Source: Streptacidiphilus anmyonensis
Lineage (GTDB): Bacteria; Actinomycetota; Actinomycetes; Streptomycetales; Streptomycetaceae
Assembly (NCBI RefSeq): GCF_000787855.1
Contig: NZ_BBPQ01000007.1
Span: 93,497 to 150,493 of the forward strand
DNA length: 56,997 nucleotides
Direction: 5' to 3'
Shown: piece after piece, positions 1 to 56,997 of the stretch
Position numbering within the stretch: the first letter of the stretch is position 1
Layout of the letters: each line of letters starts with the position of its first letter
Notes under the pieces: model-generated
What the model was told of the DNA's origin: nothing
The model's input: the letters and a program-made list of their open reading frames with translations, nothing else
The model's database searches: none
Translations under genes and position numbers: made by a program

Positions 1-474
1 GCCGTGCCCGGTCCCGCCCGGCCGGGCGAACTGACCGTGCTGGGACGAGCCGGGGACGCCGGCCGCGCCGACGGTGAGCTGAAGGGTCTGACCCGGCGTC
101 ACCGGCAGTGTCGCCAGGGCCTCCCCGCCGAGTCCACCGGGCGCGCCGGGGACCGCCGGGTGGGGGTCGATGTAGCCGGCGGCGCTGCCGCCCTGGCCGC
201 CGAAGAGGTCGACGGTGACGGCCGTGACGCCGTCGGGAACCGTGAAGGTGTCGGTGCCCACCGAGTCGTAGGTGCACGTGGGGCGCGGCGTCGTGGTGAA
301 GACGCCGCCGACGCCGCAGGGCTCCGCCGCGCCCGCGCCCGCGACGGCGTCGGTGACAGCGGTCGCGGCGGTGGCGGCGGTGAGGGGCACCAGCGCCGCG
401 GCGAGGAGGACGGAGGTCCCGGCCATCGACGTCAGTCTGGAGCGGAGGACGGTAAGGGTTGCAGGAGTTGACAC
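1..474 (-). CDS. secreted glycine-rich protein, C-terminus beyond the window edge
   Basis: An open frame of 158 codons runs off the left edge. The chosen start is GTG at 474-472 because GGAGA stands four bases upstream and the frame then gives a short basic n-region (Arg at residues 11 and 13) followed by a hydrophobic stretch rich in Ala and Leu, i.e. a secretion signal. The mature part begins with Cys-containing sequence (EPCGVGGVFTTTPRPTC) and then a Gly-rich beta-type region (FTVPDGVTAVTVDLFGGQGG) of the kind seen in secreted Gly-rich/jelly-roll-like actinobacterial proteins. It lies downstream of another secreted-protein gene on the same strand but behind that gene's terminator, so it probably has its own promoter. 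Function is unknown. Being secreted is inferred from the signal peptide; the family assignment is weak. Confidence 0.7.
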   Translation of the reverse strand, partial: MSTPATLTVLRSRLTSMAGTSVLLAAALVPLTAATAATAVTDAVAGAGAAEPCGVGGVFTTTPRPTCTYDSVGTDTFTVPDGVTAVTVDLFGGQGGSAAGYIDPHPAVPGAPGGLGGEALATLPVTPGQTLQLTVGAAGVPGSSQHGQFARPGGTGHG

Positions 475-526
475 TGTTTCTCCGGGCAGGTCGGCAGGTG
501 GGGACGGGGCGGGCGAGGCGTGGTCT

Positions 527-551
527 GCGGGCGGGCTCGGCGCCCGCCCGC
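527..551 (-). terminator. intrinsic terminator hairpin
   Basis: Perfect 10-bp GC stem (527-536 pairs with 542-551) with a 5-base loop, starting 11 bases after the stop codon of the secreted-protein gene at 563-1639. No U-tract, as usual in Streptomyces. Confidence 0.7.
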
Positions 552-562
552 GGATCCTCCGG

Positions 563-1639
563 TCACACCCCGTCGTCGGCGCAGAGCGCCCAGACGTCCG
601 CGTAGGTGCCGCTGGAGCCGGCGCCGCCCGCGTGGGCGTCCGCCGTCCAGTACGAGGCGTTGGTGGTTCCGTCGCCGACCGGGTTGCCGCCGGAGTCGCT
701 CGGGAAGCTGCCGTTCAGGTGGTCCCCGCCGGAGCCGGGGCCGGTGTAGTCGGTGGTGGTGACGTTGCCGCCGCTCGCGCCCGCGCCGCCGCTGACGAGG
801 TTGCCGTCCGAGCCGCAGCCGACCGTCACCACGGTGTTCGCGCCCGCCGAGGAGGAGGTGTTCACCTCGCTGTAGTGCACCGTCACCTTCACACCGCTGA
901 CGTCGATGCCGCTGCCGCTGCAGATCGCGTAGGCGTAGGTCTCGTTCGTCGCGCCGCCACCGCCGCCGTTCCAGCCGACCGCCGTCCACGCGTTCGGGTC
1001 GGTCTCGCCGTCGGCCGCGGCCTTCAGTCCGTAGTCGTGCGCGGAGTCGTCGAACGTGGGGAAGCTCGAGATCGGCTTCAGGCTGCCGACGCTGGCCGGC
1101 GTGGTCCGGGCGCCGCCGCCGAGCAGCACGGTGCCCGCCGGACAGGTCGCGGTGACCGCGACCGGCGTCGCCGCGGAGGTCGGGCCGGCCGCCTTGTCCA
1201 TGACGGTCTGGGTGTGGTCGATCAGACTGCTGGTGAAGCACACCGCGTACGGGGTGGTGGCGAAGGAGCTGTTCACCGCCCCGCCGCTGCCGCCGATGCC
1301 GAGCCAGTGGGTGTTGTCCGTGCCGACGACGCCGGTGCTGCCGGTGTACTCGGTGGAGCCGTCCGCGCTGGGCTCGGTCCCCATCACGTGGTTCCCGTTG
1401 GAGGACGTGCCGCTGCCGATGGCCTGGTCCAGACCGCCGCCGGACACCAGGCCGGAGCCGCAGTCCGCATGGGTCGAGATCTCGGAGAAGGTGCTGGTCG
1501 GGCCTGCCGTGGCCCCAGGGGTCCGCACCGTCGCGCTGACGCTGTTCGCGTACGCGACCCCGGGGACGGTCAGGGCCAGCAGAGCACCCACCACCAGTGC
1601 TTTCCCGGTCGCCAGGCGCGGCAGGAACGCGGTCTTCAT
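563..1639 (-). CDS. secreted protein of unknown function (358 aa)
   Basis: The frame stays open far upstream, but the ATG at 1639 is preceded by a purine-rich site and opens a classical signal peptide (MKTAFLPRLATGKALVVGAL then an A-x-A cleavage region near residue 31). The mature protein has about four spaced Cys residues and two similar halves, each with a Cys followed by a Gly-rich segment and a V(A/L)C motif (SGLVSGGG, VLLGGGAR, NLVSGGAG). This suggests a repeated beta-rich extracellular fold. No catalytic motif is recognisable. It is divergent from the LysR gene at 1872, so it is a candidate target of that regulator. Function is not known; secretion is well supported. Confidence 0.8.
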   Translation of the reverse strand: MKTAFLPRLATGKALVVGALLALTVPGVAYANSVSATVRTPGATAGPTSTFSEISTHADCGSGLVSGGGLDQAIGSGTSSNGNHVMGTEPSADGSTEYTGSTGVVGTDNTHWLGIGGSGGAVNSSFATTPYAVCFTSSLIDHTQTVMDKAAGPTSAATPVAVTATCPAGTVLLGGGARTTPASVGSLKPISSFPTFDDSAHDYGLKAAADGETDPNAWTAVGWNGGGGGATNETYAYAICSGSGIDVSGVKVTVHYSEVNTSSSAGANTVVTVGCGSDGNLVSGGAGASGGNVTTTDYTGPGSGGDHLNGSFPSDSGGNPVGDGTTNASYWTADAHAGGAGSSGTYADVWALCADDGV

Positions 1640-1718
1640 CGGAGTCTCCCTCGGTGATCGCTTGTGCGGACGAGAGCCGTGCGAGGGGCCTGTCAGCCTC
1701 CAACGCGGCTCGCAGAAG

Positions 1719-1735
1719 CGGACGGTAACGGTCCG
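1719..1735. promoter_or_regulatory. candidate operator in a divergent promoter region
   Basis: Inverted repeat CGGAC-N7-GTCCG in the 232-bp gap between the divergent secreted-protein gene and the LysR gene. LysR proteins commonly bind dyads between themselves and a divergent target; the assignment is by position only. Confidence 0.35.
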
Positions 1736-1871
1736 ACGGAAGCGACAGATACGGGTGAATCGCACAGGGCGGCCCGGCGGATACAGGTTGATCACACAAT
1801 GCGGCGATTCCCACGGGCCGTCGTGGTCGAGCCGGGATCCGCGGGCGACGCCGGGATGCGATGATCCACGG

Positions 1872-2732
1872 ATGGATCTGCGGCAGTTGGAGGTCGTCGT
1901 CGCGGTGGCCGAGGAGGGTGGGTTCACCGCCGCCGCGCGCCGCCTGCACGTCGTGCAGTCCGCGGTGTCGAGCACGGTCCGGGCGCTGGAAGGCGAGTTG
2001 GGCGTCCGGCTCTTCGAACGCACCACGCACCGGGTCACGCTCACCGCGGTGGGGGAGTCGTTCGTGCCGGCCGCCCGCGTCGCGCTGAAGGCGGCCGACC
2101 AGGCCCGTGCGGTCGCCGACGAGGCGCGCGGCGAGCTGCGCGGCGTGCTCACCGTCGGGACGATGCAGGGCGTGTGGCTGGGGCTGGACCGCGCCCTCGC
2201 GGGACTGCGCGCCGAGCACCCGCGCCTGGTGGTCCGGCTGCGGCAGGCGGCGGTGGCGGACATCCGCGCGGCGCTGCGGGACGGCTCCGTGGACGTGGCG
2301 GTGGTGGCCTTCGACCGCCAGCAGCGGCGCGGACTGGAGACCCGGCTGCTGGCCCGCGAGGAGATGCTGCTGGCGGCCTCACCGGCGCGGGCCTTCGCCG
2401 ATCCCGACACGGTCGGCTACGCCGAGGTCGCGGTGCTGCCGTTCGTCGACTTCGCGCCCGGCTGGGCGATCAGGGGTGCGGTCGACCGGGCCTTCCGGGC
2501 GGTCGCGGTGGAGCGCGCCGCGGTCTTCGAGGTCAACGACATCGGGGCGGCCGTGGAACTGGTCCGCCACGACCTCGGCGTCTGCGTCCTGCCGGAGTCG
2601 ATCGCCGCGCGCTTTCCCGAGCTCGCGCTGCGCCGCTTCTCCAGCCGCCCGCCCCGCTGGAACGTGACGGTGGCGCGGCCCGCCGGAGAGCCTGCTCCGG
2701 CGGTGGCCGCGCTGCTGCGTCACCTCGGCTGA
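1872..2732 (+). CDS. LysR-family transcriptional regulator
   Basis: 286 aa, the usual LysR length. Residues 1-60 form the winged helix-turn-helix (MDLRQLEVVVAVAEEGGFTA, then SAVSSTVRALEGELGVRLFER), and the rest is the periplasmic-binding-like effector domain. The ATG at 1872 was chosen because the protein then begins exactly at the family's conserved N-terminus; a longer upstream reading runs antisense to the neighbouring gene. It is divergent from the secreted protein at 563-1639 and convergent with the MFS exporter (8 bases between stops). By family habit it would regulate one of these, most simply the divergent gene; the effector is unknown. Confidence 0.93.
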   Translation: MDLRQLEVVVAVAEEGGFTAAARRLHVVQSAVSSTVRALEGELGVRLFERTTHRVTLTAVGESFVPAARVALKAADQARAVADEARGELRGVLTVGTMQGVWLGLDRALAGLRAEHPRLVVRLRQAAVADIRAALRDGSVDVAVVAFDRQQRRGLETRLLAREEMLLAASPARAFADPDTVGYAEVAVLPFVDFAPGWAIRGAVDRAFRAVAVERAAVFEVNDIGAAVELVRHDLGVCVLPESIAARFPELALRRFSSRPPRWNVTVARPAGEPAPAVAALLRHLG

Positions 2733-2739
2733 CGTCGTC

Positions 2740-3993
2740 TCAGTCCGTCTTCCGGGTGCGGCGCTCGGTCGTCCAGTACAGCAGGGCCGACAGCGGCAGG
2801 GCCGCCCCGAGGAGGGAGACCGCCCACCAGCCCTCGGCGTGGTAGAGGATCGTGCCGAGCTGCGATCCGAGGGCCCCTCCGGCGAAGAAGGTCGCGATGA
2901 AGACGCTGTTGAGTCGCGCGCGGGCGCTCGGGTCGAGCTGGTAGACGACGTGCTGGCCGAGGATCAAAGAGGTCTGCACGGCCACGTCGAGCAGGATCGC
3001 GGCCAGGGCCAGGAGCACGATGTGGTGACCGCCGAGCCCGGCGACCAGCGCGCCGACGGCCCCGAGCAGCAGGGCCGCCCCCGTCAGCGGACGGCCCAGA
3101 CCCCGGTCCGCCCAGCGGCCCACCACCGGTGCCACGACCACACCCGCCGCGCCGACCAGGGCGAAGACACCGACGGCGGAGGCCGGGTAGCGGAACGCCG
3201 GGCCGGTCAGCAGGAAGGAGACCGTGGTCCAGAACGCGCTGAACGTCGCGAACAGCGCTGCCTGGTACAGCCCGCGCCGCATCAGTGCCGGGTGGGTGCG
3301 GACCAGTCGCACGGTGGAGCGCAGCACATGGTGGTACGGCAGGTCGGTCGTCGGTGCGTGGCGCGGCAGGGCCAGACGCAGGGCGAGGGCGAGGAGCGCC
3401 ATCAGCACGGCCGAGCCGAGGTAGACCACCCGCCAGCCGGCGGCCCCCGCGACCAGCGAGCTGAGGGTGCGGGACAGCAGGATGCCGGTGAGCAGCCCCG
3501 CCATCACCCGGCCGACGATCCGGCCGCGGGCGTGGTCCGGCGCCAGGCTCGCCGCGAGCGGCACCAGGATCTGGGCGACCACGGAGGTCGCGCCGCTGAC
3601 CAGCGAGGCGAGCACCATCATCGGGAAGCCGCTCGCCGCGCCGCCGACCGCCATGGCGACGGTGGTGACCGACAGCAGGACCGCCACCAGGCGTCGCTTC
3701 TCGAAGCGGTCCCCGAGCGGCACCAGGAACAGCATGCCGAGCACGTAGCCGATCTGGGTGACCGTCACCAGCGAGCCCACGGTGGCGGCGCTGACGCCGA
3801 AGGCCGGGGCCAGCGTGGACAGCAGGGGCTGCGCGTAGTAGAGGTTCGCCACCGACAGGCCGGTGGCGACGGCCAGCAGCGCCACCAGCCAGCCGGGTAT
3901 CGAGGGGCCGGACTCGTAGGAGGCGCCGCCTGACGCGGCCGCACCTTCCGTGGCCGGACCGAGGGTGGGAGTGGGGCCGGATGCCTGGACCAT
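2740..3993 (-). CDS. MFS transporter, drug/H+ antiporter type
   Basis: 417 aa with about 12 hydrophobic helices. The loop between helices 2 and 3 carries the major-facilitator signature (PLGDRFEKRR), and helix 1 has the LYYAQPLL sequence common in DHA-like exporters. The ATG at 3993 has GAAGG about 8 bases upstream. A polar 35-residue N-terminal tail precedes helix 1. It is probably an efflux pump of the inner membrane; the substrate cannot be read from sequence. The gene is transcribed away from the hydrolase at 4239-5000 on the same strand but is separated from it by a strong terminator, so it is its own transcription unit. Confidence 0.9.
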   Translation of the reverse strand: MVQASGPTPTLGPATEGAAASGGASYESGPSIPGWLVALLAVATGLSVANLYYAQPLLSTLAPAFGVSAATVGSLVTVTQIGYVLGMLFLVPLGDRFEKRRLVAVLLSVTTVAMAVGGAASGFPMMVLASLVSGATSVVAQILVPLAASLAPDHARGRIVGRVMAGLLTGILLSRTLSSLVAGAAGWRVVYLGSAVLMALLALALRLALPRHAPTTDLPYHHVLRSTVRLVRTHPALMRRGLYQAALFATFSAFWTTVSFLLTGPAFRYPASAVGVFALVGAAGVVVAPVVGRWADRGLGRPLTGAALLLGAVGALVAGLGGHHIVLLALAAILLDVAVQTSLILGQHVVYQLDPSARARLNSVFIATFFAGGALGSQLGTILYHAEGWWAVSLLGAALPLSALLYWTTERRTRKTD

Positions 3994-4188
3994 GGCCTGC
4001 CTTCTTGGGACGTTCCGGTCGGGTGGTGCGGCGCTCTCCGCCGCGTGCACGGGTGAAAGCGCTGTCGGCCCCGTTCCGCTTCCCGTCCCGCTGCGATGAT
4101 CCACGACAACTGTCATCTCTGATCGTGATGACCGTTCCCGCTGGCCGGCGGGTCGGCAGCACAGCTGGGTCGCGCGAGGTACCGCCGC

Positions 4189-4219
4189 CGCGCCTCCCGG
4201 GAGTAGCCCGGGAGGCGCG
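4189..4219 (-). terminator. intrinsic terminator hairpin after the hydrolase gene
   Basis: Perfect 13-bp stem (4189-4201 with 4207-4219) and a 5-base loop, 19 bases past the stop of the hydrolase at 4239-5000. Confidence 0.8.
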
Positions 4220-4238
4220 CGGCTGCCCGTGCCGACGG

Positions 4239-5000
4239 CTACTTCAGATGCCGGGCGAAGAACCGGGCCCCGTTGTCGATCTCGAACGACGGGACGCCGG
4301 TGTGCCCGCCGAGGTTGGCGTGCAGCGTCTTCTCCTTGGTGCCGAAGGCGTCGAACAGGTCCAGGGCCGCCTGCCGGTCGTTGCCCTCGTCGTCCCACTG
4401 GAGCAGCACCTGCAGCGGAACGGTGAGCCGGCGGGCCTCCTCGACGAGGGCGGCGGGAACGAAGCTCCCGGCGAAGAGGTTGGCGGCCGCGATGCGCGGC
4501 TCGACCACCGCCAGCCGGATGCCGATGGAGATGACTCCTCCCTCGAACCCGACCGGGCCGCCGATCCCCGGCAGCGCGAGGAGCGCGTCCAGGGCGGCCC
4601 GCCATTCCGGGACCGCCTGCTCGACCAGGGGGAGGACGAGGGCGTCGACGACCTCGTCGCTGACCGGCTCGCCGGCCTGGATCGCCCGCCGCAGGTCGGC
4701 GCGTGCCTGCTCGACCGCGGGCAGGCGGGGCCGGTCACCGCTGCCGGGGAGTTCGACGGTGGCCGCGGCGAAGCCGTACTGCGTCGCGTAGTGCCGGGCC
4801 CGGGATGCGAGCCGGGGGCGCATCCGGTCGAGCCCGCCGGGGTGGCCGACCAGGATCAGCGGCGCGGGTGCGGAGGAGGGGGCGGAGTCGGATGCGGGCG
4901 TCCACAGGATGCCGGGGATCCGACTGTCGGCGTTCCGGCCGAGGGTGAAGTCGCGTTCGAGGACGCCGTCGTCGAGGCGGCGCTCGGAAGTGAACTGCAT
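4239..5000 (-). CDS. alpha/beta hydrolase (dienelactone-hydrolase-like)
   Basis: 253 aa. Strand and oxyanion region ILVGHPGG near residues 49-56, a C-terminal catalytic-type His in LHANLGGHTGVPSFE, and an Asp in the QWDDEGNDRQA segment fit an alpha/beta hydrolase. The usual G-x-S-x-G nucleophile elbow is degenerate: the sequence reads G-V-I-S-I-G, so a Ser is present but the first Gly of the elbow is Val. Substrate unknown; esterase or lactonase activity is inference. It is a monocistronic unit bounded by the 4189-4219 terminator and divergent from the secreted protein at 5370. Confidence 0.8.
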   Translation of the reverse strand: MQFTSERRLDDGVLERDFTLGRNADSRIPGILWTPASDSAPSSAPAPLILVGHPGGLDRMRPRLASRARHYATQYGFAAATVELPGSGDRPRLPAVEQARADLRRAIQAGEPVSDEVVDALVLPLVEQAVPEWRAALDALLALPGIGGPVGFEGGVISIGIRLAVVEPRIAAANLFAGSFVPAALVEEARRLTVPLQVLLQWDDEGNDRQAALDLFDAFGTKEKTLHANLGGHTGVPSFEIDNGARFFARHLK

Positions 5001-5369
5001 GGGTCGTGCCTTTCGGGAGTGCGCTGAGACGGCGCTCCCGGACGACCTATCGCCCGACCGTGACCCCGGAGGGGAGCACCCATGTCGAAACTGCGTTCAC
5101 GGGTACCACCTCCTCGTTCTCTCGCACGGCCTCCGGAAATGTAGCAGTCGCCGCCCGGCTCCGCCAACGCCGAGCCGGGCCGGGCCCCGTCCCGGCTCGG
5201 CTGAGGGGAAGTCAAAGTCCCTTGTGCGACGAGTCCCTGGGCGTTGGTCGGGGCGAGACATGGATCTTGTCAAAGGTCTTGACGTCTTTATCACGTGACA
5301 TGTGTCATTGCACCGCGCCGCGCCTCATCGGCTGCATCCGCGTTCCGTTCCCCCATGGAGAGGACAACT
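5001..5369. other. 369-bp intergenic region with a plus-strand promoter
   Basis: Divergent promoter region between the hydrolase and the large secreted protein. The right part holds the promoter and dyads listed separately. The left part shows no convincing gene; frames across it are low-complexity. Confidence 0.6.
5269..5308 (+). promoter_or_regulatory. candidate promoter with overlapping operators
   Basis: TTGACG at 5279-5284 and TGTCAT at 5303-5308 with 18-base spacing make a plausible -35/-10 pair for the secreted-protein gene. GTCAA-N5-TTGAC (5269-5283) overlaps the -35 box. Two further dyads, TCACGTGA (5291-5298) and TGACA-N2-TGTCA (5296-5307), cover the spacer and -10. Promoter and regulator binding are inferred from motif only. 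Confidence 0.45.
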
Positions 5370-7457
5370 GTGTCCACATCAGGTACCCGCCGGCTGTCGC
5401 CGCTCCGGCGCGGTCTCGTCGCCGTCCTGGCGTTCGGGCTGGCCGCCGTCGGCATGGCCGGCACCGCGGCGGCCGATTCGCTGAGCGGCTCGTCGGGCGC
5501 GGCGGCCCCCGCCGCGACGGCCGCCCACAAGCCCCAGCCCAAGCCGAAGCCGAAGCCGCACCCCAAGCCCAAGCCCAAGCCCAAGCCCAAGCCCGTGCCC
5601 AAGCCGACTCCCAAACCGACCCCCAAGCCCGTGCCGAAGCCGAAGGGTCCCGCCGACGCGCACCCGGCCGCGGAGGGCTGGGTGAAGATCAACGGTGTCT
5701 GGGTGCAGAGCGTCGAGACGAAGCCCCAGGTGATGCTTAACCAGCAGACCTTCACCGCGCGCAAGGCGCAGCAGCAGGCGCTCGCAGCCGAGGCCGCGGC
5801 GCACGACAAGTCGAGCGGCATCCACCCGCACAACGACTACGACCTCAACATGACCTACCGCGGCGGCCAGGACTCGATCGGCGTCACCACCGGTCCGCCG
5901 CAGGTCTACCTGGTCTACTGGGGAAGCCAGTGGGGGACCGCGGGCACCGACGCGAGCGGGCACACCACCTTCAGCGGTGACCCCGAGGGCGCGTCGCCGT
6001 ACCAGCAGGACTTCTTCAACGGCCTCGGCTCCAGCACGGACACCTGGTCCAAGGTCCCGACGCAGTACTGCGAGAACATCAGCCAGGGCAGCGTCTCCTG
6101 TCCGGCCGGCGCCAACCACGTGGGCTACCCGGTCGCGGGCAAGACGCTGGCCGGCATCTGGTACGACAACTCCGCCGCCGCGCCCGCCGCCGCCACCGAG
6201 CCGCAGATCGCGGCCGAGGCGCTCGCCGCCGCCCAGCACTTCGGCAACACGACGGCGAACCAGAACCGCAACGTGCAGTACATCATCAACACCGTCCCCG
6301 GCGCCGACCCGGACCACTGGCAGGAGCTCGGCTACTGCGCCTGGCACACCTTCGCCCGCAGCAGCTACGGCACGGTCGCGTACACGCTGATGCCGTACCT
6401 GACGGACAACAAGTACTGCGGCACCAACTGGATCAACAGCGGCCAGCGCGGCCACCTGGACGGCTACGGCATCATCGGCGGCCACGAGTACGCCGAGACC
6501 ATCGACGACCAGAACCCGATCGGCGCCTGGACCGACGCCACCGGCCAGGAGATCGCGGACAAGTGCAGCTGGATCCCCGCCGGCACCCCGGGCGGCCTGT
6601 TCAACCTGACGCTGTCGACCGGCGTCTTCCCGGTGCAGACGCTGTGGTCCAACTACGACCACAACTGCATGGGCAACGACCCGCTCTTCGCCAACCAGCC
6701 GCTGCTGGTCACCAAGCCCTGCGACCAGACCCAGTCGACGAACAGCCCGATCGACTACGCGGTGCTGGCCTCGGACACGGCCTCCACCCGGATCTCCTAC
6801 AGCGCCACCGGATTGCCGGCCGGCCTGGCCATCAACCCGGGCACCGGCCACATCACCGGTCAGACCTCGGCCACGGGGTGGTACTCGGTCACCGTGACGG
6901 CCAGTGACGACAAGGGGAACAGTCAGTCGCAGACCAGCTGGATGGGCTTCTTCAACGGCCCGCAGGTCGGCTGCACACCGATCGAGCAGCTGAACGACGC
7001 CGGGTTCGAGAACAGCAGCTACGACCACACCGTGTGGAACGAGAGCAGCTGGAACGTCATCACCGAGGCGACGGCCCACCAGGCCCGCACCGGCAACGGC
7101 TACGCCTGGCTCGGCCAGAACACCGACGACTCGGTCACGCAGTGGGTCGAGACGACGCCCGGCTACAAGCACATGTCCTTCTCGTTCTACCTGGACGTCA
7201 CCGGCACCGCTCCCAGCGGCAGCGCCGCCGACACGATGTCGCTGGTCCTCTACGACCAGTACACCGGCAACGAGATCGGCGTGGTCAAGACCTGGTCCAA
7301 CCAGGACGCGACCAACGGGTACCAGCTGCAGAGCTTCGACCTCACCCCCTGGGTGGCCAGTGAGTTCGGCTCCACGGTCGGCCTGAAGCTGGTCTCGCAC
7401 TCGACCACCGGCCAGACCGCGTTCCTCGTCGACGACGCGTCGGTGCACCTGACCTGA
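5370..7457 (+). CDS. large secreted, wall-spanning protein with HExxE-type motif and He_PIG domain
   Basis: 695 aa. GTG at 5370 is preferred over ATG at 5355 because the GGAGAGGA ribosome site lies between them. The protein starts with a signal peptide (basic SGTRRLSPLRRG, hydrophobic core, A-x-A). A run of Pro-Lys dipeptides follows (about residues 55-90), typical of wall-spanning linkers. The central domain (about 160-450) contains HEYAET, then a Gly-x-Glu and DKC, resembling the HE-x-x-E pattern of the phosphate-induced/Exordium-like family. Residues ~465-525 match a putative Ig (He_PIG) fold (SATGLPAGLAINPGTG). The C-terminal ~160 residues look like a beta-sandwich binding module. A secreted metallopeptidase or wall-associated adhesin is possible; activity is not proven. 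Confidence 0.85.
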   Translation: MSTSGTRRLSPLRRGLVAVLAFGLAAVGMAGTAAADSLSGSSGAAAPAATAAHKPQPKPKPKPHPKPKPKPKPKPVPKPTPKPTPKPVPKPKGPADAHPAAEGWVKINGVWVQSVETKPQVMLNQQTFTARKAQQQALAAEAAAHDKSSGIHPHNDYDLNMTYRGGQDSIGVTTGPPQVYLVYWGSQWGTAGTDASGHTTFSGDPEGASPYQQDFFNGLGSSTDTWSKVPTQYCENISQGSVSCPAGANHVGYPVAGKTLAGIWYDNSAAAPAAATEPQIAAEALAAAQHFGNTTANQNRNVQYIINTVPGADPDHWQELGYCAWHTFARSSYGTVAYTLMPYLTDNKYCGTNWINSGQRGHLDGYGIIGGHEYAETIDDQNPIGAWTDATGQEIADKCSWIPAGTPGGLFNLTLSTGVFPVQTLWSNYDHNCMGNDPLFANQPLLVTKPCDQTQSTNSPIDYAVLASDTASTRISYSATGLPAGLAINPGTGHITGQTSATGWYSVTVTASDDKGNSQSQTSWMGFFNGPQVGCTPIEQLNDAGFENSSYDHTVWNESSWNVITEATAHQARTGNGYAWLGQNTDDSVTQWVETTPGYKHMSFSFYLDVTGTAPSGSAADTMSLVLYDQYTGNEIGVVKTWSNQDATNGYQLQSFDLTPWVASEFGSTVGLKLVSHSTTGQTAFLVDDASVHLT

Positions 7458-7473
7458 CGCCGTGCCGCACCGT

Positions 7474-7508
7474 CAGTGGGGTCCCGCCGCCGAGGCGGGG
7501 CCCCACTG
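7474..7508. terminator. bidirectional terminator hairpin
   Basis: 15-bp stem (7474-7488 with 7494-7508, one G-T wobble) between the convergent ends of the secreted protein (stop 7457) and the btuD-like gene (stop 7521). Confidence 0.75.
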
Positions 7509-7520
7509 CACTGTTCGTGG

Positions 7521-8384
7521 TCAGCGGGATTCGTGCCGCAGCGGGGTGACGACGGGGCAGCCCTGGGCGTCCCTGGTCACCGAGACCCGCGCGTCGTAGA
7601 CGCGGGCGATCACGTCCCGGGTGATGACGTCGCCCGGGGCGCCGCTCGCCTCGACGCGCCCCCGGTGCAGCAGGACGAGCTGGTCGGCGTACTGGGAGGC
7701 GGTGGTCAGGTCGTGGAGGGTGGTGACGACGGTCAGGCCCTGGGTGCGGCGCAGCCGGTCGACGAGGTCGAGGACGTGCTGCTGGTGTCCGAGGTCGAGG
7801 GCGGAGGTGGGCTCGTCCAGCAGCAGCAGGCGGGGCTCCTGGGCCAGGGCTCGGGCGATGGCGGCGCGCTGGCGCTCCCCGCCGGAGAGTCGGGCGAGGC
7901 GACGGTCGGCGTAGTGGGTGAGGTCGAGCTCGTCCAGGGTGCGCGCGGCGGTCCGGCGGTCCCGGTCGCCGGGGCTCGCGAGGTAGGACAGATGGGGCGT
8001 GCGGCCCAGCAGCACGTACTCGTGGACCGTCATGTCGGGCGGCAGCAGGGGCGTCTGGGGCACGTAGGCGATCAGGCGGGCCCGTTCCCTGGTGCGCAGG
8101 GCGCTCACGTCGGTGCCCTCGACCAGGACGGTGCCGCGGTGCGGGATCAGCCCGGCGACCGCCCGCAGCGCGGTCGACTTGCCGGCGCCGTTGGGGCCGA
8201 TCAGCGCCAGCCAGCCGCCCTGGGCGACGGTGCCGGACAGCTCCCGGACGACCGGGGTGCGGTCCAGGTCGACGTCCAGCCCGGCCAGCTCCAGTCCGTT
8301 CACCGCCGACACCGACACCGCCCCCGATCCCGATCCCGAGCCCGATCCCGACTCGGACGTCGGCGCGGCCCCGGGCGCGCTCAT
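7521..8384 (-). CDS. btuD: cobalamin ABC transporter ATP-binding protein
   Basis: 287 aa, FecE/BtuD type. Walker A GPNGAGKST, signature LSGGERQR, Walker B LLLLDEPTSALD and the H-loop LHD are all intact. The first ~30 residues include a Gly-Ser repeat that comes from a TCCCGA hexanucleotide run (8325-8355) and is probably a flexible, non-essential tail. The ATG overlaps the permease stop by four bases (ATGA), so the two are translationally coupled. It powers uptake through the neighbouring permease. Cobalamin rather than siderophore as substrate is inferred from the riboswitch upstream of the operon; without it the family alone would not decide. Confidence 0.9.
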   Translation of the reverse strand: MSAPGAAPTSESGSGSGSGSGAVSVSAVNGLELAGLDVDLDRTPVVRELSGTVAQGGWLALIGPNGAGKSTALRAVAGLIPHRGTVLVEGTDVSALRTRERARLIAYVPQTPLLPPDMTVHEYVLLGRTPHLSYLASPGDRDRRTAARTLDELDLTHYADRRLARLSGGERQRAAIARALAQEPRLLLLDEPTSALDLGHQQHVLDLVDRLRRTQGLTVVTTLHDLTTASQYADQLVLLHRGRVEASGAPGDVITRDVIARVYDARVSVTRDAQGCPVVTPLRHESR

Positions 8385-9472
8385 GTGCGCACCGCCCGGG
8401 TGGAGCGCAGGATCCAGACGAAGGCCGGGGAGCCGACGAGGGCGGTGACGACACCGATGGGCAGTTCGGCCGGGGCCACCACGGTCCGCGCCAGGGTGTC
8501 GGCGAGGACCAGGAATCCCGCGCCGAACAGCAGCGACAGCGGCAGAACGAGACGGTAGGAGGTGCCGGCCAGTCGTCGCACCGCGTGCGGGACGACGAGC
8601 CCGACGAAGCCGATCAGCCCGCTCACCGCGACCGCGCTCGCCGCGGCGAGCGCGCAGCCGGCCACGACCGCCAGCCTGATCCGGGCGGGACGCAGGCCCA
8701 GCGAGCGGGCCTCCTCGTCGCCCACCGACAGCACGTCGAGATGGCGGCCGTGCAGCAGCACGACGGCCGTGGAGACGGCCAGGTAGGGCAGGATCTGCAC
8801 ACTCTGGTGCCAGGTGGCGGCGGACAGCGAGCCCAGCAGCCACGAGTAGACCTGCTGGATGTCCTGGGTGGAGCGCTGGAGCACATAGGTCTGCACGGCG
8901 GTCAGGAACATCGAGACCGCGAGCCCCGCGAGCAGCAACGTCGACGTGCCGGGTCCGCCGCTCGCGCCGGCGAGGTAGGCGCAGGCCACCCCGGCCAGCG
9001 AGCCGACGAACGCGGCCACCGGCAGGGTCTGCGCGTTCACCCCGCCCATCGCGACGATGGCGAGGGTCGCGCCGAGGCCGGCCCCCGCCGACGCGCCCAG
9101 CAGCGAGGAGTCGACCAGCGGGTTGCGGAACACCCCCTGGTAGCCCGCGCCGGAGAGCGAGAGCGCCCCGCCCACCAGCGCCGCCAGGACCACGCGCGGC
9201 AGCCGGATCTGGAAGAGCACGGCCCGGTCCAGCGGGCTGAGCCCGCCGGGCAGGTGCACGAACGGCAGCCGGTCCAGCAGCGCGGCGGCCGTGGCGAGCG
9301 GATTGAGGTCCGCCGCCCCGGCCATGGCGCCCACCAGCACCGCGGCGACCAGGAAGGCCACCGCGAGGCCGTAGGCGCGCACCGTCCGCCGGCGGACGCG
9401 TCCGCGCCCGCCGGTCCCTTCCGCGGTGCCGTCCGCAGACGCCTCCGTGGTCCCTTCCACGGGCGCCTTCAC
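8381..9472 (-). CDS. btuC: cobalamin ABC transporter permease (FecCD/BtuC family)
   Basis: 363 aa with about nine to ten hydrophobic helices. Family motifs are present: RLPRVVLAALVGGALSLSGA, QGVFRNPL, LLGASAGAG and the late SGLIGFVGLVVPHAVR coupling-helix region. A polar, Arg-rich 30-residue N-terminus precedes the first helix. The gene sits between the binding protein (19-base gap) and the ATPase (4-base overlap) and forms the membrane channel of the same importer. The specific substrate is taken from the operon's cobalamin riboswitch. Confidence 0.92.
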   Translation of the reverse strand: MKAPVEGTTEASADGTAEGTGGRGRVRRRTVRAYGLAVAFLVAAVLVGAMAGAADLNPLATAAALLDRLPFVHLPGGLSPLDRAVLFQIRLPRVVLAALVGGALSLSGAGYQGVFRNPLVDSSLLGASAGAGLGATLAIVAMGGVNAQTLPVAAFVGSLAGVACAYLAGASGGPGTSTLLLAGLAVSMFLTAVQTYVLQRSTQDIQQVYSWLLGSLSAATWHQSVQILPYLAVSTAVVLLHGRHLDVLSVGDEEARSLGLRPARIRLAVVAGCALAAASAVAVSGLIGFVGLVVPHAVRRLAGTSYRLVLPLSLLFGAGFLVLADTLARTVVAPAELPIGVVTALVGSPAFVWILRSTRAVRT

Positions 9473-9491
9473 GGGCGCCGCCCGGCCGGGG

Positions 9492-10472
9492 TCACTTGGT
9501 CGGGGCCTTCTCGACCGCCTGCGCGATCTCGGCGACCAGCTGCGGCAGACGCGGGCCCCAGCGGGAGGCGATGTCGTCGTCCAGGCCGACGACCTGATCC
9601 TTCTTCACCGCCGGGATCCCGGACCAGCCCGGCCGGGCCGCGACGACCGCGGGGGTCTGGCCGCCGTCGGAGGCTCCGTTGTCCGTGAGGAAGATCAGCT
9701 GCGGCTGCGCGGAGACGACGTACTCGGCGGACAGCTGCGGGTACCCGCCGTCGGACGCCTTGTCCGCCTTGTCGGCGATGTTCTTCAGGCCGAACAGGGA
9801 GACGACCTGTCCGACGAAGGTCTTGGAGGTCGCCGAGTAGTACGGGTTGGCGCTCAGCTCCCAGTAGTAGCCGAGGTCCGCGTGCGCGGCGCCGACCTGC
9901 TTGACGGTGGCGGCGATCTGCGACTTCATGCCGGCCACGGTCGCGGTGGCCTCGGTGGCGTGGCCGGTGGCCTGGCCGATCTGCTCGATCTGGGCGTAGG
10001 CGTCGTCCAGCGTCGCCGCGGCGGGCTCGATCATGACCGGAACGCCCAGCTTCTGCAGACCGGCGACCAGGCCGCCGGAGTCCTGCGAGGCGACGACCAG
10101 GTCCGGGCTGTACTTGACGATCGCCTCGACGTTCGGCGTCAGGCCGCTGAGGCTGGTGACCGGAGCGCCCTTCGGGTAGTCCGACGTCGAGTCGACGGCC
10201 ACGACCTGCTTGCCCGCGCCCACGGCGTACAGGTCCTCGGTCGCGGTCGGCGACAGCGAGACGATGTGCTGCGGCCGGGCCTTGACGGTGACTTTGCCGT
10301 TCGACGGGGTCACCGTGACCGGGAACGAGGCGGCCGCGGCCGAGGAGGCCGACGTCGAGGCGGACGGGGCGGCGGAGCCTGAACCCGAGGAGCTGCAGCC
10401 GGAGACGGCGGCCAGGGCGGCGAGCGCCGCGGCCGCCGTCGCAACAGAGCGGACCAGCCGTCGCTGAGCCAT
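9492..10472 (-). CDS. btuF: cobalamin-binding lipoprotein of the ABC importer
   Basis: 326 aa. The ATG at 10472 has GGAAG six bases upstream and starts a lipoprotein signal (MAQRRLVRS, hydrophobic core, lipobox A-V-S-G-C); longer readings enter the 5' leader. An Ala/Ser linker follows the Cys, then the bilobed class III binding-protein fold (PQHIVSLSPTATEDLYAVGAG, DLVVASQDSGGLVAGLQKLG, and a central backbone helix). It captures the ligand outside the membrane and passes it to BtuC. First gene of the btuF-btuC-btuD unit, directly behind a cobalamin riboswitch, which is the reason for naming the ligand. Confidence 0.9.
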   Translation of the reverse strand: MAQRRLVRSVATAAAALAALAAVSGCSSSGSGSAAPSASTSASSAAAASFPVTVTPSNGKVTVKARPQHIVSLSPTATEDLYAVGAGKQVVAVDSTSDYPKGAPVTSLSGLTPNVEAIVKYSPDLVVASQDSGGLVAGLQKLGVPVMIEPAAATLDDAYAQIEQIGQATGHATEATATVAGMKSQIAATVKQVGAAHADLGYYWELSANPYYSATSKTFVGQVVSLFGLKNIADKADKASDGGYPQLSAEYVVSAQPQLIFLTDNGASDGGQTPAVVAARPGWSGIPAVKKDQVVGLDDDIASRWGPRLPQLVAEIAQAVEKAPTK

Positions 10473-10569
10473 GTGGTACTTCCTACCGTGCGGGCGGGAG
10501 AGGCCAACCCGCTGACCGGCCGCGCCTGAGCGCACGCCGACGGAGACGGATCGCCCTTCCCACGAGGGT

Positions 10570-10715
10570 CGATGTCGTAGCGCGGCAGGAGGCGACCTGG
10601 CTCGGGCCCCGTCAGGGGCCCTTACAGTTGCGGGACAGCGCCGGAATGGCCCGCCGTGAGACGGGCGTCACCGGCTTCGCTGCCTGTCGCGCCACCGGAA
10701 ACCTGCAAGTCTGCG
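10570..10715 (-). promoter_or_regulatory. cobalamin (B12) riboswitch
   Basis: Read on the minus strand, the leader of the btuF-like gene contains the cobalamin-riboswitch core: GCCGGTGACGCCCG near 10675-10660, GTCCCGCAACTGTAA near 10637-10623, a GC hairpin at 10621-10604, and the B12-box-like GAGCCAGGTCGCCTCCTGCC at 10603-10584. Order and spacing match the established cobalamin element. High B12 would shut off the importer. The outer limits are approximate; a TTTCCGG inverted repeat just upstream (about 10693-10725) may be part of the first paired region. Confidence 0.9.
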
Positions 10716-10740
10716 CAGATTTCCGGTCCGGCGCACCCTA

Positions 10741-11275
10741 GCACGCAGCCCTCCCGCACCGCGTCCCCGACCCCAGCCCGGCTGGGCCCGGCCCCGGCCC
10801 GACACCGGCCGGGCCGGTTTGGTCCCGACCCCGGCCCGGTCTTGGCCCGGGACGCCGGCAGCAGCCGCACGCAGATGGTGAAGTTGTGGCCGCCGGTCGG
10901 GACCGTCGCATCGGCGACGGTCATCGGTGGGTGGAATGACCCAGCCCCGGCCCCAGCCCAGCCCCGGCCCCAGCCCCGGCTCGGCCCGGGCTCGGACCGA
11001 TCCCGGCTCGGCAACGGCCTGGCTCGGCCCCGGCCTTAGCTCGCGCCCGGCTGGCCCGACCTTGGCCCGGCCCCGGCTCGGTCCCGGCCCCGGCTGGGCT
11101 TGGCACCGGCCTGGTTTGGTCCCGGCTCGGGACTGGCTTGGCTCAGTCCGGCTCGGGACTGGCTTGGCTGGGTCCCGGCTCGGCACCAGCCCGGCTCGGC
11201 CCCGGTCTTGGCCCGGCCGCGGCCCCGGCTGGGCTTGGTCCCGGGCCGCCGGGCCCCCATGCTGCCCGCCGAGGG
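10741..11275. repeat. degenerate GC-rich minisatellite
   Basis: About 0.5 kb of imperfect short repeats built around CCCGGCTCGG, GGCCCCGG and GACTGGCTTGG. A 22-bp unit is duplicated exactly at 11122-11143 and 11148-11169 (26-bp period). A non-repetitive island at about 10850-10945 interrupts it. Both strands have open frames but their products are only Gly/Pro/Arg/Ala low-complexity, so I do not call a gene. It fills the gap between the aminotransferase stop (11300) and the cobalamin riboswitch. Confidence 0.8.
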
Positions 11276-11299
11276 CCCGGCCCTGCCTCGGACGGAGCG

Positions 11300-12544
11300 T
11301 CAGCGGTCGGCGATCGCCCGTCCCATGCGTTCCACCGCCTCGCGCAGCACCGCCGGGGAGGTGGCGAAGTTGAGACGCACGCAACCCGCGCCGCCGGTGC
11401 CGAAGACGTGACCCGAGCTGAGGGCGACCCGGGCCCGGTCGAGGAACATCCTCGCCGGACCGGCGAGCTCGCTGACCACGCCGGGGCCGTCGGCCGCGTC
11501 GTCGTGCAGGCCCAGGGCGGTGCAGTCGAGCCAGGCCAGGTACGTCGCCTCGGGCGGTCGGTAACCGACGCCCGGCAGGTGCTGCTCGACCAGCTGCCCG
11601 AGCAGGCGCCGGTTGGCGTCGAGGCCGGTCAGCAGGTCGTCGAGCCACTCACGGCCGGAGCGCAGGGCCGCGGTGTGGGCGATGACGCCCAGGTGGCTGG
11701 GGCCGTGGCTGACCTCCTCGGGCAGGCGCCGCAGGTCGGCCGCGGCCTCCGGGCCGGCGAAGGCCACGGCGGCCTTGAGCCCGGCGAGGTTCCACGCCTT
11801 GGACGCGGAGGTCACGGCCAGGCCGTTCTCCGCGCCCGGGACGCTGAGGAAGGGCGTGAAGGAGGCCCCCGCGAGCACCAGGGGCGCGTGGATCTCGTCC
11901 GAGACGACCCGGACCCGGTGTCTGCGCGCGAGTTCCGCCACAGCCGCCAGTTCCGCGCGGGTGTGCACGACGCCGGTCGGATTGTGCGGGTTGCTCATCA
12001 GGAACGCCGCGCCGCGGCGGCCGTCGCCTCGGGCCCGGACGAACGCCTCTTCGAGAGCGTCCGGATCGATGCGCAGGCCGGGGCCGAGGGGAGCCTCGAC
12101 GACCTCCCGGCCGTCATGGCTCACGAACGCGTAGAAGGGCGGGTAGACCGGGGAGCACACGACCACGGCGTCCCCCGGCTCGGTGACCAGGCGCAGCAGT
12201 TCGACCACGCCCATCATCACGTCGGGCACGATCGCGGTGTGCTCGACGCGCAGGCCGTCCCAGTGCCAGCGCTCGCGGGCGAATGCGGCGAGCGCCTCCG
12301 CGTAGGCGCGGCCGTAGGGGTAGCCGGTGTCGCCGAGGCTGACCGCCTCGTGCAGGGCCGCGGCGACGGCGGGGGCGAGGGGGACGTCCATCTCCGCGAC
12401 CCACAGCGGCAGCACGTCACCGGGGAAGGCGCGCCACTTCATGCTGGTGCGCCGCCGCAGCTGGTCGAGGCTCAACTGCACGAGGGGGTCGTTCCGCGCG
12501 GCGTCCGCAGCGCCGGGACCTTCACTGTCCATGCGGTCCATCAC
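11300..12544 (-). CDS. MalY/PatB-type PLP aminotransferase or C-S lyase
   Basis: 414 aa, fold-type I. The N-terminal [10 protein letters not shown] and GYPYG segments and the central NPHNPTG and SDEIHAPL motifs are typical of the MalY/PatB branch; the PLP lysine is K249 in SASKAW, with D216 expected to contact the pyridine nitrogen. Family members act as cystathionine beta-lyases or cysteine-S-conjugate lyases. It begins 15 bases after the multicopper oxidase stop on the same strand, so the two are probably co-transcribed. Alternative starts (ATG at 12541 and 12532) are possible. The exact reaction is not determined. Confidence 0.9.
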
Positions 12545-12559
12545 ACTGCACTCGGGAGT

Positions 12560-14176
12560 TCACCGCACGACGTAGACGAAGCTCATCATCCCGTTGTCCT
12601 CGTGCGCGGCGATGTGACAGTGGAACAGGTAGCGGCCCGTGAAGTCGGTGAAGGCGATCCGGACCACCACGACACCCGGCCTTCCGTGCACCGTGTAGGG
12701 GATCGGGACGATGTCCTGGACGTGCGTGTACGGCTGGGGGCGGCCGTTGACGGACATCACCTGGAAGTAGGACACGTGCAGGTGGAACGGATGGATCTCA
12801 CGGCTGGCGTTGACGACGGTCCACTCCTCCACCGTGCCGAGCCGCGCGGGGGTGGCGAAGACCGACGGGTCGTCCCCGGAGAACTCCCGGCCGTTGATGT
12901 AGAAGGTGTTCCCGTCGGCGCTCTCCGACAGCACCACCGTCCGGTGCCGCGCGATCCTCGCCCGGCTCAGGTCCGACGCGGCTGTCGGGATGCGTCCGGT
13001 GACCGTGGGCAGTTCGGCGGCGCGCGGGCCGTGCACGTCCAGCAGCAGCAGCCGGGCCTGCGGGTAGGAGTCGCCCTGCGGCCCGGTGGTGTAGGCCAGG
13101 GTGCGAAGCCAGGCCCGGCCCGGTCGGGGGCAGGCGGTCACCAGGACGTCGAAGCGCTTCCCCGGCGGCATCAGCAGGTTCGTCGTCACCGTGACCCTGG
13201 CCACCGGCGCGCCGTCCTCGCCGACCACGGTGAAGCGGTACCCGTCGAGCTGGAGCTGGTAGAAGATGTCAGCCCCGGCGTTGACGAGGCGCCACAGCTG
13301 CGTCTCGTCCGGGCGCATCGAGAGCACCGGGCGCAGTTGGCCGTCGACGAGTCGGACGGTCGGGCTGTCCGAGTTGATCGCGGTCGTGGCGGTGTTCTGG
13401 ACGATGTGACCCTTCCAGTCGATCTGCATGTCCTTCAGGACCAGCGTGTGCGCGGTGACATGGCGCAGTGGGGCGGGGAGCAGGCTCCGGTCGTCGCCGA
13501 CCACGATCGCGCCACTGAGCCCCGCGAAGATCTGGTTCTCGACGTCGCCGACCATGGGCGAGGCCATGTCCGGTCCGCCCGCGGACCTGAAGGGGCAGGT
13601 CTTCCCCATGGCGTGGCTGTGGTACCAGTACGTCCCCTGCTGCTGGTCCCGGGGGATCCGCAGCAGGTACGTCGCCGTGCTCCCGGCCGGGACGCAGCGG
13701 AACGGATCGTCCGCCTCTCCGGCCGGGGACACGTGCATTCCGTGGACGTGGAGATTGGTCGCGACGGTGAGGTGGTTGACGAGTCGGATGACCACGCTCG
13801 TGCCGGGCTCCAGCCGCAGGGTCGGCCCGATGTAACGTCCGTCGTAGGACTGTCCGTCCACCTCACGGCCGGAGATGTCGAACCGGGTCCGGTGCGCGTC
13901 GAGCGTGATCCGCACGACGTGGCGGTCCGGTGCGTCCGCGTCCACGGGATCCCGCAGGGGTGCGCCGGCCCTCATCCCCCTCTCCTGCTCGGCCGTCGTC
14001 GGCACCGGTTGGGATGCCGCGACCGCAGGGCGCACACCCGTTCCGGTGGCGAGCGTCACCAGCACGGCGACCAGGGCGAGAGCCGTGCGCCGCAGGGGCC
14101 GCCGGGCACGGCCGGTCCCTGGGAGGGGCGTCCGGGCCCGCAAGGGCCCGGACGTCTTGTCGCTCGCGCGTTCCAC
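12560..14176 (-). CDS. exported three-domain multicopper oxidase
   Basis: 538 aa from a GTG at 14176 placed seven bases after GGAGGT. The N-terminus is long and Arg-rich (RRPLRRTALALVAV) followed by a hydrophobic core and A-A cleavage region, so the enzyme is exported. All four copper-ligand motifs are present in order: HVHGMH, WYHSH, HPFHLH and HCHIAAHEDNGMM, giving a complete type 1 site and trinuclear cluster. Such laccase-like or CotA-like enzymes oxidise phenols or metals while reducing O2 to water. It leads an operon with the PLP enzyme at 11300-12544. The natural substrate is not evident. Confidence 0.93.
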   Translation of the reverse strand: MERASDKTSGPLRARTPLPGTGRARRPLRRTALALVAVLVTLATGTGVRPAVAASQPVPTTAEQERGMRAGAPLRDPVDADAPDRHVVRITLDAHRTRFDISGREVDGQSYDGRYIGPTLRLEPGTSVVIRLVNHLTVATNLHVHGMHVSPAGEADDPFRCVPAGSTATYLLRIPRDQQQGTYWYHSHAMGKTCPFRSAGGPDMASPMVGDVENQIFAGLSGAIVVGDDRSLLPAPLRHVTAHTLVLKDMQIDWKGHIVQNTATTAINSDSPTVRLVDGQLRPVLSMRPDETQLWRLVNAGADIFYQLQLDGYRFTVVGEDGAPVARVTVTTNLLMPPGKRFDVLVTACPRPGRAWLRTLAYTTGPQGDSYPQARLLLLDVHGPRAAELPTVTGRIPTAASDLSRARIARHRTVVLSESADGNTFYINGREFSGDDPSVFATPARLGTVEEWTVVNASREIHPFHLHVSYFQVMSVNGRPQPYTHVQDIVPIPYTVHGRPGVVVVRIAFTDFTGRYLFHCHIAAHEDNGMMSFVYVVR

Positions 14177-14356
14177 GCGGGTACCTCCGGAATGCGGGTC
14201 GATGCCTGGGCTTCCCTTTCGGGGGATCCGCAGACTGCTACCCGGCCCGCCGGCCGGGTGGCCGCCGGCCCTGCGAAGATCACCTGAAAGGCACACGCCG
14301 AGCGAGCGGCCCCGGCAGGGCCGGATTGCAGGTCGCGCACGTCGGTCGCAGGCTGA

Positions 14357-14368
14357 ATGAACGTTCAT
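14357..14368. promoter_or_regulatory. perfect 12-bp palindrome upstream of the SDR gene
   Basis: ATGAACGTTCAT is an exact palindrome ending two bases before the SDR ribosome site (GGAGGT, 14371-14376). This type of site is common for TetR-family repressors. No TetR gene is in the window, so the regulator is unknown. Confidence 0.5.
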
Positions 14369-14381
14369 GCGGAGGTGCGCG

Positions 14382-15317
14382 ATGAGCTGGACCACGACCG
14401 ACATGCCCGACCAGCGCGGCCGCACTGCTGTCGTCACGGGGGCCAACGGCGGGCTCGGACTGGTGACCGCCCGGGAACTGGCCGCGAAGGGCGCGCACGT
14501 CGTCATGGCCGTGCGCAACCAGCAGAAGGCCGCCGCCGCGGTCGAGGACATCCGGGCACACGTGCCGGACGCGTCCCTGGAGCTGGTCGCCCTGGACCTG
14601 TCCTCGCAGGCCTCCGTGCGGGAGGCGGCGCGGCACGTCCTGGACACGCACGACCGGCTCGACCTCCTGGTCAACAACGCGGGCGTCATGGGAATCGCCG
14701 AAGCGAGGACGGTCGACGGCTTCGAGATGCAGTTCGGCGTCGACCATCTGGGCCACTGGACGCTCACCGCCCTGCTGCTGCCCGCGTTGCTGCGGACACC
14801 CGGGTCCCGCGTCGTGACGGTGACCAGCACCGCGCACCACATGGGCCGTCCCGTCGACGTGGCCAACCCGCACCTCAAGGGCCGCTACGGGCCCTGGCGC
14901 GCCTACGGTCAGGCGAAACTCGCCAACTTCCATTTCGGGCTCGGGCTCCAGCGTGAACTGGAGCGCGCGGGCGCGCGCACCGCGAGCCTGATCGCGCACC
15001 CCGGGCTCTCCGACACGGACCTGCAGGCGGTCAGCGTGGAGGGCTCGGGCGGCGGCGCCTCCCAGCGCTTCTTCCACGTCATGGCCCGCCACACCGGCAT
15101 GTCCGCCGCCGACGGAGCCCTGCCGCAGCTGCGCGCCGCCACCGACCCGGCGGCGAAGGGCGGCGAGTTCTACGGCCCCCTGTTCGTCAACAACGGCCCA
15201 CCGGTTCGCAAACCTGTCCTGCGCAGGATCGGGATGGACCGCGCCGTGGCGAAGCTCTGGGAGGTCTCCGAGCGGGAAACCGGCGTCGCCGTCGACGTGC
15301 GCCCCGCGGCCCCCTGA
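14382..15317 (+). CDS. short-chain dehydrogenase/reductase (retinol-dehydrogenase-like)
   Basis: 311 aa. ATG at 14382 is chosen because GGAGGT lies five bases upstream; an earlier ATG at 14367 has no site. The Rossmann motif TGANGGLG, the NNAG motif (LLVNNAGVMG), a Ser near the centre (VTSTAHH) and the YGQAK active-site Tyr/Lys are intact. The arrangement matches the WWOX/retinol-dehydrogenase-like SDR group that reduces bulky carbonyls with NADP(H). It is divergent from the multicopper oxidase operon and convergent with the AfsR-like regulator. A palindrome at 14357-14368 probably controls it. Confidence 0.92.
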   Translation: MSWTTTDMPDQRGRTAVVTGANGGLGLVTARELAAKGAHVVMAVRNQQKAAAAVEDIRAHVPDASLELVALDLSSQASVREAARHVLDTHDRLDLLVNNAGVMGIAEARTVDGFEMQFGVDHLGHWTLTALLLPALLRTPGSRVVTVTSTAHHMGRPVDVANPHLKGRYGPWRAYGQAKLANFHFGLGLQRELERAGARTASLIAHPGLSDTDLQAVSVEGSGGGASQRFFHVMARHTGMSAADGALPQLRAATDPAAKGGEFYGPLFVNNGPPVRKPVLRRIGMDRAVAKLWEVSERETGVAVDVRPAAP

Positions 15318-15452
15318 GGGGCGGGCCGGTCCGGCGACGGAGGGCGCGGCAGCAGGAGCGAGCCGGATCCCGGACCGCCGGGGCGTCCGGCACGGTGCCG
15401 TCGCGCCGACGTCCGACCGAGGAGCGGTCGTCGCGCCGCCTGCCTCGCCGCC

Positions 15453-18400
15453 TCAGCGTGGGTAGGTCCGCCGTCGGCTCCGTGCCGCGGCCAGACCGGC
15501 CGCGGACGCGCGGGCCGCTGCCAGCAGGTGGGCCGAGCCCCACGCCTGCGCGGTGCGCTCGGCGAGGGCGTAGTTCTCCGCCGCCGCCTGCTCCTCGCCC
15601 AGGAGCCGCTGCAGGTCGGCGAGCGCGTGGGCCAGGGGGCGGGTCGCGTAGGCCGCGCCGGCCGCCCCTGCGAGCTGCTCGCGGATCGGCAGCAGGTGGC
15701 CGACCAGCGCGGCGGCGGTGTCCGTGTCGCGGTGCAGGACGGCGAGTTGCGCGCGGAAGTCGAGCTCGACGCCGTACAGGTGGTCGGTCACCGGTTCCGG
15801 TGGGCAGCGCACCTCGCGCGCCTCGTCGAGCCGGCCCAGACGGGCGAGGACGAGGGCCAGGGCCACGCCGGTCGGTTCGCCCGAGGCGTCGTAGACCGCG
15901 CGCACCGTCGGCTCCAGCTCGGTCAGCCGGCCCTGGGCCAGCCGGATCACGATCATCCCGAGCGTGTGCAGGCCCGGAGCGTGCCGGGCGCCGACCCGCT
16001 GCAGCAGTTCACCGGCCTCGGCGTAGGCAGCCGCGGCCGCCTCGAACCGGCCGGCGACGGCCTCCAGCATGGCACCGGTGGTGCAGTTGACGCCTTGCGC
16101 CCACAGCATGCGGTAGCGGCGGGCGAGTTCGAGCCCCTCGTCGGTGTGCCGACGCAGGCCTGCGGCGTCGTTGCGGGCGGCGGCGGCCATGCCCGCGCCG
16201 TGCTCGCACACCCACCGGTAGGCGGGCAGGTCGTGCGCCTGGGCCAGTTCGCGCAGTTCGGCCAGGAGCGGCTCCCGCGAGCCCGCCTGCGACTCGTGCG
16301 GCAGCAGCTTGGTGGAGGTCATCAAGGCGGCTGCGAGCAGCCGGGGTTCACCGCAGGAGCGGGCCAGTTCCAGTTGCTCGCCCGCGGCCTTGACGGCTCT
16401 CGGCGTGTCGACGGCCGCCGCCTCGTCGGTGAGCACCTGCAGCAGGCGCGCCCGTGTCGGGGTGCCCAGGCCGGGGCGTGACGCCAGACGTTCCAGCCGG
16501 GTCAGGGAGACGCGGTCGGGGAAGCCCTCCAGGCGGCTGCGCCAGGGGGAGGGCTCGGTCCAGGCTGCGTAGACCGCCGCCACGAGGTCGTCGCGGTCGG
16601 CCCGTTCGGCGAGCTCGACGGCGCGTCCCCGGGTGTGCCGGGCCGCGTCCGTCGAACCGGCGCGGATCTGCGCGCCCAGGAGCCGGACGAGCAGACCGAT
16701 CAGCGGATCCGGGGTGGCTGCCGCGTCGCTCGAGGTGGCCGTCTGTACCTCGATCGCCTGCTGGATCAACCCGACCGCGATGTCGTGGGCGTAGCGGCGC
16801 TCGGCCAGTTCCGCGGCGCGCAGCGCGTAGTCGACGGCCAGCGGGGCGTTCGCCGGGGTGCCCGATCGGGCGAAGTGGTGGGCCAGCGCGGCGAGGTCGT
16901 CGGGCCGGTGCCGACGCAGCGACTGGGCGATGCGGGCGTGCAGGCGGGCCCGGCGCACCCCGGCCAGGTCGGTGTAGACGGTGTCGCGGACCAGGGCGTG
17001 GACGAAGCGGACGCGACCGGGCGCAGGTTCGGTGAGCAGGTCCGCCGACACGGCGGCCTCCAGAGCGTCGAGCACCTCCTCGTCCGGCTGGTCGGACGCG
17101 TCGAGCAGGAGCGCGGTGTCGGCCTCCAGGCCGGCCGCGGCGGTGAGGCCGAGCACTCCCCGGGTGCCGGGGGACAGCAGGGCGAGACGTCGGCGCAGCA
17201 CGTCACGCACGCCCTGCGGGACGTCGCTCACGGCCACCAGCGCGCCCTCGCTGGCCAGCAGCCGTGCGCTCTCCAGGACGTAGAAGGGGTTGCCGCCGGT
17301 GCGCCGGGCGAGCGCGTCGACCGTCGTACGGTCCACGGGCCTGCCGCAGACCGCGTCGACGACGGTGGCCACGTCCCGCGATCGCAGTCCGCCCAGGGTG
17401 ATCCGGTGCGGGGAACGGGTGGCGAGGACGGCGAGGGTCTTCCCCAGGTGTTTCCCGGTCTCGGCGGGCCGGTAGCTGGCGACGGTGAGCACGGGGGCGT
17501 CGGACACTGCGGCGGCCGCCTCGAGCAGCGCCAGCGTCTCGCTGTCGGCGCGGTGCAGGTCCTCCAGGATGACGGCCAGGGGCGCGGAGCGGGCCGCGTC
17601 GCGCAGCCAGGCGGTGAAAGCCCGGTGCATCCGGAAGCGGCCCGCGGTCGCGTCGTCGCTGACCTCGCTGACCTCGCCGGGGCCTCGCTGCGCCTCGCGG
17701 AGCAGCACCGCGAGTTCGTGCGGCCGCCGTGGCGGGACGTCGCGGGCGAGCGTGCCCAGGGCTTCCACCCAGGCCCAGGCCGGCGGCGCGCCGTCGGCCT
17801 CGGAGCAGTGCCCGACCACGACCCGCCAGCCGGCCGCACGCAGGCGTCCGGCGAGCCGGTCCAGCAGGGCCGTCTTGCCGGCCCCGGCCTCGCCGGTGAC
17901 CAGCGCGACGCCGCCGGCCTCGCGGCGGGCCAGCGCGGCCTCCTCCAGCGCGCGGATCTCCTCGTCGCGGCCCACGAACAGGCCGCCGGGCAGGGGCGCC
18001 GGCGCGATCGGCGGCGTCGGCCCAGGATCGGGGACCGCCGCGCGCAAGACGTCGAGGCGCTGGGCCAACACGGCCCGCTCCAGATCCACGAGCGCCGGAC
18101 CCGGGTCGCAGCCGAGTTCCTCGCGCACCGTGGCCGCCGCGCGCCGCAGCGACGCCAGCGCGTCGCCCTGACGCCCGCAGGCCCACTGGGCCAGTGCGAG
18201 CAGCCGCCAGCCCTCCTCGCGCAGGGGGTTCGCCCGCACCAGCGCCTCGGCCGCCAACGCGGCCTCGGGCGCACGGCCCAGGCGCAGGTCGGCTGCCGTG
18301 GCCAGTTCGCGTGCCTCGGTGTGCAGTTGGTTCAGACGCGCGACCTCCGGCGCGGCCCACTCCTCGTCGGCGTTCTCCGCGTACGCCGGACCCTGCCACC

Positions 18401-18797
18401 AGCCGAGCGCCTCGGTGAGCAGCCGCCGGGCCTCCTGCGGCGGCGCGCCGCGCGCCAGGACCACCCGTGCCTCGAACCGCCAGGCGTCCACCGCGTCCTC
18501 GGGAAGCCGCAGGGCGTACCCCGGGGGCGCGGTGACCAGAACGGACGCCGGGGTCCGGGGCCGGCGCGCCGGTTCGAGCGAGCGGCGCAGGTTCGACACG
18601 TACGTCTGGAGGGAGACGCCCGCCTTGGGTGGTGGCTGGCCGCGCCACAAGCGGTCCGCCATCCGTTCGAGCGGGACCATGTCGCCTCGGGCCGCGACGA
18701 GCAGTGACAGGACCGCCCGCTGCCGCGGGGCGCCGAGATCGAGTGGTGTTCCCTTCCGGTCGGCGCCCAGCGACCCCAGGATTCGAATGCGCAGCAC
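15453..18797 (-). CDS. AfsR/SARP-like regulator with AAA ATPase and TPR-type C-terminus
   Basis: 1114 aa from GTG at 18797, where the conserved SARP start (LRIRILGSLGADR) begins. Residues 1-95 form an OmpR-like winged helix (VSLQTYVSNLRRSLEP), 100-245 the bacterial transcriptional activation domain, and 275-550 an ATPase with P-loop GEAGAGKT (302-309) and Walker B VILEDLH (409-415). The remaining ~500 residues are helical repeats. Such large regulators activate antibiotic or morphological genes in actinomycetes. It stands alone; it is 28 kb from the polyketide locus, so a link to it is only a possibility. Divergent from the hemerythrin gene. Confidence 0.92.
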   Translation of the reverse strand: MLRIRILGSLGADRKGTPLDLGAPRQRAVLSLLVAARGDMVPLERMADRLWRGQPPPKAGVSLQTYVSNLRRSLEPARRPRTPASVLVTAPPGYALRLPEDAVDAWRFEARVVLARGAPPQEARRLLTEALGWWQGPAYAENADEEWAAPEVARLNQLHTEARELATAADLRLGRAPEAALAAEALVRANPLREEGWRLLALAQWACGRQGDALASLRRAAATVREELGCDPGPALVDLERAVLAQRLDVLRAAVPDPGPTPPIAPAPLPGGLFVGRDEEIRALEEAALARREAGGVALVTGEAGAGKTALLDRLAGRLRAAGWRVVVGHCSEADGAPPAWAWVEALGTLARDVPPRRPHELAVLLREAQRGPGEVSEVSDDATAGRFRMHRAFTAWLRDAARSAPLAVILEDLHRADSETLALLEAAAAVSDAPVLTVASYRPAETGKHLGKTLAVLATRSPHRITLGGLRSRDVATVVDAVCGRPVDRTTVDALARRTGGNPFYVLESARLLASEGALVAVSDVPQGVRDVLRRRLALLSPGTRGVLGLTAAAGLEADTALLLDASDQPDEEVLDALEAAVSADLLTEPAPGRVRFVHALVRDTVYTDLAGVRRARLHARIAQSLRRHRPDDLAALAHHFARSGTPANAPLAVDYALRAAELAERRYAHDIAVGLIQQAIEVQTATSSDAAATPDPLIGLLVRLLGAQIRAGSTDAARHTRGRAVELAERADRDDLVAAVYAAWTEPSPWRSRLEGFPDRVSLTRLERLASRPGLGTPTRARLLQVLTDEAAAVDTPRAVKAAGEQLELARSCGEPRLLAAALMTSTKLLPHESQAGSREPLLAELRELAQAHDLPAYRWVCEHGAGMAAAARNDAAGLRRHTDEGLELARRYRMLWAQGVNCTTGAMLEAVAGRFEAAAAAYAEAGELLQRVGARHAPGLHTLGMIVIRLAQGRLTELEPTVRAVYDASGEPTGVALALVLARLGRLDEAREVRCPPEPVTDHLYGVELDFRAQLAVLHRDTDTAAALVGHLLPIREQLAGAAGAAYATRPLAHALADLQRLLGEEQAAAENYALAERTAQAWGSAHLLAAARASAAGLAAARSRRRTYPR

Positions 18798-18954
18798 GCC
18801 GGGGAAATCTACCCGAACTGTCGGGCGACGCCCGCCATGCCCGTGCCAAGCGGACGGCAAGCAGCCGCCAAGCGCTCGCACCGAGCATCGGGGCCGTAGC
18901 CGAAATCCGAGCCCGTGCCGTCCTGTCCGGGCCCGACCGATGGAGCAAGCCCGC

Positions 18955-19662
18955 GTGACCCCGAGCACCACCACACGTCAGATCCCGGCCGAGGGACGTC
19001 CCTTCACGCAGGAGATGGTCGTCGTCCACCGCGTCTTCCGCCGGGAGGCGGCACTGCTGCCGCGGCTGGTCCGCGCCGTCCCCGAGGGCGACACCGCCCG
19101 CGCGGGACTTCTGGCGGCCTACGTGCGCGAGTACCTGGATGGCCTGCACATCCACCATCGGACCGAGGACGAGCTGCTCTGGCCGTTGCTGCGCGCGCGG
19201 GTCGAGCAGGGCGACCTGGTCGCCCGCATGGAGGAGCAGCACGAGCTCATCGACGCGAGCCTGGCCGCGGTCACCCGTCAACTGCCGCTCTGGGAGCGCG
19301 TTGCGGACCGCACGACAGGGGATCCCTTGGCCGCGGCCCTCGACGACCATCACGCCGTGCTGCTGCGGCACCTCGACGACGAGGAGCGGTTGCTGCTGCC
19401 CCTGGTGACGGACCACCTGACCGTCGCGGAGTGGTCTCTGGTCGGCAAGCGCGGCATGGAGCACATCCCGAAGGAGAAGCGTCTGCTGGCCCTCGGGGCG
19501 ATCCTGGAGGACGCCACCGAGCCGGAGGCGGCCTTCTTCCTTAGCCAAGTGCCCGCTCTCGGACGACTGCTGTGGCGTGTCGTCGGCCGTCGCCAGTACG
19601 CCGCGCACTGCCGCGAGCTGCGCGGAGCGCTGCGCCCCGGGCACGGGGAGCACCGGCCGTGA
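18955..19662 (+). CDS. hemerythrin HHE-domain protein
   Basis: 235 aa. The metal-binding pattern of hemerythrin-like domains is visible: HRVF near the N-terminus, HIHHRTEDE, EEQHELID and DDHHAVLLRHLDDEE, all in predicted helices. GTG at 18955 is preferred because GGAG lies nine bases upstream; ATG at 18940 is an alternative. Such proteins bind a di-iron centre and sense or handle O2, NO or iron. The stop codon overlaps the GTG of the next gene (GTGA), so it is translated together with the PNPOx-like protein. Confidence 0.9.
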   Translation: MTPSTTTRQIPAEGRPFTQEMVVVHRVFRREAALLPRLVRAVPEGDTARAGLLAAYVREYLDGLHIHHRTEDELLWPLLRARVEQGDLVARMEEQHELIDASLAAVTRQLPLWERVADRTTGDPLAAALDDHHAVLLRHLDDEERLLLPLVTDHLTVAEWSLVGKRGMEHIPKEKRLLALGAILEDATEPEAAFFLSQVPALGRLLWRVVGRRQYAAHCRELRGALRPGHGEHRP

Positions 19663-20675
19663 CCGTTCTCGACTCCCTCCCCGTCGAGGCGCTGCGCGCC
19701 CTGGACGCCTACCGCACCTGCGAGTTCGCCACCCTGGCCGGTGACGGCACGCCCGTGGCCTGGCCGACCGCGGTGCGCCGACGCGACGACGGAACCCTGC
19801 TGGTGACCACCTCCGTCGCGTTCGTGCAGAAGGCGCTCAACGTCCGCCGGGACGACCGGGTCGCGCTGCTGTTCTCCGAGCCGACCGGCAGCGGGCTCGA
19901 CGACCCGCCGCAGATCCTGCTGCGCGGCCGGGCCGTCTGCACTCAGGAGCCGGTCGGCAGCCCCCGGGGTGCGGAGGAGTACTGGCGCATGCTCTTCGAG
20001 CGCCAGCCGCACAGTCGCGCTTATGTCCGCCGCCCGGTGCGGTCGCTGATGGACTGGTACTACCTGCGCCTGCTGATCACCGTCACCCCCGAGCAGGCGG
20101 TGGTGCGCGGGCCGTCGGCGTCCCTGCCGCCGGTGCCGGTGCCGGTGCCGGTGCCGGTGCCGGTGCCGGTGCCGAGCGGTGCGGAACCCCTCACGCTCGC
20201 GGGAGCGGAGCAGCTGGGCCGCTACCCGACCGCGGTGCTCGCCGCCCGTGACGCCGCCGGCGCGCCGGTCCTCGCCCGCACCCGCCCCGTCGCGACGCGG
20301 GACGGTTTCACCGTCGCGCACCTGCCGGACGACTGCGCGCCGGCCCCCGGACCGGCGTCGCTCCTGGTCCACCGGCACGACGAGCGGCTGAACGGCATGC
20401 ACAACGCGCTCGTCCGCGGCGTGCTGCGGGCCGACGGCGACGGCTGGCTGCTCGCGCCCACACGCGTCGTCGAGCCGATGGGTACCGGCAGTCCCCGCGA
20501 CGCGGTGCGCGTCCTGCGCCAGGTCCGCGGCGCCACCCGCCGCTACTTCGACCGGAACGGCCTGGAACGCCCCCGGGTCCACTGGGACGAGTTCCGCGCC
20601 CTCGCCGCGCCGGAGCGGCCCGCGACCGCGACGAACGACGGTGCGCGGTCACAGGCCCGCGCACAGGACCGCTGA
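19659..20675 (+). CDS. tandem pyridoxamine-5'-phosphate-oxidase-like protein
   Basis: 338 aa, GTG start coupled to the hemerythrin stop. Two PNPOx-like split-barrel halves are visible: residues ~1-150 (TCEFATLAGDGTPVAWPTAV, KALNVRRDDRVALLF) and ~170-320 (RYPTAVLAARDAAGAPVLAR, ASLLVHRHDERL). They are joined by a run of Val-Pro dipeptides (about 158-172) encoded by a CCGGTG repeat. The family binds FMN, F420 or haem. It may use a flavin or deazaflavin for redox work with the hemerythrin partner. Family is clear, reaction is not. Confidence 0.8.
   Translation: MTVLDSLPVEALRALDAYRTCEFATLAGDGTPVAWPTAVRRRDDGTLLVTTSVAFVQKALNVRRDDRVALLFSEPTGSGLDDPPQILLRGRAVCTQEPVGSPRGAEEYWRMLFERQPHSRAYVRRPVRSLMDWYYLRLLITVTPEQAVVRGPSASLPPVPVPVPVPVPVPVPSGAEPLTLAGAEQLGRYPTAVLAARDAAGAPVLARTRPVATRDGFTVAHLPDDCAPAPGPASLLVHRHDERLNGMHNALVRGVLRADGDGWLLAPTRVVEPMGTGSPRDAVRVLRQVRGATRRYFDRNGLERPRVHWDEFRALAAPERPATATNDGARSQARAQDR
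20130..20174 (+). repeat. CCGGTG hexanucleotide microsatellite inside a gene
   Basis: Seven and a half perfect copies of CCGGTG, encoding the Pro-Val linker between the two halves of the PNPOx-like protein. In-frame copy changes would only alter linker length. Confidence 0.9.
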
Positions 20676-20700
20676 CCCGGTCGCGTGCCCGAGGCAGTGA

Positions 20701-21024
20701 TCACCGACCCGTTCGGGCCAGGAACACCTCGTCCACGTAGCACCACCCCCAGCTCTCGCCCTTCTTCAGGGTGCGGGCGAGCGGGTGCCCGGTGCGCTCC
20801 GCGTGCTCGTGCGCGTGCCGGCCCGGCGAGCTGTCACAGCACCCCACCTCCCCGCACACCAGGCACGCGAGGAGGTTGACCCACGTGTCCCCCCTCCGCA
20901 GGCACGCCTCGCACCGGGCGGGCTGTGCCGCCGGCGCGCGGGCCGGCGCGAGGTGGTCGCAGGTTCGGGTGCGCGCCGCACCCGGCGGCTGTTCGACGTG
21001 CCACTCTTCGTCCGCCTCGCTCAC
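20701..21024 (-). CDS. UBP-type zinc-finger protein
   Basis: 107 aa. The Cys/His pattern of the ZnF-UBP fold is present: TCDHL, CEACLRRGDTWVNLLACLVCGEVGCCDSS, GRHAHEHAERTGH (shown in pieces; the first block is residues ~38-66). Bacterial stand-alone members of this family are small cytosolic proteins of unknown role, frequent in actinomycetes. It is downstream of and co-oriented with the ABC-SpoIIE fusion (62-base gap) and could share its transcript. Confidence 0.88.
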   Translation of the reverse strand: MSEADEEWHVEQPPGAARTRTCDHLAPARAPAAQPARCEACLRRGDTWVNLLACLVCGEVGCCDSSPGRHAHEHAERTGHPLARTLKKGESWGWCYVDEVFLARTGR

Positions 21025-21086
21025 CCCACCAGGAGACCACGGACGCGCCCCCGGGCGGAGCTCGTCGCCTTGTGCGCGGGGTCGGG

Positions 21087-22928
21087 TCAGGGCAGTCGCT
21101 GCTCCGCCCAGATGATCTTTCCGCGGTCGGTGTAGCGGGTGCCCCAGCGCTCCGACAGGTGGGCCACCAGGAACAGGCCGCGCCCGCCCTCGTCCGTGGT
21201 CGCCGCGTAGCGGACGTGCGGCGAGGTGCTGCTGGCGTCGGCGACCTCGCAGACCAGGGACCGGGTGCGGAGCATCCGGACCGTGATCGGGCCGCTCGCG
21301 TAGCGGATGGCGTTGGTGATCAGCTCACTGAGGATCAGTTCGGTGGTGAACGCCAGGTCGTCGAGGTCCCAGCGGTGCAGCTGCCGCGTCGCCGCGGCGC
21401 GGACCTCGGCGACCGCGGCCGGGTCGCCCGGGACGTCGAAGGCGGCCACGTGGCCCTTGGGGAGCCCTCGGGCGCGTGCCACCAGCAGGGCGACGTCGTC
21501 GGGCGTCTCGCCGGCCCCCGCGTCGGGCAGCAGGGCCGAGACCAGGGCGTCGCACAGGCGGCCGGGCGGCAGGTCCTCGTTCTGACGCACCGCCTGGAGC
21601 AGCCGGTCCAATCCCTGGTCGATGTCGTGGTCCCGCCGTTCGACCAGCCCGTCGGTGTAGAGCAGGAACCGGGCGCCGTCGGGCAGCGGCAGCTCGACGG
21701 TCTCGAACGGCATCCCGCCGAGGCCGAGCGGGGGACCGGCCGGAACCTCGGCGAACGCGGCCCGGCCGTCCGGCTGGACCAGCAGCGGCGGCAGGTGGCC
21801 GGCCCGGGCCACCTCCAACTGCCGGTCCACCGGGTCGTAGACGGCGTAGACGCAGGTCGCGCCGATGATGTCGCTGTGGCCGCCGGCGGCCCCGCGCTCC
21901 TCGTCGAGGCGGCTGACCAGGTCGTCCAGGTGCGCCAGCAACTCGCCCGGCGGCAGGTTGAGATGGGAGACGTTGTGGACGGCGGTGCGCAGCCGTCCCA
22001 TGGTCGCGGCGGCGCTGAGGCCGTGGCCGACCACGTCCCCGACGACCAGGGCGACCCGCGCGCCGGACAGGGGGATGACGTCGAACCAGTCCCCGCCCGC
22101 GCCGGCCTGCGCGGGGAGGTACCGGAACGCGGTGTCGAGCGTCTCGAGCCTCGGCAGGTCCCGTGGCAGCAGGCTGCGTTGCAGCGCGGCGGCGAGGATC
22201 TGATTGCCGCTCACCGCCGACACGATCTGTTCCTGGCTGGCGTAACGCGTCTCGAAGACGCCGGCGTTGCGGCCGAGCCGCAGCACGGCGACGCGGTCGG
22301 CGACCTCCACCACGTCGTCGATGTTGTGGCTGACCAGGACGATCCCCAGTCCGCTGTGACGCAGACGGCGCACCAGGTCGAGCAGGAGGGCACTCTGCTC
22401 GGGGGCCAGCCCGGCCGTGGGCTCGTCCAGCAGCAGCAGAGCCGGATCGTCGATCAGCGCCCCGGCGATGGCGACCGACTGGCGCTCGGCGGCGGTCAGG
22501 GCCGCCAGCGGGGTGCCGAGGTCGGCGATCGGCACGCGCAGGCGGTTCAGCAGTCCGCGTGCCCGCTGCTCCATGCCGATCTCGTCCAGCATCCCGAAGC
22601 GCCGCAACTCCCGCCCCAGGAACAGCTGGGAGGTCACGTCGAGGTTGAGGCACAGCTGCGGTTCCTGGTGCACCGCGGCCACGCCGAGCCGCCGGATCGC
22701 GCGCGGTCCGCGCAGGTCCACCGGCCGACCGTGCCACCGGGCGACGCCGCTGTCCGGCGCCTCGACCCCGGCCATCACCCGGATCAGGGTGGACTTGCCG
22801 GCGCCGCTCTCGCCGGCGACGGCGACGACTTCGCCCGCGTGCACGTCGAGGTCGACGTCGACGAGCGCGCGCACGGCTCCGAAGCGCTTGGAGACGCCTC
22901 GCAGGGACAGCAGCGGTGGTTCGGCCAT
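21087..22928 (-). CDS. fusion of CUT2-type ABC ATPase, SpoIIE phosphatase and HATPase domain
   Basis: 613 aa from ATG 22928. Residues 1-240 are a complete ABC ATPase of the RbsA kind: Walker A GESGAGKS (39-46), Q-loop VHQEP (86-90), CUT2-type signature LTAAERQSVAIA, Walker B LLLLDEPT (164-171), H-loop SHN (His201). Residues ~250-455 are a SpoIIE/PP2C phosphatase with GGDWFDV (Asp280), VVGDVVGHG and the late DDVALLVAR. Residues ~480-610 are an RsbW-like ATP-binding domain (ELITNAIRYA, GGRGLFLV). The second ABC half of RbsA is replaced by the signalling module. No permease or binding protein is adjacent. It probably acts in anti-sigma signalling, with ATP or transport state as input; that is inference. 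Confidence 0.9.
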   Translation of the reverse strand: MAEPPLLSLRGVSKRFGAVRALVDVDLDVHAGEVVAVAGESGAGKSTLIRVMAGVEAPDSGVARWHGRPVDLRGPRAIRRLGVAAVHQEPQLCLNLDVTSQLFLGRELRRFGMLDEIGMEQRARGLLNRLRVPIADLGTPLAALTAAERQSVAIAGALIDDPALLLLDEPTAGLAPEQSALLLDLVRRLRHSGLGIVLVSHNIDDVVEVADRVAVLRLGRNAGVFETRYASQEQIVSAVSGNQILAAALQRSLLPRDLPRLETLDTAFRYLPAQAGAGGDWFDVIPLSGARVALVVGDVVGHGLSAAATMGRLRTAVHNVSHLNLPPGELLAHLDDLVSRLDEERGAAGGHSDIIGATCVYAVYDPVDRQLEVARAGHLPPLLVQPDGRAAFAEVPAGPPLGLGGMPFETVELPLPDGARFLLYTDGLVERRDHDIDQGLDRLLQAVRQNEDLPPGRLCDALVSALLPDAGAGETPDDVALLVARARGLPKGHVAAFDVPGDPAAVAEVRAAATRQLHRWDLDDLAFTTELILSELITNAIRYASGPITVRMLRTRSLVCEVADASSTSPHVRYAATTDEGGRGLFLVAHLSERWGTRYTDRGKIIWAEQRLP

Positions 22929-23132
22929 GCGGTGCGAAGTCCTCTCCCGGTGCGGATCCCTCCAGTCTCCCGCGAAACGCCCCTCCCGCCGATACCCCCG
23001 TGCGGGGCCTGTCCACACGCGGGCTAGGCCGAACGGACCCTCGGCCGACGGCGTGCGGATCGGGGTCGCCCTAGACTCGGGGTGATCAGACCCGGGGTGA
23101 TCCCGCGTGAGCTCTGCTGCCAGGAGGTCCGG

Positions 23133-23816
23133 ATGATCCGGCACACCCGACTCGCCACCGAATCCCCGGAGTACCTCGCCGCCCGGGAGGAGCTCCGCCA
23201 GGCCGAGATCGACCTGATGCGCCACCGGGAGCGGGTGGCGGCCCAGCGCCGCGCACTCCCGCAGGGGCCGCCGGTCGACGACTACGCCTTCCTCGAGGGG
23301 CCCGCCGACCTGGACGCGGGCGACACCCCGGTGCGCCAGGTCCGGCTGAGCGAGCTGTTCACCGCCCCGGACCGGCCGCTGATCGTCTACCACCTCATGT
23401 ACGGCAAGAAGCAGACCGACCCGTGCCCGATGTGCACGCTGTGGATCGACGGGTTCAACGGCGTGGCCCGCCACATCACCCAGAACGCCGACTTCGCCGT
23501 CGCCGCGGCCGCCGACCCGGCGGCGTTGCGCGAGCACGCGCGCAACCGCGGCTGGGACCGGCTGCGGCTGCTGAGCTGCGGCGACAGCAGCTTCAAGTAC
23601 GACCTCGGCAGCGAGAGCGAGGACGGCGTCCAGGACTCCACCGTCTCGGTCTTCACCCGGGACGCCGACGGGACCGTCCGGCACTTCTACTCCGCCCACC
23701 CGCGGATGGCCGAGGACATCGACCAGCGCGGCATCGACCTGCTCGCCCCCGTCTGGCACCTCCTCGACCTCACCCCGGGCGGGCGCGCGGACTGGTTCGC
23801 CGCACTGGACTACTGA
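23133..23816 (+). CDS. DUF899 thioredoxin-fold protein
   Basis: 227 aa from ATG 23133 with AGGAGGT seven bases upstream. The family's hallmarks are present: early EYLAAREELRQAEIDLMRH helix, VRLSELF, LIVYHLMYG, CPMCTLWIDGFNG (CxxC-like pair) and SVFTRD near the C-terminus. DUF899 proteins are thioredoxin-like and of unconfirmed function. Divergent from the ABC-SpoIIE fusion and convergent with the DksA-like gene. Confidence 0.9.
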   Translation: MIRHTRLATESPEYLAAREELRQAEIDLMRHRERVAAQRRALPQGPPVDDYAFLEGPADLDAGDTPVRQVRLSELFTAPDRPLIVYHLMYGKKQTDPCPMCTLWIDGFNGVARHITQNADFAVAAAADPAALREHARNRGWDRLRLLSCGDSSFKYDLGSESEDGVQDSTVSVFTRDADGTVRHFYSAHPRMAEDIDQRGIDLLAPVWHLLDLTPGGRADWFAALDY

Positions 23817-23845
23817 CCGCCATCGGCGACGTTCGCCGGCGACCT

Positions 23846-24217
23846 TCACCGCCGAGGGGCGGCCTCGGCGCAGGCCACACAGCGGGTGGCGGCGGGGCGG
23901 ACCGCCAGGCGCTCGGCGGGGATGGGCGAGTGGCAGACCTCGCAGCGACCGTAGGCACCGCCGTCCAGGCGCTTCATCGCGTTCTCCAGCTCTTCCAGCT
24001 CCTGGCGGCCCTGAGCGAGCAGGGCGGCGACGTGCGCGCGCTCGAACGCGGTGCTGGACCCCTCCGGGTCGTGTTCGTCGTCCACGGCGACCAGGGCGTT
24101 CGCCTCGACGACCGTCCGGTACTCGCGCTCCAGGGCGGCGATCCGGGCACGGACCTCGGCCTGCTGGGAGACCAGCAGGTCACGGGCCTGGTGGTGGTCG
24201 GAGGACCGGTGCGACAT
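23846..24217 (-). CDS. DksA/TraR-type C4 zinc-finger protein
   Basis: 123 aa. A long helical N-terminal half (about residues 10-85, charged and Ala-rich) is followed by a C4 zinc finger (GRCEVC and TRCVAC, preceded by GGAYG), the classic DksA/TraR arrangement. Family members bind the RNA polymerase secondary channel; many actinobacterial versions, including this one, lack a clear acidic tip motif, so activity on polymerase is not certain. It lies downstream of the amidohydrolase on the same strand with a 133-base gap. Confidence 0.9.
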   Translation of the reverse strand: MSHRSSDHHQARDLLVSQQAEVRARIAALEREYRTVVEANALVAVDDEHDPEGSSTAFERAHVAALLAQGRQELEELENAMKRLDGGAYGRCEVCHSPIPAERLAVRPAATRCVACAEAAPRR

Positions 24218-24350
24218 CTCGCCTCCTTCCCACGGCTTGAGACTCCCACGCCTGTCATACCCGCTACGGCGTACGACACCCGGCCGCGGTCGTCCGGCGG
24301 GCCGGTCGACCGCGGCCGGGTGCCCCGGGCTGCCGACCTCGTCTGCTGCT

Positions 24351-25970
24351 CTACCTCGTGCCGGTGGAGGCGACCAGTCGGCCCCCGACGAAGGTGTGGG
24401 TGGGCATGAGGTCGCGCAGCACGTCGTCGGGGCAGTGGGCGGGGTCCCGGTCCCAGACGGTGAGGTCGGCGAGCCGGCCCGGGGTGAGGGTGCCGCGCAG
24501 GTGCTCCTCGCCGAGGAGCCGGGCGGCGTTGGCGGTGTGCAGGGTGACGGCCTCGTCGTAGGTGATGGCGTGCTCGGGGCCCTTGACGCCGATGACGGTC
24601 TGCCGTGTGGTCATGCCCCAGACCGAGCGCATCGCGCCGAACTGGCCGACGGGAAAGTCGGAACCGGCGCTGACCTGGGCGCCGAGATCGATCCAGCCCC
24701 GGGCGGGGAAGAGGCGCGCGACACGTTCCGGGCCCCAGAAGCCCTCCTCCACCTCGGCGGTGTCGTGCAGCAGCGGCTGCTGGATGGTGACCGGGATGCC
24801 CAGGGCGACGGCGCGGGCGCGCTGCTCGGGGCCGGCCAGGCCGCCGTGCTCCATCACCAGCGTGCCGGCGGGCAGGCCGGGGTTGCGCGCGAGGACGCGC
24901 TCGTAGACGTCGAGGAGGGTGCGGACCGCCCGGTCGCCGTAGGCGTGCGTGCCGACTCGCCAGCCGCGGCGCACCACCGCCTCGACCGCCTCGACCAGCG
25001 CGTCCGGCTCCCAGGTGAGCATCCCGGAGAAGGAGTGGTCGCAGGCGTACGGCTCCTCGGTCGCCCCGGCCTCCAGACCGCCGTCGAGGCCGAACTTCAC
25101 GCCCCAGACCGAGAGCCATTGGTCGGAGCTCTCGCGCCACTCCTCCATCACGTCGAGCAGGTCCTCCACCGGGGCCGCGCTGGTCAGACCGAGCGCCGAG
25201 ATGAGCACGCGCACGCGGGTGCTGAGCGCCCCGGCCTCGCGGGCGGCCAGGAGCACGGCGTAGTCCTCGGGGGTGACCGCGCAGTCGCGCACGGTCCCGA
25301 TGCCCGTGGCGGCGTAGTCACGGCTGGCCAGGCGCAGTCCGTCGACGCGCTCGGTCCGGTCCGGGGCCGGGACGAGGTGCTCGACCAGGTGCAGGGCGTT
25401 GTCGATCAGCCGGCCGTTCAGCCTGCCGTCGGCGCCGCGGCCGATGACGCCGCCCGGCGGTGCGGGGGTGTCCTCGGTGACGCCCGCGAGGCGGAGCGCG
25501 TAGCTGTTGACGACGTCGTTGTGCCCGCCGCGCTTGACCAGGACCGGGTGCCGGTCGGTGGCCCGGTCGAGTTCGGCCGCGGTGGGCATGCGGCGTTCGG
25601 CGAGATTGAGTTCCTGCCAGTTGGTGGTGGTGCGGATCCACTCGCCCTCGGGGGTGACGGCGGCCCTCTGCCGGATCAGGTCGAGGAACTCGGGGATGTT
25701 CCGGGCCCGGTGGACCGGGACGTCGTGGGCGCCCAGCGCCGCGAAGACCAGGTGGGTGTGGGTGTCGTCGAAGGCGGGCAGCACGGTGGCGCCGGGCAGG
25801 TCGAGCACCTGCGTTCCCGCGCCCACCAGGTGGTCGAGGCCGCCGGGGTCGGCGGACACGGCGGCGACACGGCTGCCGCGCACGGCCAGCGCCCGCAACG
25901 GGCCCTGGCCGGGCACCAGGCTGTGCACCGCGCCGGCGCGGATCAGCAGGTCGGCTCCGCGATCGGTCAT
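24351..25970 (-). CDS. amidohydrolase 3 family (YtcJ-like) metal-dependent hydrolase
   Basis: 539 aa. The metal-binding motif DDTHTH follows the LPGATVLPAF strand near residue 65; later motifs are GGLEAGAT, a His in GTHAYGDRA, MEHGGLAGPEQ and SDFPVG, as in the YtcJ/amidohydrolase 3 group. The C-terminal beta-domain (GTLTPGRLADLTVWDRDP) is intact. Members hydrolyse amides, N-acyl or cyclic substrates. It is divergent from the Lrp/AsnC gene, which is likely its regulator. Substrate unknown. Confidence 0.93.
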   Translation of the reverse strand: MTDRGADLLIRAGAVHSLVPGQGPLRALAVRGSRVAAVSADPGGLDHLVGAGTQVLDLPGATVLPAFDDTHTHLVFAALGAHDVPVHRARNIPEFLDLIRQRAAVTPEGEWIRTTTNWQELNLAERRMPTAAELDRATDRHPVLVKRGGHNDVVNSYALRLAGVTEDTPAPPGGVIGRGADGRLNGRLIDNALHLVEHLVPAPDRTERVDGLRLASRDYAATGIGTVRDCAVTPEDYAVLLAAREAGALSTRVRVLISALGLTSAAPVEDLLDVMEEWRESSDQWLSVWGVKFGLDGGLEAGATEEPYACDHSFSGMLTWEPDALVEAVEAVVRRGWRVGTHAYGDRAVRTLLDVYERVLARNPGLPAGTLVMEHGGLAGPEQRARAVALGIPVTIQQPLLHDTAEVEEGFWGPERVARLFPARGWIDLGAQVSAGSDFPVGQFGAMRSVWGMTTRQTVIGVKGPEHAITYDEAVTLHTANAARLLGEEHLRGTLTPGRLADLTVWDRDPAHCPDDVLRDLMPTHTFVGGRLVASTGTR

Positions 25971-26101
25971 CGTCTTCTCCCTCGACTGGAAGCTGTGTCG
26001 TTCGGTGATGAGACTGTTGTAGGAGCCGGCCGGGATTTCCCTGCCAAAGTGAAGGCTGGAACGCAGAAAGTACGCCAGCCTCGCGGCCTATCATGCTGAT
26101 C

Positions 26102-27100
26102 ATGAGACAGGCCCTGGACGAGACGGATCGGCGGATCGCGGCCGCGCTGGTCGCCTCGCCGCGCGCCTCCTGGCGCGAGGTGGCCCGCTGCCTGGGGCTG
26201 TCGGAGCGCACCGTCGTGCGCCGGGTCGCCCTGCTCTACGCCGACGGCACCCTGCGCGCGACCGCCGTGCGCAACCCGGCGCGTTTCGCCCACCTGGTCC
26301 CCGTCGTCCTGCGCATCCGCTGCCGGCCCAACAGGATCCGTCAGGTCGCCCAGGCGCTCGCCCGCCGGGACGACACCGTCTGGGTGGACATCCTCGGCGG
26401 CGGCGACGAGATCTCCGCGGTCTTCTTCCTGGAGGGTCCGGAGGCCCGCAACAGCCTGCTGCTGCGCGATCTGCCCGCCACCGACGCGGTCGGCTCCTGG
26501 ACCGCCCACACCCTGCTGCGCGTCTTCCCCACGGCGTTCCGTTGGACGGCCGGTCTCCTCTCACCGGCGGAACTCGCCGCGCTCGCCGAACCCGCCACCT
26601 CGGCCCCGGATCCGGGTCCGGCGTCCCCGTCCCCGCCGCCGACTCAGTCCTCCACGCAGCATCACGACGTCGACACCGCGTTGATCGCAGCTCTCACCGA
26701 GGACGGCCGGGCCACCTACACCGACCTGGCCCGCCGCGCCGGCACCACGGCGCTCACCGCCCGACGCCGGCTGGAGTCCCTCCTCGCCGGCCAGGTGCTG
26801 CGCCTGGCCACCGAGCTCGATCTCGCCCTGCTGGGCGCGCAGACCGAGGCGCTGCTGTGGATCGCCGTCCGTCCGGGCGCGCTCCAGGAGACGGCGCAGA
26901 CCCTGAGCGGCCACCCGCACGTCCGGTTCTGCGCCGCGACGACGGGTCCCGCCAACCTGGTCGTCGCGGTCGCCGCCGCGGACCTCGACGCGCTGTACAC
27001 CTTCCTCACCGACGCCGTCGGCCCCTTGGAGGCGGTCACCGCCATCGACGTCACCCCGCTGCTGGCGACGGTGAAACGCACGGGACTGCTCCGCCACTGA
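26102..27100 (+). CDS. Lrp/AsnC-family regulator with two HTH domains
   Basis: 332 aa, twice the length of classic Lrp. Two Lrp-type helix-turn-helix segments are present, at residues ~5-55 (LDETDRRIAAALVASPRASW, LSERTVVRRV) and ~195-245 (DVDTALIAALTEDGRATYTD, TTALTARRRLESL), each followed by a ligand-binding RAM-like domain, and joined by a Pro/Ser-rich linker. The start could be ATG 26093; 26102 gives the family's typical beginning. No ribosome site is evident, so a leaderless transcript is possible. By position it should control the divergent amidohydrolase. Confidence 0.9.
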   Translation: MRQALDETDRRIAAALVASPRASWREVARCLGLSERTVVRRVALLYADGTLRATAVRNPARFAHLVPVVLRIRCRPNRIRQVAQALARRDDTVWVDILGGGDEISAVFFLEGPEARNSLLLRDLPATDAVGSWTAHTLLRVFPTAFRWTAGLLSPAELAALAEPATSAPDPGPASPSPPPTQSSTQHHDVDTALIAALTEDGRATYTDLARRAGTTALTARRRLESLLAGQVLRLATELDLALLGAQTEALLWIAVRPGALQETAQTLSGHPHVRFCAATTGPANLVVAVAAADLDALYTFLTDAVGPLEAVTAIDVTPLLATVKRTGLLRH

Positions 27101-27118
27101 TCCGGCACTGATGCTGCG

Positions 27119-28969
27119 TCAGCCGAGCGCCCGGTCGAGGTTGAAGGCAGCGCTGATCAGCGAGAGGTGGGTGAACGCCTGGGGGAAGTTGCCGAGTTGC
27201 TCGCCGGTCGGGCCGATCTCCTCGGCGAACAGGCCGAGGTGGTTGGCGTAGGTGAGCATCTTCTCGAAGGCGAGCCGGGCCTCCTCCAGCCGACCCGCGC
27301 GGGTCAGGGCCTCCACGTACCAGAAGGAGCAGATGGAGAAGGTGCCCTCCGGGCCGTGCAGACCGTCCGGGCTGGCCGTCGGGTCGTAGCGGTAGACCAG
27401 CGAGTCGGAGACCAGATCGGCGCTGAGCGCGTCCAGGGTGGAGATCCACTTCGGGTCGGTGGGGGCGATGAACTTCGACAGCGGCATCATCAGGAGGGAG
27501 GCGTCCAGCTCGCCGTCGTCCAGCGACTGGACGAACGCCTGGCGCTCGGCCGACCAGCCGCGCTGCATGATCTGCCGGTAGATCGCGTCGCGGGACTGCC
27601 GCCACAGCGGCAGGTCGGCCGGCAGGCCGCGCCGGTTCGCCATCCGGATGGCCCGCTCCAGCGCCACCCAGCACATCACCCGCGAGTACACGAAGTTGCG
27701 GCGGCCCGCGCGGGTCTCCCAGATGCCCTCGTCGGGCTGGTCCCAGTGGCCGCAGAGCCAGTCCGCGACCGCGCCGATCTGGTCCCAGTCGGCGCTGCTG
27801 ATGGGCCGCCCCCACTTGTCGTAGAGGTAGATCGAGTCGATCAGCGCGCCGTAGATGTCCAGCTGGAGCTGCCCGGTGGCGGCGTTGCCGACCCGGACCG
27901 GCGCGGAGCCGAGGTGGCCTTCCAGGTGCGGCAGCTGGAACTCGGGCAGTTCGCTGCGCCCGTCGATGCCGTACATGATCTGCAGGGGCCCGGTGGCGGC
28001 GCTGCCGCTCCTCATGCGTTCGCAGAGGAACTCGATGAACGCCTCGGCCTCCGAGGTGAACCCGAGCCGCAGCAGCGCGTAGACGCAGAACGCGGCGTCG
28101 CGGACCCACACGTACCGGTAGTCCCAGTTGCGCTCGCCGCCGAGCTGCTCGGGGAGGCTGGTGGTGGGGGCGGCGACGATCGCGCCGGTCGGCGCGTAGG
28201 TGAGCAGCTTCAGCACGAGAGCGGAGCGGTGCACCATCTCCCGCCACCGGCCGTGGTAGCGGGAGCCCGACAGCCAGTGGCGCCAGAACCGGACCGTCGC
28301 CTCGGCCTCCGCCTGGGCCTCCTCGCGCGGACACGACCGGGTCGGGACGCCGTCGGTGATGTGGTCGAGCGCGAACACGTGGGACTCGCCCTCGAGGAGC
28401 TTGAACCGCGACCACACGTCCGTCCCGTCGCACTCCAGCGGTGCGGTGGCCGTCAGCGCGAGGGTCAGCGAGGGGGAGCGGAACACCGCGACACGGCTTT
28501 CGAGCTCGGCGGTGTGCTTCTCCGCGCCGTACCCGAAGCGCGGGGCGATCCGTGCCCGGAAGGGGAGGGTCCCGCGGACGCAGAGCACCCGCCGGATCAG
28601 CCGGTGCCTCGCGCCCTCGGCCGCGCCGGCCGTTCCGGCGGACCCGTCGGCCACGGGCATGAAGTCCTGGATCTCCGCCACCCCGTCGGCCGAGAAGAAC
28701 CGCGTGATCAGCACGTTCGTGTCGGGGAAGTAGAACTGCCGGGTGCGTGTCGCGACGTCGGCGGCCAACTGGAACGAACCGCCCCGGTCGGCGTCGAGGA
28801 TGGACCCGAACACGCTGGGCGCGTCGAAGCGCGGACAGCAGTACCAGTCGATGGTGCCGTCCGTGCCGACCAGCGCGGCCGTCCGGAGATCGCCGATCAG
28901 GCCGTGCTCGGCGATCGGCATGTAGCGACAGTCGTCCACCGGCTCGAAGCCGGTCGTGTCGAACGCCAT
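27119..28969 (-). CDS. GH15 glycosidase (glucoamylase/trehalase-like), copy 1
   Basis: 616 aa from ATG 28969 with GGGAGG six bases upstream. The N-terminal beta-sandwich starts with IAEHGLIGDLRTAALVGTDG; the (alpha/alpha)6 barrel carries RNWDYRYVWVRDAA, the acid region QPDEGIWETR and the base region FAEEIGPTG with GNFPQAFTHL, the standard GH15 pattern. No signal peptide, so cytosolic. Actinobacterial enzymes of this type are trehalases or glucoamylases that release glucose. A second copy lies at 35167-36996. Convergent with the Lrp gene. Confidence 0.93.
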   Translation of the reverse strand: MAFDTTGFEPVDDCRYMPIAEHGLIGDLRTAALVGTDGTIDWYCCPRFDAPSVFGSILDADRGGSFQLAADVATRTRQFYFPDTNVLITRFFSADGVAEIQDFMPVADGSAGTAGAAEGARHRLIRRVLCVRGTLPFRARIAPRFGYGAEKHTAELESRVAVFRSPSLTLALTATAPLECDGTDVWSRFKLLEGESHVFALDHITDGVPTRSCPREEAQAEAEATVRFWRHWLSGSRYHGRWREMVHRSALVLKLLTYAPTGAIVAAPTTSLPEQLGGERNWDYRYVWVRDAAFCVYALLRLGFTSEAEAFIEFLCERMRSGSAATGPLQIMYGIDGRSELPEFQLPHLEGHLGSAPVRVGNAATGQLQLDIYGALIDSIYLYDKWGRPISSADWDQIGAVADWLCGHWDQPDEGIWETRAGRRNFVYSRVMCWVALERAIRMANRRGLPADLPLWRQSRDAIYRQIMQRGWSAERQAFVQSLDDGELDASLLMMPLSKFIAPTDPKWISTLDALSADLVSDSLVYRYDPTASPDGLHGPEGTFSICSFWYVEALTRAGRLEEARLAFEKMLTYANHLGLFAEEIGPTGEQLGNFPQAFTHLSLISAAFNLDRALG

Positions 28970-29074
28970 CTCGGCCTCCCTGCCGCTGCGGCGCCGGTGC
29001 GGGGATGAAGCCTGGCCTTCCATGCTAGTCCGGACCGGATCTTGCAGCGCTGCGGGCCGCGTCGGCCGACGGGA

Positions 29075-30118
29075 TCAGTCGGCGCCGTCGGCGCGGGTTT
29101 CCGTGGGCGTCGCGGCGGGCACTCCGGCCCGTGTCTCGGTCCGTGTCTCGGTCCGCGCCTCATCCGCCGACGCCCTGGCGTCGCGCGCCGCGAGGTGCGA
29201 CGAGTGCTGTGCGAAGCCGTCGGGGTCCGTCAGGGCCGGCGGCAGACCGCTCAGCGGGGCCTGGCGGACGTCGGAGACGATGCGCCCGTCGACCAGCCGG
29301 ACCACCCGCTTCGCGTGCCGGGCGACCTCGTCCTCGTGGGTGATCAGCACGACCGTGCGCCGCGCGGCGTTCAACCGGTCGATGATGGCCAGCAGTTCGT
29401 CCGTGCTGTGGCTGTCGAGGTTGCCGGTGGGCTCGTCCGCCAGCAGCATCGAGGGAGTCATCACCAGGGCGCGGGCCACGGCGATCCGCTGCTGCTGACC
29501 GCCCGACAGTTCGTTGGGCCGGTGCCCCGCCCGGTCCAGCATCCCGACCAGGCTGAGCGCCGCCAGCGCGCGCCTGCGGCGCTGCTCCGGCTTCACCCCG
29601 GCGTACGCCAGGGGGAGTTCGATCTGGTCGAGCGCGGTCATCCGGGGCACCAGGTTGAAGGACTGGAAGACGAAGCCGACCTTGCGGTTGCGCACCAGCG
29701 AGAGCTGCTGCTCGTCCATGTTCCCGACGTCGACGCCGTCCAGCAGGTAGCGGCCGGAGGTCGGGGCGTCCAGGCAGCCGACGATGTTCATCAGCGTCGA
29801 CTTGCCCGAGCCGGAGCTGCCCATGATCGCCACGAAGTCCCCGGCCTGGACGGTGAGGTCGAGGCCGAGCGCCCGCCCCTCCGCGTCCGTGGGGCCGGTC
29901 AGGGCGTGGACCACGGCGTCCCCCATGCCGTAGGTCTTCACCACCCGGCGCAGTTGGACCACGGGCACGGGCACCGGTACGTGCGCGGGCGCGGACGGCG
30001 GCGGAACGACGGACTGCGACGGAGGCCCCTCGGGCGCGAGGCCCGATTCCCCGGGCGGCCCCGATTCCCCGGGTGATACCTGGCCTCGGCGGCGCAGCGA
30101 CGGCAGCCGCGGGGTCAT
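29075..30118 (-). CDS. MacB/LolD-type ABC transporter ATP-binding protein, no permease nearby
   Basis: 347 aa. The ATPase core has Walker A GSSGSGKST, LNIVGCLD-like start (MNIVGCLDAPTSG), signature LSGGQQQR, Walker B MLLADEPTGNLDS and the H-loop THE, all characteristic of the MacB/LolD exporters. It is extended by a ~50-residue Pro-rich N-terminus and a ~60-residue polar C-terminal tail with Arg-Thr-Glu repeats. No FtsX-like permease is adjacent on either side, so its partner must be encoded elsewhere. ATG 30118 is the only clear start, but a later start near the VVQLRRVVKTYG core cannot be excluded. Confidence 0.88.
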   Translation of the reverse strand: MTPRLPSLRRRGQVSPGESGPPGESGLAPEGPPSQSVVPPPSAPAHVPVPVPVVQLRRVVKTYGMGDAVVHALTGPTDAEGRALGLDLTVQAGDFVAIMGSSGSGKSTLMNIVGCLDAPTSGRYLLDGVDVGNMDEQQLSLVRNRKVGFVFQSFNLVPRMTALDQIELPLAYAGVKPEQRRRRALAALSLVGMLDRAGHRPNELSGGQQQRIAVARALVMTPSMLLADEPTGNLDSHSTDELLAIIDRLNAARRTVVLITHEDEVARHAKRVVRLVDGRIVSDVRQAPLSGLPPALTDPDGFAQHSSHLAARDARASADEARTETRTETRAGVPAATPTETRADGAD

Positions 30119-30298
30119 CCCCGCCCACCTCTGCGGCGGACGCCGCCTGTCGTGGTTGCAGTCACCCGGACCTACTTTCCGCCGTCAGCAGATACCAGGC
30201 ATTGTCCACCCCGCCCGTCAGGACCGAAACGGTCGCGCGCGGACCTGTTCGCGGGTTTCCGCGGCCGAGCCCGAGGGGCCCGCCCGCCTGTCGCGGTC

Positions 30299-30751
30299 CT
30301 AGCGTGGGCGGGTCCGCTCGGAGACCGTCAGCGCCACGGAGCTGTAGACGGCCAGCAGGATCAGCAACCCTCCGGTCACCCAGTCCGCGACGGCCGCCTG
30401 GCCGGCTTCGGAGTAGTGGGAGTAGCCCACGGCCCACGGCGCGACCACGAGCCAGACGCCCGACAGGCCGACGACCACGTCGCTGGCCCTGCCGGTCTTC
30501 GTGCGGGCCAGGCGGGCGATGCCGTTGAGGAGCACCACGATCCCGACCATGATCTCGTTGAGGTGGGCTTCCTGGGCCTGGTAGGTCATCGGGTAGTCGA
30601 GCACCGCGATCGTCGCGTACAACCACACGCCGATCAGGATCAGCGGATAGCCCACGGCCTCCCGCTGGTCCGCCCACCACAGGTGCCGGGGTGGGACGAT
30701 CCTCTCCCAAGGGACAACGTCACGCGTCCGGGTCGACGTCAGAAGCGCCAT
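30299..30751 (-). CDS. SPW-repeat membrane protein
   Basis: 150 aa from ATG 30751 with GGAGGGG upstream. Four hydrophobic helices in two pairs; the second pair contains the SPW-like motif (SGVWLVVAPWAVGYS), and the first pair has GVWLYATIAVLDYP. SPW-repeat proteins are small bacterial inner-membrane proteins of unknown function. Isolated gene. Confidence 0.85.
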   Translation of the reverse strand: MALLTSTRTRDVVPWERIVPPRHLWWADQREAVGYPLILIGVWLYATIAVLDYPMTYQAQEAHLNEIMVGIVVLLNGIARLARTKTGRASDVVVGLSGVWLVVAPWAVGYSHYSEAGQAAVADWVTGGLLILLAVYSSVALTVSERTRPR

Positions 30752-30991
30752 GGCAACCCCTCCGGTTCGGCTGACGGGGGCGCTGCTTGCAGCGGCATCA
30801 CCGGCCCGCGGCAAGCGAACCTCTGTCCTTGGATTGTCGCTCCGCCCGGATCACCACGCCCGGTGGGGGCGCCCGCCCCGCACCCGGCGCTCAGGGACGC
30901 GCCGCGCCGCTCGCGTCGGAGCCATGGGGCCCGGGTTACCGCCGAACGGGTGACCATCCCCGGCGCGGTCGGCGCGGTCGGTTGCAGCGCC

Positions 30992-31972
30992 TCAGCGGTG
31001 GGCGGTGCTGCTGGTGTGGTCCTCCCACTGGAAGGCGGGGTCGAAGGGGTTCGAGACGCAGGACGCCCGCATGGCGTCGTAGTAGTCCTCGCTGTAGCGC
31101 GGCCACAGCTGCGCCAGGGAGGCGCGCAGAGCCGCCGTGGCTGTGGTGATCTCCGCCGCCGCCGCGGCCGGGCCCGCCGCCCGGTCCTTGACGGAGTGCA
31201 GGGCGGTCAGCAGCGAGCGCAGCTCCTGGTTCCAGCCGACGCGGGTGGTCTCGGGGGAACTGAGGAGCTTGGCCTGGGCCGCCGTGACGATGCCGGCCAT
31301 CGTGTCCGCGGGCAGCGGGCGGTCCGTCGATGTCTTGCGCAGCAGCTGGTCGACCGCTTCGCGCCCCTGCTGCGGCCGCTCGGACGCGAACGCGCGGACG
31401 AGGGCGTCGGCGGTCGCGGTCTGGGCCTGCTCCAGGCCCAGAATCACCGCGTTGATCCGAGACTTGAGCGCCTGGACGTAGGCCAGGCACGCCGCGTCCT
31501 CACCCTTCGTCTGGGCCTTGCTCGCCCTTTTGATGGCGTCGCCGGTCGGGTAGTCCGCCAGGGCGATGTCGCCGTTCTTGGTCCAGTGGACGTATCCCTT
31601 GGGCCCCCGGACCCGCACCTTGTCCCTGCCCAGCGTCCCGAGCGTAGCCGCGAGCGTCTGCCCGTATCCGCCCTCGGCACCCGCCCAGCAGGCGACCAGG
31701 GTGAGCTGGTCCCCGCTCTGGAGCCCGCGGCGCACCAGCTCCGCAGCCAGATTCTCCGGGGACCAGCCCTCGAGTTCGTTGTGCACGTTGTTCCCGACGA
31801 CGTAGTTCTCGCCGGGCGCCCGCACCGCGACCCCCACTCCCGTGAAGGTGCAGGCTTGACGCGCGGTCAGCTTCTCCAGGGCCGTGACGGTCTCCTGGAG
31901 CTCGAGGTCCGCGCGGATGTCGCGGTAGTTGTCCGAACCGTCGTGGTACTCCCTGTGCAGGATCACTGCCAA
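30992..31972 (-). CDS. hypothetical protein, possible caspase/C80-like fold
   Basis: 326 aa, ATG 31972. I do not recognise a named family. Residues ~40-130 have the order beta-strand, NNVHNELEGWSPENLAAEL (His64 followed by a helix), then GDQLTLVACWAG (Cys95), a Gly-rich loop and a further strand KVRVRGPKGYV. A His, then a helix of the S-x-E-x-L-A type, then a strand ending in a Cys is the pattern of clan CD peptidases such as the C80 domains of large toxins. The rest is helical. No signal peptide. Isolated between an SPW-repeat gene and a mannosyltransferase. The protease idea is inference and could be wrong. Confidence 0.75.
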   Translation of the reverse strand: MAVILHREYHDGSDNYRDIRADLELQETVTALEKLTARQACTFTGVGVAVRAPGENYVVGNNVHNELEGWSPENLAAELVRRGLQSGDQLTLVACWAGAEGGYGQTLAATLGTLGRDKVRVRGPKGYVHWTKNGDIALADYPTGDAIKRASKAQTKGEDAACLAYVQALKSRINAVILGLEQAQTATADALVRAFASERPQQGREAVDQLLRKTSTDRPLPADTMAGIVTAAQAKLLSSPETTRVGWNQELRSLLTALHSVKDRAAGPAAAAAEITTATAALRASLAQLWPRYSEDYYDAMRASCVSNPFDPAFQWEDHTSSTAHR

Positions 31973-32354
31973 CCCCCACCCGAAGTCGATGCCCGGGCGC
32001 GCCCCCCGCCCCGGGTCCTTCGGCCTGACTACCCCGGCTCACCGATCCCGACACTTTGGATGCGAGTGGCCAGGGAGGGATTGACGTACTGCCCGACGGC
32101 GACGCGCTGGGAGCTGACGGCCATGTCGTCATCGATCTGCAGCGTGGCGGAGCCGACTGAGGCTGGTGGCGGGCCGGCCCACATCGGCTGCCCCGAGGCT
32201 GCCCCGAGTGACAAGATCACACAGTCCACTCGTAGGATCAGCGTTCGCACTCTTTGCAGGTCGCGGCCGGTCGTTGTGCCGGCGGGGATCCGCCGGAAGC
32301 GGACGTCCGTGCTCGTCCGGGAATGCTGCCGGACCACCGGCGGGAGGCGAGCCA
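31973..32354. other. 382-bp divergent intergenic region
   Basis: Separates the hypothetical protein (minus) from the mannosyltransferase (plus). A short minus-strand frame ending at 32029 (51 codons from ATG 32184) has fairly natural composition but no ribosome site, so it is not called. No clear terminator or dyad seen. It must hold both promoters. Confidence 0.5.
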
Positions 32355-33779
32355 GTGGTGTCCACGTCCACAGCGACAACCGACAGGTCAGGCGAGGCGG
32401 GTGCCGCAGCGTCGGGTACGGCAGCGGCGGGTGCCGTCGCGGTACCCGCGCAGTCCAGCGGCCCCGCCCGGCGGCGGCCGGAGGAGAGAGCCGGGCCCCC
32501 GTGGGTGCCGGTCGCGCTGTCCGTCGCGGGTGTGCTGCTGATGGTCCTGGTCGCCATCGCGGCGCCGAACGACCACACCCTCGACCGGGCCATGCCCCTG
32601 CTGCGGCTGCCCGCGCTCTCGGGTCCCGTCTCCACGTTCCTGACCTGCGCGGCGATAGCCGCGCAAGGGATGGGTCTGATCGGGATGCTGTCCGCGGCCG
32701 GACGCGGGTGGCGGCCGTCTCCGCGCAGGCTGCTCGCCGCCGGGGGAGTCGGCGCCTGCCTGCTGACCCTCGCCACACCGGTCGGCTCGGCGGACATGGC
32801 GAGCTACGCCGCCTACGGCAGGATCGCCTCGCTCGGACTCGACCCCTACCGCGTCGTCCCGGCCGACCTGGGCGGCGACTACGCCCGCCTCGTCAGCAGC
32901 AGCTGGTTGCGGACCCCCTCGGTCTACGGGCCGGTGGCCACCTTCGTCCAGCGGCTCGCCGCCGACATCGGCGGCGAGCGCGTGCTGGTGACGATCGGTG
33001 TGCTCATGGTGGCCAACACCCTCGTCTTCCTCGCCACCGGCCTGATCCTGGTCCGCTCGGCGGCCGACCGCGGCCGGGCCGCGCTGCTGTGGGCGGCCAA
33101 CCCGCTGCTCCTGGGGATCCTGGTCGGTGGCGGCCACCTCGACACCTATATCGCGCTGTTCGCCGTCTCCGCGGCCGTCCTCGCCGAGCGGCGACCGGAC
33201 TGGCAGGGCGAAGCGATGGTCGGCCTCCTGCTCGGGCTCGCCTGCGGCGTGAAGATCAGCGCGGCCCTGCTGGTGATCGGTCTGACCTGGCCGCTGCTGA
33301 TGCGACGCGACTGGAACCGGCTGCTGATCCGCGCCGCCAGCTGTCTCGGCGTCATCGTGCTGCTGTACGCACCGGTCGGCCTGCACGCCCTCGCGCCGCT
33401 GTCCGAGGCGTCCCAGCTGGTCTCCGCACCGTCGATCTGGCAGATCCCGCAACTGGCCGGCCGTCTGCTGAACGGCCCCGCCGTCGCGGCGACGCTGACC
33501 GGGGTCGCCTGGCCGCTGCTGATGCTGGTGCTGGCACGACTCCTGATGCGCCGCCGCGGGCACCCGACACGACGGGACCAGCTGGAGCAGCCACGGACCG
33601 CGCAGGCCCTGGCGCTCGGCTGGAACATCGCCGCGCCCTGGTGCATGCCCTGGTACACCGCGATGACCTGGCCGCTCGCGGCCCTGCTGCCGCGCGCCCG
33701 CACCGACTACCTCCTGACGGCGATCACGCTCGGGCTCGCGCTGGCGCACAACACCGGCGGACACGGCTGGAGCTGGTAG
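32355..33779 (+). CDS. MptB-like polyprenol-phosphate-mannose-dependent alpha-1,6-mannosyltransferase
   Basis: 474 aa, about 12-13 transmembrane helices. GTG 32355 is chosen because GGGAGG stands seven bases upstream. After a 60-residue polar tail and the first helices comes the GT-C loop motif (SADMASYAAYGRIASLGLDP, YRVVP) with the acidic residue expected to act in catalysis. Later AANPLLLGILVGGGHLDT and GVKISAAL are typical of this family. In Corynebacteriales the family extends lipomannan; in Streptomyces the product is less known, so wall or lipid glycosylation is inferred. The last residues (HNTGGHGWSW) may be a natural end. Confidence 0.85.
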   Translation: MVSTSTATTDRSGEAGAAASGTAAAGAVAVPAQSSGPARRRPEERAGPPWVPVALSVAGVLLMVLVAIAAPNDHTLDRAMPLLRLPALSGPVSTFLTCAAIAAQGMGLIGMLSAAGRGWRPSPRRLLAAGGVGACLLTLATPVGSADMASYAAYGRIASLGLDPYRVVPADLGGDYARLVSSSWLRTPSVYGPVATFVQRLAADIGGERVLVTIGVLMVANTLVFLATGLILVRSAADRGRAALLWAANPLLLGILVGGGHLDTYIALFAVSAAVLAERRPDWQGEAMVGLLLGLACGVKISAALLVIGLTWPLLMRRDWNRLLIRAASCLGVIVLLYAPVGLHALAPLSEASQLVSAPSIWQIPQLAGRLLNGPAVAATLTGVAWPLLMLVLARLLMRRRGHPTRRDQLEQPRTAQALALGWNIAAPWCMPWYTAMTWPLAALLPRARTDYLLTAITLGLALAHNTGGHGWSW

Positions 33780-33891
33780 TCCGATCACGGCCTGACGCTT
33801 GCGGCTGGTGGGCGAGGCCTGCCGGGCTGCCCCGATCCGATCACTCGGACGGCTGCCGGCCTCCTGTCCCGGCCGCAGGACGCGTTTGCCG

Positions 33892-33915
33892 GGTGACCTG
33901 GCAGGTGACCTGGCA
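33892..33915. repeat. tandem 12-bp direct repeat
   Basis: GGTGACCTGGCA occurs twice head to tail in the 281-bp gap between the mannosyltransferase and the alcohol dehydrogenase. It may be a binding site for the latter's promoter; nothing else in that gap is notable. Confidence 0.6.
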
Positions 33916-34060
33916 CGTCCCGGGGGCTGAACCGGGCGCGGCGTGCGGGGACGCCCCCGCACCCCGGAGTGCGCGGCGTCCCGTTCCCCCCGAGCATGAA
34001 GCCGTACACGGTGGCAGAAGGCGCCGACACAGGCGCCCGCACGGGAGGTCCGACAGGCGC

Positions 34061-35110
34061 ATGAAGGCGTTCGTGATGAGGGAGATCGGGCGCGTGGGCG
34101 TCATGGACAAGCCCGTGCCGCGGCCCGGTCCGAACGACGCCGTCGTCCGGACCACTCGGGCCCTGATCTGCACCTCGGACTCGCACACGGTGGCGGGCGG
34201 GATCGGCCCCCGGGAGAACCTGACGCTGGGCCACGAGGCGGTCGGCGTCGTCCACGAGGTCGGCGACGAGGTCAGGGACTTCCGCCCCGGCGACCGGGTG
34301 CTGGTGGGCGCGATCACCCCCGACTGGGGGGACCGGGCCTCCCAGAACGGATACCCCTCGCAGTCGGGCGGCCCGCTCGGCGGCTGGAAGTTCGCCAACG
34401 TCAAGGACGGCGTCTTCGCCGAGTACTTCCACGTGAACGAGGCCGACGCCAACATGGCGCACATCCCCGACGACGTGTCCGACGACGCGGCGGTCTACTG
34501 CGCCGACATGCTCTCGACCGGCTTCATGGGCGCGGAGCACGGCGACATCCCGATCGGCGGCACGGTCGCCGTGCTCGCCCAGGGGCCGGTCGGGCTGATG
34601 GCGACGGCCGGGGCGCGGCTGCGCGGCGCGGGCCTGGTCGTCGGCGTCGAGTCGGTGCCCACCAGGAAGAAGCTGGCCCGGCTCTACGGCGCGGACGAGA
34701 TCGTGGACTTCACCCAGGAGGACGTCGTCGCGCGGATCCTGGAGCTGACCGATGGCCAGGGGGTCGACACCGCGATCGAGGCGCTCGGCTCCGACGCCAC
34801 GTTCCAGACCTGCGTCAAGATCACCAAGCCCGGTGGGACGGTCTCCGTCACCGGCTACTTCGGCGAGGGCGAGTTCGTGCGGATCCCCAGGGTCGAGTGG
34901 GGCGTCGGCATGGCGGGCAAGACGATCGCGACCGGGCTGTGCCCGGGCGGGCGGCTGCGCATGGAGCGGCTGCTGCGGGTGCTGCGGTCCGGGCGGCTCG
35001 ACCCCACCCGCATGACGACCCACCAGTTCCCCTTCGACGAGATCGAGCGGGCCTTCGAGGTCATGGACAAGAAGCTCGAGGACGTCGTCAAACCGCTGAT
35101 CGTCTTCTAG
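34061..35110 (+). CDS. zinc-dependent alcohol dehydrogenase
   Basis: 349 aa, close in layout to the secondary alcohol dehydrogenases of Clostridium and Thermoanaerobacter (MKAFVM-x3-G-x-VG). Catalytic zinc ligands are Cys37, His58 and the Asp of CADMLSTGF; the proton-relay GHE (57-59) is intact. The coenzyme site reads VLAQGPVGLMA and VVGVES; the Glu at the end of the second strand, where the NADP-dependent enzymes have Gly-Ser-Arg, suggests NAD preference. GGGAGGT lies 11 bases upstream. It stands 56 bases before the GH15-zwf operon with a hairpin between. Confidence 0.92.
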   Translation: MKAFVMREIGRVGVMDKPVPRPGPNDAVVRTTRALICTSDSHTVAGGIGPRENLTLGHEAVGVVHEVGDEVRDFRPGDRVLVGAITPDWGDRASQNGYPSQSGGPLGGWKFANVKDGVFAEYFHVNEADANMAHIPDDVSDDAAVYCADMLSTGFMGAEHGDIPIGGTVAVLAQGPVGLMATAGARLRGAGLVVGVESVPTRKKLARLYGADEIVDFTQEDVVARILELTDGQGVDTAIEALGSDATFQTCVKITKPGGTVSVTGYFGEGEFVRIPRVEWGVGMAGKTIATGLCPGGRLRMERLLRVLRSGRLDPTRMTTHQFPFDEIERAFEVMDKKLEDVVKPLIVF

Positions 35111-35139
35111 GGCGACCCCGCTCCCGGGGCGAGGTCGCC
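35111..35139 (+). terminator. hairpin between the alcohol dehydrogenase and GH15 genes
   Basis: 7-bp stem (35111-35117 with 35133-35139) with inner GC pairing, starting right after the dehydrogenase stop. It could be a terminator or a partial attenuator before the GH15-zwf genes. Confidence 0.5.
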
Positions 35140-35166
35140 GGGGCTCGGAAGGAAGCGCAGGGCAGG

Positions 35167-36996
35167 ATGCTTGATCTCGATCCGCCGTTCCGGCCGGTCC
35201 GGCAGCAGGACGGCTACCTCCCCCTGGAGGACCTCGGGCTCATCGGGGACGGCAGCACGGCGGCCCTGGTCGGGCTGGACGGCTCCATCCCCTGGATGTG
35301 CCTGCCCCGCTTCGGCTCCGACCCGCTCTTCTGCGGCCTGCTCGACCACGCCCGGGGCGGGCACTTCACCGTCGCGCCGATCGACCTGGTCGAGGCCCGG
35401 CAGCGCTACGAGCCCGACACCGGCGTCCTGGTGACGGAGATGCGCAGCCCCACCGGCGTGGTCCGGGTCACCGACGCGCTGGCGCTGCGCTCCGGCGCCG
35501 ACCTGACCGACGACGCGCCCCAGAGCCGGGGCGAGCTGGTGCGTTCCGCGGTCGTGCTGGACGGCGAGGTCCGGCTGCGGGTCGACCTGGAGCCGCGCGG
35601 CGGCGCGCTGGCCCGGGCGCTGTTCAGCGGGCTGGAGGTGCAGGTGCCCCGGCGGCCGGACCTCCAACTGCACCTGCGCTGCAACCGGCCGCTGGAGTCC
35701 CTGCACAGCAGCCACGCACTGCGCGCGGGCGAGCGACTCGACCTGGTCCTGTCCTGGGGGCGCTTCCACCGCCACCACCGGTTCGACGCGCAGGCGATGC
35801 TGCACGAGACCGCGGCGGCCTGGCGGCGCTGGATGACCGGCTTCGACTACCAGGGGCCGCAGGAGCCGCTGGTGCGCCGCTCCGCCATCACGCTCAAGCT
35901 GTGCGACGACTGGGCCAACGGCTCGCTGGTCGCGGCCCCGACCTCCTCGCTGCCCGCGCCCGTCGGCGGGGTGCGCAACTGGGACTACCGCTACACCTGG
36001 ATCCGCGACGCCGCCTACGCGGTCTTCGCCATGCGCCGCATCGGCTTCGCGGGGGAGGCCGACGCCTTTCTCGGCTGGGTGCTCGACGCCTTCGAACGCA
36101 GCGGCCGGCCCCGCATCATGTACGACCTCGACGGCCGTCTGGTGCCCGACGAGGTCGAGGACGCCGAACTGGAGGGCTACCGGCGCTCGGCCCCCGTGCG
36201 CTGGGGCAACGGCGCGGCCGACCAGCGCCAGCACGACGTCTACGGCGAGGTGCTGGACTGCGCCGACCAGTGGCTGCGCGCCGGCGGCCGTCTGGAGCCC
36301 GCCCTGTGGGCCGGTCTGGCCGGCCTCGCGGACGCCGCCGAGAAGGCGTGGATCCAGCCCGACCAGGGCATCTGGGAGGTCCGCAGCGAGGGCCGGGTGT
36401 TCACGTACTCGGCCGGGATGTGCCAGGTGGCCCTGGACCGGGCGGCCCTGATCGGCGAGCGGCTCGGGCGCACCGAGCGGACCGCGGCCTGGCGGGCCGC
36501 GGCCGAGAGGCTTCGCGAGCGGATCCTCACGGAGTCCTGGGACGAGGACGCCCAGACCCTCAGCGAGCACCTGGACGGCGGCGGCGCGCTCGACGCCAGC
36601 CTGCTGGCGCTCCCGCTGCGCATGGTCGTCCCGGCCGACCACCCGCGCATGGTGGCGACGACAGCCGCCATCGCCGACCGTCTCTCCGCGGGCGACGGCC
36701 TGGTCTACCGCTACCTGCACGACCATTCGCCGGACGGCCTGCCCGGCGACGAGGGCGCGTTCGTCCTGTGCAGCTTCTGGCTCGTCGACAACCTGATCGG
36801 CCAGGGCCGTCTCGACGAGGCCGGGCAGCTGTACGCGTCGCTGTGCGGCCGGGCGAGCCCGTTGGGGCTGCTGCCGGAGCAGATCGACCCCGTGACGGGA
36901 GCGTTCATGGGCAACTTCCCCCAGGCGTTCAGCCACATCGGGATCATCGCCAGCGGAGTGAACCTCAGCCGGGCGACCCTGGCGAGGCCGAAGTGA
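35167..36996 (+). CDS. GH15 glycosidase (glucoamylase/trehalase-like), copy 2
   Basis: 609 aa. Same architecture as the copy at 27119-28969: N-terminal LEDLGLIGDGSTAALVGLDG, barrel motif RNWDYRYTWIRDAA, acid segment QPDQGIWEVR, base segment LLPEQIDP followed by GNFPQAFSHI. It is clearly diverged from copy 1, particularly in the N-terminal domain. No signal peptide. Its TGA overlaps the GTG of the next gene (GTGA), so its product and the glucose-6-phosphate dehydrogenase are made together, consistent with feeding released glucose into the pentose phosphate route after phosphorylation. Trehalase versus glucoamylase activity is not decided. Confidence 0.92.
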   Translation: MLDLDPPFRPVRQQDGYLPLEDLGLIGDGSTAALVGLDGSIPWMCLPRFGSDPLFCGLLDHARGGHFTVAPIDLVEARQRYEPDTGVLVTEMRSPTGVVRVTDALALRSGADLTDDAPQSRGELVRSAVVLDGEVRLRVDLEPRGGALARALFSGLEVQVPRRPDLQLHLRCNRPLESLHSSHALRAGERLDLVLSWGRFHRHHRFDAQAMLHETAAAWRRWMTGFDYQGPQEPLVRRSAITLKLCDDWANGSLVAAPTSSLPAPVGGVRNWDYRYTWIRDAAYAVFAMRRIGFAGEADAFLGWVLDAFERSGRPRIMYDLDGRLVPDEVEDAELEGYRRSAPVRWGNGAADQRQHDVYGEVLDCADQWLRAGGRLEPALWAGLAGLADAAEKAWIQPDQGIWEVRSEGRVFTYSAGMCQVALDRAALIGERLGRTERTAAWRAAAERLRERILTESWDEDAQTLSEHLDGGGALDASLLALPLRMVVPADHPRMVATTAAIADRLSAGDGLVYRYLHDHSPDGLPGDEGAFVLCSFWLVDNLIGQGRLDEAGQLYASLCGRASPLGLLPEQIDPVTGAFMGNFPQAFSHIGIIASGVNLSRATLARPK

Positions 36997-38408
36997 TCGA
37001 CCGGCTCGTCGTCTTCGGCGCCACGGGCGACCTCAGCGCGCGCTACCTGCTGCCGGGGCTGGCCGCGCTCCAGGCGGGCGGCCACCTCGGCTCCGGCTTC
37101 CGCCTGGTCGGCGCCGACCGGGGCCTGGACCGGGGCGACGACCAGGGCGACGACCAGGGCGGTGGGGGCAGCGCGTGGTTCCGCCGCTGGGCGGCCGAAC
37201 AGCTGGAGCGGCACGCCGCCGACCTCCCGGCCGACGCCCGCCACGCCGTCTGCGCGCAGGCGGAGTACCGGCGCGCCGACGTCACCGATCCCGCCGACGT
37301 GGCGTCAGCGATCGCCGGGCCGGGCCCGGTCGCGGTGTATCTCGCCCTGCCCCCGGCCCTGTTCCCCTCCGCCGTCACCGCCCTGCACCGGGCGGGCCTG
37401 CCGCCGGGCAGCCGGATCGTGCTGGAGAAGCCCTTCGGCGAGGACCTGGACAGCGCGGTGGAGCTCAACCGGCTGCTGGCGGCCGTCGTGCCCGAGGAGG
37501 CGGTGTTCCGGGTCGACCACTTCCTCGCCATGACCACCGTCCAGAACCTCCTCGGCCTCAGGCTCGCCAACCGCGTCCTGGAGCCGATCTGGAACAGCAC
37601 CCACATCGCCGAGGTGGACATCGTCTGGGACGAGACCCTCGCCCTGGAGGGCCGGGCCGGCTACTACGACGGCGTGGGCGCGCTCAAGGACATGCTGCAG
37701 AACCACCTGCTGCAACTGCTCTGCCTGGTCGCCATGGAGCCGCCGGTCAGCCTCGACGAACGCGACCTGCGCAACCGCAAGGTCGACGTGCTGCGGTCGG
37801 TGCGTCCCCTGACCGAGGCCGAGGTGCCGCGCCGCACGCGCCGCGCACGCTACACGGCCGGCCGGATCGGGGACCGCGCGATCCCCTCCTACACCGGCGA
37901 GGACGGGGTGGATCCCGCCCGAGGCACCGAGACCTTCGCCGAGGTGGAGTTGGAACTGGACAGCTGGCGCTGGGCGGGGACGGTCTTCCGACTCCGCAGC
38001 GGCAAGGCGCTCGGAGCCGACCGCAAGGAGGTGGCCGTGCACTTCCGGCACGTCCCCCATCTGCCGTTCGGCGACGACGAGGAGGCCACGCCCAACCTGC
38101 TCCGCTTCGGTCTCGACCCCGAGGACCTGACCCTCCGTCTGACCGGCACCGGCTCCCACACCCACACCCTGGCGCCGCTGACGCTCTCCGCCCGCATGGA
38201 CCCCCCGGAACTGCCTGCCTACGGCCGTCTGCTGCTCGACGTGCTGACGGGAGACCCCGCCCTGTCGATCCGGGGCGACGAGGCCGAGGAGGCGTGGCGG
38301 CTCCTCACCCCCGTCCTGTCGGCCTGGTCGCAGGACCTGGTCCCGCTCCAGGAGTACCCGGCCGGCTCCGACGGCCCCGAACCGCACGCGGGAGCAGGAA
38401 CGCCCTGA
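36993..38408 (+). CDS. zwf: divergent glucose-6-phosphate dehydrogenase homologue
   Basis: 471 aa, somewhat short (typically ~500). GTG start coupled to the GH15 stop. N-terminal GATGDLSARYLLPGL nucleotide motif (9-23), LEKPFGED with K146, catalytic RVDHFLAM (173-180) and PIWN follow the Zwf pattern. However, the conserved Lys of the R-I-D-H-Y-L-G-K signature is Met180 and the Gly is Ala, and a low-complexity Asp-Gln-Gly stretch is inserted near residue 50. The enzyme may have altered sugar specificity or reduced activity. Expected role: oxidation of glucose-6-phosphate with NAD(P). Confidence 0.88.
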   Translation: MIDRLVVFGATGDLSARYLLPGLAALQAGGHLGSGFRLVGADRGLDRGDDQGDDQGGGGSAWFRRWAAEQLERHAADLPADARHAVCAQAEYRRADVTDPADVASAIAGPGPVAVYLALPPALFPSAVTALHRAGLPPGSRIVLEKPFGEDLDSAVELNRLLAAVVPEEAVFRVDHFLAMTTVQNLLGLRLANRVLEPIWNSTHIAEVDIVWDETLALEGRAGYYDGVGALKDMLQNHLLQLLCLVAMEPPVSLDERDLRNRKVDVLRSVRPLTEAEVPRRTRRARYTAGRIGDRAIPSYTGEDGVDPARGTETFAEVELELDSWRWAGTVFRLRSGKALGADRKEVAVHFRHVPHLPFGDDEEATPNLLRFGLDPEDLTLRLTGTGSHTHTLAPLTLSARMDPPELPAYGRLLLDVLTGDPALSIRGDEAEEAWRLLTPVLSAWSQDLVPLQEYPAGSDGPEPHAGAGTP

Positions 38409-38414
38409 GCGTCG

Positions 38415-38449
38415 ACCGGCCGGGGACGGGCGGACCGTCCCCGGCCGGT
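38415..38449. terminator. strong bidirectional terminator
   Basis: Perfect 15-bp stem (38415-38429 with 38435-38449), 5-base loop, between the convergent zwf and esterase genes. Confidence 0.85.
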
Positions 38450-38461
38450 GCCGATCGACGG

Positions 38462-39430
<969 letters not shown>

Positions 39431-39477
39431 GACGGACTCCTTGTGGGGAGGGAGCCGGGCGGCTCCGTCTGGTGGAT

Positions 39478-39524
39478 AACCTATGACACGATTTCCTCGT
39501 GCACAAGTTAAACGGGAACGTTGT
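39478..39524 (-). promoter_or_regulatory. esterase promoter with candidate OhrR operator
   Basis: Minus-strand -35 TTGTGC (39506-39501) and -10 TAGGTT (39483-39478) are 17 bases apart. ACAAGTT-N7-AACGTTGT (39503-39524) resembles the AT-rich OhrR box and overlaps the -35, so OhrR binding would repress the esterase. Confidence 0.5.
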
Positions 39525-39574
39525 CATCGCCCCGTTGGTAACCTGGAGGGACACGCCCGGAACGGAGAACGCCG

Positions 39575-40063
39575 ATGACCGCCGCCGACACGTCTGACAG
39601 CCCTGGCCCCGCCGGCCCCGCCGGTGCTTCGCCGGGCGGGTTCTCAATGCTGCTCGACGACCAGCTCTGCTTCGTGCTCTACGCGGCCTCGCGGGCGGTG
39701 ACGCAGCGGTACCGGCCGCTGCTGGAGGAGCTCGGCCTGACCTATCCGCAGTACCTGGTGATGCTCGTGCTCTGGGAGCACGGCGTCGTCCCGGTCAAGG
39801 ACATCGGCGCGGCGCTCCAGCTCGACTACGGCACGCTCACCCCGCTGGTCAAGCGCCTGGAGGCCAACGGACTCGTCCGGCGCGAGCGGTCCCCGGAGGA
39901 CGAGCGCACCGTCCAGGTGAGCCTGACCGAGCAGGGCGAGGAGATGCGCGAACGCGCCCGCACCGTGCCCTCGGCCATCGGGGACGCCATGGCTCTGCCG
40001 CCGCAGGATTTCGACGACGTCAAGCGGATCCTCCGGCAGTTGACACGGAACGTCTCCGGCTGA
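39575..40063 (+). CDS. ohrR: MarR-family regulator of OhrR type
   Basis: 162 aa. N-terminal MLLDDQLCFVLYAASRAVTQ carries the peroxide-sensing Cys (residue 32) in the exact context of OhrR proteins; winged helix follows (VKDIGAALQLDYGTLTPLVK, RRERSPEDERTVQVSLT). A Pro-Gly-rich N-terminal tail of 24 residues is extra. OhrR is a dimeric repressor released by organic hydroperoxides. The usual target ohr is not adjacent; instead the divergent gene encodes an esterase. The symbol reflects the sensor family. Confidence 0.85.
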   Translation: MTAADTSDSPGPAGPAGASPGGFSMLLDDQLCFVLYAASRAVTQRYRPLLEELGLTYPQYLVMLVLWEHGVVPVKDIGAALQLDYGTLTPLVKRLEANGLVRRERSPEDERTVQVSLTEQGEEMRERARTVPSAIGDAMALPPQDFDDVKRILRQLTRNVSG

Positions 40064-40254
40064 GCGAGCCGCCCCCGCCGGCGGTCCGCCGACGGCCACC
40101 GGCCACCGGCGACAGCACCTCTGACGACCGGTCAGAACGTGGGTGCAGGCTACCGCCACCTGGCTGAACGTTCCGCGTGCCGGTGGCGGCGGGTGGCCCG
40201 GCCCTGATTACGGTGTGCGCACGAATGGTGAGGTCCGATCCCAGGGGTGCGCTC

Positions 40255-41562
40255 ATGCGGTTCGTTGCCGGTCGTCTCTCTCGTGCCAGGGTCCTGATGG
40301 CGGTGTGCGGCACCGCCGCCGCCGTCCTCGCGCCCGCCGTCGCAGTCGGGCCCGCCGCGCCCGCCGCGTCCGCCGTGTCCTCCGCGGACGCTGCGGGCCG
40401 CGAGGGCGCGGCCATCACCGTGACGACCGCTCAGGTCGGCGCGCCGGGGAACCGGGCGGTCGGCGTCGTCCCGTTCACGGACGCGGTCTACCGCTCGTGC
40501 GCCGACGCGCCCGCGAGCAGCCGTGGCTGCCTGATGGTCGGGCATGTCGCCAAGCCCTACGAGATCGGCAAGTTCGAGGTCACCGTCGACCAGTGGGTGG
40601 CGTTCCTGAACACGGCCGACCCGACCGGCAGCGATCCCCACGGGCTCTACGACGACACCGAGAGCTCGTCCGCCTGGCCGAAGTACGGGCAGATCAACTT
40701 CTCCGAGCAGGCCCAGCCCGGCGGGCACTACTCGGTGGCCTACCCGCAGTGGGCCGACAAGCCCTACGGCTTCGCGACCTTCCTGCGGGCCGCGCGCTTC
40801 GTCAACTCGCTCTACAACGGCCGGGTGATCTCGAAGACCACCAGCCGGAGCGGCGACTTCCAGTACGTCAGCTACCGCGTCCAGCTGTCCGCGCGCACGG
40901 AGAACGGCATGTACGACCTGGCCGACCCGAAGGCCGTGCGAACGCACGGCACCGGGTTCGTCGTGCCGAGCCAGGACGAGTGGATCAAGGCGGCCTACTA
41001 CGACCCCCGCGGTGGCGGGACCTTCAGCTACTGGAAGTATCCGACGAACCCGGGCGTCTTCGGCGACGGGGACGCGACCGCGCCCGCGTCCACCGTGCTC
41101 AACCCGGACACGGGCGACGTGACCAACGCGTCGACCCAGCCACTGGCCTCCTATCACGCCGACGGCCAGCCTGCGCCGAGCTGGTGCCCGGGGCAGATCT
41201 CGCGCGAGGCGTGTGCGACGGTCAACCCGCTGGGGTTGGACCCGATCGCGTACGCCGCGCTCTACCAGGGCAGCCTCAGCACGGTGGGCCAGGCCCGCAC
41301 CACCTCGCCGTGGGGCACGCTCGACCAGGGCGGCAACGCCGTCGAATGGACCGACACGATCACCCCGCCCCCGTCCGGGGGGAGCTCGGCCCGGGTGTGG
41401 CGGAGGCTGCACGGCGGGATCTCCAACGCCTCGGCGTACCAGATGTGGCCCTCGGCGGTCGGGCTCCAGCCGCAGGACAACGTCTTCTTCAACCACACCT
41501 ACCCGTGGCTGGGCATCCGGATCGGAGTCGTCGGCGACCTGGAGCCCTGCCCGGCAGGCTGA
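40255..41562 (+). CDS. secreted SUMF1/EgtB/PvdO-fold protein
   Basis: 435 aa, start ATG 40255 (AGGGG seven bases upstream), then a signal peptide (RLSRARVLMAVCGTAAAVLA, A-x-A). The FGE-sulfatase fold is visible: YEIGKFEVTVDQWVAFLN, VPSQDEWIKAAYYDP, SYWKYPTNPG, WGTLDQGGNAVEWTD and GIRIGVV. The Cys pair of true formylglycine-generating enzymes (C-R-x-A-x-R) is not present, so sulfatase activation is unlikely; the protein fits the broader non-haem iron SUMF1/EgtB/PvdO class. Substrate unknown. No sulfatase gene is near. Confidence 0.88.
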   Translation: MRFVAGRLSRARVLMAVCGTAAAVLAPAVAVGPAAPAASAVSSADAAGREGAAITVTTAQVGAPGNRAVGVVPFTDAVYRSCADAPASSRGCLMVGHVAKPYEIGKFEVTVDQWVAFLNTADPTGSDPHGLYDDTESSSAWPKYGQINFSEQAQPGGHYSVAYPQWADKPYGFATFLRAARFVNSLYNGRVISKTTSRSGDFQYVSYRVQLSARTENGMYDLADPKAVRTHGTGFVVPSQDEWIKAAYYDPRGGGTFSYWKYPTNPGVFGDGDATAPASTVLNPDTGDVTNASTQPLASYHADGQPAPSWCPGQISREACATVNPLGLDPIAYAALYQGSLSTVGQARTTSPWGTLDQGGNAVEWTDTITPPPSGGSSARVWRRLHGGISNASAYQMWPSAVGLQPQDNVFFNHTYPWLGIRIGVVGDLEPCPAG

Positions 41563-41646
41563 GCGAACCGCCTGCCGGTGGTCACAGTTCGGTCCCTGGG
41601 ACGCCAGAAGGTGATCAAGGTGCCCACGAGCGGCTACGCTGCGCCC

Positions 41647-41898
41647 GTGGCTCGAATGAAGATCAAGAAAGCGCTGATCGAATCCCGCCAGGACGCTGCC
41701 TGCAGCGCCGCCGTCGCCCTCGCCCTCGGGCTTCTGACGGGCTGGCCCTGGCAGTCCTGGCTCTCCTTGGCCGTCGCCCTCGTCGGCGGATCGATCTGCT
41801 ACAACCTGTGGCTCGTGTCGAATCCGCACGCGCACGCGCGGCGCACCGCGAAGAGGGCAGCCCGCCGTAAGCGCAGGGCTGCCCCACGACGCAGCTGA
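41647..41898 (+). CDS. small basic membrane protein (83 aa)
   Basis: GTG 41647 is preferred: a -10-like TACGCT lies seven bases upstream, which would make the mRNA leaderless or nearly so; a longer reading from 41578 is possible. Polar N-terminus (MKIKKALIESRQDAA), two hydrophobic segments of ~20 residues joined by WPWQSW, and a strongly basic tail (HARRTAKRAARRKRRAAPRR). Function unknown. Confidence 0.6.
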   Translation: MARMKIKKALIESRQDAACSAAVALALGLLTGWPWQSWLSLAVALVGGSICYNLWLVSNPHAHARRTAKRAARRKRRAAPRRS

Positions 41899-41905
41899 GG
41901 GCTGG

Positions 41906-42829
41906 TCAACCCAGCTGAGGCATCACCTGGTCCGCGATGAGCGCCAGGTGCTCCAGGTCGTCGAGATCCAGGATCTGGAGGTAGATCCTGGTGCTGCCGG
42001 TCTCCGCATACCGGCCGATCTTCTCGACGACCTCGGCGGGGGTTCCGGCGAGACCGTTCTCCTTGAGTTCCGCGACCTCCCGTCCGATGGCCGCGGCACG
42101 GCGGCTCACCTCGGCGTCGTTCCGGTCCACGCACGCGACCAGCGCGTTGCTGTAGACCAGCGAGTCCCGGGCGCGACCGCGTGCCTGCGCGGCCGCGCGG
42201 ACCCGTGTGATCTGGGCGGCGGTGTCGGCGACGGAGGCGAAGGGGATGTTGAACTCGTCGGCGAAGCGGGCGGCGATGTCAGGCGTGCGTTCGGCGCCCA
42301 TGCCCCCGATCAGGACGGGGAGCCGCTCCTGTGCGGGTTTCGGCAGCGCGGGAGAGTCCTTGAGCTGGTAGTAGCGGCCCTCGAAGTCGAAGGTCTCGCC
42401 CGGCTTGGTCCCCCAGAGGCCGGTGACGATCGCCAGCTGCTCCTCCAGCCGGCCCAGCCTTGCGGCCGGGAAGGGGATGCCGTAGGCCGTGTGCTCGGCC
42501 TCGTACCAGCCCGCGCCGAGGCCGAGTTCGATGCGGCCACCGCTCATCTGGTCGACCTGCGCGACCTGGATGGCGAGGACTCCGGGCAGCCGGAAGGTCG
42601 CGGCGGTCATGAGCGTCCCCAGGCGGATCCTGGAGGTCTCCCGGGCCAGGCCCGCGAGCGTGATCCAGGCGTCGGTGGGCCCCGGCAGGCCGGCCACGTC
42701 GCCCATCTTCAGGTAGTGATCGGAGCGGAAGAACCCGTCGTAGCCCAGGTCCTCGGCGGCTTTGGCCACCCGCAGCAGCGTGCGGTAGTCGGCGCCCTGC
42801 TGGGGCTCGGTGAAGATGCGCAGATCCAT
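41906..42829 (-). CDS. LLM-class F420-dependent oxidoreductase
   Basis: 307 aa. Luciferase-like TIM barrel: AAEDLGYDGFFRSDHYL, TLAGLARETSRIRLGTLM, GGRIELGLGAGWYEAEH and a C-terminal GTPAEVVEKIGRYAE, all typical of the F420-dependent class. ATG 42829. Likely reduces or oxidises a small molecule with F420; substrate unknown. It is followed (upstream on the minus strand) by the VOC protein gene with a 14-base gap, so the two are co-transcribed. Confidence 0.93.
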   Translation of the reverse strand: MDLRIFTEPQQGADYRTLLRVAKAAEDLGYDGFFRSDHYLKMGDVAGLPGPTDAWITLAGLARETSRIRLGTLMTAATFRLPGVLAIQVAQVDQMSGGRIELGLGAGWYEAEHTAYGIPFPAARLGRLEEQLAIVTGLWGTKPGETFDFEGRYYQLKDSPALPKPAQERLPVLIGGMGAERTPDIAARFADEFNIPFASVADTAAQITRVRAAAQARGRARDSLVYSNALVACVDRNDAEVSRRAAAIGREVAELKENGLAGTPAEVVEKIGRYAETGSTRIYLQILDLDDLEHLALIADQVMPQLG

Positions 42830-42843
42830 GCGGCCACGCTACG

Positions 42844-43215
42844 TCAGAAGCGTTGCGGCGTGGCGATCTGAAAGACGTTGCCGAACGGGTCGCGGACCAT
42901 CGCGCGGCGATCGCCGTACGGAGTGTCGACGGGCTCCTCCAGGCTCTCCGCGCCGGTCGCCAGCGCCCGGCGGTACCTGGAGTCGACATCGTCGACGTAG
43001 ACGTACAGGAAGGCGGGGAAGGCCTCGCGCTGGTCCGAACCGGACACCATGACCAAGGAGTCCCCGATGCGCACCTGCGCGGGACGGCCCGGCTGCACCT
43101 CGCCCGTGGCGTCGAACACCGCACGCAGGAACGCGACCGCGGCCTCCACGTCGTCGACGAACATGCGCGGCGTCACGGCATGGAAACCATGGGGGAGGGC
43201 CGGGTTCATAGCCAT
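42844..43215 (-). CDS. VOC-superfamily (glyoxalase/bleomycin-resistance-like) protein
   Basis: 123 aa. Two beta-alpha-beta-beta-beta modules: TPRMFVDDVEAAVAFLRAVF and AFLYVYVDDVDSRYRRAL, ending with the typical MVRDPFGNVFQIAT. Possible metal residues include the early His of PHGFHAV and Glu/Asp near the end. Antibiotic binding, isomerase or dioxygenase roles are all known in the family, so no function is assigned. Cotranscribed with the LLM oxidoreductase. A second ATG at 43209 is an alternative start. Confidence 0.88.
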   Translation of the reverse strand: MAMNPALPHGFHAVTPRMFVDDVEAAVAFLRAVFDATGEVQPGRPAQVRIGDSLVMVSGSDQREAFPAFLYVYVDDVDSRYRRALATGAESLEEPVDTPYGDRRAMVRDPFGNVFQIATPQRF

Positions 43216-43385
43216 GCCGCAAGTCTCGCACCGTGACCCCGTGTCACGCCGAACGCCGAGCCGACGAGTCCGCGACACGGGTCCGCGACCCGGACAGCGC
43301 CACGAGCTGGCCGCCGACGGAGCCGTCACCGTACACGGAGCGTGATCAGGGCAATGAGTGCGACAGCGAGGTGCGGTCGGACCGG

Positions 43386-44495
43386 TCAGGTGCGTCGGCG
43401 GTGGATCGCGACCGCCGCGACGTCGTCGGCGAGCCGACCGTGGGTGTGGTCCCGCAGGTCGGCCTCCAGGCGGTTCAGGAGTCCCTCCGGGCGCTCCTGA
43501 CTCCACGCCGCCGCCCGCTCGGCGAGGGGGTAGAACGATCCGTCGGGGTCCCGGGCCTCGATCACGCCGTCCGTGTAGAGCAGCAGCGTGTCCCCGGCCT
43601 CGAAGGTGAACGTCTGCACCGCGTGCTCGGAGGACGCGGCCAGCTCGCCGAGCCCGAGCGGGGGCGCGGGCGTTCCGACGTCGAGCGCTCTGGCGCTGTT
43701 CCCGCTCAGCAGCAGGGGCGCGGGATGGCCGCAGTTGACCATGCGGACCTCCGGCTCGTGGTCGGGGATGTCGAGGACCACCGCGGTCACGAACGACTCG
43801 TCCTTGTCCTGAGCCGCCGCCCGCCACTGCACGGCGTCCCAGTGCACGGCCCCGTCGAGATGCTCGACGAGCACCCCCAGCGCGGCCTGCCGGTGCGCCG
43901 CGGCCCGGAACGCGCCGAGGACCAGGGCGGACAGTCCGATCGCCGTCAGGCCCTTGCCGCGGACATCGCCGATGATCAGTCGCGTCCCCACCCAGGTACG
44001 CGCCGCCGCGTACAGGTCTCCGCCCAGTTCGGCCTCCGCGTCGGCGGCGCGGTAGAGCGTGGCGATCTCCAGCGGCCCGCTGAGACTGGGCAGCGGCTGC
44101 AGCAGCACCTGCTGCGCGGCCTCCGCCACCGAGCGCACCTGGGTCAGCTCCCGGGCCCGCCTGTCCCGCAGCAGGCAGAAGATCACGGTCAGGATGGTGA
44201 CGACGACCAAGGCGCTCGCCTGGGCCGTGATGTTCGCGGTGCCGAGGACGCCGCGCTCCACGCCGATGGCCAGTTGGGCTGCCACGGCCAGGGCGCCGAT
44301 CAGCGCCGTCAGGCGGGCGCCGGCGAACGACGCGGTGATCGTGGGGGCGGCGACCAGCAGCGGGCCGAGATGGATGTCCTGCGGGGCCAGGTCATCGATC
44401 ACCGAGACCGCGACGATCAGCGCGAGCGGGATCAGCACCAGCGCGTGGCTCGAGCGCCAGGACCGGCGGAAACCGTCGATCAGCCGAGGAGGCAT
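43386..44495 (-). CDS. membrane-anchored SpoIIE/PP2C phosphatase
   Basis: 369 aa. Three or four hydrophobic helices (residues ~15-110), then a short linker and the SpoIIE domain with ELGGDLYAAARTW, IIGDVRGKGLTA, MVNCGHPAPLLL, TLLLYTDGVIEARD and DDVAAVAI, i.e. all metal-binding Asp motifs. No HATPase domain. Such phosphatases dephosphorylate anti-anti-sigma factors (SpoIIAA/RsbV). No such factor is adjacent. Divergent from the Tat-exported ferritin-like gene. Confidence 0.92.
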   Translation of the reverse strand: MPPRLIDGFRRSWRSSHALVLIPLALIVAVSVIDDLAPQDIHLGPLLVAAPTITASFAGARLTALIGALAVAAQLAIGVERGVLGTANITAQASALVVVTILTVIFCLLRDRRARELTQVRSVAEAAQQVLLQPLPSLSGPLEIATLYRAADAEAELGGDLYAAARTWVGTRLIIGDVRGKGLTAIGLSALVLGAFRAAAHRQAALGVLVEHLDGAVHWDAVQWRAAAQDKDESFVTAVVLDIPDHEPEVRMVNCGHPAPLLLSGNSARALDVGTPAPPLGLGELAASSEHAVQTFTFEAGDTLLLYTDGVIEARDPDGSFYPLAERAAAWSQERPEGLLNRLEADLRDHTHGRLADDVAAVAIHRRRT

Positions 44496-44746
44496 GCTTC
44501 ATCGTCACCCCTCCGCGACTCCCGCGCCATCTCCTCCGACGACCGCTTCCGGAGAGGATCGCGACGATCCCAGGAGAGCCGCCGGTTCGGCGGGGCTACC
44601 CCGATCGAGTGGCGGAACCTCCGGCGCGGGCCTGCCTGGAGGTAGACCGGGGACGCCCCTGCTAGCTTCGGCTGCGTCCTGAAGGAGCCTGCGGTGCGGG
44701 AGGCACGTCGGCGTCGGCGCCGACACGGCGGAAGAGGCGGTGCGGG

Positions 44747-45907
44747 GTGCCTGTGGCAGACAGCGGCAGTCGTCGCGAGGAGCAGGGGCGAAACGGCTTC
44801 GGCCGAAGGACCCTGCTCACGGCCGCCGCGGCAGCGGCGGCTTCGGTGGCGTTGGCGGGTCCCGCGCGGGGCGACGCGCTGAAGGAAGGCCACCCGTCCG
44901 CCGTCGGCGTCGGCGTCGGCGCCAGCGAGAGCGGCGGATCGGTGGCGCGCTTGCTGGACGTCGCCGAGGGCGACCGCGACCTGGGCTGGATCCGGGACGC
45001 GCTCCAGATCGCCGTGGAGCTCGAGCTGTCCACCCTGCCGCCCTACCTGTGCGGATGGTGGTCCGTGCGCGACCGCGACAGCGAGGCCGCGCAGCTGATC
45101 CGGCGCATCGTGGACGACGAGATGTACCACCTGGGTGTGGTCTGCAACCTGCTGGCCGCCGTCGGCGGTCAGCCGCGGATCAAGGACGCCGCGCCGATGT
45201 ACCCCGGTCCGCTGCCCGGCGGGGTGCGACCTGGGGTCACCGTCCGCCTGTCGGGCCTGACGCCGTCCCTGGTGCACGACGTCATGATGGCGATCGAGGC
45301 ACCCGAGGCGCCGCTCGCCCGCGACGGCGGTCTGACCATCGGCGCCTTCTACGGCGCGCTGCTGGACGCCTTCCAGAGCGTGGCGCCCCCCTTGTCGACG
45401 GACGGCCAGCTCTCGGAGCGGATCGGCGCCGACGCCCTGGCGCCCGTGGCGGACCTCGACGCGGTGGCACGTTCCATCGAGATCGTCAGGGAGCAGGGCG
45501 AGGGCACCTCGGGCTCCCCGGACGACGCCGTCCAGGACGACCACCTCGCGCACTACTACGCCTTCGCCGAGATCTACCACGGACACCGGTTGCGGCAGAA
45601 CGACGGCACGTGGGAGTACAGCGGCGACGCGATCCCCTTCCCCGACGCCCGGCCCATGGCCGAGGTGCCGCTCGGCGGCTGGCCCGACCCGCCGGAGCAG
45701 GTGGGAGGGCTGCTGGACCGGTTCGACAGCGCCTACGCCACCGTCCTCGAGTCCCTGGAGAGCGCCTGGGGCGGCGGCGGACCGAGCAGCCTGGACGCCG
45801 CCGTACGCGCCATGCACGAGCTGGAGTCGACGGCCGTGCAACTGATGGACACGCCGCTGCCGAACGGAACCGGCACCTACGGACCTCAGTTCCGACCCCC
45901 CTCCTGA
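44747..45907 (+). CDS. Tat-exported VioB-like ferritin-fold protein
   Basis: 386 aa, GTG 44747. A twin-arginine signal (GRRTLLTAAAAAAA, residues ~18-35) precedes a Gly-Val-rich stretch and a ferritin-like helical bundle: ALQIAVELELSTLPPYLCG, RRIVDDEMYHLGVVCNLLAA with the Glu and E-x-x-H metal pattern, and later HYYAFAEIYHGHRL. This is the iminophenyl-pyruvate dimer synthase (VioB/RebD C-terminal) ferritin family, here without a partner oxidase. Being exported, it is unlikely to make an indole pigment itself. Reaction unknown. Confidence 0.85.
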   Translation: MPVADSGSRREEQGRNGFGRRTLLTAAAAAAASVALAGPARGDALKEGHPSAVGVGVGASESGGSVARLLDVAEGDRDLGWIRDALQIAVELELSTLPPYLCGWWSVRDRDSEAAQLIRRIVDDEMYHLGVVCNLLAAVGGQPRIKDAAPMYPGPLPGGVRPGVTVRLSGLTPSLVHDVMMAIEAPEAPLARDGGLTIGAFYGALLDAFQSVAPPLSTDGQLSERIGADALAPVADLDAVARSIEIVREQGEGTSGSPDDAVQDDHLAHYYAFAEIYHGHRLRQNDGTWEYSGDAIPFPDARPMAEVPLGGWPDPPEQVGGLLDRFDSAYATVLESLESAWGGGGPSSLDAAVRAMHELESTAVQLMDTPLPNGTGTYGPQFRPPS

Positions 45908-46265
45908 AGGTCCGCACCGAGCGCTTCCCGGCCCCCGACCCCAGCAGGCGACGCCCGTCGTGTCGGTCTCCGGCACCGGCCGGTCCTCCCTCGTCGGATC
46001 GTCGGAAGCGTGACGAGGACGTAGGGGAGCTCCAGGGTCGGTCGGTTGACGCACAGTCAACAGACCGGAGCACGGTCGGTCCTGCCTCCGGGGGCGGCGG
46101 ACGGCTCCTGGGAGTCGCTCGGCGCCCTGCCCGACCCGCTCGTGAGCGGCGACACCGTCACCTGCCAGCCGTAGCACCGCGGTGACCGCTTCGGGATGCC
46201 CGCAGGACGTGTGCGATCTATCGTCGTCGTGGGGGGTCAGCGACTGACCAGCTAAGGAGACTCCC
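45908..46265. other. 358-bp intergenic region with two dyads
   Basis: No gene is supported. It holds an imperfect 27-bp palindrome at 46040-46066 and the dyad GGTCA-N5-TGACC at 46235-46249, just before the ribosome site (AAGGAG) of the small gene at 46266. Confidence 0.6.
46040..46066. promoter_or_regulatory. candidate operator, GTTGAC-N5-GTCAAC core
   Basis: Perfect inverted core GTTGAC-N5-GTCAAC at 46045-46061, extended by GGTC/GACC arms to 27 bp with one mismatch. A related dyad of the same length, GTTGA-N7-TCAAC, occurs at 46574-46590 on the other side of the small gene. Confidence 0.45.
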
Positions 46266-46565
46266 ATGGCTGTCGTGATGTCGATGCGCTGGGCGGGTGT
46301 GACGCCCGACCAGTACGAGTCCGCCCGAGCCGTCGTGCACTGGGAGGACAGGGCTCCCGACGGCGGCATCATGCACGCGTCCTGGTTCGAGGCCGACGGA
46401 TTGCACGTCGTGGACATCTGGGACACCGAGGCCGCCTTCCAGCAGTTCAGCCTGAAGCGGCTGATGCCCGTCGTCCGCAGGCTCGGTGTCACCGAGGAGC
46501 CGCAGGTGAGCTTCTCGCCGTTGCACCGCCGCTTCGTCGGGCCGGGTGTGAGCGGAGCCGCCTGA
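46266..46565 (+). CDS. small ABM-like (dimeric alpha/beta barrel) protein
   Basis: 99 aa, ATG 46266 with AAGGAG eight bases upstream. A ferredoxin-like dimeric barrel is suggested by MAVVMSMRWAGVTPDQYESA, GIMHASWFEADGLHVVDIWD and AFQQFSLKRLMPVVRRLG. Such proteins are monooxygenases or cyclases or have no known activity. It directly precedes the polyketide locus and is convergent with the FAD hydroxylase. A dyad overlaps its promoter (46235-46249). A tailoring role in the aromatic polyketide pathway is possible but not shown. Confidence 0.8.
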   Translation: MAVVMSMRWAGVTPDQYESARAVVHWEDRAPDGGIMHASWFEADGLHVVDIWDTEAAFQQFSLKRLMPVVRRLGVTEEPQVSFSPLHRRFVGPGVSGAA

Positions 46566-46573
46566 CACAGCGG

Positions 46574-46590
46574 GTTGAACAGGAGTCAAC
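46574..46590. promoter_or_regulatory. second GTTGA-N7-TCAAC dyad
   Basis: 17-bp inverted repeat between the stop of the small ABM-like gene and the terminator. Arms match those of the dyad at 46045-46061. Confidence 0.35.
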
Positions 46591-46629
46591 GGCCGGGCCG
46601 GTGCGAGCGGTTGCCGCACCGGCCCGGCC
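46591..46629. terminator. bidirectional terminator hairpin
   Basis: Perfect 15-bp stem (46591-46605 with 46615-46629), 9-base loop, between the convergent small ABM-like gene and the FAD hydroxylase. Confidence 0.85.
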
Positions 46630-46663
46630 TCTGCTGTGCCTGCTCCGTCCGGGTGCCCGGTCC

Positions 46664-48313
46664 TCAGCCGCGGCTGAGGACCGAGGTCAGCACCTCGGTC
46701 AGGACCTGGACGGGTCGGTCCGACGCGCCGGCGGCGCGCCAGGCGACGAAGCCGTCCGGGCGTACCAGGACCGCGCCGTCGTCGTTCACTCCGTGGGCCT
46801 GGGCCCAGCCCGACTCGGCGTCCGGGGCGAGGGCCGGCCCCTGCCCGGACCCGGCGTCGACCGGAAGGCAGTTCAGGGGCAGGCCGAGTGCCTGCGCCAC
46901 CTGCTGGCCCGCCTCGTGCCAGGACGCGCCGGCCGGGCCGGTCAGCAGCACCGGGCCGCGCTCGTACAGGTCCAGGGTCGACATGCGCGTCCCGTCGGCC
47001 ACCAGCCACAGGTGCGGGGCGCGGCTACCCGGTTCGCCGCTCGCGCGGAACTGCTCGGGCACGGCGCCGGCGTCGGAGCCGTCGGACGTGTCGGACGCGA
47101 CGCCGTGGACCGCGCTGGAGCGGTAGCGGTAGCCCAGCACCACGGCCAGCATGCCTGCCTGACGTCCCGTTCCGGGACTGACGTCGTATCCGGGGTGGCG
47201 GTGCTCCGCCGAGCGGGCCGAGGCGCGCGCCGCCGTCGCCAGGGCGACGGGGCGTCGTTCGGCGTCGTAGGTCTCCAGCAGCCCGGGGCCGGCCCAGCCC
47301 TGCAGCACCGCCGCGAGCTTCCAGGCCAGGTTGTGGGCGTCCTGGATGCCGGTGTTGGAGCCGAACGCGCCGGTGGGGGACATCTCGTGGGCCGAGTCGC
47401 CAGCGAGGAAGACCCGCCCGCTGCCGTAGCGGTCCGCCACCCGTTCGGCGGCGTGCCAGGGCGCCTTTCCGGTGATCTCGACCTCCAGATCGGGCACGCC
47501 CGTCGCGGCGCGGATCAGCGCCGTGCAGCGCTCGTCGGTGAAGTCCTCCAGGGTCTCGCCGCTGTCGGGCCGCCAGGGGGCGTGGAACACCCACGCCTCC
47601 TTGTTGTCGACCGGCAGCAGCGCGCCCGAGCCCTCGGGATTCCTCAGGTAGCAGACGATGAAGCGGCGGTCTCCGACCGCGTCGGCCAGGCGTTTGGCGC
47701 GGAAGGTGATGCTGACGTTGTGGAACAGGTCGCCCTTGCCGCTGTGGCCGATGCCCAGCCGCTCCCGGATCGGGCTGTGCGGCCCGTCGGCCGCGACGAG
47801 GTACTGCGCCCGGACGGTCCTGGTCCGGCCGGTCGCGCGTTCCTTGACGACGGCGGTCACCCCGTCCCCGTCCTGCTCGAACGACTCGAGCTCGGCGCCG
47901 AAGCGGATGTCGGCGCCGAGCTCCCGGGTGGCGGCCAGCAGTACCGGCTCCAGGTCGTTCTGGGAGCACAGGCACCAGCCGGCCGGGCTGAGCCGGGAGA
48001 GGCCGCCGCCGGGGTCGATCTGGCGGAACAGCCACTCCTGCTCGGCGCCGGTGAGCGTGTCGGCCTGGAGGATGCCGTGGTTCTCCGCGAGCACCGAGGC
48101 GGCCTCGTGGATGCGCTGCTCGACTCCGGCGGTGCGGAACAGCTCCATCGTCCGTACGTTGTTGCCGCGTCCGCGCGGATGCTGCGAGGTGCCCGCGTGG
48201 CGTTCCACCAGGAGGTGCGGGACGCCGAGGCGGCCGAGGAACAGCGAGGTGGACAGCCCCACGAGGGAGCCTCCGGAGATCAGCACGGGGACGTGGTCAT
48301 CGACCTTGGTCAT
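46664..48313 (-). CDS. FAD-dependent aromatic hydroxylase (WhiE ORFVIII-like)
   Basis: 549 aa, ATG 48313. Class A flavin monooxygenase: N-terminal VLISGGSLVGLSTSLFLGRL (FAD phosphate motif), the DG motif in VAADGPHSPIRERLG, and the GD motif in VFLAGDSAHEMSPTGAFG. The C-terminal ~150 residues form the thioredoxin-like domain common to polyketide ring hydroxylases. It is divergent from the SchA/CurD-cupin-KS operon, the same arrangement as whiE ORFVIII next to whiE ORFI-VII in S. coelicolor. Predicted role: hydroxylation of the polyphenolic spore-pigment core. Confidence 0.92.
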   Translation of the reverse strand: MTKVDDHVPVLISGGSLVGLSTSLFLGRLGVPHLLVERHAGTSQHPRGRGNNVRTMELFRTAGVEQRIHEAASVLAENHGILQADTLTGAEQEWLFRQIDPGGGLSRLSPAGWCLCSQNDLEPVLLAATRELGADIRFGAELESFEQDGDGVTAVVKERATGRTRTVRAQYLVAADGPHSPIRERLGIGHSGKGDLFHNVSITFRAKRLADAVGDRRFIVCYLRNPEGSGALLPVDNKEAWVFHAPWRPDSGETLEDFTDERCTALIRAATGVPDLEVEITGKAPWHAAERVADRYGSGRVFLAGDSAHEMSPTGAFGSNTGIQDAHNLAWKLAAVLQGWAGPGLLETYDAERRPVALATAARASARSAEHRHPGYDVSPGTGRQAGMLAVVLGYRYRSSAVHGVASDTSDGSDAGAVPEQFRASGEPGSRAPHLWLVADGTRMSTLDLYERGPVLLTGPAGASWHEAGQQVAQALGLPLNCLPVDAGSGQGPALAPDAESGWAQAHGVNDDGAVLVRPDGFVAWRAAGASDRPVQVLTEVLTSVLSRG

Positions 48314-48642
48314 GGGGAATGGGCTCCGAGTTCGGCGAGGAGGCGGTGCGGGCACGGCGCACCGCGGTGCGGTCGCACGGCGGGGTGGGAGGCCCTTCGC
48401 GCGCCTGAACTGCATGTGTCCCCGGCGGCCGTGGCGTTGACCGGTTCTTCACTCGGTTGACGTACACAGCGCGCAGCCTCGGCGGACGTGTCGAAGGATC
48501 GAGTACGTAGCACCGATTCTCGGCATATGCCGACGATCCCCGTCGCGGGCGTGGACGCCCCGACCGCGTGCCCCCTGGCGGCGCCACCCGTTCCCCAGCG
48601 AGAACGGGGCACGGACGCCGCGGGCGAGAGGAAGCAACGACT
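48314..48642. promoter_or_regulatory. divergent promoter region of the polyketide locus
   Basis: 329 bp between the FAD hydroxylase and the SchA/CurD-containing operon; no gene supported. It contains the 14-bp perfect palindrome TCGGCATATGCCGA (48520-48533) and two TTGAC-containing direct repeats 20 bp apart (GTTGAC at 48436-48441 and 48456-48461), matching half of the 46045-46061 dyad. In S. coelicolor this position holds the developmental whiE promoters; no sigma-F-type box could be identified with confidence here. Confidence 0.6.
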
Positions 48643-49845
48643 GTGGTGACCACGGACGACACCAAGAACCCCATGCCCACCTCGGCGGACGGCCACCTTC
48701 GGGTGGTGCTCCTGCTGGACGTCCACGAGGGCCAGGAACAGCGTTTCCTGGCGGCCTACGACCAGATACGCCATCAGGTGGCGAGCGTGCCCGGACACAT
48801 CAGCGACCAGCTGTGCCAGTCCCTGGGCAACTCCTCCCAATGGCTCATCACCAGTGAGTGGGAGAGCGCCGAGCCCTTCCTGAGCTGGGTGGACAGCGAC
48901 GCCCACCGCGCGCTGGTCGAGCCGCTGCACAACTGCGTGACCGACACCCGCTCGCTGCGGTTCGTCATCGCCCGGCAGACCCCGGAGACCGGCTTCGGGC
49001 ACGGCCGGGGCCCCTCCGAGCGTGCCGCCCGCGCCGCGCGTGCCGCGGCCGGCGTGACGCCGGGCCGGCCGGTGACCGGACGTCCCGCGCGCAGCACCGA
49101 CCCGCTGCCGGCCCCGCCGCTGGCGAGCGGCGGCCTGGTGCGCCACGCGATCGCGTTCACGGTGAAGCCGGGCAGCGAGGAGCGGGTGGCGGAGATCCTG
49201 TCGGGCTACGAGTCGCCCAGGGCGCAGGTCGACGAGACGACGCGGCTGTGCCGCACCTCGCTGTTCATGCGCGGCAACCAGGTGGTGCGGGCCGTCGAGG
49301 TCAAGGGAGACCTGGGCAACGCCCTGCGGCACGTGGCCATGCAGCCGGAGGTCCGGCGTGTCGAGGAGGCCATCAACCCGTATCTGGAGGAGGCCCGCGA
49401 CCTGGCCGACCCCACCTCTGCCCGCGCCTTCTTCGCCCACGCGGCCCTGCCCGCCGTGCGGCACGCCGCCGACGGCCGGCCCGCCGACGGCGGCGAGGTC
49501 ACCCGGCACGCGTTCCTCTACCCGGTCAGACGCGGCCATGCGGTGGACGCGGCACGGCTGTTGGGGGAGCACGACGTCAAGGCCGCGGCCGCGGCCGGCA
49601 GTCCGCTGGCGCAGAGCACCATGTTCGCGCGCGACGACCTGCTGATGCGCATGGTCGACCTGCGCCGGCCGTACCAGGAGGTCCCCGGGCACGCCGCGGG
49701 CCTCGACTCCGGGACGGTGGAGCAGCTCCGCCTCCACCTGGACTTCGGCGATCCGACGTTCGCCGCCGACGAGCCCGCGCTGGCGCGGTTCCTGGCCGGG
49801 TGCGCGATGCGCCCGATCACCGACCGCGTCTCCGCCTCGTCCTGA
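48643..49845 (+). CDS. ABM-SchA/CurD-like protein (WhiE ORFI-like)
   Basis: 400 aa, GTG 48643 with AGAGGAAG eight bases upstream (GTG 48646 also possible). Residues ~15-110 form an ABM-type dimeric barrel ([37 protein letters not shown]). After an Ala-Arg-rich linker, two SchA/CurD-like segments follow ([20 protein letters not shown] and [20 protein letters not shown]), each starting with a His-rich strand. The SchA/CurD family is found only in spore-pigment-type type II PKS loci (WhiE ORFI, SchA, CurD); its reaction is not established. First gene of the operon. Confidence 0.88.
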
Positions 49846-49857
49846 GCACCGTCCTTT

Positions 49858-49876
49858 CGTACGAACCGTTCGTACG
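49858..49876. promoter_or_regulatory. 19-bp perfect palindrome inside the polyketide operon
   Basis: CGTACGAAC-C-GTTCGTACG lies between the SchA/CurD-like gene and the cupin gene, 19 bases before the cupin ATG. It is a textbook TetR-type operator shape, or an RNA hairpin that could modulate the downstream ribosome site (GGGAGAGAG). It may mark an internal regulated promoter. Confidence 0.6.
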
Positions 49877-49895
49877 CACAGTTCGGGAGAGAGTC

Positions 49896-50318
49896 ATGAC
49901 CACTCAACCCACCCGTATCGTCAGCCTCGGTGACGTCCCACCCAACCGACGCCGCGGCGGCGACCTGCGCGCCATGCTCACCCCCACCACGGTCGGGGCG
50001 ACCAGCGGATTCATGGGCCTCGCGCTGATCGAGCCCGGCGAGCGCATCGGCGAGCACTACCACCCGTACTCCGAGGAGTTCGTGTTCGTCGTGGCCGGGG
50101 AGCTCGAGGTGGACCTGGACGGCGAGGCGCACCCGCTCCGTCCCGAGCAGGGGCTGCTGATCCCGCGTGACATGCGGCACCGCTTCCGCAACGTCGGCGC
50201 CGCGCAGGCCCGGATGGTGTTCCACCTGGGTCCGCTCGCGCCGCGCCCGGAGCTCGGGCACGTCGACACCGAGGACGGGCAGGAACCGTCCGCCGACGCG
50301 CGGGCGGCGAGCATATGA
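49896..50318 (+). CDS. cupin-domain protein (WhiE ORFII-like)
   Basis: 140 aa. One cupin barrel: [22 protein letters not shown] gives motif 1 (GE-x-HYHP-x3-E-x-VFVVAG; shown in part), and [15 protein letters not shown] gives motif 2 with a terminal His. Metal ligands His, His, Glu, His are all present. Small cupins of this group are often spore-pigment cluster proteins; a folding, cyclase or oxygenase role is proposed but unproven. The TGA overlaps the ATG of KS-alpha (ATGA), so translation is coupled. Confidence 0.92.
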
Positions 50319-51583
50319 CGCGCCGCGTGGCGGTGACGGGACTGGGCGTGGTCGCCCCCGGCGGCGTCGGCGTCCCGGCCTTCTGGGACCTGCTGACCGC
50401 CGGGCGCACCGCGACCCGGGGGATCTCCCTCTTCGACGCGGCGGCGTTCCGCTCCCGGATCGCGGCCGAGTGCGACTTCGAGCCGCTGGCCGGCGGCCTC
50501 GACCCCGAGACGGCGGCGCGCACCGACCGGTACGTGCAGTTCGCGCTCGTCGCGGCGGCCGAGGCGCTGCGGGACTCCGGGCTCGACACCTCCCGGCTGG
50601 ACGGCTGGCGGATGGGCGTGTCGCTGGGGTCGGCCGTGGGCGGGACCACCCGGCTCGAACACGACTACGTCGCCGTCAGCGAGCACGGCGCCCGCTGGGA
50701 CGTGGAACCCGGCGCTTCGGGGCCGCACCTGCACCGGGCCTTCTCGCCCAGCACGCTCGGCTCCGAGGTCGCCGAGTTCGTGGGGGCCCACGGGCCGGTG
50801 CAGACGGTCTCGACCGGCTGCACCTCGGGCCTGGACGCCGTCGGACACGCCTTCGCGAGCATCGTCGAGGGCAAGGCCGACATCGTCGTGGCCGGTGCGT
50901 CGGAGTCGCCGATCTCCCCGATCACCGTGGCGTGCTTCGACGCCATCAAGGCGACCTCGACGCGCAACGACGACCCGGCCCACGCCTCCCGGCCTTTCGA
51001 CGCGGAACGCGACGGCTTCGTGCTCGGCGAGGGCGCGGCGGTGCTGCTCCTTGAGGAGCGCGAGCACGCCCTGGCCCGCGGGGCGCGGATCTACTGCGAG
51101 ATCAGCGGATTCGCGACCTTCGGCAACGCGTACCACATGACCGGGCTGACCGCCGAGGGCCGGGAGATGTCCGAGGCCATCGACCGGGCGCTGGAGCAGG
51201 CCCGGGTCTCGCCGGGCGAGGTGGACTACGTCAACGCCCACGGCTCGGGCACGCGGCAGAACGACCGGCACGAGACGGCGGCGGTCAAACGCTCACTGGG
51301 GGAGCACGCCTACGCGGTGCCGATGAGCTCCATCAAGTCGATGGTCGGCCACTCGCTGGGCGCCATCGGCGCGATCGAGCTGGCCGCCTGCGCCCTGGCC
51401 ATCGCCCACGGCGTGGTGCCGCCGACCGCCAACTACGAGACCCCCGACCCCGAGTGCGACCTGGACTACGTGCCGCGCACGGCCCGGCAGCAGCGCCTGC
51501 GCAACGTGCTGTCCGTCGGCAGCGGGTTCGGCGGCTTCCAGTCCGCGGTCGTGCTCACCCATCCCGACCGGAGGCTGCCATGA
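50315..51583 (+). CDS. type II PKS ketosynthase alpha
   Basis: 422 aa. Catalytic Cys169 in [13 protein letters not shown], His309 in NAHGSGT, Lys341 and His346 in [10 protein letters not shown], and the GEGAA gatekeeper region are intact. It condenses malonyl-ACP extender units together with the KS-beta encoded immediately downstream (4-base ATGA overlap). The neighbourhood (cupin before, ACP and cyclases after) matches whiE ORFIII. Product: a long-chain aromatic polyketide, most likely the polyphenolic spore pigment. Confidence 0.97.
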
Positions 51584-52833
51584 GACGCAGCAGCGACACG
51601 CCGCCGCGGGCCGTGATCACCGGCGCGGGCGTCATCGCGCCCAACGGCAGCGGCTGCGACGGCTTCTGGAAGGCCGTGCTGCAGGGGACCGTCGCGCTGG
51701 ACCGGGTCAGCCGCGAGGGCTGCACCCATCTGCCGCTGCGCGTCGCCGGCGAGGTCCGGGGCTTCGAACCCGAACCGCTGGTCGAGAGCCGCTTCCTGGT
51801 GCAGACCGACCGGTTCACGCACTTCGCCATGGCCGCCGCGGACCTCGCCCTCGAGGACGCCCGGCTCACCGGGGACCCGCAGGCGCCCTTCACCATCGGC
51901 GTGACCACCGCCGCAGGCTCCGGCGGCGGCGAGTTCGGCCAGCGTGAACTCCAGGAACTGTGGGGAAACGGGCCGCACTTCGTCGGCCCCTACCAGTCCA
52001 TCGCGTGGTTCTACGCCGCCAGCACCGGCCAGATCTCGATCCGCGGCGGCTTCCGCGGACCCTGCGGCGTGCTGGCCAACGACGAGGCCGGCGGGCTGGA
52101 CGTGTTCGCCCACGCCCGCCGCGCCCTCGGGCACGGCACCAGAGCCGTGGTGACCGGCGCGACCGAGGCCCCGCTCGCCCCCTACTCGATGGTCTGCCAG
52201 CTCGGCTACCCCGAGCTCAGCCTCGCCGAGGACCCGCATCGGGCGTACCTCCCCTTCACGGAACACGCCTGCGGCTTCTCGCCCGCCGAGGGCGGCGCCA
52301 TGTTCGTGGTGGAGGACGAGGACTGGGCCCGCCGACGCGACGCCCGCATCCGCGCCCAGGTCGTCGGCCACGCCTCGACGTTCACCGGCACGCGGTCCTG
52401 GGAGCACTCGCGGCAGGGGCTGGCCAGGGCCATCCAAGGCGCCCTGGACGACGCCGGCTGCGACCCGGAGGAGGTGGACGTGGTCTTCGCGGACGCCCTC
52501 GGCGTCCCGGCCGCCGACCAGGCCGAAGCGCTCGCCATCAGCGACGCGCTGGGGGTGCGGGCCGCCGACGTCCCGGTGACCGCCCCCAAGGCCGGGTTCG
52601 GCCGCGCGTTCTCGGCCGCCTCGGCCCTCGACGTCGCCGCGGCGGTCTTCGCCCTGGAGCACGGCGCGGTGCCGCCCACCCCCAACGTCGCGGAGGTCCG
52701 CGTCGACCTCGACGTGGTCACCGGCCACGCCCGCAGCGTGCCGCTGCGGACGGCGCTGGTGCTCAGCCGCGGCCTGATGGGCTGCAACTCGGCGCTGGTG
52801 CTGCGCCGCGCGGACGACGGCGGCCACTCCTGA
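51580..52833 (+). CDS. type II PKS ketosynthase beta (chain-length factor)
   Basis: 417 aa. KS fold but the nucleophile is replaced: the segment aligned with the KS-alpha STGCTSGLD reads [10 protein letters not shown], so there is no active Cys. The residue that is usually Gln in chain-length factors (Q-A-G-G-L-D) is Glu169. The rest of the CLF signature is intact ([35 protein letters not shown]). It pairs with KS-alpha and sets the chain length. The Gln-to-Glu change is unusual; its effect on priming or decarboxylation is unknown. Confidence 0.95.
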
Positions 52834-52873
52834 CCGCCTCGTGCCGCTCCCGACCCGAACGAAGGAGAACCCC

Positions 52874-53618
<745 letters not shown>

Positions 53619-53635
53619 GAGGGAGGAACCCCCTG

Positions 53636-53965
53636 ATGCACCGCGCACTGATCGTCGCCCGCATGAGGCCCGACGCCGCCCACGACATCGCCGCCACCTT
53701 CGCGGCCTCCGACAGCGGGGAACTGCCCCAGCTGATCGGCGTCACCGGGCGCAGCCTCTTCCAGTTCGGCGACCTGTACCTGCACCTGATCGAGTCCGAG
53801 CAGCCCCCCGGCCCCAAGGTCGCCCGGTACCACGACCACCCGGAGTTCCGCGACGTCAGCGAGCGGCTCGCCGCCTACGTCCAGGCCTACGACCCGGACA
53901 CCTGGCGTGAGCCCAAGGACGCGATGGCCCGCGAGTTCTACCGGTGGGAGCGGAACCCGGACTGA
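53636..53965 (+). CDS. TcmI-type polyketide cyclase (WhiE ORFVII-like)
   Basis: 109 aa. Ferredoxin-like fold: [54 protein letters not shown], ending in the characteristic [12 protein letters not shown]. Closes late rings. GGGAGGAA six bases before the ATG. Downstream the carboxylase genes begin. Confidence 0.94.
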
Positions 53966-54024
53966 CCCCGGCCCGCGCCGCACCCCGGTCGGCCCGGTGC
54001 CACCCGTACGTGGAAGGAACCAGC

Positions 54025-55779
54025 ATGGTCGACGTCGAAGGACCGACTGACGCGTGGGTCCGCTGTGACCAGTGCGTCCGGCTCATCTACGACAAACGGT
54101 TCATCCGCTCCCTGCGCGTGTGCCCCGACTGCGGCACGCATGCCCGGCTCACCGCGCCCCAGCGTCTGGACCAGCTTCTGGACCCGGGCTCCGCGCTGCC
54201 GATTCCCCACATCGACTCCGTGCACGACCCGCTCGACTTCGTCGACACCCGTCCCTACCCCGAGCGGCTGCTCGACGCGCGGGCCGAGACCGGGCTGCAC
54301 GAGGCCGTGGTCTGCGTGCGCGGCACCGTCGAGGGCTGGCCGGTGGTCGTCGCCGCGATGGACTTCCGCTTCCTCGGCGGGAGTCTGGGGTGCAGCGTGG
54401 GAGCCCTGATCACGGAGGCGGCGCGGACCAGCCTGCGGCTGCGCGTCCCCCTGCTGCTGGTCACCGCCTCCGGCGGCGCCCGGATGCAGGAGGGCGCGCT
54501 CTCGCTGATGCAGATGGCGAAGACCAGTCAGGCCCTGGCCGAACTGGACGAGGCCGGGATCCTGGTGATCTCGTTGATCACCGATCCGACCTACGGCGGC
54601 GTGGCCGCGTCCTTCGCCACCCTGGCGGACGTGATCCTCGCCGAGCCCGGGGCCCGCCTCGGTTTCGCGGGCCCGAGGGTCATCGAGCAGACCATCGGGG
54701 AGACCCTGCCGCCGGGCTTCCAGACGGCGGAGTTCCTCCTGCGGCACGGCCTGATCGACGACATCGTGCCCCGGGCGGCCCAGCGAACCGTGCTGGCCCA
54801 GCTGCTCGCGCTCCAGGACCACCGAGCCGACCCTGCCGACCCCGCACCGGAGCCTGGACCAGCCCCCGGGCCGGCGGATCTCGTCCGGGACGGCTCGACG
54901 GGCCGTGCGCCCGAGCACATCCTGCGCTGCGCCGACCAGGTCCCGGCCGTGGACTCGTGGACGCCCGTGCAGCTGGCGCGCCACTGCGAGCGGCCCACGA
55001 TCCTGGACTACGCCGCGCACCTGCTCGACGGCTTCCACGAGCTGCACGGCGACCGGCTCGGGGCGGACTGCCCCGCCGTGGTCGGCGGCCCCGGACGGCT
55101 CAACGGACGCCCCATCATGCTGATCGGCCATCACAAGGGCGGCAGCCAACTGGCCGAACGGCAGCGCCGGAGCTTCGGCATGCCCTCCCCGGCCGGCTAC
55201 CGCAAGGCGGCCCGGCTCATGCGGATGGCCGCGAAGCTGCGACTCCCCGTGGTCACGCTCGTCGACACGCCCGGCGCCTACCCCGGCCCCGAGGCGGAGC
55301 GCAACGGCCAGGCCGTGGCCATCGCCGAGAACCTGCGCCTGATGGCCGGGCTTCCCGTGCCGATCGTGGCCGTGGTCACCGGCGAGGGCGGCAGCGGCGG
55401 GGCGCTCGCTCTCGCGGTCGCGGACCGGGTGCTGATCTGTGAGAACGGGATCTACTCGGTGATCAGCCCGGAGGGATGCGCCGCGATCCTGTGGAAGGAC
55501 TCCGACGCGGCGTCGACAGCGGCCTCCGCCCTGCGCGTCGGCGCGGCAGAACTCCTGCGTCTCGGTATCGTCAACGGTGTCGTACCGGAGCCCCCAGGCG
55601 GTGCGCACACCGATCCCACGCGCGCGGCGGCACTGCTCGGCGCCGCACTGGAGGCCGCTCTCGACGAGCTGGACCCCTGGGAGCCACGGCGTCTGGTCCG
55701 AGCGCGCCGTGACCACTTCCACCGCTTCGGCGTCGACGAGCCGAACCGAGCGTTGAAAGAGGTGACCGGTGAAGCCTGA
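54025..55779 (+). CDS. accDA: fused acetyl-CoA carboxylase carboxyltransferase (AccD-AccA)
   Basis: 584 aa, ATG 54025 with GGAAGGA upstream. The N-terminal AccD half (residues 1-~275) has the zinc ribbon Cys14/17/33/36, [11 protein letters not shown] and [15 protein letters not shown]. After a Pro-rich linker, the AccA half (~310-584) carries [26 protein letters not shown] and [11 protein letters not shown]. Together they transfer CO2 from biotin to acetyl-CoA. This is the bacterial heteromeric type, whereas actinomycetes normally use acyl-CoA carboxylases of a different kind, so it is probably dedicated to this cluster's malonyl-CoA supply. Confidence 0.93.
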
Positions 55780-56305
55780 CGACGAGTACAAGGAGAACGC
55801 CGCGGAGGTGACGGACGCGGACGCGGGAGCGGAGACGGGCGCGGTGCTGGACGCCGTGTGCCGCAGCGTCACCCAGTTGGCCAGGTCCGCGCCCGAGCCG
55901 CCACGGCGGATCCGGATGCAGGACGGGCAGACGACCGTCGAGGTCGAGTGGCCGGACCCGCCGCGCGCCGGCGGGGTGCCGGACGCCCTGGGAACGCTCG
56001 CCGGGGCGGGGCTGCCGGGTGACCCGGCCGTCCTCGGGGACGATCCGCGCAGCTACGTCCGCGCGCCCATGGTGGGCACCTTCTACCATGCCAGCGCTCC
56101 GGACGAGGCGCCGTTCGTCCGCATCGGCGACGTGATCCGACCGGGTCAGCCGGTCGGGGTGCTGGAGGCGATGAAGATGATGAGCACGGTCACCGCCGAG
56201 ACCGGTGGTCGTGTGGTCGAGATGATCGCCCCCAACGCGCAGCCGGTCGAGTACGACCAGATGCTGATCGCGCTCGAGCCCGTCCCTGTGGAACAGAACG
56301 CCTGA
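55769..56305 (+). CDS. accB: biotin carboxyl carrier protein
   Basis: 178 aa, GTG 55769 overlapping the accDA stop by 11 bases. After a ~90-residue variable N-terminus comes the biotinyl domain: [39 protein letters not shown] with biotinylated Lys136, and a closing [10 protein letters not shown]. The protruding-thumb residues common to bacterial AccB are present. It carries carboxybiotin between AccC and AccDA. Confidence 0.95.
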
Positions 56306-56327
56306 TCCGCCGTCAGAGGACGGCGGA
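56306..56327 (+). terminator. 9-bp hairpin after accB
   Basis: TCCGCCGTC pairs with GACGGCGGA, 4-base loop, beginning right after the accB stop. First of two stacked hairpins before accC. Confidence 0.55.
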
Positions 56328-56360
56328 GGTGGCCGGTTGCGCTTGCCGCAACCGGCCACC
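56328..56360 (+). terminator. 14-bp hairpin between accB and accC
   Basis: Perfect stem (56328-56341 with 56347-56360), 5-base loop, followed by no U-tract. It looks like a rho-independent-type terminator or attenuator inside the carboxylase operon and could lower accC expression relative to accB. Confidence 0.65.
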
Positions 56361-56418
56361 GCGCTACCCCGGGGCCCCACGACGGCCCGTCCGCCCTGCG
56401 AGGAGGGAGTTGGTCCTC

Positions 56419-56997
56419 ATGTTCTCGACCGTTCTTGTCGCCAACCGCGGAGAGATCGCGCTGCGGGTGGCCCGCGCGTGCCGGGAGCTCGGCATCCGCG
56501 TGGTGGCGGTGTACTCCTCCGCGGACCGCGATTCCGCGGTGGTGCGCTTCGCCGACGAGAGCGTGCACATCGGGCCGCCGCCGTCCAAGGACAGCTACCT
56601 CAACATCCCGGCCCTCATCGAGGCCGCCCGGCAGACCGGCGCACAGGCCATCCATCCGGGCTACGGCTTCCTGTCGGAGGACCCCGACTTCGCCGAGATC
56701 TGCGAGGCCAACGGCATCGTCTTCATCGGGCCGCCCGCGGCCGTGATGCAGCAACTGGGGGACAAGGCCGAGGCCCGCAGGCTGATGGACCTGGCCGGAC
56801 TGCCCGTGCTGCCCGGCAGCATGGGGGCGCTCGGCTCGGCGGAGGAGGCGAAGGAGCTCGCCGCGAGCGTCGGCTACCCGGTGATCCTCAAGGCCGTCGC
56901 GGGCGGTGGCGGTCGCGGCATGGCGGTCGTCCGCGACCCGGCCGATCTGCGACCCGCCTACAACGAGACGCGGGCGCACGCCCGCGCCGTCTTCGGC
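56419..56997 (+). CDS. accC: biotin carboxylase (cut by the right edge)
   Basis: 193 codons are inside the window. ATG 56419 follows GGAGGGAG with nine-base spacing. The N-terminal biotin-carboxylase domain begins MFSTVLVANRGEIALRVARA; then IHPGYGFLSED, GDKAEAR and the ATP-grasp glycine-rich motif AVAGGGGRGMAVV. It carboxylates biotin on AccB using ATP and bicarbonate. Completes, with accDA and accB, a heteromeric acetyl-CoA carboxylase linked to the polyketide locus. Confidence 0.95.
   Translation, partial: MFSTVLVANRGEIALRVARACRELGIRVVAVYSSADRDSAVVRFADESVHIGPPPSKDSYLNIPALIEAARQTGAQAIHPGYGFLSEDPDFAEICEANGIVFIGPPAAVMQQLGDKAEARRLMDLAGLPVLPGSMGALGSAEEAKELAASVGYPVILKAVAGGGGRGMAVVRDPADLRPAYNETRAHARAVFG

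Follow-up and report, generated by a model that had tools for sequence, protein, structure and literature searches.

The window analysed here is a 56,997-nucleotide stretch of Streptacidiphilus anmyonensis DNA, part of contig C147 in a 9.39 Mb draft genome of 153 contigs (G000). Its minus strand carries an open reading frame of 613 codons plus a stop, which starts at an ATG at 22928, ends with the stop at 21087 and encodes three domains in one chain. In the translated protein, Pfam recognised ABC_tran at residues 24–172 (E 4.9e-24), SpoIIE at residues 289–486 (E 2.1e-58; 197.9 bits against a cut-off of 25) and HATPase_c_2 at residues 500–607 (E 1.1e-14; 55.0 bits against a cut-off of 27.4). 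These matches, together with the full-length homologues described below, bear out the preliminary description of the gene, which had read it from the letters alone as a one-chain fusion of an ABC ATPase, a SpoIIE phosphatase and an RsbW-like HATPase. The NCBIfam models that ranked highest over the nucleotide-binding domain (NBD) were YtfR, XylG, AraG and RbsA, each matched through its first half and with scores far under the cut-offs. The chain stops after the HATPase, and Pfam found no fused STAS domain.

Two other gene models were rejected. A plus-strand protein at 21087–22928 is incompatible with the domain matches, every one of which comes from the minus-strand reading. A longer chain, read from an in-frame open reading frame that begins at 23849, would overlap the DUF899 gene on the opposite strand; five same-genus homologues with an ATG at the aligned position also disfavour the longer start. 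The fusion and its neighbours are listed in Table 1 with parts of a type II polyketide synthase-like set that occupies 46664–55779 of the window. Elsewhere in the window lie a FecCD-type importer set at 7521–10313 (ABC ATPase, FecCD permease and Peripla_BP_2), which is of the siderophore type and not CUT2, and a GH15/trehalase-like protein at 27119–29023, with a gene of similar-looking start within 10 kb (35167–36996).

Table 1 Features of the fusion gene and of the surrounding window
Feature	Position in window	Strand	Basis or remark
Whole fusion gene (ABC NBD, SpoIIE/PP2C, HATPase)	21087..22928	−	613 aa + stop; homologues
CUT2-like nucleotide-binding domain, residues 1–242	22203..22928	−	Pfam, NCBIfam, motif alignment
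Join, residues 226–262 (NBD C terminus into phosphatase N-terminal helix)	22143..22253	−	dN/dS, AlphaFold
SpoIIE-type PP2C phosphatase domain, Pfam match 289–486	21471..22064	−	Pfam, motifs
RsbW-like HATPase_c_2 domain, Pfam match 500–607	21108..21431	−	Pfam, motifs
zf-UBP protein	20701–21024	same as fusion	adjoins fusion
DUF899 gene	23082–23816	opposite to fusion	adjoins fusion
DksA/TraR-type zinc-finger protein	23846–24217		near fusion
FAD aromatic hydroxylase	46664–48313		polyketide synthase-like set
Two ketosynthase-type proteins	50315–51583, 51613–52833		polyketide synthase-like set
Acetyl-CoA carboxylase carboxyltransferase-like protein	54025–55779		polyketide synthase-like set

The fusion is present in 6 of 14 same-genus genomes including its own, at 84–88% identity; the match in one of them stops at residue 599, where the contig ends. 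When 121 genomes were sampled across the family, 35 had it, spread over 3 of 17 genera: the window's genus (g1) and two others, g6 and g14. Identity outside the window's genus was 60–66% in this draw. One of its 36 matching rows was partial: this relative (G105:C14:6616–7950) aligned over residues 2–448 only, lies inside a long open frame and may be a variant or a broken copy. In a draw of 147 genomes from the order, the fusion turned up in 1 of 131 g9 genomes (G183, 59% identity) as well as in the window's own genome, and a 149-genome draw of the phylum found it in the own genome only, under a strict E-value limit. Each draw scored part of the candidates per genome (92 in the same-genus draw, 10 in the family, 8 in the order and 8 in the phylum) at E-value limits of 1e-160, 1e-165, 1e-130 and 1e-90, respectively, so absences from the draws are not proof. 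Among the best 80 of at least 590 loci, three contained the fusion (Streptomyces fildesensis, Actinacidiphila cocklensis and A. epipremni) and the other 77 were right-half matches or little beyond. A plasmid-borne element was considered and rejected, as none of 248 matched plasmid records contained 80% of the fusion query.

We compared dN/dS among six same-genus genes (15 pairs; one gene truncated at a contig end). The mean was 0.28 for the NBD, 0.08 for the join (residues 226–262), 0.17 for SpoIIE and 0.27 for the HATPase, which places the strongest purifying selection of the four parts on the join. Full-length conservation and purifying selection that includes the join rule out an assembly error or a frameshift and argue strongly against a chimera. 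The fusion is an intact, selected, lineage-restricted gene.

Each part has close relatives in the same genome. Residues 245–613 are 69% identical to a paralogue at C129:48497, whose N terminus consists of Cache and GAF domains, plus a PAS match under the cut-off, where the fusion has its NBD; this supports the earlier suggestion that the NBD was captured as an input domain. The NBD itself is 57% and 55% identical to two free single-NBD ATPases, which adjoin a BPD_transp_2 permease and a Peripla_BP_4 protein (on contigs C152 and C122), and 53–58% identical to free single-NBD ATPases in relatives. We take these free CUT2 ATPases to be of the FrcA type. They end in ITG, by eye the register in which the fused chain enters the first helix of the phosphatase. 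It appears that a complete single-NBD ATPase was set in the former sensor position. The preliminary description had the phosphatase standing in place of a second ATPase half. Because the nearest free relatives are themselves short single-NBD proteins, no such half need have been lost, and we rejected a derivation from RbsA minus its second half.

The 33 distinct fused NBDs (identical sequences collapsed) formed one group against 26 free NBDs, with support of 100/97 (FastTree 0.984); the free set came from the loci fetched, mostly best matches to the fused NBD, and is not a random sample. The SpoIIE–HATPase halves needed two changes in the full 143-row tree and formed one group, with support of 67, in a 68-row tree, thinned by dropping twelve long-branch rows and roughly two in three of the other free rows. 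Of the 36 family-draw rows, the partial G105 row and three others are absent from the alignments; G089 and G050 are included as L142 and L143. The grouping of the fused NBDs makes a single origin of the fusion likely, not proven.

The window copy has Walker A (GESGAGKST, 39–47), Walker B (LLLLDEP from 164, with D168 and E169) and H201 where the preliminary description had placed them, and Q88 between the two Walker motifs. The CUT2 signature that it also listed could not be upheld: residues 144–148 read LTAAE, against LSGGQ in free relatives. Across the 33 distinct fused NBDs, K45, Q88, D168 and E169 are conserved without exception. LSGGQ is intact in nine, which are the nine g14 rows, and every scored ATPase motif is intact in all nine g14 members examined. 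The 17 g6 rows read LSGAQ, LSAAQ, LSGEQ or LPGAQ, the g9 row reads LTLGQ and the six rows of the window's genus read LTAAE. His201 is absent from six of the 33, all from g6 (Pro in five, Asp in one), which amounts to three changes on the tree. Free NBDs have LSGGQ in 25 of 26 cases and the H-loop histidine in all 26; the lone exception, LSIAD, is a distant row and probably a two-NBD protein. Hydrolysis motifs are thereby changed in 24 of the 33 fused NBDs, which tells against the earlier proposal that ATP hydrolysis is wired to partner switching. Judged by these motifs, the predicted nucleotide-binding residues are kept across fused NBDs and the predicted turnover residues are eroded.

With the identity between free families as the baseline, the g1 NBDs have diverged most at 144–200 (identity 0.55 and 0.51, compared with 0.90 and 0.91 between the free families) and also at 116–143 and 39–85; segment 201–222 is better kept than the rest. 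The helical segment 116–143 shows above-average divergence in all three genera compared. Segment 86–115, which holds the Q-loop and is the likely permease contact, has a g1 identity to free NBDs of 0.61, against 0.56 for the whole NBD.

The phosphatase domain of the window copy has intact GGDWFD, GDVVGHG, TDG and DD motifs, in agreement with the intact metal motifs reported earlier. The Pfam match and the metal-ligand aspartates, whose roles are given in a passage of PMC3517971 and whose residues were mapped here by motif, place it in the SpoIIE/RsbU-type PP2C class, with predicted phosphatase activity. TNG replaces TDG in 3 of 33 aligned fusion rows (30 distinct proteins, a set slightly different from that of the 33 distinct NBDs), all from g14 (L116, L123 and L127), and this change may impair the phosphatase halves of these three. 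The HATPase retains an N-box (ELITN) and GGRGL and has D-A-S at 564–566, of which we take the RsbW counterpart to be D-x-G; E535 and N539 are invariant in the alignment behind one of the structure models (A3). The HATPase_c_2 match and the N-box put the domain in the RsbW/SpoIIAB-like class, and sigma-factor binding or STAS phosphorylation is predicted for it.

AlphaFold prediction of the monomer, suggested in the preliminary description, was informative for one half of the chain. Two models, for which we used a first alignment with distant NBD rows (A1) and alignment A3 with four NBD rows, had mean pLDDT values of 71.3 and 63.7; in a trial alignment of the same kind as A1 (A2), distant NBD rows were visibly misplaced. 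The PP2C and HATPase half was largely confident. The NBD was poorly modelled, with pLDDT below 50 for residues 1–242 in the 63.7 model and mixed values in the 71.3 model, so its geometry is unproven. In both models, a helix at 232–253 spans the join with low-to-moderate confidence. The top fold matches were 3ke6 (the RsbU–RsbW part of Rv1364c), RssB and SpoIIE, and ABC ATPases such as 4u00 and 3gfo ranked lower. In sequence comparisons with the PDB, the right-half profile (364 positions) matched 3ke6 alone at E ≤ 1e-5, and the best matches of the whole chain were ABC transporters, over the NBD.

The gene had been noted to lack a permease or solute-binding protein beside it, and profile matches agree: there is no BPD_transp_2 permease and no Peripla_BP_4 protein in the window. 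The contig as a whole has no BPD_transp_2 match and a single Peripla_BP_4 match outside the window. Measured against a CUT2 importer ATPase, the protein has the CUT2-like ABC_tran domain, without an intact LSGGQ and without a permease or binding protein at the locus. Fourteen BPD_transp_2 matches are found in the own genome, all of them no more than 2.7 kb from an ABC ATPase (by hand-copied coordinates in a draft of 153 contigs), and hence no orphan permease. This weakens the earlier suggestion that the NBD pairs with a distant sugar permease, in whose favour stands the Q-loop segment, no more diverged than the NBD as a whole. Used as queries, the 14 permeases had no relative at E ≤ 1e-3 in 23 loci homologous to the fusion or in the window, and each recovered other permease loci. 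A strong Peripla_BP_4 binding protein (180 bits) was observed at G000:C138:72065–72841, on a contig with no BPD_transp_2 match.

Gene neighbours at the 23 loci were taken from a crude codon-composition gene caller, and some were annotated. Mapping them yielded a recurrent SpoIIE gene. Gene order differs from genus to genus. Three g6 loci have in common an ABC ATPase and a protein of about 800 residues, two to three genes upstream; the upstream ABC set of L022 is an FtsX-type pair, not CUT2. The immediate neighbour is another SpoIIE-type phosphatase gene in 12 of the 23 loci, compared with about 0.2 expected, an expectation that uses 36 hand-listed PP2C places and treats related loci as independent, so that a binomial P is not meaningful. 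Of the nine g14 loci, six have the PP2C gene upstream in the same orientation, separated from the fusion by −4 to 100 nt; in L138 and L140 it encodes GAF-PAS-GAF-SpoIIE without a HATPase. Three g6 loci have a related phosphatase downstream on the same strand at 282–382 nt; that of L146 is again GAF-PAS-GAF-SpoIIE without a HATPase. Same-strand SpoIIE neighbours were found at L135, L137, L138, L140, L142, L143, L021, L146 and L147, and the neighbouring PP2C gene is on the opposite strand at L131, L136 and L139. L142 (g14) has PP2C genes both upstream and downstream, the downstream copy being on the opposite strand and sharing 55% identity with the g6 protein across some 820 residues. The window gene and 4 of the 5 other same-genus loci have no adjacent PP2C gene. 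The neighbours of the window gene offered no partner; the best candidate from other loci is the GAF-PAS-GAF phosphatase, whose nearest match in the own genome (48% over 211–733 of 738) is on another contig. At one same-genus locus, the next gene downstream (L130:10864–12195) runs opposite to the fusion and encodes a Ser/Thr protein kinase.

We propose, with slightly better than even confidence, that the fusion is a soluble partner-switching regulator of the RsbU–RsbW type, in which a CUT2-like NBD has replaced the usual N-terminal sensor and serves as a nucleotide-driven dimer switch. ABC NBDs dimerise around ATP. Two chains would bind ATP and their NBDs would close as an ATP-sandwich dimer; because the NBD C terminus runs directly into the phosphatase N-terminal helix, closure would draw the switch helices of the phosphatase together and, by analogy with RsbU and SpoIIE, turn it on. 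As in other members of these families, the phosphatase would dephosphorylate a STAS anti-anti-sigma protein, and the HATPase would phosphorylate the STAS protein or hold a sigma factor. The input would be ATP binding and not transport. The hydrolysis step is probably weakened in most fused members, as their motifs suggest, in which case the NBD would report nucleotide state or answer to a partner that drives the dimer open or shut. That the ABC NBD is a cytosolic input, with an attenuated-hydrolysis closure that clamps the PP2C helices and an ATP state or partner that sets sigma partner switching, we put forward tentatively, at somewhat short of an even chance.

Precedents exist for control of this kind. 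In passages of PMC12143880, coiled-coil formation by its linkers activates RsbU and sensors act through linker-mediated dimerisation, and the authors propose there that the RsbU plan accepts PAS, GAF, receiver and HAMP inputs interchangeably. A passage of PMC5468089 describes activation of SpoIIE by dimerisation, with switch helices that rotate as the dimer forms. Together with these precedents, a dimer switch is favoured by the Cache/GAF paralogue, with its sensor where the fusion has the NBD; by the retention of binding residues in 33 of 33 fused NBDs beside an eroded signature and H-loop; and by the probable single origin of the fused NBDs and a join that has a low dN/dS and is helical in both models. 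The place of 3ke6 as the nearest structure, the lack of an orphan permease and the frequent PP2C neighbour also argue for it. Several points run the other way. Hydrolysis may matter in g14, in which all motifs are kept, and the LTAAE signature could weaken the ATP sandwich in the window copy. Segment 86–115 is not preferentially eroded, a point in favour of docking on a permease, and the PP2C neighbour is missing at the window gene and most same-genus loci. The two changes in the tree of the right halves, an NBD dN/dS above that of SpoIIE and the unconfident NBD model also count against a switch.

Permease docking is the main rival. The fused NBD would dock on a CUT2 permease, for example in the C152 or C122 system, where it would replace or pair with the normal ATPase, and sugar transport would set phosphatase activity. 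The closest free NBDs of the own genome do adjoin a BPD_transp_2 permease and a Peripla_BP_4 protein, the contact segment is kept at least as well as the NBD average and the nine g14 members have every scored ATPase motif. Against this stand the window's lack of both protein families, the ATPase found near each of the 14 permeases, the absence of relatives of these permeases from the 23 homologous loci, the altered hydrolysis motifs of 24 of 33 members and the above-average divergence of segment 116–143 in all three genera, and we regard docking as unlikely.

The second rival, which we consider rather improbable, makes the NBD a structural or dead domain that dimerises constitutively, whether it holds nucleotide all the time or never, and assigns the real input to the GAF-PAS-GAF phosphatase or another partner. 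It would account for the erosion of the signature and H-loop, for the higher dN/dS of the NBD than of SpoIIE and for the GAF-PAS-GAF-SpoIIE genes that adjoin the fusion in several loci. The invariance of the Walker A lysine, the Q-loop and the Walker B Asp and Glu speaks against it, as does a dN/dS that is still well under 1. Very improbable, in our judgement, is an ordinary chimera with no special role, whether a recent accidental fusion or an annotation artefact; a patchy distribution with no gene order common to the genera could be read in this way, but full-length conservation in three genera and in a single genome of a fourth opposes it, as does the strong constraint on the join.

If the fusion is an ATP-gated dimer switch, then an importer ATPase has been reused to control a phosphatase, which takes the ABC domain beyond transport, and ABC NBDs would join PAS, GAF, receiver and HAMP domains among the exchangeable sensors of this PP2C class. 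Natural members of the family come both with and without hydrolysis motifs, so existing sequences allow binding to be tested against hydrolysis as the driver.

Literature titles and abstracts (open-licence PMC papers) yielded no account of an ABC–SpoIIE fusion, in keeping with the preliminary description, which knew of no characterised protein of this order, and the main text of a 2025 survey of bacterial PP2C proteins (PMC12088040) does not contain the word ABC. The closest comparisons are with systems that share one part or another of the chain. Streptomycete sensor–SpoIIE–HATPase_c_2 proteins, such as the C129:48497 paralogue with its 69% identical right half, have the same order after the sensor and differ in their input, which in that paralogue is Cache and GAF (with PAS under the cut-off) and here is an ABC NBD. 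Single-NBD CUT2 ATPases have the same ITG C-terminal end at the point where the fusion begins; they are free-standing, with an intact LSGGQ and His, whereas the NBD of the fusion is joined to a phosphatase and partly eroded. In Bacillus subtilis RsbU and SpoIIE, linker or switch helices likewise carry the control that an N-terminal domain exerts on the PP2C domain; there is no NBD in them and, to our knowledge, no fused HATPase. OsaC of Streptomyces coelicolor, as passages of PMC12143880 and PMC10117811 describe it, is a phosphatase of the stress response that combines sensor domains with a sigma-B-binding kinase domain; unlike in the fusion, the kinase domain is N-terminal and the sensors are PAS and GAF, in accounts of its domains that are inconsistent between these passages. 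Rv1364c of Mycobacterium tuberculosis (PAS, PP2C, RsbW-like kinase, STAS) comes nearest in layout, as there, too, the PP2C domain is followed directly by an RsbW-like HATPase. The fusion keeps the order of sensor, PP2C and HATPase with an unusual input domain, an ABC NBD in place of PAS, and is without the C-terminal anti-anti-sigma domain that passages of PMC12143880 and PMC9138534 give for Rv1364c. By these comparisons, the right half is of a known kind, shared with Rv1364c and many streptomycete proteins, and it is the ABC NBD as input that appears new.
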